Below are positions 1 through 64,000 of a DNA stretch of 64,000 bases, one piece after another. Under the pieces are notes generated by a model. It saw only the letters and a list, made by a program, of their open reading frames with translations, ran no database searches and was not told the DNA's origin. Within the stretch, counting starts at the first letter, position 1. Each line of letters starts with the position of its first letter. The DNA is from Liolophura sinensis (taxonomy: Eukaryota; Mollusca; Polyplacophora; Chitonida; Chitonidae): contig NC_088297.1 of the NCBI RefSeq assembly GCF_032854445.1, positions 27,273,915-27,337,914 of the forward strand, written 5' to 3'. The position numbers and the translations under genes are program-made.

Positions 1-221
1 AGATGTTCATCCAGGTCTATTAACGTTAGGCGGTTTGAACTCCACCAAGTCAGCAAAAGGCCAAGACATACACAAAAAATTCCTTGTTTATGTGTAACCT
101 GACCCTACCAGAGAAAATGATAAGAGTAGGTTTGTGTGGAAAGGTTTTTTTTTTACATGTATATTGTAGCAAATGACACTAGCATAGAGAAAAAAAGCCC
201 AGTAAAAAATGAAGAACTTTT

Positions 222-1498
222 TGAAGACATGTACGTGTAGGTATACAAGCAGGCTGGCCGGGTGTTACGTGTACACGTACATGTAGGTATACAAGCAGGC
301 TGGCCGGGTGTTACGTATACACGTACACGTAGGTATGCAAGCAGGCTGGCCGGGGTGTTACGGGTACATGTACATGTAGGTATGTAAGCAGACTGGCCGG
401 GTGTTACGTGTACATGTACATGTAGGTATGTAAGCAGGCTGGCTGGGGTGTTACGTGTACATGCACATGTAGGTATGTAAGCAGGCTGGCCGGGTGTTAC
501 GTGTACAGGTACATGGAGGTATGTAAGCAGGCTGGCCGGGTGTTACGTGTACATGTACATGTAGATATGTAAGCAGACTGGCCGGGTGTTACGTGTACAT
601 GTACATGTAGGTATGTAAGCAGGCTGGCCGGGGTGTTACGTGTACATTTACATGTAGGTATGTAAGCAGGCTGGCCGGGGTGTTACATGTACATGTACAT
701 GTAGGTATGTAAGCAGGCTGGCCGGGGTGTTACGTGTACATGTACATGTAGGTATGTAAGCAAGCTGGCCGGGGTGTTACGTGTACATGTACATGTAGGT
801 ATGTAAGCAGACTGGCCGGGTGTTACGTGTACATGTACATGTAGGTATGTAAGAAGGCTGGCCGGGGTGTTACGTGTACATGCACATGTAGGTATGTAAG
901 CAGGCTGGCCGGGGTGTTACGTGTACATGTACATGTAGGTATGTAAGCAAGCTGGCCGGGTGTTACGTGTACATGTACATGTAGGTATGTAAGCAGGCTG
1001 GCCGGGGTGTTACGTGTACATGTACATGTAGGTATGTAAGCAGGCTGGCCGGGTGTTACGTGTACATGTACATGTACATGTAGGTATGTAAGCAGGCTGG
1101 CCGGGTGTTACATGTACATGTACATGTAGGTATGTAAGCAGGCTGGCCGGGTGTTACGTGTACATGTACATGTAGGTATGTAAGCAGGCTGGCTGGGGTG
1201 TTACGTGTACATGTACTTGTAGGTATGTAAGCAAGCTGGCCGGGTGTTACGTGTACATGTACATGTAGGTATGTAAGCAGGCTGGCCGGGGTGTTACGTG
1301 TACATGTACATGTAGGTATGTAAGCAGGCTGGCCGGGTGTTACGTGTACATGTACATGTAGGTATGTAAGCAGGCTGGCCGGGTGTTACATGTACATGTA
1401 CATGTAGGTATGTAAGCAGGCTGGCCGGGTGTTACGTGTACATATACATGTAGGTATGTAAGCAAGCTGGCCGGGGTGTTACGTGTACATGTACATGG
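222..1498. repeat. 46-47 bp minisatellite, about 27 copies
   Basis: Head-to-tail units of 46 or 47 bp, each containing aagcaggctggccgggtgtt and an acatgtacatgta spacer. Copies differ mainly by a G4/G3 length change in 'ggccgggg' and by single substitutions. No reading frame of interest. It lies about 5 kb upstream of the EXTL3 start codon. Confidence 0.97.
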
Positions 1499-4400
1499 AG
1501 CTGCTCCTTCACACTCTGTATGAGATGCTACTGTTTTATTTGTACATGCATGTTAATGTGCAAATTTACAGGTGTTATAATTAATTACAAAAACTTTTGT
1601 AGAGAAATTTTTTTTAAATGAAAAAAACACATATGTGTTGTGTAAATAAATGAAGATCTGGCCTCCAAATTTGAGGTGTGCTATCACACTCCCACGCATA
1701 ACACAGCCCTGACCTAAAATCTAGGTGAGGTACAACATATAAGAGACACCTGACAAAATCAAGAATGTGGTGAGAAGGAGTGCAAATCACACTCTCGGCC
1801 TTTGGTAAGGAGTGTGATAATGACACACCGGATTAAAAAGGAAGTCCAAGAGCTGGAACATGTTGGAGTACATGGACATTATTGTCCAAAGTTACCATAT
1901 CCCAGAAGTGAGACTTAATCTTAATGCCAGTCTTACATGCAATGCAGCACTGAGAAATGAGAGGTGCCTGGGACTTCAGTATTAAGTACATGTAAATGCA
2001 TGGCTTTACCAGGCATAGAAAGGTTTTTTTAAAACCACCTGTGACATGTAGATTATTTTGGTACCTGTCACCTTCAGGTATCTACCTGGCCCCATCCGTC
2101 TGACTTTTAGAAAGTCTAGCACTGCCAATCAGCATTGTCCCATTTTGTGAACATACAATTTCAGTTTGGCAAAATTATTTTTTGTCATCATCACTGCCTT
2201 GGCAAAGCAATATCGGTCCACAGTGTTACAAGAATTTTTGGTTTCAGAAGCAAGTTTCTTTTCATTCAATATTCTGTCAGGACCGTGACACCTGCACTGT
2301 CAATCATCAAGATGAAAGTTCATTTTGTACCTGTATATGCATGCGCTTCCCATTACAGAGAAACAACCAAGGAAAAGCATCCAGTGTGTGTTTGTTTAGA
2401 TTGATATGTGTGTGTCTTGAGTTGCTCCCCTTTACACTTGCAACGCCACGTATAGTCCAAACCTTGAGCGGGAAAAGTTAGCAATGCAGCCCTAAAACTG
2501 TACACTTTTGGGCGATAGGAAGAGGTTGGGACAATAAATATTAATGTCCTTTTATTGTTTATTTATTTGACTGGTGTTTCACACTGTTTCCTGTGAAAAT
2601 GGCTTCTTCAACATTGAAGGTACGTTTGGTCTTGGAATTGAAAGCGCAAATATGATGACAACCTTGTCCACTAAATGACGTAGTAGCAATGTTGACTTGT
2701 TCAGGCAGAAAATGTCTAAGTCTTGTGACAACACTTGATTGCGGGAACGCCAAGTAAATATACAGACTTCACAAACATAGACCTGCATGGATATTGACTT
2801 AAACATGATTGGAAACTTATTGAGCCTACCTGTGGCTGCAGCAGGTGAATTTTTTTTGTGACCTGTCGCCGACAGGTAGACAGATGTTATTTCTGTCCCT
2901 GCTTTACTACAACATTAACATGTAATTCACGTATAAACAACTGGCCTATGGCTTTCATGCTTTCAGCTCTAAATTGTAGTGTTGTTCTGATTCTTGAAAA
3001 CACAAAAAGTATTAACAGATATATTCATATACATGCACATGGGTCAATGCATGTTGACAAAGGAGAATTTCATTTCTCCACAGTTAATACATACATGTAC
3101 ACATGTAGTTACATGTGATAAAGGCAACACATTTTAACTCACACACATGTTGCCACATAGGCCTAGTTTTAACACGTTTGCTGCCACTTAGTTTAGCATC
3201 ATGCTGCCACTTAATCTAGCATCACCTTGCCACTTAGTTCAGCATCACCTTGCCACTTACCCTAAATGACCTAAAATTTCGTTCATGACTAACGTGCCCA
3301 TTCTGCCAGATTCTGAGAGTTCTATTGACTTTAGATGGATGTTTTTGATGTTTGTTTGGAGCATGGGATGATATTCTACTGGAAGATTGTAAGTTTCAGC
3401 ACCGAAAGTAATATTTTGTGACATTTATTTGCCACTAACAATACAGTTTTGTTAGGTCATTTAGGGTAATCCAAACCCTAACACCAGGTTGTCACTCCGT
3501 TTATAAACAGTATGTCTAGCCCTTAACTAGGGATGTTTCTGGTAGTCCCTGAGTATTGTTCTGTTACACTGCCTTATAAATTGGGCAACCTGAACCTTAT
3601 GTTCTTTTCCAGTTTGACAGGAACTGTCACATCTGATATAATATTGACACTGGCGTGTGATTAAGTGCAGTTTCGGATGTTTCAATGTTATCCTGCGTTA
3701 AACCATATATCTGTTAAAGGCCAAGTGTCAGTGGTTTGTTGTTAGATGGCTGAGGCCAAACAGGATAGTCAGGAAGGGGTCGATTGTCCTCCCCTCCCCT
3801 CCCCCTCACCCCCCTTACACTTCAACTCAGGCTACACTGCTAGTATGACACCAGCACTGCAGTGATTTCAAAAATTTATCTGTATAAAATTAGGCACATT
3901 AGGATGCAGTTGGTGAATATTAAACCCAGTATAGTGTATTTGACTGAAAATTTTGTCCTTGGTCAGATTTCTAATTTTGCATGATTCCAAGAGCTCTGTT
4001 ATTGTTAAAGTTGTTTTGAGTTTTTTTGTGTGTTATATTTTTGTGCCCTTCATTTGCTCCTGAAAATGTACTTTTTACAGCTAAAATTTTTAAGACAAGT
4101 AAAGTAACAAGTCCTGTGAACTTGCATGAAAATTTACACAAATTTAAAATATACACATTTACAGGGGAAATGTCAAACAACATTGACATGTTTGTGGTAT
4201 ACTGTAAACAAGGTGCAGCTGAGACAGTTGAATGCACACATGTACATCTCTACAGCCTGACACCCCCACAAGAAGGAAATGAGCAAGTGCTTTTCTGGGA
4301 ACAGGTGTTTCTGTCTTAAGTTTGTACCACTTATAACCACGAATAGATCTAAGACTGTGAGAAAGGAGGTGTGCAAAGCTCTTCTCAACTGCATCGAAAT

Positions 4401-4723
4401 AGTTTTGAATCATTGGTTTGTTTCAATGTGATGAAAAGAATATAAATGTTTGTACATGTGCATCTTTCATTTCAGTAGTTAGTGAACAGTGGCAGTAAAG
4501 AGACGTATATGTGCACTGTGCACAAATCTGTATATTATTTAACTGTGTGGGAATCAGTTCAAGTTACAGTGTATAAGTACGTATATTAGTGTTGTATTTT
4601 TCACGGTACTGAGTAACAGACAGGTAAAACTTTTTTTTCTGTTATTCTTGTCTTTTTTCCCCCAGATACATGTAAGAATGAATTTATATGTTTTTATTTA
4701 TTTGATTGTTTTCGTGATTTCAG
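1499..4723. other. Non-coding stretch upstream of EXTL3
   Basis: No exon-like segment with convincing splice sites or recognisable protein is visible. Open frames here are short (under 100 codons) and resemble no family I know. One small inverted-repeat element (3258-3468) lies inside. The stretch probably belongs to the 5' flank or first introns of EXTL3. Confidence 0.6.
3258..3468. repeat. Short inverted-repeat element (possible MITE)
   Basis: A 17-bp segment taccctaaatgacctaa at 3258-3274 recurs as its exact reverse complement at 3452-3468. The 211-bp interval has no coding potential. The size fits a small non-autonomous DNA transposon. No clear target duplication is seen. Confidence 0.45.
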
Positions 4724-4868
4724 GTATGTCCAAAATGTGATGACAACTCTGAAAGGGGTGGGTGAACTGTGACACTATGACTGTCAGAAGGTTAACTTCT
4801 CGAAACCTCATCTAGTAGACGTCTTCAGGCCTGGAGAAACTTTGTCCGTCATCATGACTTAACAACAG
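4724..4868 (+). other. EXTL3: Candidate 5' UTR exon of EXTL3
   Basis: A 145-bp segment is preceded by a T-rich tract ending in 'gatttcag' and followed by 'caacag|gtaaat', so it has good acceptor and donor sites. It contains no useful long frame. Vertebrate EXTL3 has non-coding leader exons, and splicing to the acceptor at 6140 would join this to the coding exon. This is inference from splice signals only. Confidence 0.35.
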
Positions 4869-5380
4869 GTAAATTGAGATGTTCATATTGTTGGACAAAG
4901 TTTTTACTTCTGAAAATACATACTATACATGTAAACAAAATTCATGCCAGGTCAAATTGAAAGTAATTTTTCCAGGTCTTGAAAAGAGTGAAAAATCATG
5001 GCACTTTTAATTTTTGATTGAACCTGGAAAGGCATTGAAATTGAGAATAAGGCACACCTAATGTTGGCTGATGGCTGATTAATAGAGATCAGAACAGCTG
5101 ATATGTAGCAGCTTTCAGTAGGCTGACTTTATCGTGGAGAAATTTGTTTTCCTGCATCATAGACATTGCTCATTGCACTAGTGCACGAACCTCATGTAAA
5201 ATTTAAGCACCTTTATATCGTCCGACCCATGAAATGCTGGCCTTACGGCTGTGTGTGAATCCCTGGACTTGTGTACCCATGTTTGTGCTGAGAAGTGGAC
5301 ATTGAATCCAGGGGTTTGGTAGTATGACTTCAGCTTTAAGTCAGAAGGTCAGCTACATAGCAGCTCCTTCATCATGTGCT

Positions 5381-6190
5381 CCTCTACTTGGATATAAACA
5401 TGAGATATGCTAACCTTATCTCCCTTCTGTAGGTGTGTGCGGGAAGAGCGTGAGAGGCCGAGCATGGCCAGGTTTGACTGTCTTGGCCACAGAGGCGCCT
5501 CTACTTGGATATAAACATGAGATATGCTAACCTTATCTCCCTTCTGTAGGTGTGCGCGGGAAGAGCGTGAGAGGCCGAGCATGGCCAGGTTTGACTGTCT
5601 TGGCCACAAAGACTCCTGTATTTGGATATAAACATGAGATATGTTAACCTTATCTCCCTTCTGTAGGTGTGTGCAGGAAGAGCGTGAGAGGCCGAGCATG
5701 GCCAGGTTTGACTGTCTTGGCCACAGAGACTCCTCTACTTGGATATAAACATGAGATATGCTAACCTTATCTCCGTTCTGTAGGTGTGCGCGGGAAGAGC
5801 GTGAGAGGCCGAGCATGGCCAGGTTTGACTGTCTTGGCCACAGAGGCGCCTCTACTTGGATATAAACATGAGATATGTTAACCTTATCTCCCTTCTAATT
5901 CTATAGGTGTGTGCGGGAAGAGCGTGAGAGGCCGAGCATGGCCAGGTTTGACTGTCTTGGCCACAGAGACTCCTCTACTTGGATATAAACATGAGATATG
6001 TTAACCTTATCTCCCTTCTGTAGGTGTGTGCGGGAAGAGCGTGAGAGGCCGAGCATAGCCAGGTTTGACTGTCTTGGCCATAGAGACTCCTGTATTTGGA
6101 TATAAACATGAGATATGTTAACCTTATCTCCCTTCTGTAGGTGTGCGCGGGATGAGCGTGAGAGGCCGAGCATGGCCAGGTTTGACTGTC
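5381..6190 (+). repeat. 117-bp array built from the EXTL3 start-codon exon boundary
   Basis: Seven tandem units begin at 5381, 5498, 5615, 5732, 5849, 5972 and 6089 (117-bp step, with one 123-bp step). Each carries an intron end 'cttatctcccttctgtag', the leader 'gtgtgcgcgggaagagcgtg' and the start 'atggccaggtttgactgtct'. The last unit runs into the real EXTL3 coding exon. ATG copies stand at 5464, 5581, 5698, 5815 and 5938; the one at 6055 is ATA; the genuine one is 6172. Each decoy frame closes after about 16 codons. Confidence 0.95.
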
Positions 6191-6391
6191 TTCCACCACG
6201 AGGAAGGTTGATGCACTGGCTCAAGTCGCTGCGGATCACACGGGTCATTGCCGTCCTGCTCCTTGTGCTGGTAAGCGTGGCCTTGATAACCCACTATTAC
6301 CTGTCCAACATGAGCACAGAGCCTGTCAGGGAAGGCTCACAGAGACGCAAACCCCTTGGAGATGCCATCGTTGATCCAGATCTCATCAAAG
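6172..6391 (+). CDS. EXTL3: EXTL3 coding exon 1: tail and membrane anchor
   Basis: Encodes [12 protein letters not shown], then a hydrophobic span ([14 protein letters not shown]). The acceptor is at 6139-6140 and the donor 'aaag|gtattg' follows 6391; phase 1. An in-frame upstream M at 6115 lies in intron/array sequence and was rejected as the start. Confidence 0.9.
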
Positions 6392-9300
6392 GTATTGCGG
6401 AGGTTTAATGCCACTCTCAGTATTCAGCCATTTTCATGCCTTAAAACTGTATTTTAAGTTCATAAGTTTTATATCTGTAGAGAATTATTAACATTCATTG
6501 GCAGCAAAACGTCAAATTTTAGGGGGCTGAGGCAGCGGAAGTAGTATCCCACCCAATCAGGCGAGAGTCCAGGGGCTGCCTAGACATTTCATTTGGTCTG
6601 TAAAAAAAAATTATTTCAAGGGGCACTTAGGTCCCCCACTTATATCTTCATGGGGGGTTGGGGGGTGGGGGAAGGGTCTGGGCTGGTGGAAGGAACCTAT
6701 AGCCTATGACATTTGACAGTAGTATGTTTCATCTTGGTGATAGTAAGTAATGCACGAATCCCCCATGGCCTTTTGCAAAGTGTAACATTCATTGATGACA
6801 AATTGTCTTTCAGCAAAGTGTTTTGCATTTTTTACAACCCTCGTGGGAAAGTAACTTGCCAAAGGTCAGCCTAGCCACTCCCTGTACTAGACATATTGTT
6901 AAGTAAATGTGTTTTATGAAGGTAGACTTTATTAGTGGAATTAGTTGAGGATTTAGGACAAGTAAAACTGTTCAAATTCTGTGTTTAATTTGGTACCACA
7001 TAGTAATTTTTGAAAAAGTCAAGAACATTGCTTTATATTAAGCTGTCCTGTACAAAGTACAAGTAGAACTTACATGTATTTCGTACTAATACCCTGAGCA
7101 TTAGTGTTGATGTTGGCGTAGAATAGCAGGCGTGACAGGGAAAGCAATGTTTCAGTACATGCTCTAGGGGTGGTACATGTACCTCAAAAAGCACTGCATG
7201 TATTAATTTCAGTACTTTACAAAATTTATGGTCTTCAGCTCCTTATGTATTCAGCTAAAGTTTTGTATTGATGTGTCTCCTGTAGGTCAGCTGTTTGGTA
7301 GCCTTGCTACCAAATCTTAAGGTCTTGTTTTTCATTTTTATCAAATTTTACTCTTAACCAATTTTCTTTGGATTTAAACATTACACTGAGAGAAGGCCTG
7401 AACTATTACCCAGTATTTGCAGATGTGTTTCTCAGTATTGGTTTATGTCCTCCACATGGCTGAGATTGTTATCGTGCCAGTATGGCGCGATAACCCAGGA
7501 GCTTCTCACTGATGCAGTCGCTGTGAGTTCAAGTCCAGCTCATGCTGGCTTCCTCTCTGGTCGTGCGGGTGATGATCTTCCAGCAGCCTTCAAATGATAG
7601 TGACTTTGCCCCAGGCTCTGCCCGGTTTCCTCTTGCCACAATCAAATAAATCAGTATTGGATTATGTGTATTGTAATACCTGGCACTGGATATAGGGTTT
7701 TATTTTTTTGGTCATTTCCAGGGTCCGACCTGGAGTACCATGTAGACGAGCTGAAACGAATCAAATCCTCGGTGGCCAAGGAGTTACGGGACTTGGAGAG
7801 TAAGCGCCAGAAGCTGCAGACAGAGATCTCGGGGTACACTACCCACATTGACAGCCTCAAGTCTGAGTATGAGCGGTTGACCAAGGACCTTCAGATGCTC
7901 AAGATCACCATCAACCAGGCTAATATGGAGAAAGAGGAAGCTTTCATGAAAACTCTGCCGGACATCAAAGCCCCGCAGCGCATCCTGGCAGGCCTGGAGG
8001 ATAACGTGAATGTTGCATCGCCGCGCTCCCCGCTGTCCTGCAGAATGCACTCATGCTTTGATTACTCACGTTGCTCACTGCTGTCGGAGTTCCCGGTCTA
8101 CTTCTACAGTCCCAGTGACTATGGCATGGGGTTATCGCCAGTAGAGCACTTCGTTGAGAGGTCTGTGAGCGAGGCATTCGGTGTGACGCCGTATGCCGTC
8201 AGCGATGGCGATCTCGCATGTTTGTACGTTGTTCTGATTGGAGAACTGCAAGATGCGTCGTTCAGCACAGCTACGCTGGAGGAGACGCTGCGCAGTTTGC
8301 CTTACTGGCACGGGGATGGCAGGAACCATGTGCTGTTAAATGTCGCCAGGACGCATTCCAATGTGGACATCTTCGATGACGTGGATACAGGAAGAGCTTT
8401 CCTCGTTCAGTCCACTTTTACCTCCAGGAATTTCAGACGTGGGTTTGACATAGTGTCTTCACCAGCTCTCGGTGTGGCCAACGGTGAAGTCTGGCAGGGT
8501 TTGCCTCCCCTGTCACCACTAAGACGGAAATATCTGTTAACATTCCAGGGTGAGTATCTCGCTCCGCAGCCAGCCTCTATTAAGACCAACGCCAACAAGA
8601 ATAATGTGCTGCAAGAAATAAATAATCAAAGACAGCTTCAAAGTGTTTCTGAAGTGGCTAATTTGTTGAGTCTTGAAAAGACAGTCGTGGACACGCTCAA
8701 GAGAATGCAGTCTGTGTCAGAAGACGGGTTTAACTTTCAGTTTGCATGTGAGGGTTCCAAGTTACTGGGTGCGGTCAGCGAGTGGTCGCTATGCGGGGAC
8801 TGACCAGTCAAGGCAGAACTTCTTGCAGGATTCTACCTTCACACTTATTTTGACTCCCACAAATACTAGTCTCGTGTCCACTGTTATAACTCAGATCCGT
8901 CTTTATGAGGCACTGAGGTATGGTGCTGTTCCTGTCATCCTCGGTGACCACCTTGAGCTGCCGTTCTCCGAGGCCATTGACTGGCGCCGTGCATCCATTA
9001 TCCTTCCGAAGGCACGTCTCACCGAGCTACACTTTTTTGTGCGCACCTACACAGACACTGACATTTACACTCTGAGGCATCAGGGACGTTTTCTCTGGGA
9101 GACGTACTTCGGCTCTACAGAGCGGCTTGTAGAGACTTTACTGGCTGTTGTACGGACCAGACTACAAATCCCCCCTGTACCAGTCATGGACTCCCCCAGC
9201 CCTAGTATTTTTAACACCTCGTTTATCCCCCCTAAGTTAAGTGCTCCTGATCTGGACCCTGAGACTGACGACGTGTTGGGCCCGATTGAACAGCCATTTC

Positions 9301-12300
9301 CTTCACCCATGTTCCGTAGGAACTTCACAGTGACATTTGAGGAGTTTAATCATCCTCGTGACCCCTTCCATCTCTACCCTAATTCCCCATTCGACAAAAA
9401 GCTGTCCTCCGAGGCCAAGTTTTTGGGTAAGTCCATTGTGGAACAAGTAATAAATGTATTGAAGCTCTCGCACAGTTTCCCCTTCATTATGGGCATTGGA
9501 GTCTCACCTGATTCCGAACCCATTTTTAACCACATAGTACAATGTAGTACGGTTGAAACTTAGACGGCTGAACATTTTATTTCACTCTTTGCACAAAATT
9601 GGTAGCAGGTATACAGGGAAAAGTATAATTTAGCAAGTAAAAGTTTTTCTCTGATGACATCGTTTTTATTTATCGGTGAGCACAGAAGTTTTGTGTTTGG
9701 CTTGTTGGTTTTACTCCATGTACACGTTTTGGAGTAAAATAATGACTAAAATTTATTTGTACTCATAAATGTAAATATATGTATGTATTAGTATCTAATA
9801 GCTCTTCTGTACTCTATGTCCTAAATTCAAGGGAGATAACTCACCAATCCCCATTGGCATGAGAGTTATTACCCTCTTAACCTGAACAGTTACATCAAGT
9901 CATTGGACTTGCCAGTTACTCAGTAATAGATATATGCCTGTGATATAAGTGAAATACATGTTGTTATTGATCATGGCATTCAGGGTTGGAATTTAAGCTA
10001 AAAGTCAAACTGTACACCAGGACCAGAGGCCACTTTCACAAAACAGCATACAACATTTATTTATCGTGCATTTGTCGTACGATATTTTGTACATTATTAT
10101 CACCATATCATTGTCCAATATGTGCGATATGGTACATGAACATTTATGACATCTTTGTGCAACTGGACTCAGTACTCTGTGAATTCCACTGCTCTGCCCA
10201 CAAGTTTACTGGTCCTGACACAAAAGATAGAATCAATTTGGAATGGCTAACCGAGAACCAAGATTGCTTTTCATTGTCAGTGAATGCTGATTTAAAATTT
10301 CTACACCACATACATGTAAGTCATAGTATGGATTTCGGCATTGTAGTGAAGCAACTACCCCTCAACAATCTATCGGCAACACTTTATAGGCCTGATGCTG
10401 ATGCTCACGGTCATATTGAATGTTACTTTCAAAATTTTAATTATCCAATAATTTTTACACCCTCCTTTCTAAATGTTAATGACTAAGACTTTCTCTGTGA
10501 AGTTTTTATTTTCTGCTGGCCTAAGGCACACAGTACATTGTACCTTACAAAATCTACTGGTACATGTATGTCAGAAAATGACAGGAGTTGGGCCACTGGA
10601 TTACTGCTAATTTCAAACCCCTGGCATTATGCATTAATAAAATATAAATAAATCAACACATGTACATGTAAGTAATTGTTGTCCATGTAATTGACAACAA
10701 CCTGTCGTACATATACTTCTGCATTTCATCTTTTCAGGCTCTGGGTTAGGATTTCGGCCCATCAACAAAGGGGAGGGTGGGGCAGGGAAGGAGTTCAATG
10801 AAGCCCTGGGTGGCAATTACCCCAGGGAACAGTTTACAGGTGAGTTTTTACATCAGTTGTTTAGGAATCTAGAGATGTAGGGTTTGCTGATCTATTGACG
10901 TGGACTGGACCCAGGGGAATGCACACTTGTACGTGGATGTTTTGTATACTTGCAGTAAAGGTCAGATACAGTAAGGGCTGTAAAACTATGGCCGATTCCA
11001 CAAAGCTGTTTCTCACTTTTTAAAAGTCAAAATTTAAATTCTATCTACAGTCCGTAGTTTTTGATACTAAAAGTTGAAATGTGGACTTTGTCTTAAGATA
11101 ACATTGATGAGGCGCACAACATTTCTAAAGCCCAAACATAAGCCTTAAAATTGTATTTACAACTGTGACTTAAATCAGAATTGGGTTTGTGCAATCGGTC
11201 CCCAGTCCCTGTGAACAGAGACTGGCTTTGTGCAATCGGTCCCCAGTCCCTGTGAACAGAGATTGACCTTGTGCAATTGGTCCCCAGTCCCAGTGAACAG
11301 AGATTGGCTTTGTGCAATCTGTCCCCAGTCCCTGTGAACAGAGATTGGCTTTGTGCAATCGGTCCCCAGTCCCTGTGAACAGAGATTGACCTTGTGCAAT
11401 TGGTCCCCAGTCCCAGTGAACAGAGATTGGCTTTGTGCAATCTGTCCCCAGTCCCTGTGAACAGAGATTGGCTTTGTGCAATCGGTCCCCAGTCCCTGTG
11501 AACAGAGATTGGCTTTGTGCAATCGGTCCCCAGTCCCTGTGAACAGATTGGCTTTGTGCAATCGGTCCCCAGTCCCTGTGAACAGAGATTGGCTTTGTGC
11601 AATCTGTCCCCAGTCCCTGTGAACAGAGATTGGCCTTGTGCAATCGGTCCCCCAGTCCCTGTGAACAGACTGGCTTTGTGGAATCGGTCCCCAGTCCCTG
11701 TGAACAGAGATTGGCTTTGTGCAATCTGTCCCCAGTCCCTGTGAACAGAGATTGGCTTTTGTGCAATCGGTCCCCAGTCCCTGTGAACAGAGACTGGCTT
11801 TGTGCAATCGGTCCCCAGTCCCAGTGAACAGAGATTGGCTTTGTGCAATCGATCCCCAGTCCCTGTGAACAGAGATTGGCTTTGTGCAATCGGTCCCCAG
11901 TCCCTGTGAACAGAGATTGGCTTTGTGCAATCGGTCCCCAGTCCCTGTGAACAGAGATTGGCTTTGTGCAATCGGTCCCCAGTCCCAGTGAACAGAGATT
12001 GGCTTTGTGCAATCGATCCCCAGTTCCTGTGAACAGACTGGCTTTGTGCAATCGGTCCCCAGTCCCAGTGAACAGAGATTGGCTTTGTGCAATCGATCCC
12101 CAGTCCCTGTGAACAGAGATTGGCTTTGTGCAATCGGTCCCCAGTCCCTGTGAACAGAGATTGGCCTTGTGCAATCGGTCCCCAGTCCCCTGTGAACAGA
12201 GATTGGCTTTGTGCAATCGGTCCCCAGTCCCAGTGAACAGAGATTGGCTTTGTGCAATTGATCCCCAGTCCCTGTGAACAAAGATTGGCTTTGTGGAATC

Positions 12301-15300
12301 GGTCCCCAGTCCCTGTGAACAGAGATTGGCCTTGTGCAATCGGTCCCCAGTCCCTGTGAACAGAGATTGGCTTTGTGCAATTGGTCCCCAGTCCCAGTAA
12401 ACAGAGATTGGCCTTGTGCAATCGGTCCCCAGTCTCAGTGAACAGAGATTGGCCTTTTTGCATTCCGTCCCCAGTCCCTGTGAACAGAGATTGCAGAACT
12501 GTGCATTTATGTACATGTACATGTCTATCTCATAAACCCCTTGACTCTTAACTGATACAGGCTTTTGTAAGGCATCTCCCACAGGGTCAGCTGTGACCCT
12601 ACCCCAGGAGATTTGTCAGGTACATGTATACAAGGTGGCCCTTATGGACGAGATTGGAGTAATCACATTACGGCATGTGTCACATGAAACCCTTGACCAA
12701 CTTAGGCAGGGTTTTTACAGGCATCTCCCACAGGGTCGGCTGTGACCCTACACCAGAAGGTTTCTCAGTGTCAGGATACAAAAGTACATGATTACTCATT
12801 GGCAGGATACAGAAATACATGGGTAGTCAGTGGCTGGATACAGAAATACATGGTTACACAGTGGCAGGATACAGAAATACATGGTTACTCAGTGTCAGGA
12901 TACAAAAGTACATGATTACTCAGTGGCAGGATACAGAAATACATGGTTAGTCAGTAGCTGGATACAGAAATACATGGTAACACAGTGACAGGATACAGAA
13001 ATACATGGTTAGTCAGTGGCTGGATACAGAAATACATGGTTACACAGTGGCAAGATACAGAAATACATGGTTAGTCAGTGGCTGGATACAGAAATACATG
13101 GTTACACAGTGGCAGAATACCTTAAATACATGGTTACTTTGTGGCAGGATACAAAAGCACATGATTACTCAGTGTCAGGATACAAAAGTACGTGATTACT
13201 CAGTGGCAGGATACAGAAATACATGGTTAGTCAGTGGCTGGATACAGAAATACATGGTTACTCAGTGTCAGGATACAGAAATACATGGTTACACAGTGGC
13301 AGGATACAGAAATACATGGTTACTTTGTGGCAGGATTCAGAAATACATGGTTACTTTGTGGCAGGATATGGAAATACATGGTTACTCAGTGGCAGGATTC
13401 AGAAATACATGGTTACTCAGTTGCAGGATACAGAAGCACATGATTACTCAGTTGTAGGATACAGAAATACACGTATCCTATCACTCTGTAACCATGGAAC
13501 AAATTTATCCTGTAAAAATCGATTTAGCATAGAAGATCAGTATACAAGTGACTTACTTCAAAGATGTGACAGTTTCTGGCACAAGCAAACAAAGGGAGAT
13601 AACCTAGTTAGCAAACACATACATGTATGACATCGGCTGCACTATACTGGAATGTACACATCCCTCAGGACCATTGCTGTCCAGTGAAAAGCGGAGTACT
13701 TCGTCTGATGCAGGATAAAAACTGCATACATGCATCTTACACCAAATCTTAACAAATGCATCTTGACAAATTAGTAGGTTGTGTTCAGTCTGGCTCCGAA
13801 AGAGATTAACCTGTACACAAACAGAAGACAAAGATCGCACTGACTGGACACCACTTCTAAGACAGGGGTTGTTGTGCAGAGTAATTTTTTTGACTAGGAA
13901 GGAGTGAATTGTCTTCATGTTCATGGAGATGTTAAGTACTTGAGCACTGTCCTCTTATGGAGGGAAAATTGCCACGGCATAAATTCATTGGTGACAGCAG
14001 TGGGCAATGACAACAGTTTTACATGTAATAAACTACAAATTGTGATGGAAGTTTATTAAATTGTTGCCTCATAAAGTTTACACATGTGTGTTTCTTATGA
14101 CTTATGGGTTTGTTATTTTCCATATCCTTTAGCATTCCAGCTGTATTCAATGTCAACAAAACAGCACACTAGGGTTTCATTCATTTGGCGACGGCAAAAA
14201 AAAATGCTGACCTAGAAACATTGCATCACAATTTTAGACAAGTTTTACATTATGTCATCGCTAATTACTAGTGCTGGACCATAGCTCTAAATTTTCTTTG
14301 TTTTCTGACCTACAGTTGTGATACTAACTTATGAGAGGGAAGCTGTGCTCATCAATGCCCTTCAAAGGTTCAAAGGTCTACCTCATCTTAACAAGGTCAT
14401 TGTGGTCTGGAACAACCCTACACTCCCTCCAGTTGAAATGAGATGGCCTGAAATTGGAGTCAAAGTCCATGTAAGTGAAACATATTCTGAGGGCATTCTC
14501 TTTTGAATAAAATGAAAATACACCACAAAAGTGGAGTCTGCATTATAAGTACATATTACACAATGCCTTGATAAGAATTTTTTTTTTCAATATCCAAACA
14601 ATTTATTCGCAAAGAGAAAAGTCTTTGTGATTTCACCAACACCCAAGAAAACAAATGTGGTCAAATAATCTAAGAAATCAAGCAATTATTATAGGTACAT
14701 GTAAATGGTTGTTGTATAGATACAGCTTCCAGTTGTGCCTTAAGGCAGCTTTTTTTGTTTGTCTTGCTCAGATACAGTTCATGCTTGGCAGGCCTTGTCA
14801 GAACCATGGACACTCTCAGACACCTGGGATTTGTCCCACAAGTCCAGGCTCTACAACTCTATTAAACTATTCTTCCGAGTTCTCCCATGGCTCTGACAGG
14901 GGCAGCATTCTGTATGTTACACACCTGTGCTGGTTGTATCTGGCAAATGACAGTGATTTTCTCCAGGCCCATCTTGGATTTCTCAACTCATGAACTTTAC
15001 TTTTATGCATGTAAAATATTCTTGAAAGTCGCCGCTTAACACCGATCAAAGTGAAATTTAAAAAATACCTGAGGTACAATGTGATTAATATGTTGTTAGA
15101 AGAGATTACTGTCTAACAATCTACTGTGTGTGTCTATCAAAATAACCTTTGATCTGCAATATCTGCCAGCAACCTGCGGATGCTTGTGGGTTTCTCCCGC
15201 GCTATGCCTGGTTTCCTCCCCACCTTAATGCCGGCCACCATCATATAGGTGAAATATTCTTGAGTACGGCATAAAACACCAATCAAATAAATAAATCTGC

Positions 15301-18300
15301 CACACCCATGAACCTCATGCCTCCTAAACCTTGAACTAATGCCCTTCAACATTCTTTTAGATATTCTGAGGTGACACAGTGACACTGTGTAAAAAAATCA
15401 CAAATTGTCAGTGTTTAAAAAAAAAAAAATGGAAATGTTTATTATGTGAAAATATGCCTCTGTTGATTAAATGTAGAATTGTCTATGATACATTACGTTG
15501 TATATAGTCATTGATCATCGTCTGTCCTGTACATTTATATCTTATATACACTGTATACACCTGTAAATGACTTCATGTGTGATGGTGTGTTCCCAAGGGA
15601 CTTGATTGTGAAACTAATTGATCTCCCTCAGAAAATAAATTATTATTATTTGTCTGCAGATTGTGAAAGCAGCCAAGAACAGTCTGAATAACCGCTTCTT
15701 GCCATACGATGCCATAGAAACAGAGGCCGTGTTAAGTATAGACGATGACGCCCATCTACGCCATGATGAGATTATTTTTGGTTTCAGGTAAATTTTTTTT
15801 TGCCAGATTTACCTGATGTAATGGATGATTCATGGAAAATTTTCTAACGTGTATCTTGCTTTCAACACCATTAATATCTGTCCCAAATTTTAGAAGAACT
15901 GGGTAATCAGGTCAGGACCTTTGGAAACCACTTATGAACTGAAAGAATTATGCAAATATATGTAAATATAATTATTGTGTTCGCTCTAAAAATTCACCAA
16001 AAGAAAGAACCTCAAAGCATGTTTTTAAGATCAATAGAATTGGGCAAACATGGGTAAGTTAGTCACGTATGAAATTTTAGATGAAATGTAGTATTTTGCA
16101 GGTTTTGACACAAACAGGTGTGATTTGTGAAATGTGTTTGTGTTATATAGGGTGTGGCGAGAGGAAAGGGACAGGATTGTAGGGTTCCCGGGACGTTTCC
16201 ATGCCTGGGATTTGTCCCACAAGTCCTGGCTGTACAATTCTAACTATTCCTGTGAGCTCTCCATGGTTCTCACAGGGGCAGCTTTCTTCCATAAGGTATG
16301 TCACATCAGTGCTAAATGTACGTGTCACATGATGACGCTCTTAATGACAACTGAGATTTGTCTCACAAGTCCTTGCTCTACAACTCTAACTATTGCTGTG
16401 AGCTCTCCATGGTTCTGACAGAGGCAGCATTCTTCCATAAGGTATGTCACACACCTGTGCTATCTGTCTCACATTATTACTACTCGTCGGTCAGAAGATG
16501 TCATCTTAATCCTTTGTCCTACTATTCCATTTAAGTAGAATAGGAAGAACAGTGCCTGGCTGTCACAAAATCAAATTATATGTCAGCATTTTAATTTGTC
16601 CATCTTTTCAAAAGTTTAAAAATTACAATGTAATATATAAAGTGACTACAAAACGCATTGCTTAGGTATAAATTGCTAAGCCACAAAATGATGATATTGG
16701 ATCTTGTGTTTGCTGTGACAGAATGTGACAAATTCAGCAAAGGATTGGCATGTAACAGCCTAGTGTAAGTGTGGATCATGGTGACTTTGTAGAGAATGAC
16801 GTACCTGTGTCATGTGTGAGGAACAATGTGGCATGTAACAGCCTAGTGTAGGTGTGAATCATGGTGACTTTGTAGAGAATGACGTACCTGTGTCATGTGT
16901 GAGGAACAATGTGGCATGTAACAGCCTAGTGTAAGTGTGGATCGTGGAGGCTTTGTAGAGAATGATGTACCTGTGTCATGTGTGAGGAACAATGTGGCAT
17001 GTAACAGCCTAGTGTAGCTGTGGATCATGGTGACTTTGTAGAGAATGACGTACCTGTGTCATGTGTGAGGAACAATGTAGCACGTAACAGCCTAGTGTAA
17101 GTGTGGATCATGGTGACTTTGTAGAGAATGACGTACGTGTGTCATGTGTGAGGAACAATGTGGCATGTAACAGCCTAGTTTAAATGTAGATCATAGTGAC
17201 TTTGTAGAGAATGACGTACCTGTGTCATGTGTGGGGAACAATGTGACATGTACCAGCCTAGTGTAAGTGTGGATCATGGTGACTTTGTAGAGAATGACGT
17301 ACCTGTGTCATGTATGAGGAACAATGTGGCATGTAACAGCCTGGAGTAAGTGTGGGTCATGGTGACTTTGTAGAGAATGACGTACCTGTGTCATGTGTGA
17401 GGAACAATGTGGCATATAACAGCCTAATTTAAGTGTGGATCTTTGTGACTTTGTAGAGAATGACGTACCTGTGTCATGTGTGAGGAACAATGTGGCATGT
17501 AACAGCCTAGTGTAAGTGTGGATCATGGTGACTTTGTAGAGAATGACGTACCTGTGTCATGTGTGAGGAACAATGTGGCATGTAACAGCCTGGTGTAGGT
17601 GTGGATCATGGTGACTTTGTAGATAATGACGTACCTGTGTCATGTGTGAGGAACAATGTGGCATATAACAGCCTAATTTAAGTGTGGAACTTTGTGACTT
17701 TGTAGAGAATGACGTACTTGTGTCATGTGTGAGGAACAATGTGGCATGTAACAGCCTGGTGTAAGTGTGGATAATGGTGACTTTGTAGAGAATGACGTAC
17801 CTGTGTCATGTGTGAGGAACAATGTGGCATATAACAGCCTAATTTAAGTGTGGATCATGGTGACTTTGTAGAGAATGACGTACCTGTGTCATGTGTGAGG
17901 AACAATGTAGCACGTAACAGCCTGGTGTAGGTGTGTATCATGGTGACTTTGTAGAGAATGACGTACGTGTGTCATGTGTGAGGAACAATGTGTGATGTAA
18001 CAGCCTAGTTTAAATGTAGATCATGGTGACTTTGTAGAGAATGACGTACCTGTGTCATGTGTGGGGAACAATGTGACATGTACCAGCCTAGTGTAAGTGT
18101 GGATCATGGTGACTTTGTAGAGAATGACGTACCTGTGTCATGTGTGAGGAACAATGTGGCATGTAACAGCCTGGTGTAAGTGTGGATCATGGTGACTTTG
18201 TAGAGAATGACGTACCTGTGTCATGTGTGAGGAACAATGTGGCATATAACAGCCTAATTTAAGTGTGGATCATGGTGACTTTGTAGAGAATGACGTACCT

Positions 18301-19476
18301 GTGTCATGTGTGAGGAACAATGTAGCACGTAACAGCCTGGTGTAGGTGTGTATCATGGTGACTTTGTAGAGAATGACGTACGTGTGTCATGTGTGAGGAA
18401 CAATGTGTGATGTAACAGCCTAGTTTAAATGTAGATCATGGTGACTTTGTAGAGAATGACGTACCTGTGTCATGTGTGGGGAACAATGTGACATGTACCA
18501 GCCTAGTGTAAATGTGGATCATGGTGACTTTGTAGAGAATGACGTACCTGTGTCATGTGTGAGGAACAATGTGGCATGTAACAGCCTGGTGTAAGTGTGG
18601 ATCATGGTGACTTTGTAGAGAATGACGTACCTGTGTCATGTGTGAGGAACAATGTGGCATATAACAGCCTAATTTAAGTGTGGATCTTTGTGACTTTGTA
18701 GAGAATGACGTACCTGTGTCATTTGTGTCTATAAACCACGCCTTCGTGTAAATGGCTCACTAATGTGTGTTTTGTTTCTCTGACAGTATTACGCTTACAT
18801 GTACAGTCACATCATGCCTCAGGCCATCCGAGACAAAGTGGATGAGTACATGAACTGTGAAGACATTGCCATGAACTTCCTAGTCTCCCATCTCACGAGG
18901 AAGCCACCTGTCAAGGTAAGGTTTTACACTTGCTGAATGGGTTCCTACCTAAACGATAAACCACCCATCGAGTTCAGGTTATGTATATGCTGAATGGTTT
19001 CCTCCCTAAACATGTACAAATTATATACATATATAAACAATACAAGACACATGGAGACCAGACTATTGATGAAAATAACAGTAATTTCAAGACGTAATTA
19101 ACCCTTATGCTGGCATCCTCTCCGGTCTGTAGGCAACCTGCGAATGATTTGCCCTGGGCTCTGCCCGGTATCCTCCCTCCTTAATGCTGGCTGCTGTAAT
19201 AGAAGTGAAACAGTCTTGAGCAAGATGTGAAACAGACAAAATTTGTATGTGTTGTTGTTGTTGTAGGTGACGTCACGCTGGACGTTTCGCTGCCCTGGCT
19301 GTCCACAGGCACTGTCAGGTGACGAGTCCCACTTTGAGGAGAGACACAAGTGTATTAACTTTTTTGTGGAAGTGTACGGCTACATGCCGCTGTTATACAC
19401 ACAATATCGTGTTGACTCGGTCCTGTTTAAAACTCGACTGCCTCACGACAAACAAAAGTGTTTCAGATACATTTGA
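6172..19476 (+). CDS. EXTL3: Exostosin-like 3 (EXTL3) gene, 8 coding exons
   Basis: EXTL3 is a type II membrane glycosyltransferase of the ER/Golgi that adds N-acetylglucosamine in heparan-sulfate chain initiation and control. Coding exons: 6172-6391, 7722-9426, 10738-10839, 14316-14470, 15660-15787, 16151-16295, 18787-18915, 19267-19476. All junctions are GT-AG and phases agree throughout. Discounting one surplus base near 8801, the sum is 2793 nt, or 930 aa, against 919 aa in human. Order: short cytosolic tail; membrane anchor at about residues 22-41; coiled coil at about 80-150; exostosin (GT47-like) domain; then the GT64 domain with the DxD motif SIDDDAH near residues 753-759. The last exon ends at KCFRYI, as in vertebrates. 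ATG 6172 was chosen because the anchor follows directly. Introns are unusually rich in minisatellites. Identity is very secure; the intactness of this copy is not, because of the frameshift. Confidence 0.95.
6392..7448 (+). other. EXTL3 intron 1, unique part
   Basis: Non-coding intron sequence with no repeat array and no recognisable exon. A G-rich tract at 6650-6680 is the only compositional oddity. Confidence 0.7.
7449..7656 (+). mobile_element. SINE family 1 copy
   Basis: A tRNA-like head (tggctgag...; B-box-like gagttcaagtccagc) is followed by the body 'catgctggcttcctctctgg' and 'ccaggctctgcccggtttcc', ending in 'atcaaataaat'. It lacks the 'gaaatattcttgagta' block found in other copies. 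It lies in EXTL3 intron 1, directly upstream of the exon 2 branch region. Confidence 0.8.
7722..9426 (+). CDS. EXTL3: EXTL3 coding exon 2: coiled coil and exostosin domain, frameshifted
   Basis: A large 1705-bp exon typical of EXTL3, with acceptor 'tttccag' and donor 'tttttgg|gtaagt'. It covers the coiled coil, the [12 protein letters not shown] segment and the exostosin domain ([10 protein letters not shown]). Translation runs in one frame to EWSLCGD, meets TGA at 8801-8803, and homologous sequence ([10 protein letters not shown]) resumes in the next frame. One surplus base near 8797-8804 explains this exactly. Confidence 0.93.
9427..10737 (+). other. EXTL3 intron 2
   Basis: Intron sequence. 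A 166-codon open frame at 9986-10486 has no recognisable domain and was not accepted. A molluscan-type 'aagggagataactc' word occurs near 9829. Confidence 0.6.
10738..10839 (+). CDS. EXTL3: EXTL3 coding exon 3
   Basis: A 102-bp exon, phase 1 to phase 1, acceptor 'cttttcag', donor 'acag|gtgagt'. It encodes the Gly-rich linker segment ([13 protein letters not shown]) ending at REQFT, conserved in EXTL3 just before the GT64 domain. Confidence 0.93.
11176..12494. repeat. 41-bp minisatellite, about 32 copies
   Basis: Tandem 41-bp units containing 'ggctttgtgcaatcggtccc' and 'agtccctgtgaacagagatt' in EXTL3 intron 3. Because 41 is not a multiple of 3 and the unit lacks stops on the minus strand, three overlapping open frames of 400-470 codons result; they are artefacts of the repeat. 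Confidence 0.97.
12577..12765 (+). repeat. Spaced direct repeat between two arrays
   Basis: 'ggcatctcccacagggtc' followed by a 'gctgtgaccctac' segment occurs near 12570 and again near 12720. The spacer links the 41-bp and 31-bp arrays and is otherwise unremarkable. Confidence 0.5.
12770..13480. repeat. 31-bp minisatellite, about 23 copies
   Basis: Units of about 31 bp (ggcaggatacagaaatacat plus ggttactcagt variants) in EXTL3 intron 3. Variants ending in 'ttactcag', 'ttacacag' and 'ttactttg' are interspersed. Open frames across it are repeat artefacts. Confidence 0.95.
13481..14315 (+). other. Unique end of EXTL3 intron 3
   Basis: No gene or repeat family recognised apart from the ordinary acceptor tract before exon 4. 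Confidence 0.6.
14316..14470 (+). CDS. EXTL3: EXTL3 coding exon 4: start of GT64 domain
   Basis: A 155-bp exon, acceptor 'gacctacag', donor 'ccat|gtaagt'. It encodes [12 protein letters not shown] and [12 protein letters not shown], the first strands of the GT64 nucleotide-sugar binding fold. Confidence 0.94.
14815..14940 (+). pseudogene. EXTL3: Degenerate partial copy of EXTL3 exon 6
   Basis: 'tgggatttgtcccacaagtc' and 'ctctgacaggggcagcattc' match the second half of exon 6 (16206-16295), but base changes and indels break the frame and the splice donor. It continues into 'tgttacacacctgtgct', which also follows the other extra copy at 16441-16460. It lies in intron 4, upstream of exons 5 and 6. 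Confidence 0.8.
15155..15297 (+). mobile_element. SINE family 1 copy, 5' truncated
   Basis: Contains 'gccagcaacctgcggatgct', the 'ccggccaccatcatataggt' block, 'gaaatattcttgagtacggc' and the A/T-rich tail 'caccaatcaaataaataaa'. It lies in EXTL3 intron 4. Confidence 0.88.
15660..15787 (+). CDS. EXTL3: EXTL3 coding exon 5: DxD catalytic motif
   Basis: A 128-bp exon, acceptor 'gtctgcag', donor 'ttcag|gtaaat', phase 2 at its end. It contains [20 protein letters not shown] followed by the metal-binding IDDDAH motif. Confidence 0.95.
16151..16295 (+). CDS. EXTL3: EXTL3 coding exon 6
   Basis: A 145-bp exon, acceptor 'gttatatag', donor 'cataag|gtatgt'. It encodes [16 protein letters not shown] and [20 protein letters not shown], nearly identical to vertebrate EXTL3. 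Two partial copies lie in the neighbouring introns. Confidence 0.95.
16346..16470 (+). pseudogene. EXTL3: Partial copy of EXTL3 exon 6 with intact frame and donor
   Basis: Lies 50 bp downstream of exon 6, in intron 6. It reproduces the last 29 codons of the exon in frame with three changes ([22 protein letters not shown]) and keeps the donor 'cataag|gtatgt'. The first 20 or so codons and a credible acceptor are missing. It is probably a truncated tandem duplicate; use as an alternative exon is unproven. Confidence 0.8.
16745..18718. repeat. 83-bp minisatellite with higher-order structure, about 24 copies
   Basis: Units of 83 bp built around 'gactttgtagagaatgacgt' and 'catgtgtgaggaacaatgtg'. 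Variant units recur in the same order: the 'tagcacgtaacagcctggtg' variant is at 17908 and again at 18323, exactly 415 bp (five units) later. The array ends 68 bp before EXTL3 exon 7. Confidence 0.97.
18787..18915 (+). CDS. EXTL3: EXTL3 coding exon 7
   Basis: A 129-bp exon, phase 0 to 0, acceptor 'ctctgacag', donor 'tcaag|gtaagg'. It contains [20 protein letters not shown], a signature of the EXT/EXTL GT64 domain. Confidence 0.95.
19105..19235 (+). mobile_element. SINE family 1 fragment
   Basis: 'atgctggcatcctctccggt', 'tgggctctgcccggtatcct' and 'gaagtgaaacagtcttgagc' are diverged blocks of the same SINE. It lies in EXTL3 intron 7 just before the last exon. Confidence 0.75.
19267..19476 (+). 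CDS. EXTL3: EXTL3 coding exon 8 and stop codon
   Basis: A 210-bp final coding exon, acceptor 'gttgttgtag'. It contains the Cys-bearing [20 protein letters not shown] and the terminal KCFRYI followed by TGA. The end coincides with the vertebrate C-terminus, so the TGA is taken as authentic. Confidence 0.95.
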
Positions 19477-19489
19477 GGCTGTAGTGTCA

Positions 19490-19715
19490 CCAATCAGCTG
19501 GAAAGTGCCAGACTTGGTGTCACCAATAAGCTGGATAGTGCCAGGCTTGGTGTCACCAATAAGGTGGAAAGTGCCAGGCTTGGTGTCACCAAAAAGCTGG
19601 ATAGTGCCAGGCTTGGTGTCACTAATAAGCTGGATAGTGCCAGGCTTGGTGTCAACAGTAAGCTAAGTGCCAGGCTTGGTATCACCAGTAAGCTAAGTTC
19701 CACACTTGGTGTCCC
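19490..19715 (+). repeat. 33-bp array directly after the EXTL3 stop codon
   Basis: About seven units of 33 bp containing 'agtgccaggcttggtgtcac' and 'caataagctggat' start 14 bp after the stop. As 33 is a multiple of three, the EXTL3 frame stays open past the TGA to 19785. Most likely it is 3' UTR minisatellite. Confidence 0.93.
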
Positions 19716-19716
19716 C

Positions 19717-19722
19717 AATAAA
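19717..19722 (+). promoter_or_regulatory. Possible EXTL3 polyadenylation signal
   Basis: AATAAA lies 240 bp after the EXTL3 stop. It sits in the edge of the 33-bp array, so it could be chance. Confidence 0.3.
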
Positions 19723-20429
19723 CTGGATTCAGGAAGCATGGAGTTTGGGAACATTGGACTACTGATTTCAACAAGACTGAGGTGAGGGAAAACATGAGGG
19801 TGTGCCTGCTGAACCAGACATGAGTTATGAACTAGGAACTACTTGTGGCTTTTGTATGGAAAACTATAACTACAGAGAAGAGAAACTTCAAGAGAAAGTG
19901 ACCAGGGCTGAGATGGAAGGGACCAAGATACAGCAGAACAGAGACAAGGCTAACCAAAATGGACAAGATGTTGACAGTTCAGTGGTATGACACTGGTATA
20001 AAAGTTGCATCTTTCCGTTGTTTTTTAAATTACAAGCTTGAGTTCAGCAATAGGCACCAAAAATGGTCAAGTATTTGTTTTAAGATGTTTTAGCTCATAC
20101 CTTCACACACGTGTAACTGTTTCATCAGCCAAGAGCTTTCAGGTCATCAGCGAAGTTGAATTGGAATACATGTGTGTTATAGTTTGAAAAGCACACAAGG
20201 ATTTTGAGAGAAGGATTCATCCCAACCTACATTACATGTGGTGTTGTTACAGTTGATAAATATATGATCACGGATATATTGTGAGAGTTTCAGGACTTTC
20301 ACTTATGTTCAGAGTAAACTTTCATCATCCATCGTTGTATTTACTCTCTTAAGTTATCTCCCCTATGTGCTTGTCTCCCCTACCTGTCAATCTGTACATG
20401 AACACAACTGTCTCACATCTGTCAGAGGT
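19723..20429 (+). other. EXTL3 3' flank
   Basis: No gene recognised. A 62-codon Glu/Lys-rich open frame at 19802-19990 has no support as a coding exon. Confidence 0.5.
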
Positions 20430-20572
20430 TGGCTTCTTCTCCACCCATGCATTGGAAGATCTGCAGCAATCTGTGCATGGTTTTGGGTTTCCTCAAACCA
20501 TAATGCTGGCCGGCGTCGTATGAGTGAGATATTCTTGAGTACAGCGTAAAACACCAATCAAACAAATTAAAT
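20430..20572 (+). mobile_element. SINE family 1 copy, diverged
   Basis: 'cataatgctggccggcgtcg' leads to 'gagatattcttgagtacagc' and 'gtaaaacaccaatcaaacaa', the diagnostic 3' end of the family. Confidence 0.82.
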
Positions 20573-20971
20573 CTACCAGAGGTAGTGCTGCTTGTCTCTT
20601 GTGCAACAGTGGGTGTCTCATATACAGGTAAGGTAGGCTCTCACACGACCTACGCACATCTAAGTAGGATGAGTGAATAAGTTTGCCATGTTGATATCAC
20701 ATTGGCAATGTACATGCATCAGTCCTGTTGTGTCTGCTGTAGCAGAAGGTTAAATCAGCAGCCATTTTGGAGGAATGTTACCATTACTTGTATAGCAGTT
20801 GTGCACCAATATGACTGACAAAAGTTGATCATGGAATCCATTGCATCGCTCATTAATTCTGTTAATATTAGCCTAGGGTACATTCCATAATTATGGATTG
20901 AATGTCAGCTGGAATATCAGTTGTATTGAACAGACATGTTAATGTTCTCATGTTATGCCTGCAGCGCTGAT

Positions 20972-21412
20972 GAGCATAGGCGAGCTCTGATGAGCATCAG
21001 GACACAAGCAGAGGTACATGGCTGTGGTGATCATAGACTAGGTCTGATAAGCGTCAGGACACAAGCAGAGGTACATGGCTCTGGTGAGCATAGATGAGCT
21101 CTGATAAGCATCAGGACACCAGCAGAGGTACATGGCTCTGGTGAGCATAGACGAGCTCTGATAAGCATCAGGACACCAGCAGAGGTACATGGCTCTGGTG
21201 ATCATAGACTAGGTCTGATAAGCGTCAGGACACAAGCAGAGGTACATTGCTCTGGTGAGCAGAGATGAGCTCTGATAAGCGTCAGGACACAGGCAGAAGT
21301 ACATGGCTCTGGTGAGCATAGACAAGCTCTGATAAGCATCAGGACACAAGCAGAGGTACATGGCTCTGGTGAGCATAGACTAGGTCTGATATGCATCAGG
21401 ACACAGAGGTAT
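20972..21412. repeat. 57-bp minisatellite, about 7.5 copies
   Basis: Units begin at 21001, 21058, 21115, 21172, 21229, 21286 and 21343 and contain 'gcagaggtacatggctctgg' and 'gagctctgataagc'. The minus-strand frame of 57 x n bases is an artefact. Confidence 0.95.
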
Positions 21413-23088
21413 ATGGTTGTTGATTACCTGTATCTTGAAAACTTCTCTTCTCCTACATTAGTTGTGCCAACCATTTGAAGTTCAGCAGAAAGTTCTGAGA
21501 TGTACCTGCACGAAACTTTTATAGTCATTTTTAGTCACATTGTGTTTTTAGAAGCTGTTTGTGTCTGGGGTGCTTTTCAAACTTTTCAACTTTTGCTACA
21601 ACGCCTATCATTCATTCCGTGTGGGAATACTTTTGAGTTAGCATCTTTCCATTTATGTCTTATAAGAGAATCCACTTGTTATGAGGATGTTTTTCAGAGT
21701 GGTATGTAACTTACTGTAATTCTTTAACCTTTTCACATGTTTGCAACTTGCTGTTTATTCAAGCTTATTCCAAGGGCATTATTCTATGTACCCTATTTTT
21801 TTCAACTTTTTCAACCTGCTTAGCAAACAACATTTTGAAACATTCTGAGAGAGCTGTATAGAGAGATAGTTTGCAAAGTTTAGAATTTTTATCAGTCTTG
21901 TATCTTTAATCACACAAACAAATCATTTTTAGTGCCTTTTTCATAATTATTGTATGCATAACTAGTATTGAAAAAAGTGGTTCATTGGTTGAAAACATTG
22001 AAGATTTACTATAGGTTGATAAAACTGGAAATTGACCAACCAAGACAAATGTAGTTTTGTCTGTGAAGTGGAACTGAAAATGTGCATAAATCGTGCTGAA
22101 AGTTGCTCTTTCATATGCGAAAAGGTTGAGGAATTAGAGTAGTGTTGGCAATTTCTCCTCTGACCTAGTTCCGAGAGTACACCATATGATGTCCAGTAGG
22201 TGTTTCACCTCTTGCAACTCTTTTAACCCAAGATCACCTTCATCATAAGGATGCAGGCATCATTGCTATAAAAATATTCCATCCAAAGATCAGAACTACG
22301 TTCTTTATAGCGAAATATTAACTTGACTGCTGCAATCTTCTTGTGTGAGGTCAACTTTACAAGGACGCCATGAGTCACTTGTGTTACAGCTGTCTTAGCA
22401 AAAGATCACCCATTGCTATATCCCCTATAGTCTAATGTTGCGTTTGCTACAACTCGCTTTATAGCCAAAGATCACCTTTGCGACAACACAACTTTTGCTA
22501 CAACGCCTATCGTCCGACAACGTGTTTGCTACAATTGGCTTTTTGATACAACTTAACGTATCTTAGTCGAACTGCTCCTTAGTAAGTTTCTTTTGCTACA
22601 ACCCCAGCACAGGGGTGCTTTTACATGTTTTACATGTCTTGCACGCATGAAGCTCTCAGGAGATCTTTAGCCGGCCACCATATGTATACTGTACTGTATG
22701 TCAGGTCGCTGGATACTTGAACAGATCCAGGATTTTACTGCAGTCGCTGTGTTGTTATGCTTTGAACGGGATATGTGGCAATACAGATAGTATACTACTC
22801 CCTCAAGTCTTGCACCCGACCAATTCGTATTTGCGGAAAACAAATCAGTGCAATGATATTGTGTTTCCTGCATGTTGTAACTGGGCTAAGAAAAAAATAG
22901 ATGATGCCATGGTAGCTAGAATCGACTTGGCCTTTGGTCGCCTTGTGCAGAAAACCCCTGAGTAGAACTCTGTAACAGGCCCTAGAGGAGTTTTGGAGGT
23001 ATATCTTTGGGGGATGGGGGAGATATTTAGTACTACTGGGTACCGGTACTTGACATGCTGTGCTGTTTTCATACCATACATACATCAT
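21413..23088. other. Intergenic, no gene seen
   Basis: AT-rich sequence with recurring 'ttttgctacaacgcctatc' words (21588 and 22488) that hint at an old dispersed repeat. No supported coding region on either strand. Confidence 0.5.
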
Positions 23089-23250
23089 CCTGCATCATGT
23101 AACGTCATCCTGCATCATGTAACATCATCCTGCATCATGTAACATCATCCTGCATCATGTAACGTCATCCTGCATCATGTAACGTCATTCTGCATCATGT
23201 AACATCATCCTGCATCATGTAACATCATCCTGCATCATGTAACGTCATTC
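23089..23250. repeat. 20-bp tandem repeat, 8 copies
   Basis: Near-perfect copies of catcctgcatcatgtaacgt (20 bp), alternating mainly between 'aacgt' and 'aacat' endings. Confidence 0.96.
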
Positions 23251-23924
23251 ATTTGGAGTGGTGCTTAAAATTTTATAAGCTTTTACACTGAGGTAGTGTG
23301 CGTAAACTCAGCCTCTGGCTTACAGACGACTCGGCACATTATAATGACCTCGATATCCGCTGGAACAGCTCCCAAAGTCAACCGGATGTATTTTTTTTGC
23401 CCGCTGCGCAAGTCATGAAGTTTGCATTACACTTCACTGAGGATTTCACCAGATTCTGTGACTGTAACATCCCAATTTTTGAGACCTGTTTGTATTATTT
23501 TGGTCTACATTATACGTTACATCTGAGAGACTGTAAATTCATCGCTATAATAATTTTTCCTGTGAGGCATTATGTAACTAGGGCTTCTGTTGGGTGAAAC
23601 TTTCTGTAGCCTAGCAATACCGCTTTTTCTGTAAAAGTCCATCTGTAACAGGCCAATCACACAATCATAACGATTGAGACAAGAGAAACGAGGGGTTTGA
23701 ACTGAAATTTAAAACAGAATTAAAATGAAGCGTTATCTAGACTACTGCGTTCTTTGTCCTGTGTCTTAAATTTTGAAATAATCATCTAAACCTTGTTTTA
23801 AATTTTAAATTGCGTTAGTTTTTTGTTTTTTGTTTGTTTGTTTTTTTTCACTTAGTCCCTTGGTGTGTCTCCAGAAACGAATTTTGAGCTTGAAATTCAG
23901 GCTTCCTGTCTTACGAAATGGATA
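23251..23924. other. Intergenic, no gene seen
   Basis: A 99-codon open frame at 23298-23597 shows no recognisable domain or splice context. Nothing else is supported. Confidence 0.5.
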
Positions 23925-24250
23925 GCGGGACGTGGCTCTGTGAATGGGACTCCCGTAACGACGAGGCACACGAGGGGAAGGTTCAATCCCGGCCTTGGAC
24001 AAGTCCTCATTGTTCTTTAGGCCTTGGTGACAATAAAGGATCGACGATGGCATTTTTGCCCGGTCTTCTGTTCGCTGTAGACCGCTTGTCTTCCACCAGA
24101 GTATAGAAGGCATACAAGGTGGGAAACGTGTCGTCAGTTAGTTGCCATAGGTAAGTGGTTTACCACGTGGGCACTCCGTTTTCCTCCAAATTCATAGATG
24201 ACCGTCAGACTCACGGCATCCGTGAAAAGTTGTTGATTGTTGCAGGTCAT
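23925..24250 (+). mobile_element. SINE family 2, near full length
   Basis: A tRNA-like head (cgtggctctgtgaatgggac; B-box-like ggttcaatcccggcc) leads into a body ending 'aagtggtttaccacgtgggc' and 'actccgttttcctccaaatt'. The same 3' block recurs near 40645 and 49945, so this is a dispersed family distinct from family 1. Confidence 0.65.
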
Positions 24251-25250
24251 TGAATAATGTGGTAATTGTACTTTCTAAACAAATTCTCACTTTTAAACAT
24301 CCAAAACTTGTACATATTCTAGTCAGCAAAGATGTAGTGTGATAGTGAATTCCAACTCCTTTACATGTACGCAATGTATAATCACCAAAGATCCATTTGC
24401 TTGTACTTATCTATTCAATATATCATAGATTTTTAAAGGCAACGACAGAAGCATATGTCTGATGAAAGACCATTACAATAGTTAGATTTATATTTTTAAA
24501 AAAATGTTCAACCTAGGTATATGCATTTGAAACATTGGGCTCTATAGGGACATTTTCTGACCTTATTGGGGCCAGTGTTGTTTGCCACATAACACGCATG
24601 GCAGGCGTAAATTTCAATATTCAAGAAACAGCAAAAATCTGCATATGATACCCTCTGGGTCATTACAGACCACTGTAGAATATAATGTTTTAAAGACACC
24701 CTATTGGGTTTGAAGAATTCTTAAAATATAAATCGAACTATTTCCCTGGGCACTGTTTAACGGTCCGTCATGTGATATACTTCATTTTAGTGTTTTCTTT
24801 GCCTTTATAATGTAACGTAGCTCCCATTTATTTTGGCCTATTTTATTGTCATCGTTTTGAATCTCATGTTTGTAAATACATGTACGTGTACACCAACGCT
24901 TGTGTATTTTGTGCATATATACACATGTACTGTACATTTGTGTACGTGGAACCCAGTTGACTGGATTAGACACATATTAAATTTGGTTGTTGTTCCTTCA
25001 ACACAAATGTCCGTGTCATTTACACAAACAGCTGTCATCGTTTATTATGCTTCGTCAAGGTTGTAATTGCTTGCCAAATAAAACGACTTTTTTTTCTTTT
25101 TTTTTTTTACATTGAGGTGTTGACAGGTGTTGTGAATGGCGTTGAGTATATAACCACATGTGCATGTATGCTGGGGATTTTTCGATCGTGCTTGACAATT
25201 TTGCTGTCATGTGACAACAATGAGGCATCCGATGTGTTTATATATACTGT
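24251..25250. other. Intergenic, dispersed-repeat fragments
   Basis: No gene. 'acttcattttagtgttttct' near 24780 recurs in diverged form near 27386 and 40132. 'gtctgatgaaagaccatt' near 24455 resembles sequence near 39865. These are pieces of one or more unnamed dispersed repeats. Confidence 0.45.
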
Positions 25251-25254
25251 GTCT

Positions 25255-25415
25255 TCTTGTGGCAGGGCGAGTCCATGCTGCCAAAGTGCTGCCGTCGGTG
25301 AAGTATCATACCGAAGACACCAGACATGACAGCAACAAGTCCCATTTTTTGAAATCTTTGGCATGACCCGACCTTGGTTTGATCCCGGGCCTCCGGACTT
25401 CGAGGCCAACCCTAA
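25255..25415 (-). mobile_element. SINE-like element, family 3
   Basis: On the minus strand a tRNA-like B-box segment (cgggatcaaaccaaggtcgg) is followed by 'ggtatgatacttcaccgacg' and 'gcagcatggactcgccctgc', abutting a short TATA-rich end. The arrangement fits a tRNA-derived SINE; only one copy is seen here, so the call is tentative. Confidence 0.5.
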
Positions 25416-25974
25416 TTTTCGTAGTTCTGCATTACTACTGTCAGCCATATTGTATTGAACTTGAGATAGTGTAAAAAGTCAGAAAGGTCTATATTATAGT
25501 TATGAATAGCAGATTGTGGCTTAAAAAGATGTAAAAAAAAGAAGTGATAGGGTAGGAGATATGGGTGGCGCATAGCTTTATGGGCAGTAAGAAAAGAAGA
25601 ATAAATATTTAATTTAGGCAAAGGAAGGACCTTCAGAGGCTTTAAAAATGAGAAGTGTGTTCCAGCCTGTGCAAAAAGGGAACGACTCGCACCTTACGTT
25701 TTTGAGGCTGAGTAAGTGGCAGTAGGTGAGTTTGGTATCTATACTTCCCCAAAGTGCGCTGTCGTCGTTCAAGCAGGAAAAGATCAAGAAAAGAGTAAAG
25801 TATTGATCTTCTTGTTAAAAGGCTTTCTCATGTGAAGGCTTTATCATCCCAATATTTTGAGATGCTTTCATGCACGTGAAATTTAAAAGAGCCACGAAAG
25901 TTTGTTGTTGAAAATAAGGCCAAGGAATTTGTGCTCGCTCACCACGGTCAGAAGAGCTCAGTCCCACATGATAT
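25416..25974. other. Intergenic, no gene seen
   Basis: AT-rich sequence with no supported feature. Confidence 0.5.
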
Positions 25975-26213
25975 ATTTATTTATTTATTTACTTATTTGT
26001 TTTACGCCATACTCCAGAATATTTCACTTGTGCGACGGCGGCCAGCACTGATTGTGGTGGGAGGAAAGCAGACAGAGCACGGGGGAAACTCACGACCATG
26101 TGAAAGACCTCACGTATGGCCGGAAAGAAAGTCAGCATGAGCTGGACTTGAACTCACGGCGACCACATGGATGAGGGGTGTGCCTGCTAACCTCCCTCAG
26201 CCACGGACGCCCC
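25975..26213 (-). mobile_element. SINE family 1, full length
   Basis: On the minus strand it reads from ggggcgtccgtggctgaggg (tRNA-like head) through 'gagttcaagtccagctcatg' (B box) to 'gaaatattctggagtatggc' and an (ataa)n tail. This is one of the two complete copies in the window. Confidence 0.88.
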
Positions 26214-26499
26214 GTCCAGGCTGATTGATTGTCCTGGAGGAAGTTTGAGGACAGTCCTAACAATCAAGACTTTCGGCTAATTCTGTGCAAATAGTTTTAT
26301 TAATAAGAGGAAGATGGATGCTACACAGCAATTGTGAGATCTTGGCAAACTCTGACGTCATCAGATGGAGCGGACGAACAGGCACTGGTGAGCGAATAGG
26401 CTAATTTCAAAATACTGGATGAGCGCATGTCATTGGTGCATTAAAAAAAATGAAGAAAACCCAATATTGAGCCCTTTGAGACACCATATAATACCCTAT

Positions 26500-26735
26500 A
26501 AAAATTGTCTTAAGTTTAATGGAAAGTCTTGTCTGAGTGATGCTAAAATGTATTCTGTTATTATAACACAATATACTGTCGTATTCCACATAACATTCTG
26601 TTAGTCTTGTAGAATCTTTATGTTGAATTAATGGAATGTGTGTGCTGTATCTAACAGAACAATCTGCTGCAATAGCAGATTACATTGTAGCATCACTCAG
26701 TCAACAGACTTTCCGTTAAAAGTAACAGGTAAAAT
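26500..26735. mobile_element. Foldback element (MITE-like), copy 1
   Basis: 'ggaaagtcttgtctgagtga' and 'tgctaaaatgtattctg' on the left reappear as a diverged reverse complement at about 26660-26725 ('gcatcactcagtcaacagac', 'tttccgtt'). A related foldback lies at 27535-27740. No coding content. Confidence 0.6.
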
Positions 26736-26833
26736 TTTTTTAGTGTGTTGGTGTAAATGGAGACAGAAATCCTTCAAATTTGACAGTTTATTGTCTGCCA
26801 GCTAAGTAACCCGGCAGCAAATCATAAAATGCA

Positions 26834-27060
26834 GGGGCCTCCGAGGCCGAGGCAGTTGACACGCCAGCTCTGCACAATGACCCAGGAGCCTTTCACCAAT
26901 GCGGTCGCTGTAAGTTCAGATCCAGTTAATTCTGGCTTCCTCTCCGGGTGTTCCCGGGAAGGTCTATCAGCCACCTCCCACCATGATGCTGGCCGCTGTC
27001 GTGTAAGTGAAATAAATGCTCTTGAGTACGTCGTAAAACACCAAACAAGTAAAACAATAA
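26834..27060 (+). mobile_element. SINE family 1, full length
   Basis: Head 'ggggcctccgaggccgaggc', 'caatgacccaggagcctttc', B-box-like 'gttcagatcc', body 'gatgctggccgctgtcgtgt' and tail 'gtaaaacaccaaacaagtaa'. Confidence 0.88.
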
Positions 27061-27534
27061 ACATTAGACGCCACAATGAAGCCATTTTTACTTCTTTTCT
27101 GTAGGAACAAGGTGTGATTCACTGTATCAAAGGCTTCCGATAAATCAAAGAAGACAATAGCACTAACATGCGTAGATTCTCATGCAGAAAGAAGAAAGTT
27201 GTAAAGGAAACAAGCAGTATGTACACAGCTGAATGTTTTTATCCTGAAAACATGATTATCAGGATATCTGATATGATCATACATAATGAGTAAATCCACT
27301 TTACTCGGTTGAAAAATTCTATAAAAGAAAATGAAGCGGACTTTCCCTTAACAGTACTTTATGGTCTTTAACCTGACATGTACTTCATGATAGTGTTTTC
27401 TTTGTCTTTATAACACGGACGCTAATTTCCTACACTTTGTGCTAATCCTTTATCCTTCTCGCGGATTAAGTCTATCCTTTCTCACAGAAATATAGACAAA
27501 AAACGACATACACTCAAAAGCTTCATCTGTTAAG
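27061..27534. other. Intergenic, no gene seen
   Basis: AT-rich, containing a diverged copy of the 'cttcatgatagtgttttctt' dispersed repeat near 27386. No gene. Confidence 0.45.
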
Positions 27535-27740
27535 TTTGTCAGTGATGCTAAAATGTATTTGTTATTACAGGGGATTGCTCTGCTCAGTATAATACAAATA
27601 TTTTAGTAATTCAACAAAAAGATGCTATTAATCTAACACAATATTATGTAGAATATGACAGTATATTGTGTTATAATAACAGAATAAATTCTAACATCAC
27701 TCAAGACAACAGGCTTCCTGTTAAAATTAGCAGATGAATA
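27535..27740. mobile_element. Foldback element (MITE-like), copy 2
   Basis: 'cagtgatgctaaaatgtatt' on the left and 'taataacagaataaattcta' plus 'catcactcaagacaacaggc' on the right are inverted copies. The right arm is also the reverse complement of the left arm of copy 1, so the two elements belong to one family. Confidence 0.6.
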
Positions 27741-28057
27741 TTTTGAGTGTAAGAAAGTCACATGGGGCCTTCCACACGAAAAGATAGGCGGTGAGATCAT
27801 ACTATTTGCTAACAACCAAAATATGACGCGGATATGATATCAGTACCGGTATCCCACAGCGACCGTGTTAAATCGATTTTTTTTTAACCTGAGCAAAACA
27901 CCAAGCCCGCCACAGCACAGGTGAGAGGTACGGATATATGTAGGTCGTCAAGTCTGTAGAGTGAACAGAGAGAGTTTCGTGATCCGAGGCGGACTACAAC
28001 ACAGGGATTACGTATGATATATACGTGTATATATGTAGGCCTGTGGGTGCGAGAACC

Positions 28058-28103
28058 ATGGCTGTGAGAGTCGGAAATATACAACTGTTTGTCGGTATCA
28101 CAG
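28058..28103 (+). CDS. Secreted protein exon 1: signal peptide start
   Basis: ATG in context 'gaaccatgg', 15 codons (MAVRVGNIQLFVGIT) and one base, donor 'acag|gtaaat'. Phase 1 matches the next exon. Support comes mainly from completing the signal peptide. Confidence 0.55.
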
Positions 28104-31100
28104 GTAAATGTAATATGAGTATATATAGTATAAGTCCATATTCTTCATTATGACCCGCACTTAACTATAACGCACATCCCTTTAATATTGTATGTCGTAT
28201 AGGTCAAAAAGATATGGGATTTGGATAGGTAGATGTAGGCACAGTTCAAATATGAAAGATATCAATGAAGTTCTCCAGCTATTGCCCTATTTAAAACTCG
28301 ATTATCCCGTTTAGTCCAAAATATGAAGAAAGAGCGATCAGAATCTGGCGCAGAAGAGTCGCATTTCTTCTCGCTAAAGTATGGCTGCAGACTTACATCA
28401 TGGGGTTTGCAGGGTACCCTGCGGCGTGCAGCCTTCATCCCCTACACTGCCCCTCTTCCCCCCCCCCCCCCCTCCCACACACCCTCCGGTTTATCAACAC
28501 CCATTTATCTGATAGCCATCGTATGACTGAACCACGAGTAACACCGTCGAACGTATAAGTGGCTATCAATGTTTGGAAGATACTCGCTTTAGAAATATCG
28601 ACATCTCCAGCAAAGCATCGATATTGACTTCAGTCTACTAGTTGTTTGGATAGCAATATTGCTGAAGATGTCCTTAGGCTGTCTTAGTAATGCCAAGACT
28701 TCACAATTAATCTAAGCACTAAATCCGAAGACCGTATACCACTAGTGGTACAATGCACAGGTGTTCCAACTCGCACGACTCATTCCATTTGCACGACCAT
28801 CCTCTTTCCTGATATGACAAGATCTACCGAAAAATTGAACTGGACAATCCTGCATTTGATTGGTCAGCTCCTCACATAAAGACATCATCTAGGATGAAAT
28901 CGATACTGTACCTTTTTTCTATAACCCCGAATTCCCTTCTTCTTGTTGTTTGGGGGGGGGGGGTCACTACTGAAATAGTGAGATTGAGAAAGGCATATAT
29001 CGGTATGCCCTTTTTTATCGCGATGCCCATCAATTGGTAGGGGACCTTTAGAGGAAACTGATGGTTTCCGAAGGATGAAACCCCCGATATGGATATGCGG
29101 TGGTTAAATGTGGTGTAACATTCGATGTCTTCTCTAGGAAGTGTAATACAACTAACGCACCTTCCTTCTCCTTCAAACTACAGTTAGCCTGCTCAGTTCT
29201 CACAAAGCACACCTATGCTGTGTATTAACGGAAAATAGGACAGTTTACGCACTGTCCTGTGCGCTGCAAACATGATACGTTTAGCATTGACTAAATACCG
29301 TCATATCAGCATGGCCTATATACAAGCTTGTCTCGCGCAGATTATATTATCTGTTTTATGTTTCATGTGCGGTGTGCTGTCATAAATATCACATACAGGT
29401 TTTTAGCTCGCACCTGGGCGGGCTGACTCACAAAATGACGGGAAAACACATACTCCTCACAGCGCATGCACCTAAACCGAACGAATATCGATGGAGTGCT
29501 CGGCACATCAACTGTTTTAGCAATGATAGTTATAGACGAACAATCCACAGCTCTTTCTCACTAGCTGCGACTCTATGTCAAGGATTATTATTATTCTTAT
29601 TAATTATACTGAAAAAACTGAAAATCATTAGCCCCTCTTTATTACTGGTTTACGTTTCGGGTGAGACACAATTTAACGATGGGGCGTCAGTGTTCTCAGT
29701 CCAGGTATGAAGGTCTCGTGGGTTAGGTTGAAGTGGAGCTGACATCAGTGTAATACGTTTTGATTTATTTATTTATTTATTTGATTGGCGTTTTACGAAA
29801 TACTCAAGAAAAGCTCCCTAATATGACGGCCGCTAGCATTATGGTGAGAGGAAACCCACGACCATCCGCAGCTTGCTATTTACCTATCGGCACTAAATAG
29901 GTTATAAATGAATGACAACATGACAAATGATGGTTCATGTAGTCACCTAGGTTTTGAAACACTCAATCACCCTATCAAGCATTCAATCAGTCAATCAAAC
30001 AAGCAGTAAGTAAGACACGGCGGCGTTAATGAGTGCAATATCAATGAGACAGTCTGTCAATCGACGCAGACTTAGTTAGACAATTAATCAATCAGTGCGA
30101 TAAGCCAAACAATCCACCGATCAGGGAGACAATCCGTCAATCAGTGTGATCAGTGAGACAATCCGTCAGTCAGTGCGATTCGTGAGACAATCCGTCAGTC
30201 AGCGCGATCAATGAAACAATCCGTCACTCAGAGCGATCAGCCAGACAATCCGTCAATCAGTGCGAACACTCAGAAAATCCGTCAATCAGTGCAATCAGTC
30301 AGACAATCAGTGCGATCAGTGGGACAATCCGTCAATCAGTGCGACCAGTCAGACACTCTCTCAATCAGTGCGATCAGTCGAACAATCAGTCAGACAATCC
30401 GTCATTGCGAGCAGTCAGACAATCCGTTAATCAGCGCGATCAGCCAGAAAATCCGTCAATCAGTGCATTCAGTGGGACAATCAGTGGGATCAGTGGGACA
30501 ATGTCTCAATCAGTGCGATCAGTCGAACAATCCGTCAATGGATAGGATCAGTCAGACAATCCGTCAATCAGTGCGAGCAGTTAGACAATCTTTTATTCAG
30601 CTCGAACAACTAGAAAATCCGTCAATCAGTGCGATTTATTAGACAATCCGTCAATCAGTGCGATCATCCAGACAATTGTCAATCAATAGGATCAATCAGA
30701 CAATTCGTCAATCGGTAGGATCAGTGAGACAATGCCTCAACCAGTGCGATCAGTCAGACAATCCGTCAATCAGTGCAATGAGTCAGACAATCCGCCAATC
30801 AGTGTAATCAGTCACACTGTTTGTCAGTCATTGCAATCATTCAGACAATCCGCCAATCAATGCGATCAATCAGACAATCTATCGACCTGTGCGATCAGTT
30901 AGACAATCCGTCAGTCAGTGCCACAAATGAGACAATCCGCCAATCAATGCGATCAGTTAGGCAATCTATCAATCAGTATCATGCGTTAGACAAAGCCCTC
31001 AACCACCGCGATCAGTTAGACAATCTGTCGACCAGTGCGATCAGTTAAACAATCCGCCAATCAATGCAATGAATGAGACAATCCGTCAATCAGTGCAATG

Positions 31101-34100
31101 AGTCAGACAATCCGCCAATCAATGCTATCAGTTAGGCAATCTATCAATCAGTATCATCCGTTAAACAATCCCTCAACCACTGCGATCAGTCAGACAATCT
31201 GTCGACCAGTGCGATCAGTTAGACATTCCGCCAATCAATGCAATGAATGAGACAATCCGCCAATCAGTGCGATGAATGAGACAATCCGCCAATCAGTGCC
31301 ACGAATGAGACAATCCGCCAATCAATGCAATGAAAGAGACAATCCGCCAATCAATGCGATCAGTTAGGCAATCTATTAATCAGTATCATCCGTTAGACAA
31401 TCCCTCAACCACTGCGATCAGTCAGACAATCTGTCGACCAGTGCGATCAGTTAAACAATCCGCCAATCAATGCAATGAATGAGACAATCCGTCAATCAGT
31501 GCCACGAATGAGACAATCCGCCAATCAATGCAATGAAAGAGACAATCCGCCAATCAATGCGATCAGTTAGGCAATCTATCAATCAGTATCATCCGTTAGA
31601 CAATCACTCAACCACTGCAATCAGTCAGACAATCTGTCAACCAGTGCGATCAGTTAGACAATCCGCCAATCAGTGCAATGAATGAGACAATCCGCCAATC
31701 AGTGCGATGAATGAGACAATCCGTCAACCAGTGCGATCAGTTAGACAATCCGCCAATCAATGCAATAAATGAAACAATCCGCCAATCAGTGCGATGAATG
31801 AGACAATCTGCAAATCAATGCGATCAGTTAGGCAATCTATCAATCAGTATCATCCGTTAGACAATCCGTCAATCAGTACGATCTGTGAGATAATCCGTCA
31901 ATCAGTACGGTCAGTGAGACAATCCGTCAATCCGACGCCTATGATTTTACCACGATCAATTTTCATTTAGGTCTAGTCTCTCATGAACCTCCCCCCCCGA
32001 CGCCCCCCCCCCCCACAGCTCTGTCTTATTCCATAAGCTTAGTTTGGCTTTAGTATACTACTGCTGGGTACCAAATAGCTTGTCTGTCCGAAGGCACAGT
32101 CGTCTTAGCTATCAATTCCAAGTACATGTTCCCAAGTGTGATCTCTAGTAAATGCACTCAAGCATGAAACTACTGGAATCTCGATAAATTCTAACTCCAA
32201 CTAAAGCCAGTATACTAAAGCCAGCAAGGGAAGCACAGAGGTGTTCAAGATATAATCAAGTATACCTAATCACAGCATTACAGAGCTAGTTAGAAACGTG
32301 TGTAGCTACGGCAGCAATCTCTTCACGGTCTAATCTCTCATGAATTCATCCAATTCCCAATTTCGTCTTATTTCTTCACAGCCATACTGATCTGTCTCTG
32401 TGACGGTCAGTTAGATAGTAAACCAGTGTGTACGTACGACATTAATCAAGCGGCCCAGGGATGCCAGCTCGACATACTTATAATGTCTGATATACTGAAG
32501 GACCCTTTGGACGGACAGACGAATAGAGAAGACTTTTGCAGGTAGGATTTCTTCATTTATAACACAAGTACTTCACCTATTACTCAGATGTATGGGCGTT
32601 TTAAAAAAAAACACATAATAAGCTTGAACATGTTCATTATTTGGCATGTAAACTATATCTTCGTTCTGCAGGAAACTATGTCTTCGTTCTGCAGGAAACT
32701 ATATCTTCGTTCTGCAGGAAACTATATCTTCGTTCTGCAGGAGATTATGTCTTCGTTCTGCAGGAAACTATATCTTCGTTCTGCAGGAAACTATATCTTC
32801 GTTCTGCAGGAAACTATATCTTCGTTCTGCAGGAAACTATGTCTTCGTTCTGCAGGAAACTATATCTTCGTTCTGCAGGAAACTATGTCTTCGTTCTGCA
32901 GGAAACTATGTCTTCGTTCTGCAGGAAACTATATCTTCGTTCTGCAGCAGATTATGTCTTCGTTCTGCAGGAAACTATATCGTTGTTCTGCAGGAAACTA
33001 TGTCTTCGTCCTATATCTATATCTTCGTTCTGCAGGAAACTATGTCTTCGTTCTATATCTATATCTTCGTTCTGCAGGAAACTATGTTTTCGTTCTATAT
33101 CTATATCTTCGTTCTGCAGGAAACTATATCTTTGTTCTGCAGGAAACTATATCTTCATTCTGCAGGAAACTATATCGTCGTTCTGCAGGAAACTATGTCT
33201 TCGTTCTATATCTATATCTTCGTTCTGCAGGAAACTATGTCTTCGTTCTATATCTATATCTTCGTTCTGCAGGAAACTATATCTTCGTTCTGCAGGAAAC
33301 TATGTCTTCGTTCTATATCTATATCTTCGTTCTGCAGGAAACTGTATCTTCGTTCTGACAGATCAACTCCCAACCTAATTTAGTTCGAAGTGGTCCTCCC
33401 AGGTTCGAGATTTCTCTGACGTTAAGTTTGGCAAACTTTTGCTGGGCCAAGGATGGCCCCAAACCAACTTCAGAGCGCGCTGCATTTAAAATCCTGATGC
33501 AGTTACCCGTCCTTTGTCAAATACGTCGAGGCTGTCAGTACAGTCGTTCGCTTTTAACATCACCAAGGAATCTCAGACCCATCAGGTAACAGCATCAGGC
33601 AACAGCATCAGGTTTTGAAATGGAGCGCGTTCTGGGGTTGGTTTGCAGCCATCCTGGGCGGAACAAAATTTTGCCAAACCTAATATCAGAGAAATCTAGG
33701 ACTAAACCTAATAGCCCTCACAGAATGTGGAAGGTAACCCTTAGTCTCTGCCAATATTTATAACTGTATGAAGTATTGGCCACGCATAATCTCTTATAAT
33801 ACCTAATAGAACATATCCTCAGAAAGCCTATTGTACGATTTGCAATTAAATGCTAACGAAAAACATAACAAGTCAACGGAAGTAAATGAGTATGTTTATT
33901 AACAACAGAAGGGTAGACTTTATGTGGTACTTAACATTTTTTCAGTCATATGACGATGGGGAGTAAAGTTTATTTCTTTTGGAGAGTGGCCTATATTCAG
34001 CTCTCTGTAAATTCAGTTATACTCGCTGCCAAAATTGCCTTTAGTCAGTAACACGTAACAACACAAGCTCTACACATGGTTATGTTGGAAATCTATATTA

Positions 34101-37100
34101 TTGCAAAGAAAAGTGAAGCTAGAACATTTTTTCTAATCCATAAGTCCATAAGCTCGGGTTTGACTGCAAGAACCCATTGCCTCGGGTGACGTCATAATTA
34201 TTTAAAAGAAAAACAATGGCATGCTGGATATTGGTCGGAGTTCAACGTGTTTTGACGGAGGGCGACACCACTTACCTAAACTGCTATGGACTTAACCGTA
34301 AACCCTGTCACTGATATAGCCATATTTGAAAATGTTTACACGTTTTAGGATAATATAACCGTAACAGATGAATTTTATTTTATCTCGTGTAGTATATGAT
34401 CTCACGGCGGGTTTTTTTTGGAGATGGAAGCTAGGAAATTAAAGCCATGTAGTCAATTCACAGAGACAGTGGTGTAGGCTGTGTTACTGCGTGGGGTTTG
34501 TTCTAACCGCTTGTTGGTTCAGCCATTGTAAAACAAATTACTCTCCACGCCCGTTGTCCTGCATGTAATTTGCTTTTGAATTTTTATGACGTCACCCGAG
34601 ACAATGGTTTTTTTGGTGTATGACTGATTTTACAGACAGCTGAATACAGGCAACTCTCTAAAAGAAACAGACTATAGGTGTGTGTACAAATACTCTGTCT
34701 GCTTGTACCAGGACGAGTTTGTTCCCTCAATGTAGACCACATTGGGCCATTCTAATCATTTTCGCCTTTTTGTCTTTTGAGACCACATTGGACCATCCTA
34801 ATTATTTACACAATTTTGTCTTTGTAGACCACATTGGGCCATTCTAATTTTTTACACCATTTTGTCTTTGTAGACCACATTGGGCCATTCTAATTATTTA
34901 CACCATTTTGCCTTTGTAGACCACATTGGGCCATTCTAATTATTTTCGCCTTTTTGTCTTTGTAGACCACATTGGGCCATTCTAATTATTTTTGCCTTCT
35001 TGTCTTTGTAGACCACATTGGACCATTCTAATTATTTACGTCATTTTGCCTTTGTAGACCACATTGGGCCATTCTAATCATTTTCGCCTTTTTGTCTTTG
35101 TAGACCACATTGGGCTATTCGAATCATTTTCACCTTTTTGTCTTTGTAGACCACATTGGGCCATTCTAATTATTTTCGCCTTTTTGTCTTTGTAGACCAC
35201 ATTGGGCCATTCTAATTATTTACACCATTTTGCCTTTGTAGACCACACTGGACCATTCTAATTATTTTCGCTTTTTGCCTTTGTAGACCACATTGGGCCA
35301 TTCTAATCATTTTCGCCTTTTTGTCTTTGTAGACCACATTGGGCCATTCTAATTATTTACACTATTTTGCCTTTGTAGACCACACTGGACCATTCTAATT
35401 ATTTTCGCCTTTTTGTCTTTGTAGACCACATTGGGCCATTCTAATTATTTTCGCCTTTTTGTCTTTGTAGACCACATTGGGCCATTCTAATCATTTTCGC
35501 CTTTTTGTCTTTGTAGACCACATTGGGCCATTCTAATCATTTTCGCCTTTTTGTCTTTGTAGACCACATCGGGCCATTCGAATCATTTTCACCTTTTTGT
35601 CTTTGTAGACCACATTGGGCCATTCTAATTATTTTCGCCTTTTTGTCTTTGTAGACCACATTGGGCCATTCTAATTATCTACACCATTTTGCCTTTGTAG
35701 ACCACACTGGACCATTCTAATTATTTTCGCTTTTTGTCTTTGTAGACCACATTGGGCCATTCTAATTATTTTCGCCTTTTTGTCTTTGTAGACCACATTG
35801 GGCCATTCTAATCATTTTCGCCTTTTTGTCTTTGTAGACCACATTGGGCCATTCTAATCATTTTCGCCTTTTTGTCTTTGTAGACCACATCGGGCCATTC
35901 GAATCATTTTCACCTTTTTGTCTTTGTAGACCACATTGGGCCATTCTAATTATTTTCGCCTTTTTGTCTTTGTAGACCACATTGGGCCATTCTAATTATC
36001 TACACCATTTTGCCTTTGTAGACCACACTGGACCATTCTAATTATTTTCGCTTTTTGTCTTTGTAGACCACATTGGACCATTCTAATCATTTTCGCCTTT
36101 TTGTCTTTGTAGACCACATTGGGCCATTCTAATTATTTACACCATTTTGCCTTTGTAGACCACACTGGACCATTCTAATTATTTTCGCCTTTTTGTCTTT
36201 GTATACCACATTGGGCCATTCTAATTATTTTCGCCTTTTTGTCTTTGTAGACCACATTGGGCCATTCTAATTATTTACACCATTTTGCCTTTGTAGACCA
36301 CACTGGACCATTCTAATTATTTTCGCCTTTTTGTCTTTGTAGACCACATTGGGCCATTCTAATTATTTACACTATTTTGCCTTTGTAGACTACACTGGAC
36401 CATTCTAATTATTTTCGCTTTTTGTCTTTGTAGACCACATTGGGCCATTCTAATTATTTTCGCCTTTTTGTCTGTAGACCACATTGGGCCATTCTAATTA
36501 TTTATACCATTTTGTCTTTGTAGACCACACTGGACCATTCTAATTATTTGCGCCTTTTTGTCTTTGTAGACCACATTGGACCATTCTAATTATTTTCGCC
36601 TTTTTGTCTGTAGACCACACTGGACCATTCTAATTATTTTCGCCTTTTTGTCTTTGTAGACCACATTGGGCCATTCTAATTATTTTCGCCTTTTTGTCTT
36701 TGTACACCACACTGGACCATTCTAATTAGTTACGTCATTTTACCTTTGTAATAAATTATGCCATTTTGTCTTTGTTGAAAACATTAGGCGATTTCAATTA
36801 GTTATGCAATTGTGTCTTTGTAGAACACATTAGACTTTTGGAATTATTTAAGCCATTTTGTCTTTGTAGAGCGCATTAGATCATTACAGTCAGTTCGAAC
36901 GTTCTTGTCTTTCTAGAAGATCATTTGAGATTCACAATACATTATCGCATTTCTCCATTCGTGAAAAAGTTTGAACTGTAGGATAAGTTATATGTCATGT
37001 AGAATCACGAATCCATTTTTGTCCTTAGGAATAGGTTTGAGCAGTGCGTAAAAGCCGTCCAGAGCGGAACGGATCACCAATGTGAGGGAGTCGATGTTAA

Positions 37101-39073
37101 AGAAGAGATGCACCATGCACGTGTGAACGCCCTCAGGGGGTTCTGTCGTGAAATAGACGGTATGCATGTAGTTTTATAGTAACTTTTTATTGTAGTTTTG
37201 CCACATTTTTCACATTTCATCGTTATTTTTTCACTGTAAATACTCAGCTTAAACAGAGCACATTTTGACATGCATTATGCAGATTTTTAGGTACGTTGGA
37301 AATTAATGCCTTTTGTGTTACTTACAACATTTGTGGTTACCATGACCACTGTGGCCTAGGTGGTTAGCACCTCAGCACGCCGCAATAACCAGGAGCGTCT
37401 CACCAATGCATTAGCTGGCTTCTCTGTTTACCTTTTTGTTTACCTTTTTTACATTTATTATTGGGTGGTGGATATTTGCGTCATTATTGTAGTTACCTTT
37501 CCCATTTGTATTATTTTTCATCACTGTTATAATTATCATGACCATCATGTTTATTATCATTATAATTATATTACATTGTATTATTATTGGCACCTTCAGT
37601 GTGGCAGAAATACAAAGGCTGTTTGCAGGCTCAGCTGCTGGACGCCATCGCTGTTTGCCAACGGGAGCATTATCTCAACAAACAGAATTTCACTGGAACG
37701 GAGTTTTCCGGAATGTACAAATCGGAATTTGACAGGAGGAATGCGCGATGCGGGTAATTAAGTATTCTCTTAGAAAAACTTCCCAGTGGTACATATAATT
37801 AAGTATCCTGGGCGGGACGCTTCCTGCAGGTAATTAAGTGTCCCAGGAAGGAGGTCCTGTGCAGGTACTTAGGTTTCTCCAGAGGAACGTTCCCTGTGGG
37901 TAATTACGTATCCCTGGAGGAATGCTCCCTGGGGCAATTAAGTATCCCAGGAAGGAGGTCCCCTGAGGGTACTTAGGTTTCTCCAGAGGAATGTTCCCTG
38001 TGGGTAATTACGTATCCCTGGAGGAACGCTCCCTGCGGGTAATTAAGTATCCCAGGAACTACCCCTGCAGTTACTTAGGTTTCCCCAGAAAAACGCTCTT
38101 TGCGGGTAATTAGTTATTCCTGGAGTAACGTGCCCTGTGGGTAATTAGGTATCCCCGGAGGAAGGCCCGTTGCATGTTACACGAGTTTCAGACTAACTGG
38201 AATGATTAAAGCTTTCCCACTTAAAGTGCATTCGGGTCCAAGTTGTGTAGTCATGTTATTTATTCATGCCTTGGCGATGATTTGTCGGCAAACTGATAAC
38301 GTTTATACATGCAGTACTCATGCTTTGCAGCTTGGAACCGAGTCACCATAGTGAGGGAACTTTCCTTAATTAGACTTACGAGTTGTATCTTTATTTAAGA
38401 CCTATGTACTAGGTGAGGATGACACATAGGTCAGACTAGTTAGCTATCATTACGTCGGTCGTCTTGGGCTCATTCCCTAACAGTGTTATAGCAAGGACTT
38501 CTTAAAATGGGTCAACTGACGTCCGAGGGAGACGATTTGAGATATACTAGAAAGGAACCATTCTCCTATTTTCATCTGCAGTTTTTTTTTCCCTTACAAT
38601 GCTGGCCGTCGTCGTATAAGTGAAATATTCGACATAAATCACCGACGATTTACATAAACGGTGACAATAAATGTTTCTCCGTTTTCTAAGTACTTTTGAA
38701 TTGTTCTTTCCTAATATGAAATATTCAGTGAAAATGATATTGTATTTGCATGTACTACAATGTAAACCCTACAATGTTAATCGATGTATCGATCTCAGTA
38801 ATGCATAAATTTTTGTCTTTTTTCGTCTCCAGTGTTCAGCGCTCCTTCCAAGTATGTACAGAAAACGTCATATACGCCAACTGTCGGGACTATTATTTTT
38901 ACTTCAAAGACTACCAGGTGGCTCTGCTGACACCCTATTGCCGCCAGTTATACGATCTGACGTCACGCTACGTCACGGATGACCCAAACAAGGGGGCTAC
39001 TCCTGGTTCTTCCATTCTTCGGGTCGCATTGGTTGCTGTTGCTACTTGCATTACGTCAAAAATCGCACTATAA
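28058..39073 (+). CDS. Secreted 12-cysteine, probably GPI-anchored protein, 5 exons
   Basis: I do not recognise this family. Five segments splice with matching phases: 28058-28103, 32382-32541, 37029-37159, 37600-37753, 38833-39073; total 732 nt, 243 aa plus stop. The first exon alone looks meaningless, but joining it to the second creates a classical signal peptide (MAVRVGNIQLFVGITAILIC). The mature part has 12 cysteines, an even number consistent with six disulfides, and one N-glycosylation site (NFTG, exon 4). The C-terminus is a Gly/Ser-containing linker followed by a hydrophobic tail (ILRVALVAVATCITS) and stop, as in GPI-anchored proteins. Introns are filled by tandem arrays. Splice sites, phases and the reconstituted signal peptide support a real gene; function is unknown. 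Extracellular surface location is inferred. Confidence 0.7.
28104..29762 (+). other. Intron 1 of the secreted gene, first part
   Basis: Unique sequence with a poly-C run near 28460 and a poly-G run near 28950. No exon with credible sites was found. Confidence 0.45.
29763..29890 (-). mobile_element. SINE family 1 fragment
   Basis: (attt)n, then 'gattggcgttttacgaaata' and 'gacggccgctagcattatgg', 'aaacccacgaccatccgcag': the reverse complement of the family 3' half. The head is missing. Confidence 0.82.
30030..31935. repeat. Degenerate array of about 29-bp units
   Basis: Roughly 65 units of the type 'gacaatccgtcaatcagtgc' plus 'gatcagtca', with many single-base and length variants. Blocks containing 'caatcagtatcatccgttag' recur every 200-260 bp in the second half (near 31145, 31380, 31585, 31845), so several units duplicate together. 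It occupies intron 1 of the secreted gene. Confidence 0.93.
32382..32541 (+). CDS. Secreted protein exon 2
   Basis: Acceptor 'tttcttcacag', donor 'tttgcag|gtagga', phase 1 in and 2 out. It encodes the rest of the signal peptide, then a mature segment with three Cys (VCTYDINQAAQGCQLDILIM, EDFCR). Confidence 0.72.
32656..33356 (+). repeat. 23-bp array in intron 2, about 30 copies
   Basis: Units of 23 bp ('atcttcgttctgcaggaaac' plus 'tat') with a composite variant containing 'ctatatctatatcttcg'. Every unit contains a 3' splice-like 'ttcgttctgcag|g'. It begins about 115 bp after exon 2. Forward frames of up to 256 codons across it are repeat artefacts. Confidence 0.95.
33401..33710. mobile_element. 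Foldback element, about 310 bp
   Basis: 'ttaagtttggcaaacttttg', 'ccaaggatggccccaaacca' and 'gagcgcgctgcattt' on the left match, in reverse complement, 'ccaaacctaatatcagagaa', 'ggttggtttgcagccatcct' and 'aaatggagcgcgttc' on the right. Arms of about 105 bp surround a short centre (cagttacccgtcc... to ...ggtaacagcatcagg). Confidence 0.7.
33968..34680. mobile_element. Foldback element, about 710 bp
   Basis: The outer arms 'tttcttttggagagtggcct' plus 'attcagctctctgtaaattc' near 33973-34017 match 34622-34675 in reverse complement. An inner pair, 'cattgcctcgggtgacgtca' near 34165 and 'atgacgtcacccgagacaat' near 34586, is also inverted. No coding content, so probably a non-autonomous DNA element. 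Confidence 0.65.
34725..36920 (+). repeat. 46-bp array leading to the exon 3 acceptor, about 45 copies
   Basis: Units of 46 bp ('accacattgggccattctaa', then 'ttattttcgcctttttgtct', 'ttgtag'). Each contains a strong 3' splice-like 'tttttgtctttgtag|acc'. Variant units (tttacaccattttgcc) recur in blocks. From 36725 the copies decay ('ttttgtctttgtagaacaca', 'ttttgtctttgtagagcgca') towards the true acceptor 'catttttgtccttag' at 37028. Confidence 0.96.
37029..37159 (+). CDS. Secreted protein exon 3
   Basis: Acceptor 'tttttgtccttag', donor 'agacg|gtatgc', phase 2 in and 1 out. It encodes three Cys (FEQCVKAV, HQCEGVDV, GFCREID). Confidence 0.75.
37345..37432 (+). mobile_element. SINE family 1, 5' fragment
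   Basis: 'ccactgtggcctaggtggtt' and 'ccaggagcgtctcaccaatg' are the tRNA-like head only; the body is missing. It lies in intron 3 of the secreted gene. Confidence 0.7.
37600..37753 (+). CDS. Secreted protein exon 4
   Basis: Acceptor 'caccttcag', donor 'gatgcgg|gtaatt', phase 1 in and 2 out. It encodes VWQKYKGCLQAQLL, AVCQREH, the sequon NFTG and NARCG. Confidence 0.78.
37754..38180 (+). repeat. About 35-bp array starting at the exon 4 donor
   Basis: About 12 units, each beginning with the donor-like 'gtaattaagtat' or 'gtacttaggttt' and ending 'ctccctgcgg'. The exon end plus donor 'tgcgg|gtaatta' is reproduced exactly near 38035 and 38102, so the array was seeded by the exon-intron junction. 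Confidence 0.93.
38181..38832 (+). other. Intron 4 of the secreted gene, with SINE fragment
   Basis: Mostly unique sequence. At 38590-38650 'acaatgctggccgtcgtcgt' and 'ataagtgaaatattcgacat' are a short SINE family 1 fragment. Confidence 0.6.
38833..39073 (+). CDS. Secreted protein exon 5: Cys cluster and GPI-type tail
   Basis: Acceptor 'tcgtctccag'. It encodes QVCTENVIYANCRDYYFYF, LLTPYCRQLYD and the hydrophobic tail ILRVALVAVATC, ending IAL and TAA at 39071-39073. Confidence 0.78.
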
Positions 39074-39362
39074 AAAAAATATCGTTCCATCCTAGGTAAA
39101 TTGTTTCATACAAGTGGAAAGTCTTCAAAGTATCCTGCGTTTTGGGTTCAAATGTTGATGCACGGAAATAATATGAGCTGTCAAAAGTCAGAATTAATCA
39201 GGGGCTCCGAATTCCAATGAGACATAGGGTTGACTTCAAGAAACTGAAGGTGTTTACAGCAATGTACGGGAAAATGTGAGCATATCTCATTCGTTGTGTG
39301 TTGTCTGAAATCTAGTAAATTTCTTGCCCAGCTCAGGTCATAATTACTTAATTAAGACCTAC

Positions 39363-39363
<1 letters not shown>

Positions 39364-39452
<89 letters not shown>
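39364..39452. repeat. (TA)n microsatellite
   Basis: About 44 uninterrupted AT dinucleotides just downstream of the secreted gene. Confidence 0.98.
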
Positions 39453-39454
<2 letters not shown>

Positions 39455-41889
39455 CGTGAGGTAAACATCGTGACCAGGAAACAACCGACTTGCGGACAAC
39501 GAAGATTAAGTGACACAATATGAATGGCTTAAAACAAACGTTTGGAAGGCAAATCTAATCTACTAAGACGGAAAGATTGCTTCCAAAAGAATATACAGTC
39601 TACTTTTCACTGAAGTGTTATGTAGCGTTCATATTTCAATAATTTTCCATCTGATGCTCTTTTAAAAAATCCGAGTCGACTTCCATTAGCTCTAAATGCT
39701 ATATGTTTTTACATCATGTCATGAATACTATCTACTTGAGAATAACATTAGCGGTAGACTGATGCAGCGACTGTGTTATGTATTGATGTAGAATGTGTTT
39801 TTTTTAATCATCACTCATATTTTTAAGGCAAGAGAAACAAAAAACACTAAAATAAAGTGTATATCAGATGAAAAACCATTTAAAACTTTCCAGGAAAATA
39901 GTTATTTTTCTTTCTTTAAAGATTACAGATTAAAATTATGTAATAAGATTAGATTGTATGGTAGTGTGAAAAAACTCGTTTCAAGGAATGTTCCGGACAT
40001 GTATTCATAGATCTATATGTTATATATGCATTTTAAATGATGAAGGTCACCATAGAATCTAATGTTTAATAAGCATTTTACCATCTTGAACAAATTCAAA
40101 CAAAATAAATCCAACATTTTCTATATCTATACATCATTTTAGTGTTGTCTTTGTTTATAATGTATTTTTGTTGGTTTTGTGACCTTCTGAAAATATTACA
40201 AAACTATTTGTGCATATATAGCCTTAAACGTCTTTACATGAGTGCAACTTCTGTACGATAAATTTAGGTAGCATAACTTTTATTTGATTACATAATGTTT
40301 ACTTTTGTACAAGGTGCTTTTGTTAGTTTTGTCATCTATTGAAATAAACTTTTGCTGAAAGGTAGAGAGGTTTAAAGTGCTATCTGCTGTCGTGACTGTA
40401 AACTCGTGATCAGTGAGGCGTGAGATCAAATCTATCCCTGGCTGATTTGGCTGCAATGTATTGTTTGTAAAATTAATCAAGTACTAAACGCGTGTTCAAT
40501 GATACCCTCAGACAGGCAATTTACACACTCCCCCTCTCTCCCCCCTTTAGACAATCTAACCATCGCTGATACCACTTATCTTCCATAAATACTGAAACAA
40601 GTCAGCTCGTCAAAGGTCGGAAAGTTCGTCAGTAACTTACAAAAGGTAGGTGGTTTAGCACGAGCACTCCGTTTTCCTGCACCATTAAATTTGAACGCCA
40701 TCGTACAACTGAATTTCAGGCAGCCAAACTGAAAGCTGGAGCCTTTTGTTTTTGGTCGGATTATTATTCTTTTCAAAATTTGATTTTTGTCTTCTTTGTG
40801 GAAAACTGTAGACCAGACCTGGTATTCATTTACACTGTTCATTACCAAATATCTTGCGCTATAGGCCATGGTATATGGAAGTTTTAAGTACCGTTGACCG
40901 CCATATTAAAGACATATAGGCCTACATAGAAATCCTTGGAGAAATTCTTCTCAAAAACCGCTTATCTGGTCGTCTTAAATATAATGCGCAAGTGCAAACC
41001 TAATCAAATGGTCTGAAAACTGTTGAAGCTTCGGCTCAAAAACGACCTATACATTTGAATCTTTAAATAAAACTATGCAGCGGGGCGTGGTTTGGCATAT
41101 TGAATACGAATCTGGTTTTTATTTTTGTGACCGCGATTTAGTTTTCTTGTTAATTTTAAATTTTCATTTCATTTTTTTATTTCACTAGATATGCAGTCGA
41201 CACAGGAAATCATTTTGCACCAGATGCATACATCAACAGTTATAATGATGTGCCGCTCCCTAATGGGCACAGAAACCCCAAAGGGGAAACTGTGCGGTTC
41301 TTCTTTTTTCGCGTTTTTGGAGGTCACGTGACTGAAAGAACGTGAGTTGGAACCCATTGCCTGTATGAAGCTGAAAGAATTAAACAGGAAAGAATTTTAT
41401 GTTGTTCTCTGCAAACATTGTGGAGCTCTAATAATAAGTTCATAAGGTAGGGCCGTCCAAAATTAAAAGATTGACTTTTACCTCATATACACTCTACATC
41501 TTCGATGCATACGCTTTCTCCCTCTTTGTTTGTAGCAGTGGGTAGGAGAAACAGAAGTTCATCAAATCAGCCAGATTCCCCCAAGCTGACAACAATTATG
41601 CTTCAAAACCGACCTGCTCTAGAGCAAGAGCTCTACCTCAGTAGTAGAGTATGCGCGTTTGGTGTCGCATTGAGGAGTGAGTTTTTGTGGTTTTGAGGAG
41701 GGTGTTTTTTGTGTGTGTCAGGTGTGTGTCAGATAGTGGTGATGGTGGGTTTTTTCCACGACGGGGTGTGTATACTAGAGTTGAGTGTAGTATAATAGAG
41801 TACAGTATAGTAGTGGTGGTAGTGGGAGTGGAAAAAAGAGGCAAAACGTCGGCTTGTAAAGTTGAGTGGGACAGCTCTTTGTCGCCAAA
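39453..41889. other. Intergenic, no gene seen
   Basis: AT-rich. It contains a minus-strand-free SINE family 2 tail fragment near 40640-40720 ('ggtggtttagcacgagcact', 'ccgttttcctgcacc') and a dispersed-repeat piece near 40132. No supported exon. Confidence 0.5.
41839..41877 (+). repeat. Inverted duplicate near the TBCA promoter, left copy
   Basis: 'gcaaaacgtcggcttgtaaa' plus 'gttgagtggg' is repeated as a near-exact reverse complement at 42661-42700, on the other side of the TBCA first exon. Both copies lie beside CCAAT/ATTGG boxes. Confidence 0.75.
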
Positions 41890-41960
41890 AACGGACCAAT
41901 GGGTGAGCGGGATTTGCCCCAAAACGGACCAATGGATGGCCCCCAAAACGGACCAATCAC
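41890..41960 (+). promoter_or_regulatory. TBCA: Three CCAAT boxes upstream of TBCA exon 1
   Basis: The phrase 'acggaccaat' occurs three times (CCAAT at 41896, 41929, 41953) about 280-340 bp before the TBCA start codon. Clustered CCAAT boxes bind NF-Y in housekeeping promoters. Two ATTGG copies at about 42712 and 42735 lie in the inverted duplicate. Confidence 0.5.
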
Positions 41961-42236
41961 CGCGCGAGAAGAGGGTATGGAAGAAAAAATGGACGCGTGT
42001 CTCAGAGAAGTCAGTAAACAGTACCGAACAGCAGACATTCATAAGGCCGGATGTACATCAACAACAGACGGAGCAGTTACGTCCCGTATTCCATATTATA
42101 CTGATCGCAGAGGCCCACTGCATCCACACGTGAGCAAATACATATACATAGCAGCCAGAAAAGCAGAAATTGTAAGTGCATCTACTGAAGAGTAAGCCCA
42201 AACGCGGCGTCTTCAGGTCACTGATTCCTTACAGCC

Positions 42237-42289
42237 ATGGTCGATCCCAGAATCAAGCCTGTAGTAATCAAGGCGGGTGTGGTCACCAG
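42237..42289 (+). CDS. TBCA: Tubulin-folding cofactor A, first coding exon (orphan)
   Basis: TBCA binds beta-tubulin during folding. This 53-nt exon encodes MVDPRIKPVVIKAGVVTR and ends in a strong donor, 'accag|gtaagt', in phase 2. Length, start (M-x-DPR), the I-K-x-GVV-x-R ending and the splice position agree with the first exon of vertebrate TBCA. CCAAT boxes lie upstream. The following exons, which should begin with the Leu-Val-Lys-Glu coiled-coil segment, were not found anywhere downstream, where a 12-kb Polinton lies 770 bp away and the A1CF-like gene follows. It may be a live exon with a very long intron, a duplicate first exon or the stump of a disrupted gene. Confidence 0.62.
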
Positions 42290-42423
42290 GTAAGTCTGAC
42301 TTTTTCTTAGGCGTGTCATGTATACTTAACAGGTTCTGTATATTAAACCAGCAGATACAGGTGAAAGAAAATTAAACGAAATTTCAAAATGAAAAAAGAA
42401 AAAAAAAATTCACTCTATTTGTT

Positions 42424-42580
42424 AAAATATGCCGTCTTTATTATAACACATTATAATACAAACCTTTCTCATACGAGGCATGTTTAGGCAGGTGTTTAGT
42501 TTACAGGCCCTAATCTAAGTTATACATGTACATCCATGTCTGAAAGATTGAAGTGCCGGATCAATATACTTGTACCGTAG
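42424..42580 (-). mobile_element. Dispersed repeat, copy 1 (minus)
   Basis: The reverse complement of this segment matches 62433-62591 over about 158 bp, including 'tattgatccggcacttcaat' and 'agaaaggtttgtattataat'. Together they define a dispersed repeat family of unknown type. Confidence 0.8.
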
Positions 42581-42660
42581 GTCATCCATGGCTGATCACA
42601 TGATCTGTTGGAAGAGTTCCACAGGTGGGTCGGAGTGGTTGGCATAGCATGGAGCTGTTG

Positions 42661-42700
42661 GAGCTGCTCCACTCGACTTTACAAGCCGACGTTTTGCTCC
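42661..42700 (-). repeat. Inverted duplicate near TBCA, right copy
   Basis: Reverse complement of 41839-41877 (see there). It is followed by two ATTGG boxes at about 42712 and 42735. Confidence 0.75.
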
Positions 42701-43057
42701 TTGTCGCGCTCATTGGTCTGTCATGTCCCTCGCTCATTGGACGTCGCAGTGCGAAGGTTTGCCTGGAACATGATAAGCTGTTCTAGAAGACAATGCAGAA
42801 GCTAGAACCACGCGAAAACAAAATTTGTTTTTTCTATTTTTGAATATTACACAGGACAATGCCTGTTGTCAAATCGATGTCAGCGATAGTAGATTGGATT
42901 TGGGTCATTTTCAACCACCCAGATAGCCTTAGTGTTTTTTGCAGAACTCATGTGATGTTTTTTTTTGTACAACATAACGCTAGACATGCAGGCCGTCGAC
43001 TAAAACTGACATTTATCATACGAGCATGCAGTATAAAGACATGCCGTATTTCGTTCA

Positions 43058-43133
43058 GTAGTATACAGAATAGGAGTTCTGGCACACCCTCCCCCTGGGC
43101 CCTCCCCAGAACAAAATAGAGGCCCCCAGCCCC
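43058..43133 (+). repeat. Polinton left terminal inverted repeat
   Basis: Begins 'agtagtatacagaataggag' and contains 'ctgggccctccccagaac'. Perfect reverse-complement match to 55388-55463. The AG terminus is as expected for Polintons. Confidence 0.95.
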
Positions 43134-43195
43134 TTCTCATGTTCTATTAGACATACCAATTGCACCAGGTATACGTCGATAAATTCAACAACAAC

Positions 43196-43474
43196 ATGCC
43201 AAAGGGTAGCAATAATTGCCAGTGGCTTCTCATCGGTTCCACGGGGCTCCGTGGTAAAAGTTGTCTGTGGGAGTACTGCGGGGTTCACCTAGCCCGTCTG
43301 CGGAAGAGTCCTGGCACCCAGCCATGTATTAGCTGTAGCCGGGGTGTTAAAAACCGATTTCGGCTTTGCGGGGACTGCGGATACAATAATGTCCAGACGT
43401 GTGAAAGGCAGCGGAGGCGCAAGGCTTTCTTGGACGAGTTCAAACGGCTGGCGGCTATCAAAATTCCCTATTAG
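43196..43474 (+). CDS. Small Cys/His-rich Polinton ORF
   Basis: 92 aa from ATG 43196 (MPKGSNNCQWLL), intact. Four CxxC-like pairs (CLWEYCGVH, PCISC, LCGDCG) suggest a zinc-ribbon fold; the tail is basic (RQRRRKAF). The stop TAG (43472-43474) lies in the insertion target of hAT-A. The ORF lies just inside the left terminal repeat. Function unknown; similar small zinc-binding ORFs are, as far as I recall, common in animal Polintons. Confidence 0.6.
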   Translation: MPKGSNNCQWLLIGSTGLRGKSCLWEYCGVHLARLRKSPGTQPCISCSRGVKNRFRLCGDCGYNNVQTCERQRRRKAFLDEFKRLAAIKIPY

Positions 43475-43894
43475 CAGGGTTCGTACGCTGCCTTAATTTC
43501 CTTAAAAGTCTTTAATATTCGTTGTGTTTAATTAAGGACCTTAAAAACCTTAAAATTTGATAAAAGTGAGATCAGGGTCTTTAAAAGTCTTTAAAAATTA
43601 TAAACTGCAACCAGTGAAAAAAATTATTGCTGAGTAATTAATATTACAAGCTAACAATTAAGAATCATCCACGAAAATCATACGGTTAGACACCATATTT
43701 CAGAAACCCCATTTGAGCCCCTTCACACGAAAATTGCCGAGTGTTGCAGATTGTAATATCGGAAACAGAACCACATCATAAGTAGTCATTGAAAAAGCTG
43801 GTTTCCGAAACCGGAAATTGCGCGGGTTCTCAGGAAAGTTTTCTGACGGGATTGGTTTGAATCGAGGAAGCCGTAGTATGTGAACTTGCTAACA

Positions 43895-44228
43895 ATGTTA
43901 AACATGCCTGGCTATTGTTTGTTCCACGAAATATGGCTGGAAAACAGTGAATATGTCGGGTGGTTGGAAAAAGATCCAGATAAACACAAGGCGAGATGTA
44001 AAGTTTGTGTCAAATCATTTGGCCTGGGCACAATGGGGGAAGCAGCATTACGAGTCCACATGTCTGGCAAAAAGCACATTGCTCTGATGCGCAGTAAAAT
44101 GTCCTTGCGGACCCCATCCATAACGGATTTTATTAGTTCCCAGAGGCCAACAGATGAGGCAGGTAGCAGTCAACCTTCTGCAGCTGCTGGTCCGTCACGG
44201 CCGATGCCACAACAACAACAACAACAAG
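43895..44228 (+). CDS. hAT-A transposase, N-terminal exon with BED-type zinc finger
   Basis: From ATG 43895, 111 codons to the donor 'caacaag|gtaatg'. The BED/zf region has W..., CKVCVKSFGLGTMGEAALRV and H-x4-H (HMSGKKH), the C2H2 order of BED fingers used for DNA binding by hAT transposases. It ends in a Pro/Ser/Gln-rich linker with a poly-Gln run. The acceptor of the following exon could not be matched in phase. Confidence 0.75.
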
Positions 44229-44632
44229 GTAATGTGTGGTCCATGCTGGTTATATTTCGAATCAGGGGGGACAACTTATGACAAACTTGATGTAAATACA
44301 TGAGTAGTCCCCCCTTAATAATACAGTTTCACATAACAACTATACGTTAATATTATAAACAGTTCTGGGTTCTGCATGCCCTGTATTTGTGCACAGTAGC
44401 AAATTTGTATTATTCAGGGAAGGCACCATCGAATTAAGTTTGTCAATAGTTGTTCCCTTCCTCTTTTTTGTTTTTCAGTATCTATCTAATATTTCAGATT
44501 TTAATGGAAGAGAAAGAAAATCATTAACAGGTTGTAATTATTTTTAAATTCATGTTTTTCAAATCGACCAATCAGCTCAACATTAACATCATTTGTGGAG
44601 AGAGAGGAGACTGTCAAAGCAGAGATCATATG

Positions 44633-47380
44633 CAGGGTTTTACCTGGCTGTAATTTTTGTGGGGTCCAATGGACCCCATTCAGAAAAAAAGTGGGGTCCC
44701 ACATACCATAATGGGGGTCCAATGAATTTTTAATATATAAATGACCTATAAAAACACATATATATATATATTAATGACCTTTGTGCTCTGTTTATTTTTT
44801 TCAATGTTACAAAGACTTTTTCTCTATCATGAAAGTCAAACTCTCAATTTATGTTATGATTATCACTTATATAGTCACTGAGTGGCCTTGAGTGACAGTC
44901 TGACTAACTGTACACTGAGAGAACTTATTAATGAGGAAGTCTTTTTTTCATGTCAGTGAAAATTTTGGCTGCTCTGGCAAAGTCAAAGTGCTCCACACTG
45001 CCACCATTCAGTTTGATAAACATCAGCCTGTTTAGACGTTCTGGGGTTATCCGGTTCCTGGATTTGTTCTTGATTGCATTTTGGATGGAAAATCCCCTCT
45101 CACATGGGGCAGAGGAAACTGGAAGCACCAATGCAATTTTGCCATGTAACACAAAGTCAGGAAACTCTTCATTGAACTCTCTGATCAACACTTTCACAAA
45201 AGCTTCAAATGAAAGCACTTGGTATGACTTAACTAAGTGTTTGAACTGTAGAAAGCTAGCTTCCATTCTCTCTTTGTTAACAAGCTCTTGGTAAAACTCT
45301 ACTAACACACCAAACCGCCATAATCTAAGAGGTTAAGGTCACTAGGGTATCGCCCTGGGTTGAACAGGACATCAAAACATTCAAGCTTGTCTAACATGTC
45401 ACTGGGAAACCTGTCATCAAGGTTACTGCTGAGCTTATCCAGGTAGGTATTTCTGATATCATTAAACCTTTGCCTGAGAATGTTATTATCTGTAACATTC
45501 ACATCATGGTACTTGGCGGCCTCTCCTGTTGTTGGCATCTCACCCAAAGCATTGAGGACTTCCGTAACCTTGCTGGACCCTTTTCTCATGTCAGTCAATG
45601 TGTTCTTGGCAGAAGTAACACTGTGTTTGATATGAGAAAGGTTGACGGCATCTTTCTGGAACGTAAGACTTAGAATTCCAATGGCTGTTAAAATGTCAAT
45701 GAGGAGGGCTGTGAACAACAGGAACAATGAATTGCCAATAAATTTCGATAGTCCTACTGCTTTCGGTGATTTTTCCGCATCAAGGGAGAGCATAATGGCA
45801 CAATAACTGTCTAGAATCATTTTCACAGCAGACTCAATAGAAAGCCAACGAACAGATGTGGGTTGCACGATTTGTTTTGCCTTGCCGTTAAGAACAGTTT
45901 GTAGCTGTCTTAGCTTATCGTATCTGACAGAAGAATCCCTGTAAAACTGATAGAGTGAGTGGATCATGGCGTGATAGTTCTTGCAATACTCAATCGACTT
46001 TCCTGCCTGGGATACAGCTAAATTCAAACGGTGAGCCACGCAGTGGATATGGACAATATTCTTATTTCGACGGCCCAGTTTTGCGCCGAGTCCATTGTGA
46101 CGACCAGTCATTACAGCCGCTCCGTCAGTTCCCAGACCAAGGACTTTCTGCATGTCATCCTGGCAAATGTTTTTCCTTTCCAAAACTAAGATAATGGCAG
46201 TTTCAATACCAGCAGCGGTACCGTCTGTTATACGTTCATTGCCTATAAACGACACATGCACTTCTCCATTGTCAATGTATCTAACATAAATGGCATTTTT
46301 TTTTCCACTGATACATCACAGGTCTCGTCCAACATTATGCCAGTGAAGTCACTTGCCTGTAATTTGTCAAGAATGCTTTCCTCCACGACTTGTTCTATAC
46401 ACTCCTCCATATCGGAGACAATTTGCGGCCGTTTGTAGTACTGCTTCACTTTTACACCATTCAAAACTTGCAAGTCCATTAGGTCTCGAAAATTATCAGC
46501 GGCAATGTTATTTTTGGCCATCACAAAAACAGTTCTTAGCTGAATCATTTCGCTGTTCATTTTTTCGTCGTACGTATTTTGGCTGACTTCGCGAACTTTT
46601 TTCATGGCCGCATCTGTGTGAGAGCGCATATGTAAAATCTTTACAGCCTCGATGTGTTGTTTAGAATCTTGATGGCGGGACAATGCGCTGAGTTGATAGT
46701 TACAACAGCCCTGGTTTGTTGCGAAGGAATAGTCAAAATTTGCACTTTTACAAGTGTTACATATCATACCCGAGGCCTGGGATTCGGAGTTGGCCCTACT
46801 CAACCATGGAAATTTCATTTGCCATTCGGTTTGAAACGATCGAGTGCGAGCCCGTTTAGGTGCCGATACCGCGTCTGTTTCAGTGTGTGAAGTTTTTTCA
46901 GCTTCAGCCGGCTCAGGTGATTCAGAATCACGCATGACAACAGTGTGGCTAGACTCGGATCCACCGCCGAAAAACTTTGACAACTTGGACTGTTTGCTCA
47001 TGATTTGCTTTGAATGATAGCCCATTTGCTCAGCGGACCGCTTACACTTTGCAGCGCGTGCCGTGTGCATTGAAGCAGTGCGTCAATTCATTGATCCCCC
47101 TCTAGCAGCATACGTCACAATTGTAGGCCACGCATGCTATTTTTAGCGCTGGATGTGCCATGTTGCTACCGTAGAACACGTGGATGCTGGTTTATGAAAA
47201 TAACTGGATACATGAATTATTTTAGTGACTAAATCAGCTTCCATGGGCACTTGGATGTGGTTGTAAATTTTGGGGGGTTTTTTTGTTGCGTCCCATGGGA
47301 CCCCTGCCGATGCATTTTTTGCGTCCAAGTCAAAAAACACGCGTCAGAGACGCGTGTTTTTTGCGTCCGGTAAATCCCTG
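44633..47380 (-). mobile_element. hAT transposon B, inserted into the coding exon of hAT-A
   Basis: Ends: cagggttttacctggc at 44633 and ccggtaaatccctg ending 47380, imperfect inverted repeats. Direct repeat atatg flanks it (44628-44632, 47381-47385). Near the right end a 14-bp hairpin (47332-47345 with 47349-47362) and near the left end a palindrome 'ggggtccaatggacccc' are sub-terminal structures. It carries a transposase pseudogene on the minus strand. Confidence 0.88.
44928..47070 (-). pseudogene. hAT-B transposase (ZNF862/KIAA1586-like), frameshifted
   Basis: Reads on the minus strand from 47070. N-terminus: basic/Ser-rich, then a zinc finger of TTF/BED type (MICNTCKSANF ... SRHQDSKQH). 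Catalytic landmarks of hAT transposases follow: LDETCD near 46330, GTDGAAVMTG near 46110, CVAHRLNL near 46030, and the C-terminal dimerisation block (SSAPCERGFS) near 45090. The frame breaks twice: at an A9 run (46291-46299 on the + strand) and near 45305-45330. Otherwise the sequence is open, so decay is recent. It would have been about 710 aa. The role was to cut and paste its own DNA; now inactive unless the homopolymer shift is a sequencing error. Confidence 0.85.
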
Positions 47381-49378
47381 ATATGGACGCTTCACACTGT
47401 ACAACATCACCATTCCTACAAATCCAACGAAGGGATTCAAGCTGTTTTCAAAACCGTGTTTCCAGATAGTGAAATTGCGAAACGATTTACATGTGGTGAG
47501 AAGAAAACAGCATATTTGTGTTGTTTTGGACTTGCTCCACATTTCAAATCCTTGTTGGAAAGTCGTGTAAAACAAGAACAATTTGTGCTCTGCTTCGATG
47601 AAAGCCTCAATAAGGTAACAAAGAATGAGCAGCTTGACCTACATGTAAGATTTTGGGACACAAATTGTGTTTCCACTAGATATCTGGGATCACAGTTCTT
47701 GGGCCATACAAATGCTGAAGCCCTACTTGAGAGTGTGTGTGAAGATCTTGAGAGGATGAATCTTTCAAATTTACAACAGGTATCAATGGATGGGCCATCC
47801 GTAAATTGGAAACTTTTTGATATGCTCCAAGACAAGGTTGAAAAAGACACTGGAAACAAATTTCTGAACATTGGCAGTTGTGGACTTCATGTTATCCACG
47901 GTGCCCTGAAAGATGGGTTCTTTAAATCTGACAATGGTGTTCACAATTTCCTTTCATCTTTGTACTGGCTGTTTAAAGATTCCCCTGCACGACGAGAAGA
48001 CTTCTCAAAACTGACAGGTTCCAACACATTTCCGTTGATGTTTTGTAAGCACAGGTGGGTGGAAAATGTCCCTGTTGCTGAAAGAGCATTGGAGATGTTC
48101 GACAATGTGAAAATGTTTGTTAAGGCAGATCAAGACAAAAAAGTGAAAGACCCTGGGACAAAGTCATTTCAAACTGTGCAGGAAGGATGTCAGAATGTTT
48201 TGCTTTATGCAAATATCCATATGTTCCTGACAGTAAGCAAACTGCTGACACCATTCCAGACCATGTATCAAGCAGAAAGACCACTGCTGCCCTTCATGTC
48301 AGATGACCTCTCCTACTTGCTAAAAAGCCTGCTTCAGTCAGTGATCAAAGCAGATGTTCTAAAAGAAATTGATACCCCACTTAAACTAATTAAGCTTGAT
48401 GTAAGAGACAAAAAGCTGTGGAAAGAAGTATCAGCAGTAGATCTTGGGTTTTCAGCAGAAAATGAAGTAAAGCGGTTGCATTCAAAGAAGAAAATTTCAG
48501 ATCGTCAACTCATTGAGCTGCGACAGGGTCACCGTGAAGCATTACTTCGCGTTGTCGAGAAACTTCAAAACAAATCACTATTGAGTTACACTCTTGTTCG
48601 TAACATGAAGTGTTTAGATCCGAGACAGATGGTTCTGGACAAATCTGGCTGTGTAGCAAAGATGAAGAGACTGTTAAAGTGTCTGGTGGACAGTAAGAAA
48701 ATCATTGAGTCAAATTGTGATGATGTGATTAGAGAGTACCAAGAGTTCTTGGATCAAGAAGTTCCAATGGCAGAGGCAAGCTTTAGTGAATTTAATCCAA
48801 AGCTTGATACCCAGAGAGGTGATGTTTTTTTGCATGACCATCTTGCCCACAAAGCCAAAAAGTTATGGCGAGTTGTCAAAAGCCTTCTTATTTTGTCACA
48901 TGGCCAGGCAAGTGTGGAGCAGGGATTCTCTGTGAATAAAGAAGTTGCAACAGACAACTTGCAAGAAAGATCTTTCGTGGCTCAGAGAATAGTCCTTGAT
49001 CACCTCTCAGCAGTTGGTGGTATTTCAGGTGTAAACCTTACAAAGCCTCTAGTGCTTGCTGTAGGTAGTGCAAGGCAGAAGTATATGGCCCACCTAGATG
49101 ATGTGAAAAGACAGAAAGAATCACATAAACAAGCACAGAAAAGAAAGTCAACAATGGACCAGTTAGAGGAATTGAAAATGAAGAAAAGGAGAATCGAACA
49201 GAACATAGCAGGTTTATACAAGTCATCAGAAGAGTTTTCAGAGAGGGCAGAGGCAACAGGGGACATTACCTATGTGGCAAGAGCCAACAGCCTCAGGAGA
49301 AATGCTAAGGAGAAATCCAACAGTATTACAGATATTGACAGAGAAATAGAGGAAATCCTGAAAAATCTTAAGAATTAG
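47381..49378 (+). CDS. hAT-A transposase, main exon, interrupted by hAT-B
   Basis: About 665 codons open to TAA at 49376-49378. Features: acidic catalytic region (FDESLNKVTKNEQLD), MDGPSVNWKLFDML, the CxxH-like SCGLHVIHGALKDGF, the RW motif (HRWVENVP) and a C-terminal hAT dimerisation segment (ILSHGQASVEQGFSVNKEV) followed by a Lys-rich coiled coil. The exon continues 5' on the other side of hAT-B (about 44577-44632) and the two sides agree in frame once the insert and one copy of the 5-bp target repeat are disregarded. An M at 47270 lies in the hAT-B end and is not a real start. Intact apart from the insertion. Confidence 0.83.
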   Translation: MWTLHTVQHHHSYKSNEGIQAVFKTVFPDSEIAKRFTCGEKKTAYLCCFGLAPHFKSLLESRVKQEQFVLCFDESLNKVTKNEQLDLHVRFWDTNCVSTRYLGSQFLGHTNAEALLESVCEDLERMNLSNLQQVSMDGPSVNWKLFDMLQDKVEKDTGNKFLNIGSCGLHVIHGALKDGFFKSDNGVHNFLSSLYWLFKDSPARREDFSKLTGSNTFPLMFCKHRWVENVPVAERALEMFDNVKMFVKADQDKKVKDPGTKSFQTVQEGCQNVLLYANIHMFLTVSKLLTPFQTMYQAERPLLPFMSDDLSYLLKSLLQSVIKADVLKEIDTPLKLIKLDVRDKKLWKEVSAVDLGFSAENEVKRLHSKKKISDRQLIELRQGHREALLRVVEKLQNKSLLSYTLVRNMKCLDPRQMVLDKSGCVAKMKRLLKCLVDSKKIIESNCDDVIREYQEFLDQEVPMAEASFSEFNPKLDTQRGDVFLHDHLAHKAKKLWRVVKSLLILSHGQASVEQGFSVNKEVATDNLQERSFVAQRIVLDHLSAVGGISGVNLTKPLVLAVGSARQKYMAHLDDVKRQKESHKQAQKRKSTMDQLEELKMKKRRIEQNIAGLYKSSEEFSERAEATGDITYVARANSLRRNAKEKSNSITDIDREIEEILKNLKN

Positions 49379-49914
49379 GCTACAGGCATCTGAAATTTTA
49401 GAGACTTTAGTGAGTTATCTAAACTGAGTGAGACCTAATGGACCTCATTAAAACTGTGCTCTAAACCATTATCTGAACACGTACTGTGTGATTGAACTTC
49501 TTGTTTTATTGCCTGTTACCTTAATGTGTGTTTGCCTGAATTGGCATTTGAGATTTGAAATGTGTTCAGTTATCTTAACTGACTCATTCAACATTAAAAT
49601 CTGTGTCTGCTGGAATTTGTCCCAATTAAAAGTGTTACAATTTAACTCTCTGGCTTGCTTCGTATTCAGTATGGTCGCTGATGGTGTAGCTATCTCGAAT
49701 ATAGGTGCTTGTCCATCAACCTGAGGCTGCACGAGCGTGGTTTCAATACCTGTGTCAAGGGATTTTCATGATCCTCATGCTTTCACTGTGTGAGGCCTTG
49801 ATCGCAATATGCAGTCGGTGTTGCTATTTATATGGCTTTACATGGATGTTGTGACTTCCGTTCGCATTAAGTTCATTACAGATCGCATGCAGTTCATCAA
49901 TATGTCGAGTCAGT

Positions 49915-50060
49915 CATACAAGTTCAGCTGGTATAACTCACCAAAGGTCGCTGGTTTACCACGGGTACTCTGCCTTCCTCCAGCCGCAATGCACTAGTCG
50001 CCATCATAGAAGTGAAAAATTCTTTGTGTGGTGTAAGACAAAGATTAAATGAATAGATCT
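49915..50060 (+). mobile_element. SINE family 2 3' fragment inside hAT-A
   Basis: 'aaaggtcgctggtttaccac', 'actctgccttcctccagccg' and 'catcatagaagtgaaaaatt' match the 3' part of family 2, ending in an A-rich tail before the hAT-A terminus. It inserted into the transposon's 3' region or was part of it. Confidence 0.6.
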
Positions 50061-50222
50061 TTACAAACAACTTGATGAAATTGGTCTTTAATTTTGGAGA
50101 ATGACAGCCTTAAAAGTCTTTAAAAAGTCTTTAATTTTCATAATACCTAAGGTGTATGAACCCTGTATTAGAGAATCACTGTCAATAGGTATAACGATGA
50201 TGTTGGTATAACAGTGCGTACA

Positions 50223-51246
50223 ATGAAACATCATCAAAAAGCACAAGCACTACGGGAGGAGTTTGAGACGCTCCTAGGTGTGCGGCCCAAGTACCCACGG
50301 TCCCACATTGCCTTGGAAGAACTGCAGGGGATCCTCGACAGGTATAAAACGGCTGTGGCTGAGTTGAAGCGGCTGCAAGACAGCAAGAACTCCCGAAGTA
50401 ACGAGGAGTTGAAGCAAGACGTCAGTAACGAGGAGTTAAAGCAAGACGTTAAGAACCTCCTCAGTAACGAGGAATTGGATGAATTGCTAGGCGAAAAGAA
50501 ACTAGAATTCATTAACACCGGCAGGGTTATAAGGAATCTCCTCCGGGTCTGGCAGATGAATGTACCCGAAGGCGTTTGGACGGACTCAGTAGCCGTCTTA
50601 GAAGAAGTTCGAGCTGTTATTCGCCAGAAGCTAGAAGAAGAGATCCTGGCACTCAACGGGGTTCAATTCCAACTAGGCCTCAGGGTTCAGTTGCGAAAGA
50701 GCAACGCCGATGGCAGTGAAGAGTATACCAGCCCAGTACTACACAACAAACAGGAGGCCCTCTTAGAAGCCGGTGACATTGACGGGGCTCTAGAAAAGGC
50801 CTTCCCCACCATCCAGGAGGTGCTAGAAAAATGGACACAGCGAGGGTCAGGGTGGGTTGTCAATAGCGTGCAAACACTCTGGCTTGACATTGCAAGGTAT
50901 CAGCCACTGAGAGGCGGGTCCTACATCCCCCTACCCGCAGCTGTGAGTAACAAGAAAGCAGTCATCGGTGTGAAGAACAAAGACGACGACTGCCTCCGAT
51001 GGGCACTCCGGTCTACCTTATTTCCAGCCGCCGGGCACCCTCAGAGACCAACAAAGTACCCCACCAATGATGGTCTTGACTTTGGGGGGATCGACACCCC
51101 CACGCCCATCTCTCAGATCCCTAAAGTGGAGTAAAAGAACGACCTCGCCATCAACGTGTTCGGGTGGGACAAGGGCGTGATCGTGCACCGCCTCAGCAAG
51201 AAGCCCGGCGACATGCCGCGAATCAATCTGCTGCTGATTGATCATG
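50223..51246 (+). pseudogene. Polinton family B DNA polymerase, N-terminal piece
   Basis: From ATG 50223 an open frame of about 300 codons. The first 100 are helical and charged, with a 10-residue duplication (two SNEELKQDV units). Then comes a segment with YQPLRGGSYIPLP and KDDDCLRWAL, which I recognise as the region preceding the polymerase in animal Polintons. A TAA at 51132-51134 interrupts it, but the same frame continues (LAINVFGWDKGVIVHRL) to about 51246, where homology stops at an insertion or deletion. Role in life: replication of the element. Now broken. Confidence 0.75.
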
Positions 51247-52075
51247 CAGAAATGTTGATCAACCAGTCAATGCCGTTTTAACTCTGTTGAGGTTGACGGC
51301 CGCTGCCAAACTCCTCACCTCGTTTTTTGACAGCATGATATCGGCTAAGCATCTGCAGGAGAATATTGACTATAAGTATTTTGTTCAGTCTTAACATTGA
51401 AGGCAGTTATACTGAATTTAGTGTCTTTAAAGATATAACTGTGAAGAAACTACTGGTTAACAAAACTTCGCCCTGTTTGTGCAGAAAAAATGTATCTTTG
51501 TATGGCAGAGGAATAGTTTGTTTTCTGTCGGGACACTCACACGAGGGCCGAATGACTGTTTACAAAAATGGCGTCCCGTGGGAAATGCATATCAAAAAGG
51601 TCCATTGCTTTTTGGGAGGACGATTTAAAATCAAATTTTGAATTTACGTTGGATGATGGAGGAGAGAAAGTAGTGGCTGTAACATGCAGTCTGCTTACAT
51701 TTATGATGTTATTTGAGTGCTTCTGTTCCTGATGAATAAATCTGTTGAAATTTTCAACACTGGTTTTAACATCAAACTAAAAACGCAACTTTGTATCATC
51801 AGTTAATAAGGTTTTCTCATATGTTTATCATATGCTGAATTATGGTATTCATTTATTGTGTCCTGTTGCCTGATTGTTAGTTGGCACTTGTGACAAGGGC
51901 TCGCCATCAATAAAAGTCGATTTAGGTTAATTTGTCACCAAACCGTTTGTGTTTAAAGTTTTGATAAATCTAAATATTAAAAGAGTTAAACTGAATTTTA
52001 GTTGTTTCTTACATGTATATACATTTATTTTGAGAATTTTCGTTTTGACTCTTTGGGCTCTCGCAAATGGCAGTA
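51247..52075. other. Foreign segment inside the polymerase gene
   Basis: About 830 bp of AT-rich sequence, unlike its GC-richer surroundings, separates the two polymerase pieces. It holds a 54-codon ORF at 51568-51732 (MASRGKCISKRSIAFWEDD), which could be the first exon of another transposase. No terminal repeats were found. Confidence 0.5.
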
Positions 52076-52133
52076 GTGGGAGTCCACCTGGACTCTCGCG
52101 TCTCCGCACGAAATTCTGACCCTGGAACGCCCC

Positions 52134-54306
52134 GTGGAATACAGAGGCCCTAACGCGACAGAACACTTCCTCAGAGCTCTCCAACAGGAGGAGCGGGAAA
52201 TCAAAAATGTTCTAGCCAACCTTATACCCATGAATATGACTCCCCAGGACTGGCAGGCCCACAACAACGTGTGTGAGAAGCCTCTAGGCGCCGATTCTGT
52301 GCGCGATCACTGCCATATCACCGGCAAGTACAGAGGCGCGGCCCATAACGCATGCAACCTAAAGTTGCGGCTGGGTCCCAAGACAGCCATACCAGTAGTC
52401 TTCCACAACCTACGGGGCTACGACGGGCACCTCCTGATGCAGGCCATAAGTAAGGCGGAGGGCCGCATCTCCTGCATCCCCAACAGCACGGAAAAGTACA
52501 TCTCCTTCTCACTGGGGCAGCTCCGCTTCATCGACAGCATTCAATTCTTACCGACTTCCCTTGACAACCTGGTAGAGGCCAACAAACCGGAGGCTTTCCA
52601 CATCACAGCCCGGTATGAGCCCGCCGAAGAAAAATGAAAGCTGCTCATGCGTAAGGGTGTCTACCCCTGTGAGTATATGGACTCCTGGGAGCGCTTCGAC
52701 GAGTCAAGCCTCCCACCCAAAGAGGCTTTCTACAGTAATCTCAAAGTCAGAGGCATTAGCGATGAAGACTACATCCACGCTCAACAGGTATGGAAGGTAT
52801 TTGACTGCACCAATCTGGGAGACTACACAGACCTTTACTGCCGCACAGACGTGCTCCTGTTGGCCGATGTGTTTGAGGCCTTCCGGAAGACTTGTTTACG
52901 GCAGTATGGATTGGACCCTGCACACTACTTTACGAGCCCAGGTCTCTCGTGGGATGCACTGTTCAAGAAGACCGGGGTAGAGCTGGAGCTGTTGACAGAC
53001 TACAACCAACATCTCTTCATTGAGAAGGGGTTGCGCGGAGGTATCTTCATGGTAAGTAAGCGATACGCCAAAGCCAATAATCCGCAGGTGGAGGGATACA
53101 ACCCAGAAAGTCCAAACAGCTACATCCAATACCTAGACGCCAATACCTTCCAATGGGCGGCTTCCAGTGGGTAGATGACGCACGGCGTCTCGGCGAAACG
53201 ATTGCTACCCACCCCCACGACAGTCCTTCAGGTTACATCCTCGAGGTTGACCTAGAGTATCCGGCCGGCCTACATAACGCACATAACTGGTGGTCCAGAA
53301 GGAGTGGATGTCAGGCTATCAGCACGGCCTTCTCGGTAGGTCTACCGAGGTCGAAAAGCTGGTCCCCAACCTCCGCAACAAGGAACGGTACGTCCTGCAC
53401 TACCGGAACCTACAGCTGTATCTATCTCTAGGAATGCGCCTGACCAAGGTTCACCGGGCCCTGAGATTCGCCCAGAGCCCTTGGATGGAACCCTATATCA
53501 GGATGAACACCAAGCTCCGAAAAACGGCCACGAGTAAATTCGAGAAGGACCTGTACAACTCGGTCTTCGGAAAAATCATGGAGAACCTTCGGAAGCGTGT
53601 GGACGCCAAGCTGGTATGCTCTGGAGAAGACGATAAGATCCGGCGCTTGATAGCCAGCCTGAGCTTCGCACGGGCGAACATATTTGATGATGACCTCGCA
53701 GCGTTTCAGATGCACAAGACCCGTCTAGTCCTAAACCGACCTATCTGCGTGGGCATGAGCATTCTAGATCTCTCCAAGCACCTGATGTACGACTTCTACT
53801 ACAACCACATGAAGGCCCAGTACGGAGAGCGCTGCCAGTTCCTCTACGCTGACACGAATAGTCTGCTACTCGAGATTAAGACTGAGGATGTTTATGAGGA
53901 TATAGCTGAGAATGCAAACCTGTACGACACCTCAGATTACCCACAAGACCACCCCCTGCACAGCGTAGCAAATATGAAGGACAAGTGCGCGGGGCGGCAG
54001 ATCGCCGAATGCATGAATCGTCTGCGCCCCAAGATGTACTCCATTCTGGAGGCAGGTGGAGCCAACATTAAGAAGGCCAAGGGCGTGAAAAACGGAGTTG
54101 TGGAAAAGCGCACCCGCCATAAGCAGTACAAAGAGGCCCTCTTCGAGAAAAAGATCTTCCGACGCAGTATGGACGTGCTGCGATCAGAGCGCCACCATAT
54201 CTATGGGCAGCACCTGAATAAGGTCTCACTGTCCCCCTTCGATAGTAAGCGCTGGATAGCCGAAGATTGTGTCCACACTTTGGCTCATGGCCATGCGCCT
54301 CCTTGA
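52134..54306 (+). pseudogene. Polinton family B DNA polymerase, exonuclease and polymerase domains, broken
   Basis: Protein-primed type family B DNA polymerase. Visible: an HNH-like CEKPLGADSVRDHCH segment; exonuclease motif II (FHNLRGYDGHLL); exonuclease motif III (YCRTDVLLLADVF); polymerase motif B region (NSVFGK); motif C region (YADTNSLLLE). Breaks: TGA at 52635-52637 in frame; frame changes near 53150 and 53285, with motif A cut short after YLDAN; a short loss just before NSVFGK. In motif C the second Asp of the usual DTDS is Asn, so a metal ligand is missing. The gene ends at TGA 54304-54306. Degradation is independent of the nested hAT insertion. Clearly non-functional. Confidence 0.85.
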
Positions 54307-54329
54307 CGGCAGGATGGGACTTTGAGGAA

Positions 54330-54608
54330 CTACCGTAGAAGCCCATCCGGGGGAAGTTGAGTATCAGGAGGCACTATAAGCAACTCCTCATGAACGAATC
54401 CCCATCGCGAACCATCCGACGTATCGTCTACATAGTACAGCACGGGTTCATTAGGCTTTGTGACAGAGCGCCCAAGCCGATATATCTCTAGAGACCAGAC
54501 AGGGTCAGTCGCGCGACGGCGGTCGCCCTCCAACTCTCCAGGCTGATAGAGATAACGAGCGCCAACACCCTCAGGGATCTTCCGCTCATTAAGTACCAGC
54601 GCGGTGTC
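54330..54608 (-). pseudogene. Polinton integrase C-terminus, truncated
   Basis: A minus-strand frame of about 92 codons, with GVGARYLYQPGELEG, DPVWSLEIYRLG, EPVLYYVDD and FVHEELLIVPPDTQLPPDG, then a stop. The W..L...R...(x)n..Y.(V/L).D......F..EEL pattern is the small beta-barrel at the C-terminus of retroviral-type integrases found in Polintons. The catalytic DDE core is absent. It ends 22 bp from the polymerase stop on the opposite strand (convergent). Confidence 0.65.
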
Positions 54609-54978
54609 TTAGCCGCCAAGGCCCTTGATTCGGCCATGCTTACGGCCGGTTTGGGACTAGGGGTTGCAGGTGTGGGACTACTCACAACAATAATTGCAGC
54701 CCCTGCTGTCTTGGATATGGAAGCTGCGGCCATAGCTTGCGGTGTCTTAAATACCGCCGTAAAATTCGTTAGCCGCCGACTTCACGCAAAGGCCAAGAAA
54801 CATAACGATATACGGCTGAGGCTAAACTTAACAGCATCTGTGCGCAGGTATCTACGGCATTATCTGATGGTGTTATTTCGGACGTAGAGTACACGCAAGT
54901 CGTTCAGGAACACCAGAACTACTCTGATCCAAAGCAGGAGACAGTGCTAAGTCTCGTAAGACATTCACCGCCGTAGAG
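54491..54978 (+). pseudogene. Polinton membrane-protein ORF, frameshifted
   Basis: A plus-strand frame with VALQLSRLIEITS, a long Gly/Ala/Leu-rich hydrophobic stretch (TAGLGLGVAGVGLLTTIIAA) and a basic segment (RRLHAKAKKHNDI). Near 54826 homology passes to the next frame (ALSDGVISDVEYTQVVQE), so there is an indel. This resembles a small hydrophobic protein common in animal Polintons whose function I do not know. It overlaps the integrase remnant on the opposite strand for about 118 bp. Confidence 0.55.
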
Positions 54979-55072
54979 ATCGATGAAAGCACGAAAAACA
55001 GCTTATAGATCTCGGCCGAAAACTAGCTCGGCAAGAGCTGAAAAACGCTCTTTCCGAATGATGTTCTGGGCG

Positions 55073-55321
55073 TTAGGGTTGTTGCCTCATTAGCTCGGGG
55101 AACAGCCGGTTTTCATAATACTGCCGGATTGGCTCGGGGTGATCCACCGAAGCGCACACGTCGTTGGTGAAGAGCTTCAGCATGAGCAGCCGGCCCGCAT
55201 TGACGCGTCTGTCTTCAAACATGCTGTGGGTGACTTCTTTGGAGCCTCGCAAGTCTTGCACTGTGCCGACTAACTTCGCCCAAATAGGCTGGCTGGTCGT
55301 TTCCATCGCGGGAGATCCCAT
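55073..55321 (-). CDS. Unknown minus-strand Polinton ORF, 82 aa
   Basis: ATG at 55321, stop at 55073. The sequence (QPIWAKLVGTVQDLRGSKEV, PEPIRQYYENRLFPEL) looks like genuine amphipathic protein, but I recognise no family. It lies just inside the right terminal repeat, where Polintons often carry a small ORF, and may be a fragment. Confidence 0.4.
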   Translation of the reverse strand: MGSPAMETTSQPIWAKLVGTVQDLRGSKEVTHSMFEDRRVNAGRLLMLKLFTNDVCASVDHPEPIRQYYENRLFPELMRQQP

Positions 55322-55387
55322 GATTATTCATTGTATTCGCTGTATACCTAATAAGAAATTTCGATAGCGGCCAGACCCTCCGCTGGG

Positions 55388-55463
55388 GGGGCTGGGGGCC
55401 TCTATTTTGTTCTGGGGAGGGCCCAGGGGGAGGGTGTGCCAGAACTCCTATTCTGTATACTAC
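55388..55463 (-). repeat. Polinton right terminal inverted repeat
   Basis: Reverse complement of 43058-43133, no mismatch over 76 bp, ending 'ttctgtatactac'. Confidence 0.95.
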
Positions 55464-55471
55464 TCGTTCAG

Positions 55472-55930
55472 CGAATTTCAGGGGGAATAACTCTGGGCCG
55501 CTTGTTGACACGACTATAGACGGGGAACAGCCTTTGGCACTGAATGGCTAATCGAAGCCCACCTGTTTAAGTTTGTATAACCGAACACTCACTGAAGTAT
55601 AAACACATGCCATATTTCTTACTATGAATGGTTCAATTTTCGATACATGAGACCCCTAGGTGAACCGCTTTCGCAGTGGCACAGCGAGTGCTACATAACC
55701 GTATGCCTCCAAGTTATTAGCTTATTTTTTTACCTATATGTTGCCTTACACGATTCTGCGGTCATATTCTCTGGATTTGGTGCCTTTTCTATGTAAATTG
55801 GAATAAAACAATAATTATTGGACATCATAGATGGCACTGTATTGCTCTTCTAAGCCCACTCACGTGTGTGGTAAAGTCCAGTTTTCCTACTTTTATTTTG
55901 CAGCAGTGAGACCAGCAACAAGGTGTAAGT
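55472..55930 (+). other. Upstream region of the A1CF-like gene
   Basis: No coding sequence. An acceptor-like 'cttttattttgcag' at 55903 suggests that the start codon exon has an upstream leader exon not identified here. Confidence 0.45.
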
Positions 55931-56332
55931 ATGGCATCCGCGGAGAAGGCTTTGCCGTATCGTGTGACCTGGGCGCCAAACGAAGCCTTGCTGAAACTTA
56001 TGGAAAGAACAGGATACACCATACGGCATAAAAAAGGGCAAAGAAAGTACGGCGGTCCACCTCCCGACTGGGAAAGCCCGCCTCCTTTAAAGGGTTGCGA
56101 ACTTTACATCGGAGGTATTCCAAGAGACTGTTATGAAGACGAGCTTGTTCCAGTATTTGAGAAGATAGGGAAGATTTATGAACTGAAACTCATAATGAGC
56201 TACCTCTCTGGATCCCATAGAGGATATGGATTTGTTATATACACTAACGAAGAACACGCGAATCAAGCGGTAAAGGAGCTTAACAACTACGAAATTCGTA
56301 AAGGCCAGCTCTTGGGTGTTTGCAAATCTGCC
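55931..56332 (+). CDS. A1CF: A1CF-like exon 1: leader and RRM1
   Basis: 134 codons, ATG in 'aagtatggc', donor 'ctgcc|gtaagt', phase 0. Contains [20 protein letters not shown] and RNP1 RGYGFVIY. Confidence 0.92.
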
Positions 56333-59300
56333 GTAAGTCATGTAATTTCCACTATAGAAGCTTTATTGGTTGTCTCTTCGTTGCAAATTAAAACACATTT
56401 AATTGCCAATGTAGACAGCACCAGACGTCGGAAATATTGGTTGGTTAGTTGTAAAATTCACGAGTAGGTATCACAGTCCAAACAAATTTGACCAAATTTG
56501 AATTTATGTAAGCCGTTATTTGAAAAGTTATAATTGAACTAAAGTTTTTTGTATGAAAGGGGTATTTTGTGAGGGTGGATATGTGTAAAATGTTGCGTAA
56601 CTTCTTGAAATTTCTTATCGTCTGCTCTTTCATTTTCTGTCACGAGAAGGTGGTGTGTGCGCGCGCGCGCGCAACATTTCTTACAACAAGTGATTTCTTT
56701 TGTACGGGAGGCTGCGGTAATAATTAATATGGTCACTTATGGCTTAAAAGCACTGATGCATCGTCATCTTGTCCATTAATATTGTGCATATTTGTATGAC
56801 TGGAATAATATTTATGTTGTGCATATTTGTATTACAGAGGAGAGTTTTGCACGTGGGGAACCTTACGTCGAGAATTACAGAAGACAAAATTAGAGAGCTG
56901 TGCAGTCAAGTTGTGGGAAGAGACAATGTTGTGGAAAGAGTAAAGAAGATAAGAGGTTTTGCATTCATTCATTTTAGAGACAGAGATGATGCTATTATGG
57001 CCATGACTAAACTTAATGGTGAGAAAAATTATTTATTTTGGAGTTGTGTTGATTGGTTTTGGATAAATACAAAATGCATTAATGGAAGTATATTTCTTCT
57101 ATCGGTAGGCAAATGTAGTTTTTGTGTGCATTTATAGAGTGTGATATATTTCCATTCTGATAGTTCTGTTTCTGATAAGTAAAAGTTCATTTTCGTTTGT
57201 CAGTCGCATGTGGCACATTATTATTTTTTAACTAGTTTTTCACTTGATTGATGTTTACAGAAAATTACATGATAGAATATCCACCAACATCTAAGGGAGA
57301 GTATTTGGAAAACATGCTAACTCGAGTAATTAAGATGAAACAGTGAATAACTGACACATCGCTTGCCTATAGGATGTTTAATACTCCAACTACGTACAGG
57401 AAGTGGCTCACAATTATGGGACAGACTTATATATATTTACAGAAGAGCACATACAGTATAAATTCACACTTCAAAGCATAAGGTGTGGGCATTCTCTAGA
57501 ATATTTGTTTGGATAAATTTCTGTATAAATTGGATTTTATGTTAGCTTATTATTAACTTAATATCATCCCTCATTCAACATGGATGGGAAGGTCTGACAG
57601 CAACCTGTGAATGGTTGTGGGTTTCCACCAGGCTCTGCCTGGTTTCCTCATGCTATAATGCTGGTCACCGTCGTATAAGTGAAATATTCTTGAGTACAGC
57701 GTAAAAACGCCAATCAATAAATCATTCAGCATGAAAAAAAGCTGTTGAACATTAAATGATCAAATGTTTAAAAGAGGGGAGTTGTTTCAACAGTTACATG
57801 TAATAGGCTGAATATTGAACCCAAGCTCCCAGGACCATTTTGCCAGGAATTTTTTGAGAAAATAAGAAGTTTTCTTGGGAAAAACTCTAGGTAGACTGTA
57901 TCTGGAACACTTTTTAACTGATGTGTAGCATTTGTACTACGTCCTCATTCTTTCAAGAAATAAAACTAAAGGAAGATCAAGGTGAGAAGGCATTATATAA
58001 TAAGTCATATATATTTCTCTCTAGGAATGAATGTTGAAGGCACTTGCATTGAGGTTGTATGGGCAAAAGGAAGAAATCAGGTAAGAAATGATTTGGTCAA
58101 TGTTACTGCCACATCGTGAAAGTCATCTCAAATGTGTAATTCAGGACAGCCCAGCGATCATCCTCTCCCATAGGTTAAGTTTGTCTGTAACATAGTATGT
58201 GAAGTAAACTGTGTTAAGTTGGAAGGGTTCAAATGTTTTCATATTGAGAGTTTGTGGAAGGTATTTGGTCGGGAACCGGGACCTGTCCACATTTTTCCCC
58301 CATCAGCTTTCTTTCACCATTGTAAACTCATCTGTCGTGTATGTGTGAAGTAAGCTTTGCATATAAACACCAAATTATTTATATATATTTATATCTGGTA
58401 AATAATTGAATTTTACTACTGATGAAAATTCTTTATTGCAGGCTAATCAGGACTGTCACTTGGATGAGGTTGATAGAGCATACAACAGAGGCCAGGAAGC
58501 ATTGGAATCTTGGAAGCAGAGAGTATCATATGTCAGGGTAAGAGTTCCTCATATGGTAGGACAGGGGGTTCTGTTATGTCAGGGTAAGAGTTCCTCCTAT
58601 GTTAAGGTAGGGGGTTCTCATATATCTGTAGCGGGTTCTCACATATGTGGGTAGGAGGTTCTCATATGTCAGGGTAAGAGTTCCTCATATGTCAGGGTAG
58701 TGGGCTCTGTTATATCAGGGTAAGAGTTCCTCGTATGTCAGGGTAGTTGGCTCTGTTATGTCAGGGTAAGAGTTCCTCATATGTTAAGGTAGGGGGTTCT
58801 CATATATCTGGGTAGGAGGTTCTCATATGTCAGGGTAAGAGTTCCTCATATGTCAGGGTAGTGGGCTCTGTTATGTCAGGGTAAGAGTTCCTCATATGTT
58901 AAGGTAGGGGGTTCTCATATATCTGGGTAGGAGGTTCTCATATGTCAGGGTAAGAGTTCCTCATATGTCAGGGTAGTGGGCTCTGTTATATCAGGGTAAG
59001 AGTTCCTCGTATGTCAGGGTAGTGGGCTCTGTTATGTCAGGGTAAGAGTTCCTCGTATGTTAAGGTAGGGGGTTCTCGTATACCTGGGTAGGGGGTTCCC
59101 ATATGTCAGGGTAAGAGTTCCTCATATGTTAGGGTAAGGGGTTCTCATATGTCAGCATAAGAGTTTCTGGTATGTAAGCATAGGGGTTTCAGATCCGGTA
59201 TGCAAGGGTAGGGAATGCCACTGATGGCTTATGATGTTGAAATTTTCCAGTGTGTAGTAATATTGAAGGCTCATATGTGTAGTATAGTGCCTTAGCCTTT

Positions 59301-62300
59301 CGGGCAGTGGATTAAAAAAATTATTAGAACTACATGCTAAAAATCTTTTATAATAACTTTTTTAATCGGTGTATAATACTATATTCAAGAATTGTCACAT
59401 TATTCCACCACAATCAGGTTTATGGATGGAGGAAATTGGAGTAAGACCTGGATTTGTACATGAATTTATAGGTCAAGTGGAAGCAAGTCAGCTGTTCAAC
59501 CGTTTGAGCGAATCTGCTTTTATGCATGCTTTGGTTGTATGACAAGTGTACTTGATACTGTGACAAATTTTTCAGGGCTATGGCTATGATTTTGATCCTA
59601 GTTACTCTCCACCATCGTTTTACAACCCGATGTCTCCACCACCCGCAAGGTAAGAACTATTTTGGCCTGAAATCCACAACTCTGTTCACCCAATATAAGA
59701 ATACAGATGAGAATCCAGCACAGCAGATGATCTTGCAGTCAGAAAAGAGTTGTATTCTTGGAATTTTTATAAAAAATCGGTTAGCTTAGAACAATTTTTG
59801 AAGAATTAGGAGCATAGGTTGTCATATTCCACCGTGTGTGTCCAGTTTGTCTTTTTAATATCAGGGTTCTCAGAACTGTCAGATGCTCCGTCATTTGTGT
59901 GCTTCAGACCAGGGACAGGATATTTGTCTTTGGTTTTAAATCATTTCAGTTATGATCATCTAAGATGAAATCTTAGATAACCTAAGATTATATTTTACCT
60001 TATGATTTGTCTGTAATAACTGTAACTGTAAATAAGCATAGGTAAGTGGGTTTTACAAAGTACAGTATTGTAGCTCTCCTGCTGATATGTTAATGGATAC
60101 AGAGTACAGAGTGAGAACTAGAAAAATGACATGGGCAAGTCTACTTTGGAAACTGAAATCCAAAATGAGGTAATGACGGATTTCAGTTGGAAGGTGCTTC
60201 ACAGGGAGCAGAAATATTTGCAAGACTGTGCAAGGCATAGCTTTATTGAAAACAGGCGATTTTATTGAATGGTAGGGGCTTGCTTTTTGCCAAGAATTAA
60301 TATGAACTTCGTACCACCTGTGACCTATATTCTTTAATTGTCACTCTGTAGCTTTCCATTCATCAGCATACATGTAGGAAAGGTACACTACCATATTTAG
60401 TGGTTTTGCCATTGTGGCTGATAGAGTCATTTGACGTGAAAGAAGTTGCATTTATGTGTTATCCATGCGATGTCCTCAAAAAAAAAAACGTTCTATGAAC
60501 TTCTTACATGTAAGTATACAAAGAAGCATTAGGTTTCATCAACCGAACCTTAATAGCTCAATATATTTGATTTTATGTGAACATCTCAGTAGGAAAAGCA
60601 GGAAGAAGAAACTTTAAGAAGGCTCAGTCACATAATTTTTACCATGAAATAGCTTGAATATTTGTGCTTTTTGTACTGTTAGCAGGGGGTTGGCAGAGCA
60701 AGGTCCCATGGGCATCAGAAGCCCTGTGGGAGGCCAAGGGATGATGAGTGGGTGGGGCTTTAGGAAACATCCAGCAGAGGTGTGTATCGTTGTCAATGCA
60801 GAAGGTTTCTGGTCCCATATCCCATTAAAAAGTTGCGCATTGCAACATATTCTGAAGCATGCTTAAAAGGACTATGCAGTCATAAAATCTACAATCTGCC
60901 TACGCCGTACTAAAAGACATGAACCGATTGTGCAATTAACCAGAAGGTGAGTTAGTTCAGTTTCGTTGAAGATGGGTGTTTGTTTAAACTTTGAAGTAAC
61001 AGGTAACATACTTAGAAACTAATTCTTATCTAATATTTCCTATACATGTAATGAGTTTTGAATTAAATTTCGTTAATCAGGTGTGTTAATAGCCAAAAAA
61101 AAATTGGCTGTCTTGTTATCATTGAAAGTTGTCATAATGCAAGGCTCTGTGTTTAACCTTTGACCATGATTTTGTTTTGTGGAAGAATTTTTGTTTTACT
61201 AATTACCTTTAATTTATAGCCTGATTGCCCGAGTGAGGCTTCAGTAAATCAAGAGTGTCAAAAACTGTATGCATGTAACGATGTTCACTATAGGTGCTCG
61301 ATGACCTTTGCCAGAAGAATGGATGGGGAAGTCCTGTATACGAGCTTCAGCCTCCCATGGTAAGGGATGGAAGTGGTGCCCAACAGCTCTTTTTGTACAA
61401 GGTACTACCATAGGTTTCAACAAAATGTTGATAAGAAACTTGTTTGAAGAGATAAGAATCAAGTTTTTTTGCTGGAATGTAACTTTTTTTATACAATTAA
61501 TCATGTCCATGTGTACCAGAAAGAATAAGAAGTAAATTATCTTATAAAAATAAATAAAAATAATTGATCTGACGTAAATCGAAAAAAAAGAATTTCGTGG
61601 TTGTGATTTATACATGTATAAGTGTCATGTATAAGTGTCATGTAGAAGTTGATGTTAGACATTTACATTGGTAATCTATGGTAAAGTACATTTGTCTTTC
61701 AGATCACCATACCAGCTCTCGGTACTCGGTTTCCAAATCCTAACCCATTTACCCCAATTAAACTGTGTTCTACTGTTGAGGAGGCAAAGGTTTTTGCAGC
61801 AGAGTACACTTTGATGCAGTTAGGTGTGCCTCTTGAAGGTAAAGTTAGTGTCCAGAGAAAAAAGGAAAGACAAACAAATGCTTCACAGCCCAAGCTCTAC
61901 CCTTTTTCACTTATGATACATCATTTTATAAGTGGCCATTGTATGCTTTGATTTCTTCTTTCTTTCCTGAACCAGCTTTGCTTCTTGAAAGTTAATTTAA
62001 GAAAGTAAGAGCTATCTCATTTTACATGTTTGTAACAGTATATGAAAAGTATAAAAAAACTTCTTTACTGGATAATATGTAATAAGACATGCTGCAAAAA
62101 CTTAATTGCTGAAAATTACTATTCATAGCTGAGCTGTTTGCCGTTATGTAAGCACTTGTGACATGCATCAGGTATTCTGTGTCTTAGCAACTCGTTTGAA
62201 GAATGAATGGTTAAATACTCACATACATACATGCATGTGGTTACCCAAGTATATTTTGAATGAATATTAGCCAGGAAAGTAACTATTTGCATAACTAGAA

Positions 62301-63498
62301 TTGTCAGAGTTTATTGTTTTGTGCTGCAGCCCTAGAGTACATTGGCCCACCATATCCTTACACCCAGCCCAGCTATGTCACCCACCCCGACCCACCTTCC
62401 AACAGATCATGTGAAAAGCCATGGATGGACCTAAGGTACATGTATATTGATCCGGCACTTCAATCTCTAAGACAATGGATATACATGTATAACTTGTACT
62501 TGATTAGGGCCTGGACACTAAACACCTGCCTAAACACGGCTCGCGTGAGAAAGGTTTGTATTATAATGTGCCATAATAAAGACCGCATATTGACCGGTCA
62601 TGTTTTGTGCTATTAATTGAATGGCTGAAGTATTTGCGTCTTATAATATTGTTATTGATCGCCAAAAGTTTTCAAAACCAAGGTGCGTAAAAGCGGCCTT
62701 GCAGGAAAGTCAAAGCGCCGGAGCGATATCAGTGAGTCGCCAAACTTGGGGTTTAAGAAGCTAATTCGGAGCGAAGCTGTTGTTTCTTCACACACAGAAA
62801 AGTTATCATTTTGTCCAAGTATGTACCGAATAGTTTTGTTTGGTCGATTACATCTTGTGATCCCTGATCATCTGAACTACTGTGTGTAACTGACAGCCGT
62901 GTACATGGGCTTGACAGGCAAACATGACTTTTCACAAGGGTTTAATTCACCCGGCACGGAGAGTCATGTTTCACCAGATTGCTTCTATCTCCTGAAGTCT
63001 CAAAATGGCCACCGTCGTATAAGTGAAATATTCTTGAGTACAGCGTAAAACACCAATCAAATAAATAAATAAATAAATCTCAGAATGGTTTGGATATAAT
63101 GTTCTAGCCATTCTCTTGGTCCGCAGTTGTTTTGCTATGTGGTTTGAATCTTAAAGCACTGATGATAAGGCTCAAACATGTTTAGTATGGAGTGAAACAC
63201 TTAGGACAGTTTTAACAAGGGGAATAAATCTGGGGGTGTAGTATCATGGTAGGATACTATACATAGGAATAGGAATGTCAGAGCTTTAATTCAATCAGGC
63301 GTTACTATATCAATGTAAAATGTTGAACATCTGGACATTGCTTTGGTTACTTAACCAGCTTCAATTTATGTTCTTTCTTATTTCAGTTTAAACATGGCAA
63401 CTTCAAGATATCACTTGTTCGATCCGCCAGAAGAAATTGACTTCCTAGCCGTGTTCCTTGGAGCAGGAGGCGGAACCTGTGAGGACAATGAAAAATAA
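55931..63498 (+). CDS. A1CF: A1CF/RBM46-type RNA-binding protein gene (RRM-RRM-dsRBD), 10 exons
   Basis: A1CF, RBM47 and RBM46 bind mRNA through three RRMs and most carry a C-terminal dsRBD; family members act in RNA editing, stability and germ-cell control. Exons: 55931-56332, 56838-57018, 58025-58080, 58442-58537, 59576-59649, 60686-60779, 61294-61359, 61703-61838, 62330-62435 and a candidate last exon 63387-63498; phases all agree, giving 440 aa. Residues 28-54 are the family leader ([20 protein letters not shown]). RRM1 is at 56-134 ([14 protein letters not shown]) and a second RRM at 135-214 ([13 protein letters not shown]) matches RRM3 of A1CF (VVERVKKIR). The dsRBD at about 302-368 has [14 protein letters not shown] and ITIPAL ... 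[20 protein letters not shown], closest to A1CF. No exon for RRM2 is seen. The final exon is least certain. Confidence 0.88.
56333..56837 (+). other. Intron 1 of A1CF-like gene
   Basis: 505 bp. This is where the RRM2 exons of A1CF relatives would be expected. No RRM-like coding was found. It contains a (GC)n tract at 56657-56672. Confidence 0.7.
56838..57018 (+). CDS. A1CF: A1CF-like exon 2: RRM3-type domain
   Basis: Acceptor 'gtattacag', donor 'aatg|gtgaga', phase 0 in, 1 out. [33 protein letters not shown]. Confidence 0.92.
57261..57346 (+). CDS. A1CF: Possible alternative terminal exon
   Basis: Acceptor 'gatgtttacag' followed by an in-phase (phase 1) 28-codon frame ending TGA at 57344-57346. 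Its use would give a short protein with two RRMs and no dsRBD. No homology is recognised; it may be chance. Confidence 0.25.
57590..57725 (+). mobile_element. SINE family 1, 5' truncated
   Basis: 'gacagcaacctgtgaatggt', 'gctggtcaccgtcgtataag' and 'gaaatattcttgagtacagc', tail 'cgccaatcaataaat'. In intron 2 of the A1CF-like gene. Confidence 0.88.
58025..58080 (+). CDS. A1CF: A1CF-like exon 3
   Basis: Completes the second RRM ([19 protein letters not shown]). Acceptor 'ttctctctag', donor 'aatcag|gtaaga'. Confidence 0.9.
58442..58537 (+). CDS. A1CF: A1CF-like exon 4
   Basis: 32 codons ([20 protein letters not shown]). Acceptor 'tttattgcag', donor 'tgtcagg|gtaaga'. The donor is the first unit of the following array. 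Confidence 0.85.
58538..59175 (+). repeat. 23-bp array starting at the exon 4 splice donor, about 27 copies
   Basis: All units are 23 bp, each starting with GTA and mostly ending in 'tatgtcagg', for example gtaagagttcctcatatgtc + agg and gtagtgggctctgttatgtc + agg. The exon end 'tcatatgtcagg|gtaaga' is therefore repeated many times as a perfect 5' splice site. Confidence 0.95.
59576..59649 (+). CDS. A1CF: A1CF-like exon 5
   Basis: Tyr/Pro-rich ([20 protein letters not shown]), acceptor 'atttttcag', donor 'gcaag|gtaaga', phase 2 out. Confidence 0.88.
60686..60779 (+). CDS. A1CF: A1CF-like exon 6
   Basis: Gly/Met-rich linker ([20 protein letters not shown]). Acceptor 'actgttagcag', donor 'cagag|gtgtgt' (weak). 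The phase fits exactly on both sides. Confidence 0.72.
61294..61359 (+). CDS. A1CF: A1CF-like exon 7: dsRBD start
   Basis: [20 protein letters not shown], a signature of the A1CF dsRBD first helix. Acceptor 'ttcactatag', donor 'ccatg|gtaagg'. Confidence 0.92.
61703..61838 (+). CDS. A1CF: A1CF-like exon 8: dsRBD end
   Basis: [32 protein letters not shown] and [11 protein letters not shown], closely matching A1CF. Acceptor 'gtctttcag', donor 'gaag|gtaaag'. Confidence 0.93.
62330..62435 (+). CDS. A1CF: A1CF-like exon 9
   Basis: Pro/Tyr-rich ([20 protein letters not shown]). Acceptor 'tgtgctgcag', donor 'cctaag|gtacat'. The donor lies in sequence shared with the dispersed repeat at 42424-42580, so this end may be altered by an insertion. 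Confidence 0.75.
62433..62591 (+). mobile_element. Dispersed repeat, copy 2 (plus)
   Basis: About 158 bp matching the reverse complement of 42424-42580. It starts at the edge of A1CF-like exon 9 and supplies or abuts its splice donor. Confidence 0.8.
62592..63386 (+). other. Last intron or spacer, with SINE and possible exon
   Basis: A basic open segment follows 'aaaaccaag' at about 62682 ([20 protein letters not shown]), but its acceptor has a poor pyrimidine tract and the A1CF-like phase would use another frame. It is left unassigned. A SINE fragment lies at 63003-63080. Confidence 0.45.
63003..63080 (+). mobile_element. SINE family 1, 3' end
   Basis: 'aaatggccaccgtcgtataa', 'gaaatattcttgagtacagc' and an (aaat)n tail; only the last 75 bp of the family. 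Confidence 0.85.
63387..63498 (+). CDS. Short exon ahead of the Nanos-Myc ORF: last A1CF-like exon or Nanos N-terminus
   Basis: A strong acceptor 'tcttatttcag' (63376-63386) precedes 'tttaaacatggcaac'. In the phase set by A1CF-like exon 9 it reads [20 protein letters not shown] ... and stops at TAA 63496-63498. The ATG at 63394 has a good initiation context (aaacATGg), so this could instead be the true N-terminus of the Nanos-type protein with a frameshift before 63488. Both readings are open; they overlap the next ORF by 11 bases. Confidence 0.5.
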
Positions 63499-63979
63499 AA
63501 GAATCAAGAGAAAGGTCAATCCTACAAAACACACCTTTTGTGTGTTATGCAAGAATAATGGCGAGATGCTGTCGGTGTATGGTATGCACGTTTTGCAGGA
63601 TGACTCCGGTCGTGTGACATGTCCAATCCTTTGGCGTTACACCTGTCCTATATGTGGGGCAGTCAGGGATAACGCACACACCGTCAAATACTGTCCCAAC
63701 AACGTGAACCGAGAAAGGCAACTAAGGAATTACTTGAAACAAAGCTTCTGGGAATTAAAAGACGCAGTTCCAGCGCTCATACAACAGGAAAGGGTACCAA
63801 GAGTGGTTATATTGAAAAAAGCCACAGACCACATTCATGAATTAACTACGAAGCAAAATGTTATGTTGACAGAACTGCAAATACAGAGAGAGCGAATTAG
63901 CAGCTTATTGGAAAGCTGCGGTTACTACAGTGTTGAAAGCTTGTACATTACCTGTCGTCGTGCCCTTGTGTTCATGTGA
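63488..63979 (+). CDS. nanos: Nanos-type zinc finger fused to Myc-type bHLH-leucine zipper
   Basis: An uninterrupted ORF of 163 aa from ATG 63488 to TGA 63977-63979. After a basic start (KNKRIKRKV), residues 18-69 form a perfect Nanos RNA-binding double zinc finger: C18, C21, H34, C45, then C53, C56, H64, C69, with KNNGE, GRVTCPIL and CPICGAVRDNAHTVKYCP. Three residues later begins a Myc-like bHLHZip: basic/helix 1 (RERQLRNYLKQSFWELKDAV), loop, helix 2 with the Myc hallmark VVILKKAT, then heptads I116, L119, Q123, M126, L130, Q133, I137, L140. In the basic region the Myc Glu and the Arg four residues later are kept, but His is Asn and one Arg is Leu, so E-box binding is doubtful. Nanos represses translation with Pumilio and CCR4-NOT; Myc dimerises with Max. 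I know of no such fusion. The upstream start and any further exons are uncertain. Confidence 0.82.
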   Translation: MKNKRIKRKVNPTKHTFCVLCKNNGEMLSVYGMHVLQDDSGRVTCPILWRYTCPICGAVRDNAHTVKYCPNNVNRERQLRNYLKQSFWELKDAVPALIQQERVPRVVILKKATDHIHELTTKQNVMLTELQIQRERISSLLESCGYYSVESLYITCRRALVFM

Positions 63980-64000
63980 TTGTCATTGCAAGACGGAGAG

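Follow-up and report, generated by a model that had tools for sequence, protein, structure and literature searches.

The 64,000-nucleotide stretch of the Liolophura sinensis genome analysed here (the window, C3:27273915-27337914) carries an open reading frame of 163 amino acids, free of internal stop codons, in which a nanos-type zinc finger adjoins a Myc-type basic helix-loop-helix zipper (bHLHZ). The earlier note had claimed both domains for this single frame, and Pfam agrees, with zf-nanos (PF05741) covering residues 18-71 at an E-value of 2e-22 and HLH covering residues 74-120 at 2.9e-9, each exceeding its curated cut-off; comparison with the PDB gave Nanos at 1.9e-16 and Myc at 4.2e-11, with Max behind at 4.2e-6. 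C1, C7, C11 and C3 are scaffold_1, scaffold_3, scaffold_7 and scaffold_11, respectively, as the assembly paper gives them (PMC11068029); the species, first given as L. japonica, has since been corrected to L. sinensis (PMC12441733). The features of the region, in window positions, are:

54025-64000, no strand assigned: belongs to a segmentally duplicated unit, no shorter than about 12 kb, that occurs three times on C3 at 98.4-98.5% identity and includes the chimera as well as part of an RNA-binding gene of RRM type; the left limit is that of the fetched stretch (megablast)
62590-62999, plus strand: non-coding DNA of the Myc locus, intron side, 81% identical to positions 8490-8944 of the C7 Myc locus (L016+L017; blastn)
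63269-63474, plus strand: the Myc intron end with its splice acceptor (AG, 63385-63386), then the first residues of the Myc coding sequence, 89% identical to Myc-locus positions 9072-9281 (blastn, Myc sequence)
63394-63498, plus strand: frame that opens with the start codon from Myc (MATSR...), at present 34 amino acids long, shifted by a 2-nt deletion (ORF list, alignment)
63475-63713, plus strand: nanos piece of 239 bp, 92% identical to the C1 nanos gene (L028, reverse complement, 2614-2852; blastn, alignment)
63488-63979, plus strand: the reported open reading frame, nanos zinc finger and Myc bHLHZ (Pfam, ORF translation)
63539-63700, plus strand: nanos zinc finger, residues 18-71, with 8 of 8 ligands (Pfam, ligand table)
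63714-64000, plus strand: Myc bHLHZ coding sequence and DNA after the Myc stop codon, running past the window, 87% identical over 63713-64000 (blastn)
63895-63936, plus strand: C-terminal end of the ancestral Myc (N-stop-QLIGKLRLLQC-stop), which a 1-nt deletion has moved to a different frame (tblastn, frames)

The finger spacing C-x2-C-x12-H-x10-C-x7-C-x2-C-x7-H-x4-C, read earlier as exactly that of Nanos, is that of the parental composite, and at the corresponding eight ligand positions the window copy has C/C/H/C/C/C/H/C. Compared with Nanos, the window copy has the complete CCHC-CCHC finger, 92% identical in DNA to the chiton's own nanos piece, but neither the N-terminal region found in the C1 gene nor the C-terminal tail, Myc sequence standing in their place, so that the nanos share is confined to the 239 bp. 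Compared with Myc, to which it is nearer than to Max, it keeps the start region, the helix-loop-helix, the zipper, DNA beyond the stop codon and the intron side, but is without the codons from about 28 to the start of the basic region; HNVL is lost, and the final residues of the zipper end are frameshifted. The intact Myc basic region (HNVLERKRRNDL) is likewise absent, with changes of L to R, K to Q, R to L and D to Y, as the partial degeneracy remarked on earlier had indicated.

The frame is not ancestral throughout. Because of the loss of 2 nt near 63440, the start codon inherited from Myc (63394), which is in frame with the nanos part in two other copies (L006 and L007), no longer shares a frame with the remainder. 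Nearer the 3' end a 1-nt deletion, which the alignments place either at about 63893 or within the A-run near 63913, shifts the end off the Myc frame, so that the last 20 or so residues are not Myc-like. Two early readings were abandoned: a TAG in the Myc frame that seemed to break the Myc end, which hangs on a 1-nt deletion of ambiguous place, and nanos homology upstream of the ATG (PCS...EPV), dropped as far as 63474, where blastn assigns the stretch to Myc.

Parental loci and structure of the joins

Both parents are still in the genome. A genome search with P0024 gave seven matches, six on C3 and one Myc elsewhere; the real Myc, 90% identical to P0024, lies at C7:26248570-26249223. The nanos parent was found as an 80% match within a 274-codon open frame at C1:24540149. 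The copies and the C7 Myc locus agree in splice acceptor and start, MATSRNHLFHRPEECDSFQPCFFEHETDEEF..., after which the C7 locus has a segment containing LPTPPRSP; this segment is missing from the copies, and we take it to be Myc box I, or the transactivation region. Myc-locus positions 9282-11003 (1,722 bp, from about codon 28 to just inside the basic region), and with them the N-terminal transactivation region, have been swapped in the copies for the 239 bp of nanos zinc-finger coding sequence. Both joins are in frame, and the parental pieces joined in the same way give an uninterrupted frame of 181 codons.

The Myc-derived DNA accompanying the window copy includes the intron, the splice acceptor and pieces up to about 2.5 kb past the Myc stop codon; the flanking pieces extend about 2.9 kb beyond the end of the window, and altogether about 5.2 kb of the Myc locus is covered, in pieces, from intron to 3' flank. 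These properties bear on the suggestion in the earlier note that the frame might be a chimeric retrocopy. Template switching during reverse transcription would produce an intronless join such as this one, and chimeras of that kind are reported for a fungus, Magnaporthe (PMC2104539), but Myc intron, splice acceptor and 3' flank are retained here, at 81-92% identity on the two sides of the chimera, which contradicts such an origin and makes it extremely improbable. The tripartite chimeric retropseudogenes of Magnaporthe resemble the chiton sequences in the direct fusion of pieces of different genes and differ in being, reportedly, reverse-transcribed (PMC2104539), whereas the chiton copies keep the Myc intron.

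Seven copies on C3

A genome search with P0001 identified, among the best 150 of 183 candidates, seven loci on C3 (L001-L007): L001 is the window copy, L002 and L003 match at 98%, L006 at 76%, L004 at 72%, L005 at 53% with six TGA codons in frame as read, and L007 at 91% over residues 1-67. The join between the Myc 5' part and nanos is present in all seven; that between nanos and the Myc 3' part is present in five, L006 and L007 having lost it. Five copies (L001-L004 and L006) retain an open hybrid frame, and the Nanos-family CCHC-CCHC finger with exact spacing is complete in L001-L003, each of L004-L007 lacking at least one ligand. In a DNA search with the end of the Myc intron and the first coding part (36 of 36 candidates scored), eight of the 52 matches reach the exon end of the query, namely the real Myc and exactly the seven C3 loci. 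The remaining 44, many of which lie on other scaffolds, do not extend as far as the exon, from which it follows that part of the Myc intron is a dispersed repeat; this part (L016, 8906-9073) has matches on many scaffolds.

The copies are arranged as an inverted pair, an opposite-strand pair and the three-fold segmental duplication, of which L001-L003 are the members; L004 is separated from L005 by about 6 kb and L006 from L007 by about 37 kb, the two members of each pair being on opposite strands. Partial genome duplication has been described for L. sinensis in a comparative study (PMC12005716). The C3 segment seen three times with the chimera also includes the region of an RNA-binding gene (window 55934-61948) whose RRM resembles those of Syncrip, hnRNP R and Dead end; a DND1-type dsRBD is also matched there, weakly and under the curated cut-off.

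Other loci in this genome have the join too, so it is not due to chance. Chimerism of the assembly, which the earlier note had proposed to check, has in its favour only a HiFi coverage of 14x, as stated in the assembly paper (PMC11068029), against which stand a 5' join at seven loci and a 3' join at five, in copies that have diverged independently by up to about 14% in coding DNA; its probability is practically negligible. What the note had proposed thus holds for a real chimera of nanos and Myc origin, and fails for the retrocopy and the assembly error.

The seven loci probably constitute a family of chimeric duplicated (unprocessed) pseudogenes spread by segmental duplication: each half is a genomic copy of a known parent, and intron and flanks have come with it. 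A stretch of the C7 Myc locus, intron and 3' flank included, was copied at the DNA level and has copies on C3, in which 239 bp of nanos stand in place of 1,722 bp of Myc; the replacement was probably a templated repair or a template switch, with two switching points and nanos as the donor. The event is placed on DNA because intron and flank were copied and the Myc parts are genomic, not cDNA; two joins around a short foreign insert that replaces a larger deletion would be the expected trace of templated repair or of replication template switching. Thereafter the chimera spread on C3 by duplication, the window copy being carried, together with part of the RRM gene, by a unit of 12 kb or more, and the copies would be decaying without detectable protein constraint, the reading frame presumably being a stretch so far uninterrupted. 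Like other chimeric duplicated pseudogenes, these are DNA-level copies with an intron, parts of two genes, a segmental duplication and several lesions; they are unlike them in having two in-frame joins and a hybrid frame that is still open in five of seven copies. They thus form a multi-copy record of two unrelated regulators joined in frame at the DNA level.

Lesions and substitutions in the copies

Scored against the parental composite, disabling lesions are present in all seven copies. L001-L003 each have the 2-nt and 1-nt deletions within the frame and a further 1-nt loss in an A-run at the stop, with all eight ligands kept; read errors at a single site are an unlikely source of these lesions, which are present at three separate loci. 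In L004, ATT replaces ATG and two ligand cysteines have become tyrosine; L005 also starts with ATT, is interrupted by a stop at codon 111, has three indels (3, 1 and 9 nt) and lacks two cysteines; in L006 two in-frame deletions, of 33 and 42 nt, have taken out ligands together with the nanos/Myc join; and from L007 the Myc 3' part and the final ligand are missing. Four of seven indel events within the coding span preserve the frame; the 1 nt missing from the A-run at the stop codon in L001-L003 and the 250 nt missing from L007 are left out of this count.

The substitution pattern across the copies looks unconstrained, or neutral, overall. Pairwise dN/dS among the copies and the composite is 0.52-1.66, with two exceptions: L006-L007 (2.81, over 86 codons) and L001-L002 (undefined, with zero synonymous changes). 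Clade-specific changes number 74 nonsynonymous and 18 synonymous (approximate counts, some nonsynonymous codons being mixed states or frameshift edges), compared with 68.5 of 92 expected to be nonsynonymous without selection (P of 74 or fewer, 0.93); this sum omits the changes shared by L004 and L006 (4 and 2) and those of the stem of L001-L003 with L007 (7 and 0, partly overlapping). Maximum likelihood with free omega and kappa gained 2.1 lnL over fixed values with the parent included and 1.5 without it. At sites conserved in the respective families, the window copy has 3 changes among 30 sites of the nanos half, for which 27 of 28 nanos rows were usable, and 10 among 29 sites of the Myc half, for which the 41 rows containing ILKKA were taken from the 120 listed. 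Three of these 10 changes fall on the junction or in the frameshifted end. In no family member do more than 4 of about 30 conserved sites differ.

Rates in coding and flanking DNA fit plain neutrality imperfectly, in either direction. Coding divergence of L002 from L004, L005 and L006 (0.109-0.136) exceeds that of the 3-kb flanks (0.064-0.086; p 0.001-0.005), as in L002-L006 (0.109 versus 0.064, p 0.001), whereas that of L004-L006 is lower than in the flanks (0.053 versus 0.097, p 0.002), and L004-L005 and L005-L006 have no significant difference between coding DNA and 3-kb flanks. With CpG-prone sites removed, the excess remains for L001-L004 (p 0.008), L002-L006 (0.0015) and L002-L005 (0.016) and loses significance for L002-L004 (p 0.10), for which reason positive selection in the three-copy lineage is not claimed. 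CpG decay accounts for part of these differences, and exchange between copies could be the source of the rest. L004 is closer to the parental composite in coding DNA (0.070) than in flanks (0.111, p 0.017), which constraint on the parents can explain.

The slow coding DNA of L004-L006, together with the in-frame joins, the frames open in five of seven copies and the in-frame deletions of L006, is what a hybrid that worked for a while after its origin and later decayed in all lineages might have left. On the trunk, the count is 11 nonsynonymous to 4 synonymous changes, the neutral ratio, and this history seems unlikely.

The three-copy lineage, with its eight ligands, its coding DNA faster than the flanks and helix 2 (VVILKKATDHIHEL) intact except for one E to D in L002, may instead contain a young working gene. 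Translation would begin at 63488, a methionine within the nanos piece, and the putative zinc-finger/bHLHZ peptide would pair with Max, bind E-boxes poorly, and titrate Max or bring the RNA-binding finger to it. The predicted structure of the window protein has helices at residues 70-93 and 105-143, with block pLDDT of 93-98 over residues 81-140, and the modelled zipper half could still fold, although this would not show that it is used; block pLDDT is 57-80 over the zinc finger, where the alignment is shallow. The frame from the Myc-derived start codon ends after 34 codons, the basic region is altered at the four residues given above, and the twins L001-L003 differ by 2-5 nonsynonymous and 0-1 synonymous changes. 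The stem of the lineage has 27 nonsynonymous and 5 synonymous changes, a ratio indistinguishable from neutral (P 0.136). We consider such a gene quite unlikely, and it is decidedly doubtful that the group would be a new, fast-evolving germline gene that unites a Nanos RNA-binding finger with a Max-pairing Myc zipper and a weakened basic region under selection for change, although, judging from sequence, a translated finger/bHLHZ peptide in L001-L003 is possible. The earlier proposal of a working Max-binding or dominant-negative protein thus found no positive support, given lesions in all seven copies and substitutions neutral overall, and the decaying pseudogene family is preferred.

Searches for related proteins and other features of the genome

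In a protein search with the frame, none of 29 matches, 21 of them inspected as sequences, covers both halves (coverage at most 60%), an absence that weighs little because the candidates were limited to about 90-285 amino acids and the C1 nanos gene itself was not matched; 28 of the matches have a nanos domain and one (P0024) a Myc HLH. A protein search with the Myc region scored none of its 19 candidates, missing even P0024, and carries no weight; viral contigs gave five pattern matches and no relatives. Among the papers listed, judging from titles and the beginnings of abstracts, none concerns a nanos-Myc fusion; on nanos in chitons a single paper was listed, and on nanos arrays in molluscs none; the word 'nanos' does not occur in the main text of the L. 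sinensis assembly paper (PMC11068029), nor 'nanos' or 'Myc' in the main text of the chiton genome comparison (PMC12005716). If transcribed, the frame would give a Nanos-Myc hybrid regulator, a combination not found within the proteins and literature searched; if not, it is a warning that an unmistakable two-domain frame in raw genome sequence can be a fossil.

Elsewhere in the genome, C11:17950666-18196940 (L029-L040) holds a giant tandem array of nanos type, 246 kb on the minus strand, with at least 138 matches (150 listed, the best of 183 candidates, minus 7 on C3 and 5 on C1). Within the 90 kb examined, 42 of 58 tblastn matches are full-length frames of 194 amino acids without stop or gap, 97.4-100% identical to one copy and mostly 1,672-1,673 bp apart. 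A cluster of four nanos-type matches at 65-67% lies at C1:59619530-59646359 and perhaps corresponds to annotated L. sinensis genes (LOC1354627xx). The window itself also contains long open reading frames resembling transposon genes (44928-49378 and 50172-54306), perhaps of a hAT-like and a Maverick/polB-like element, and minisatellite arrays with units of 41-83 bp at 227-1497, 11176-12493, 16746-18727 and 34731-36750, with further arrays elsewhere in it.
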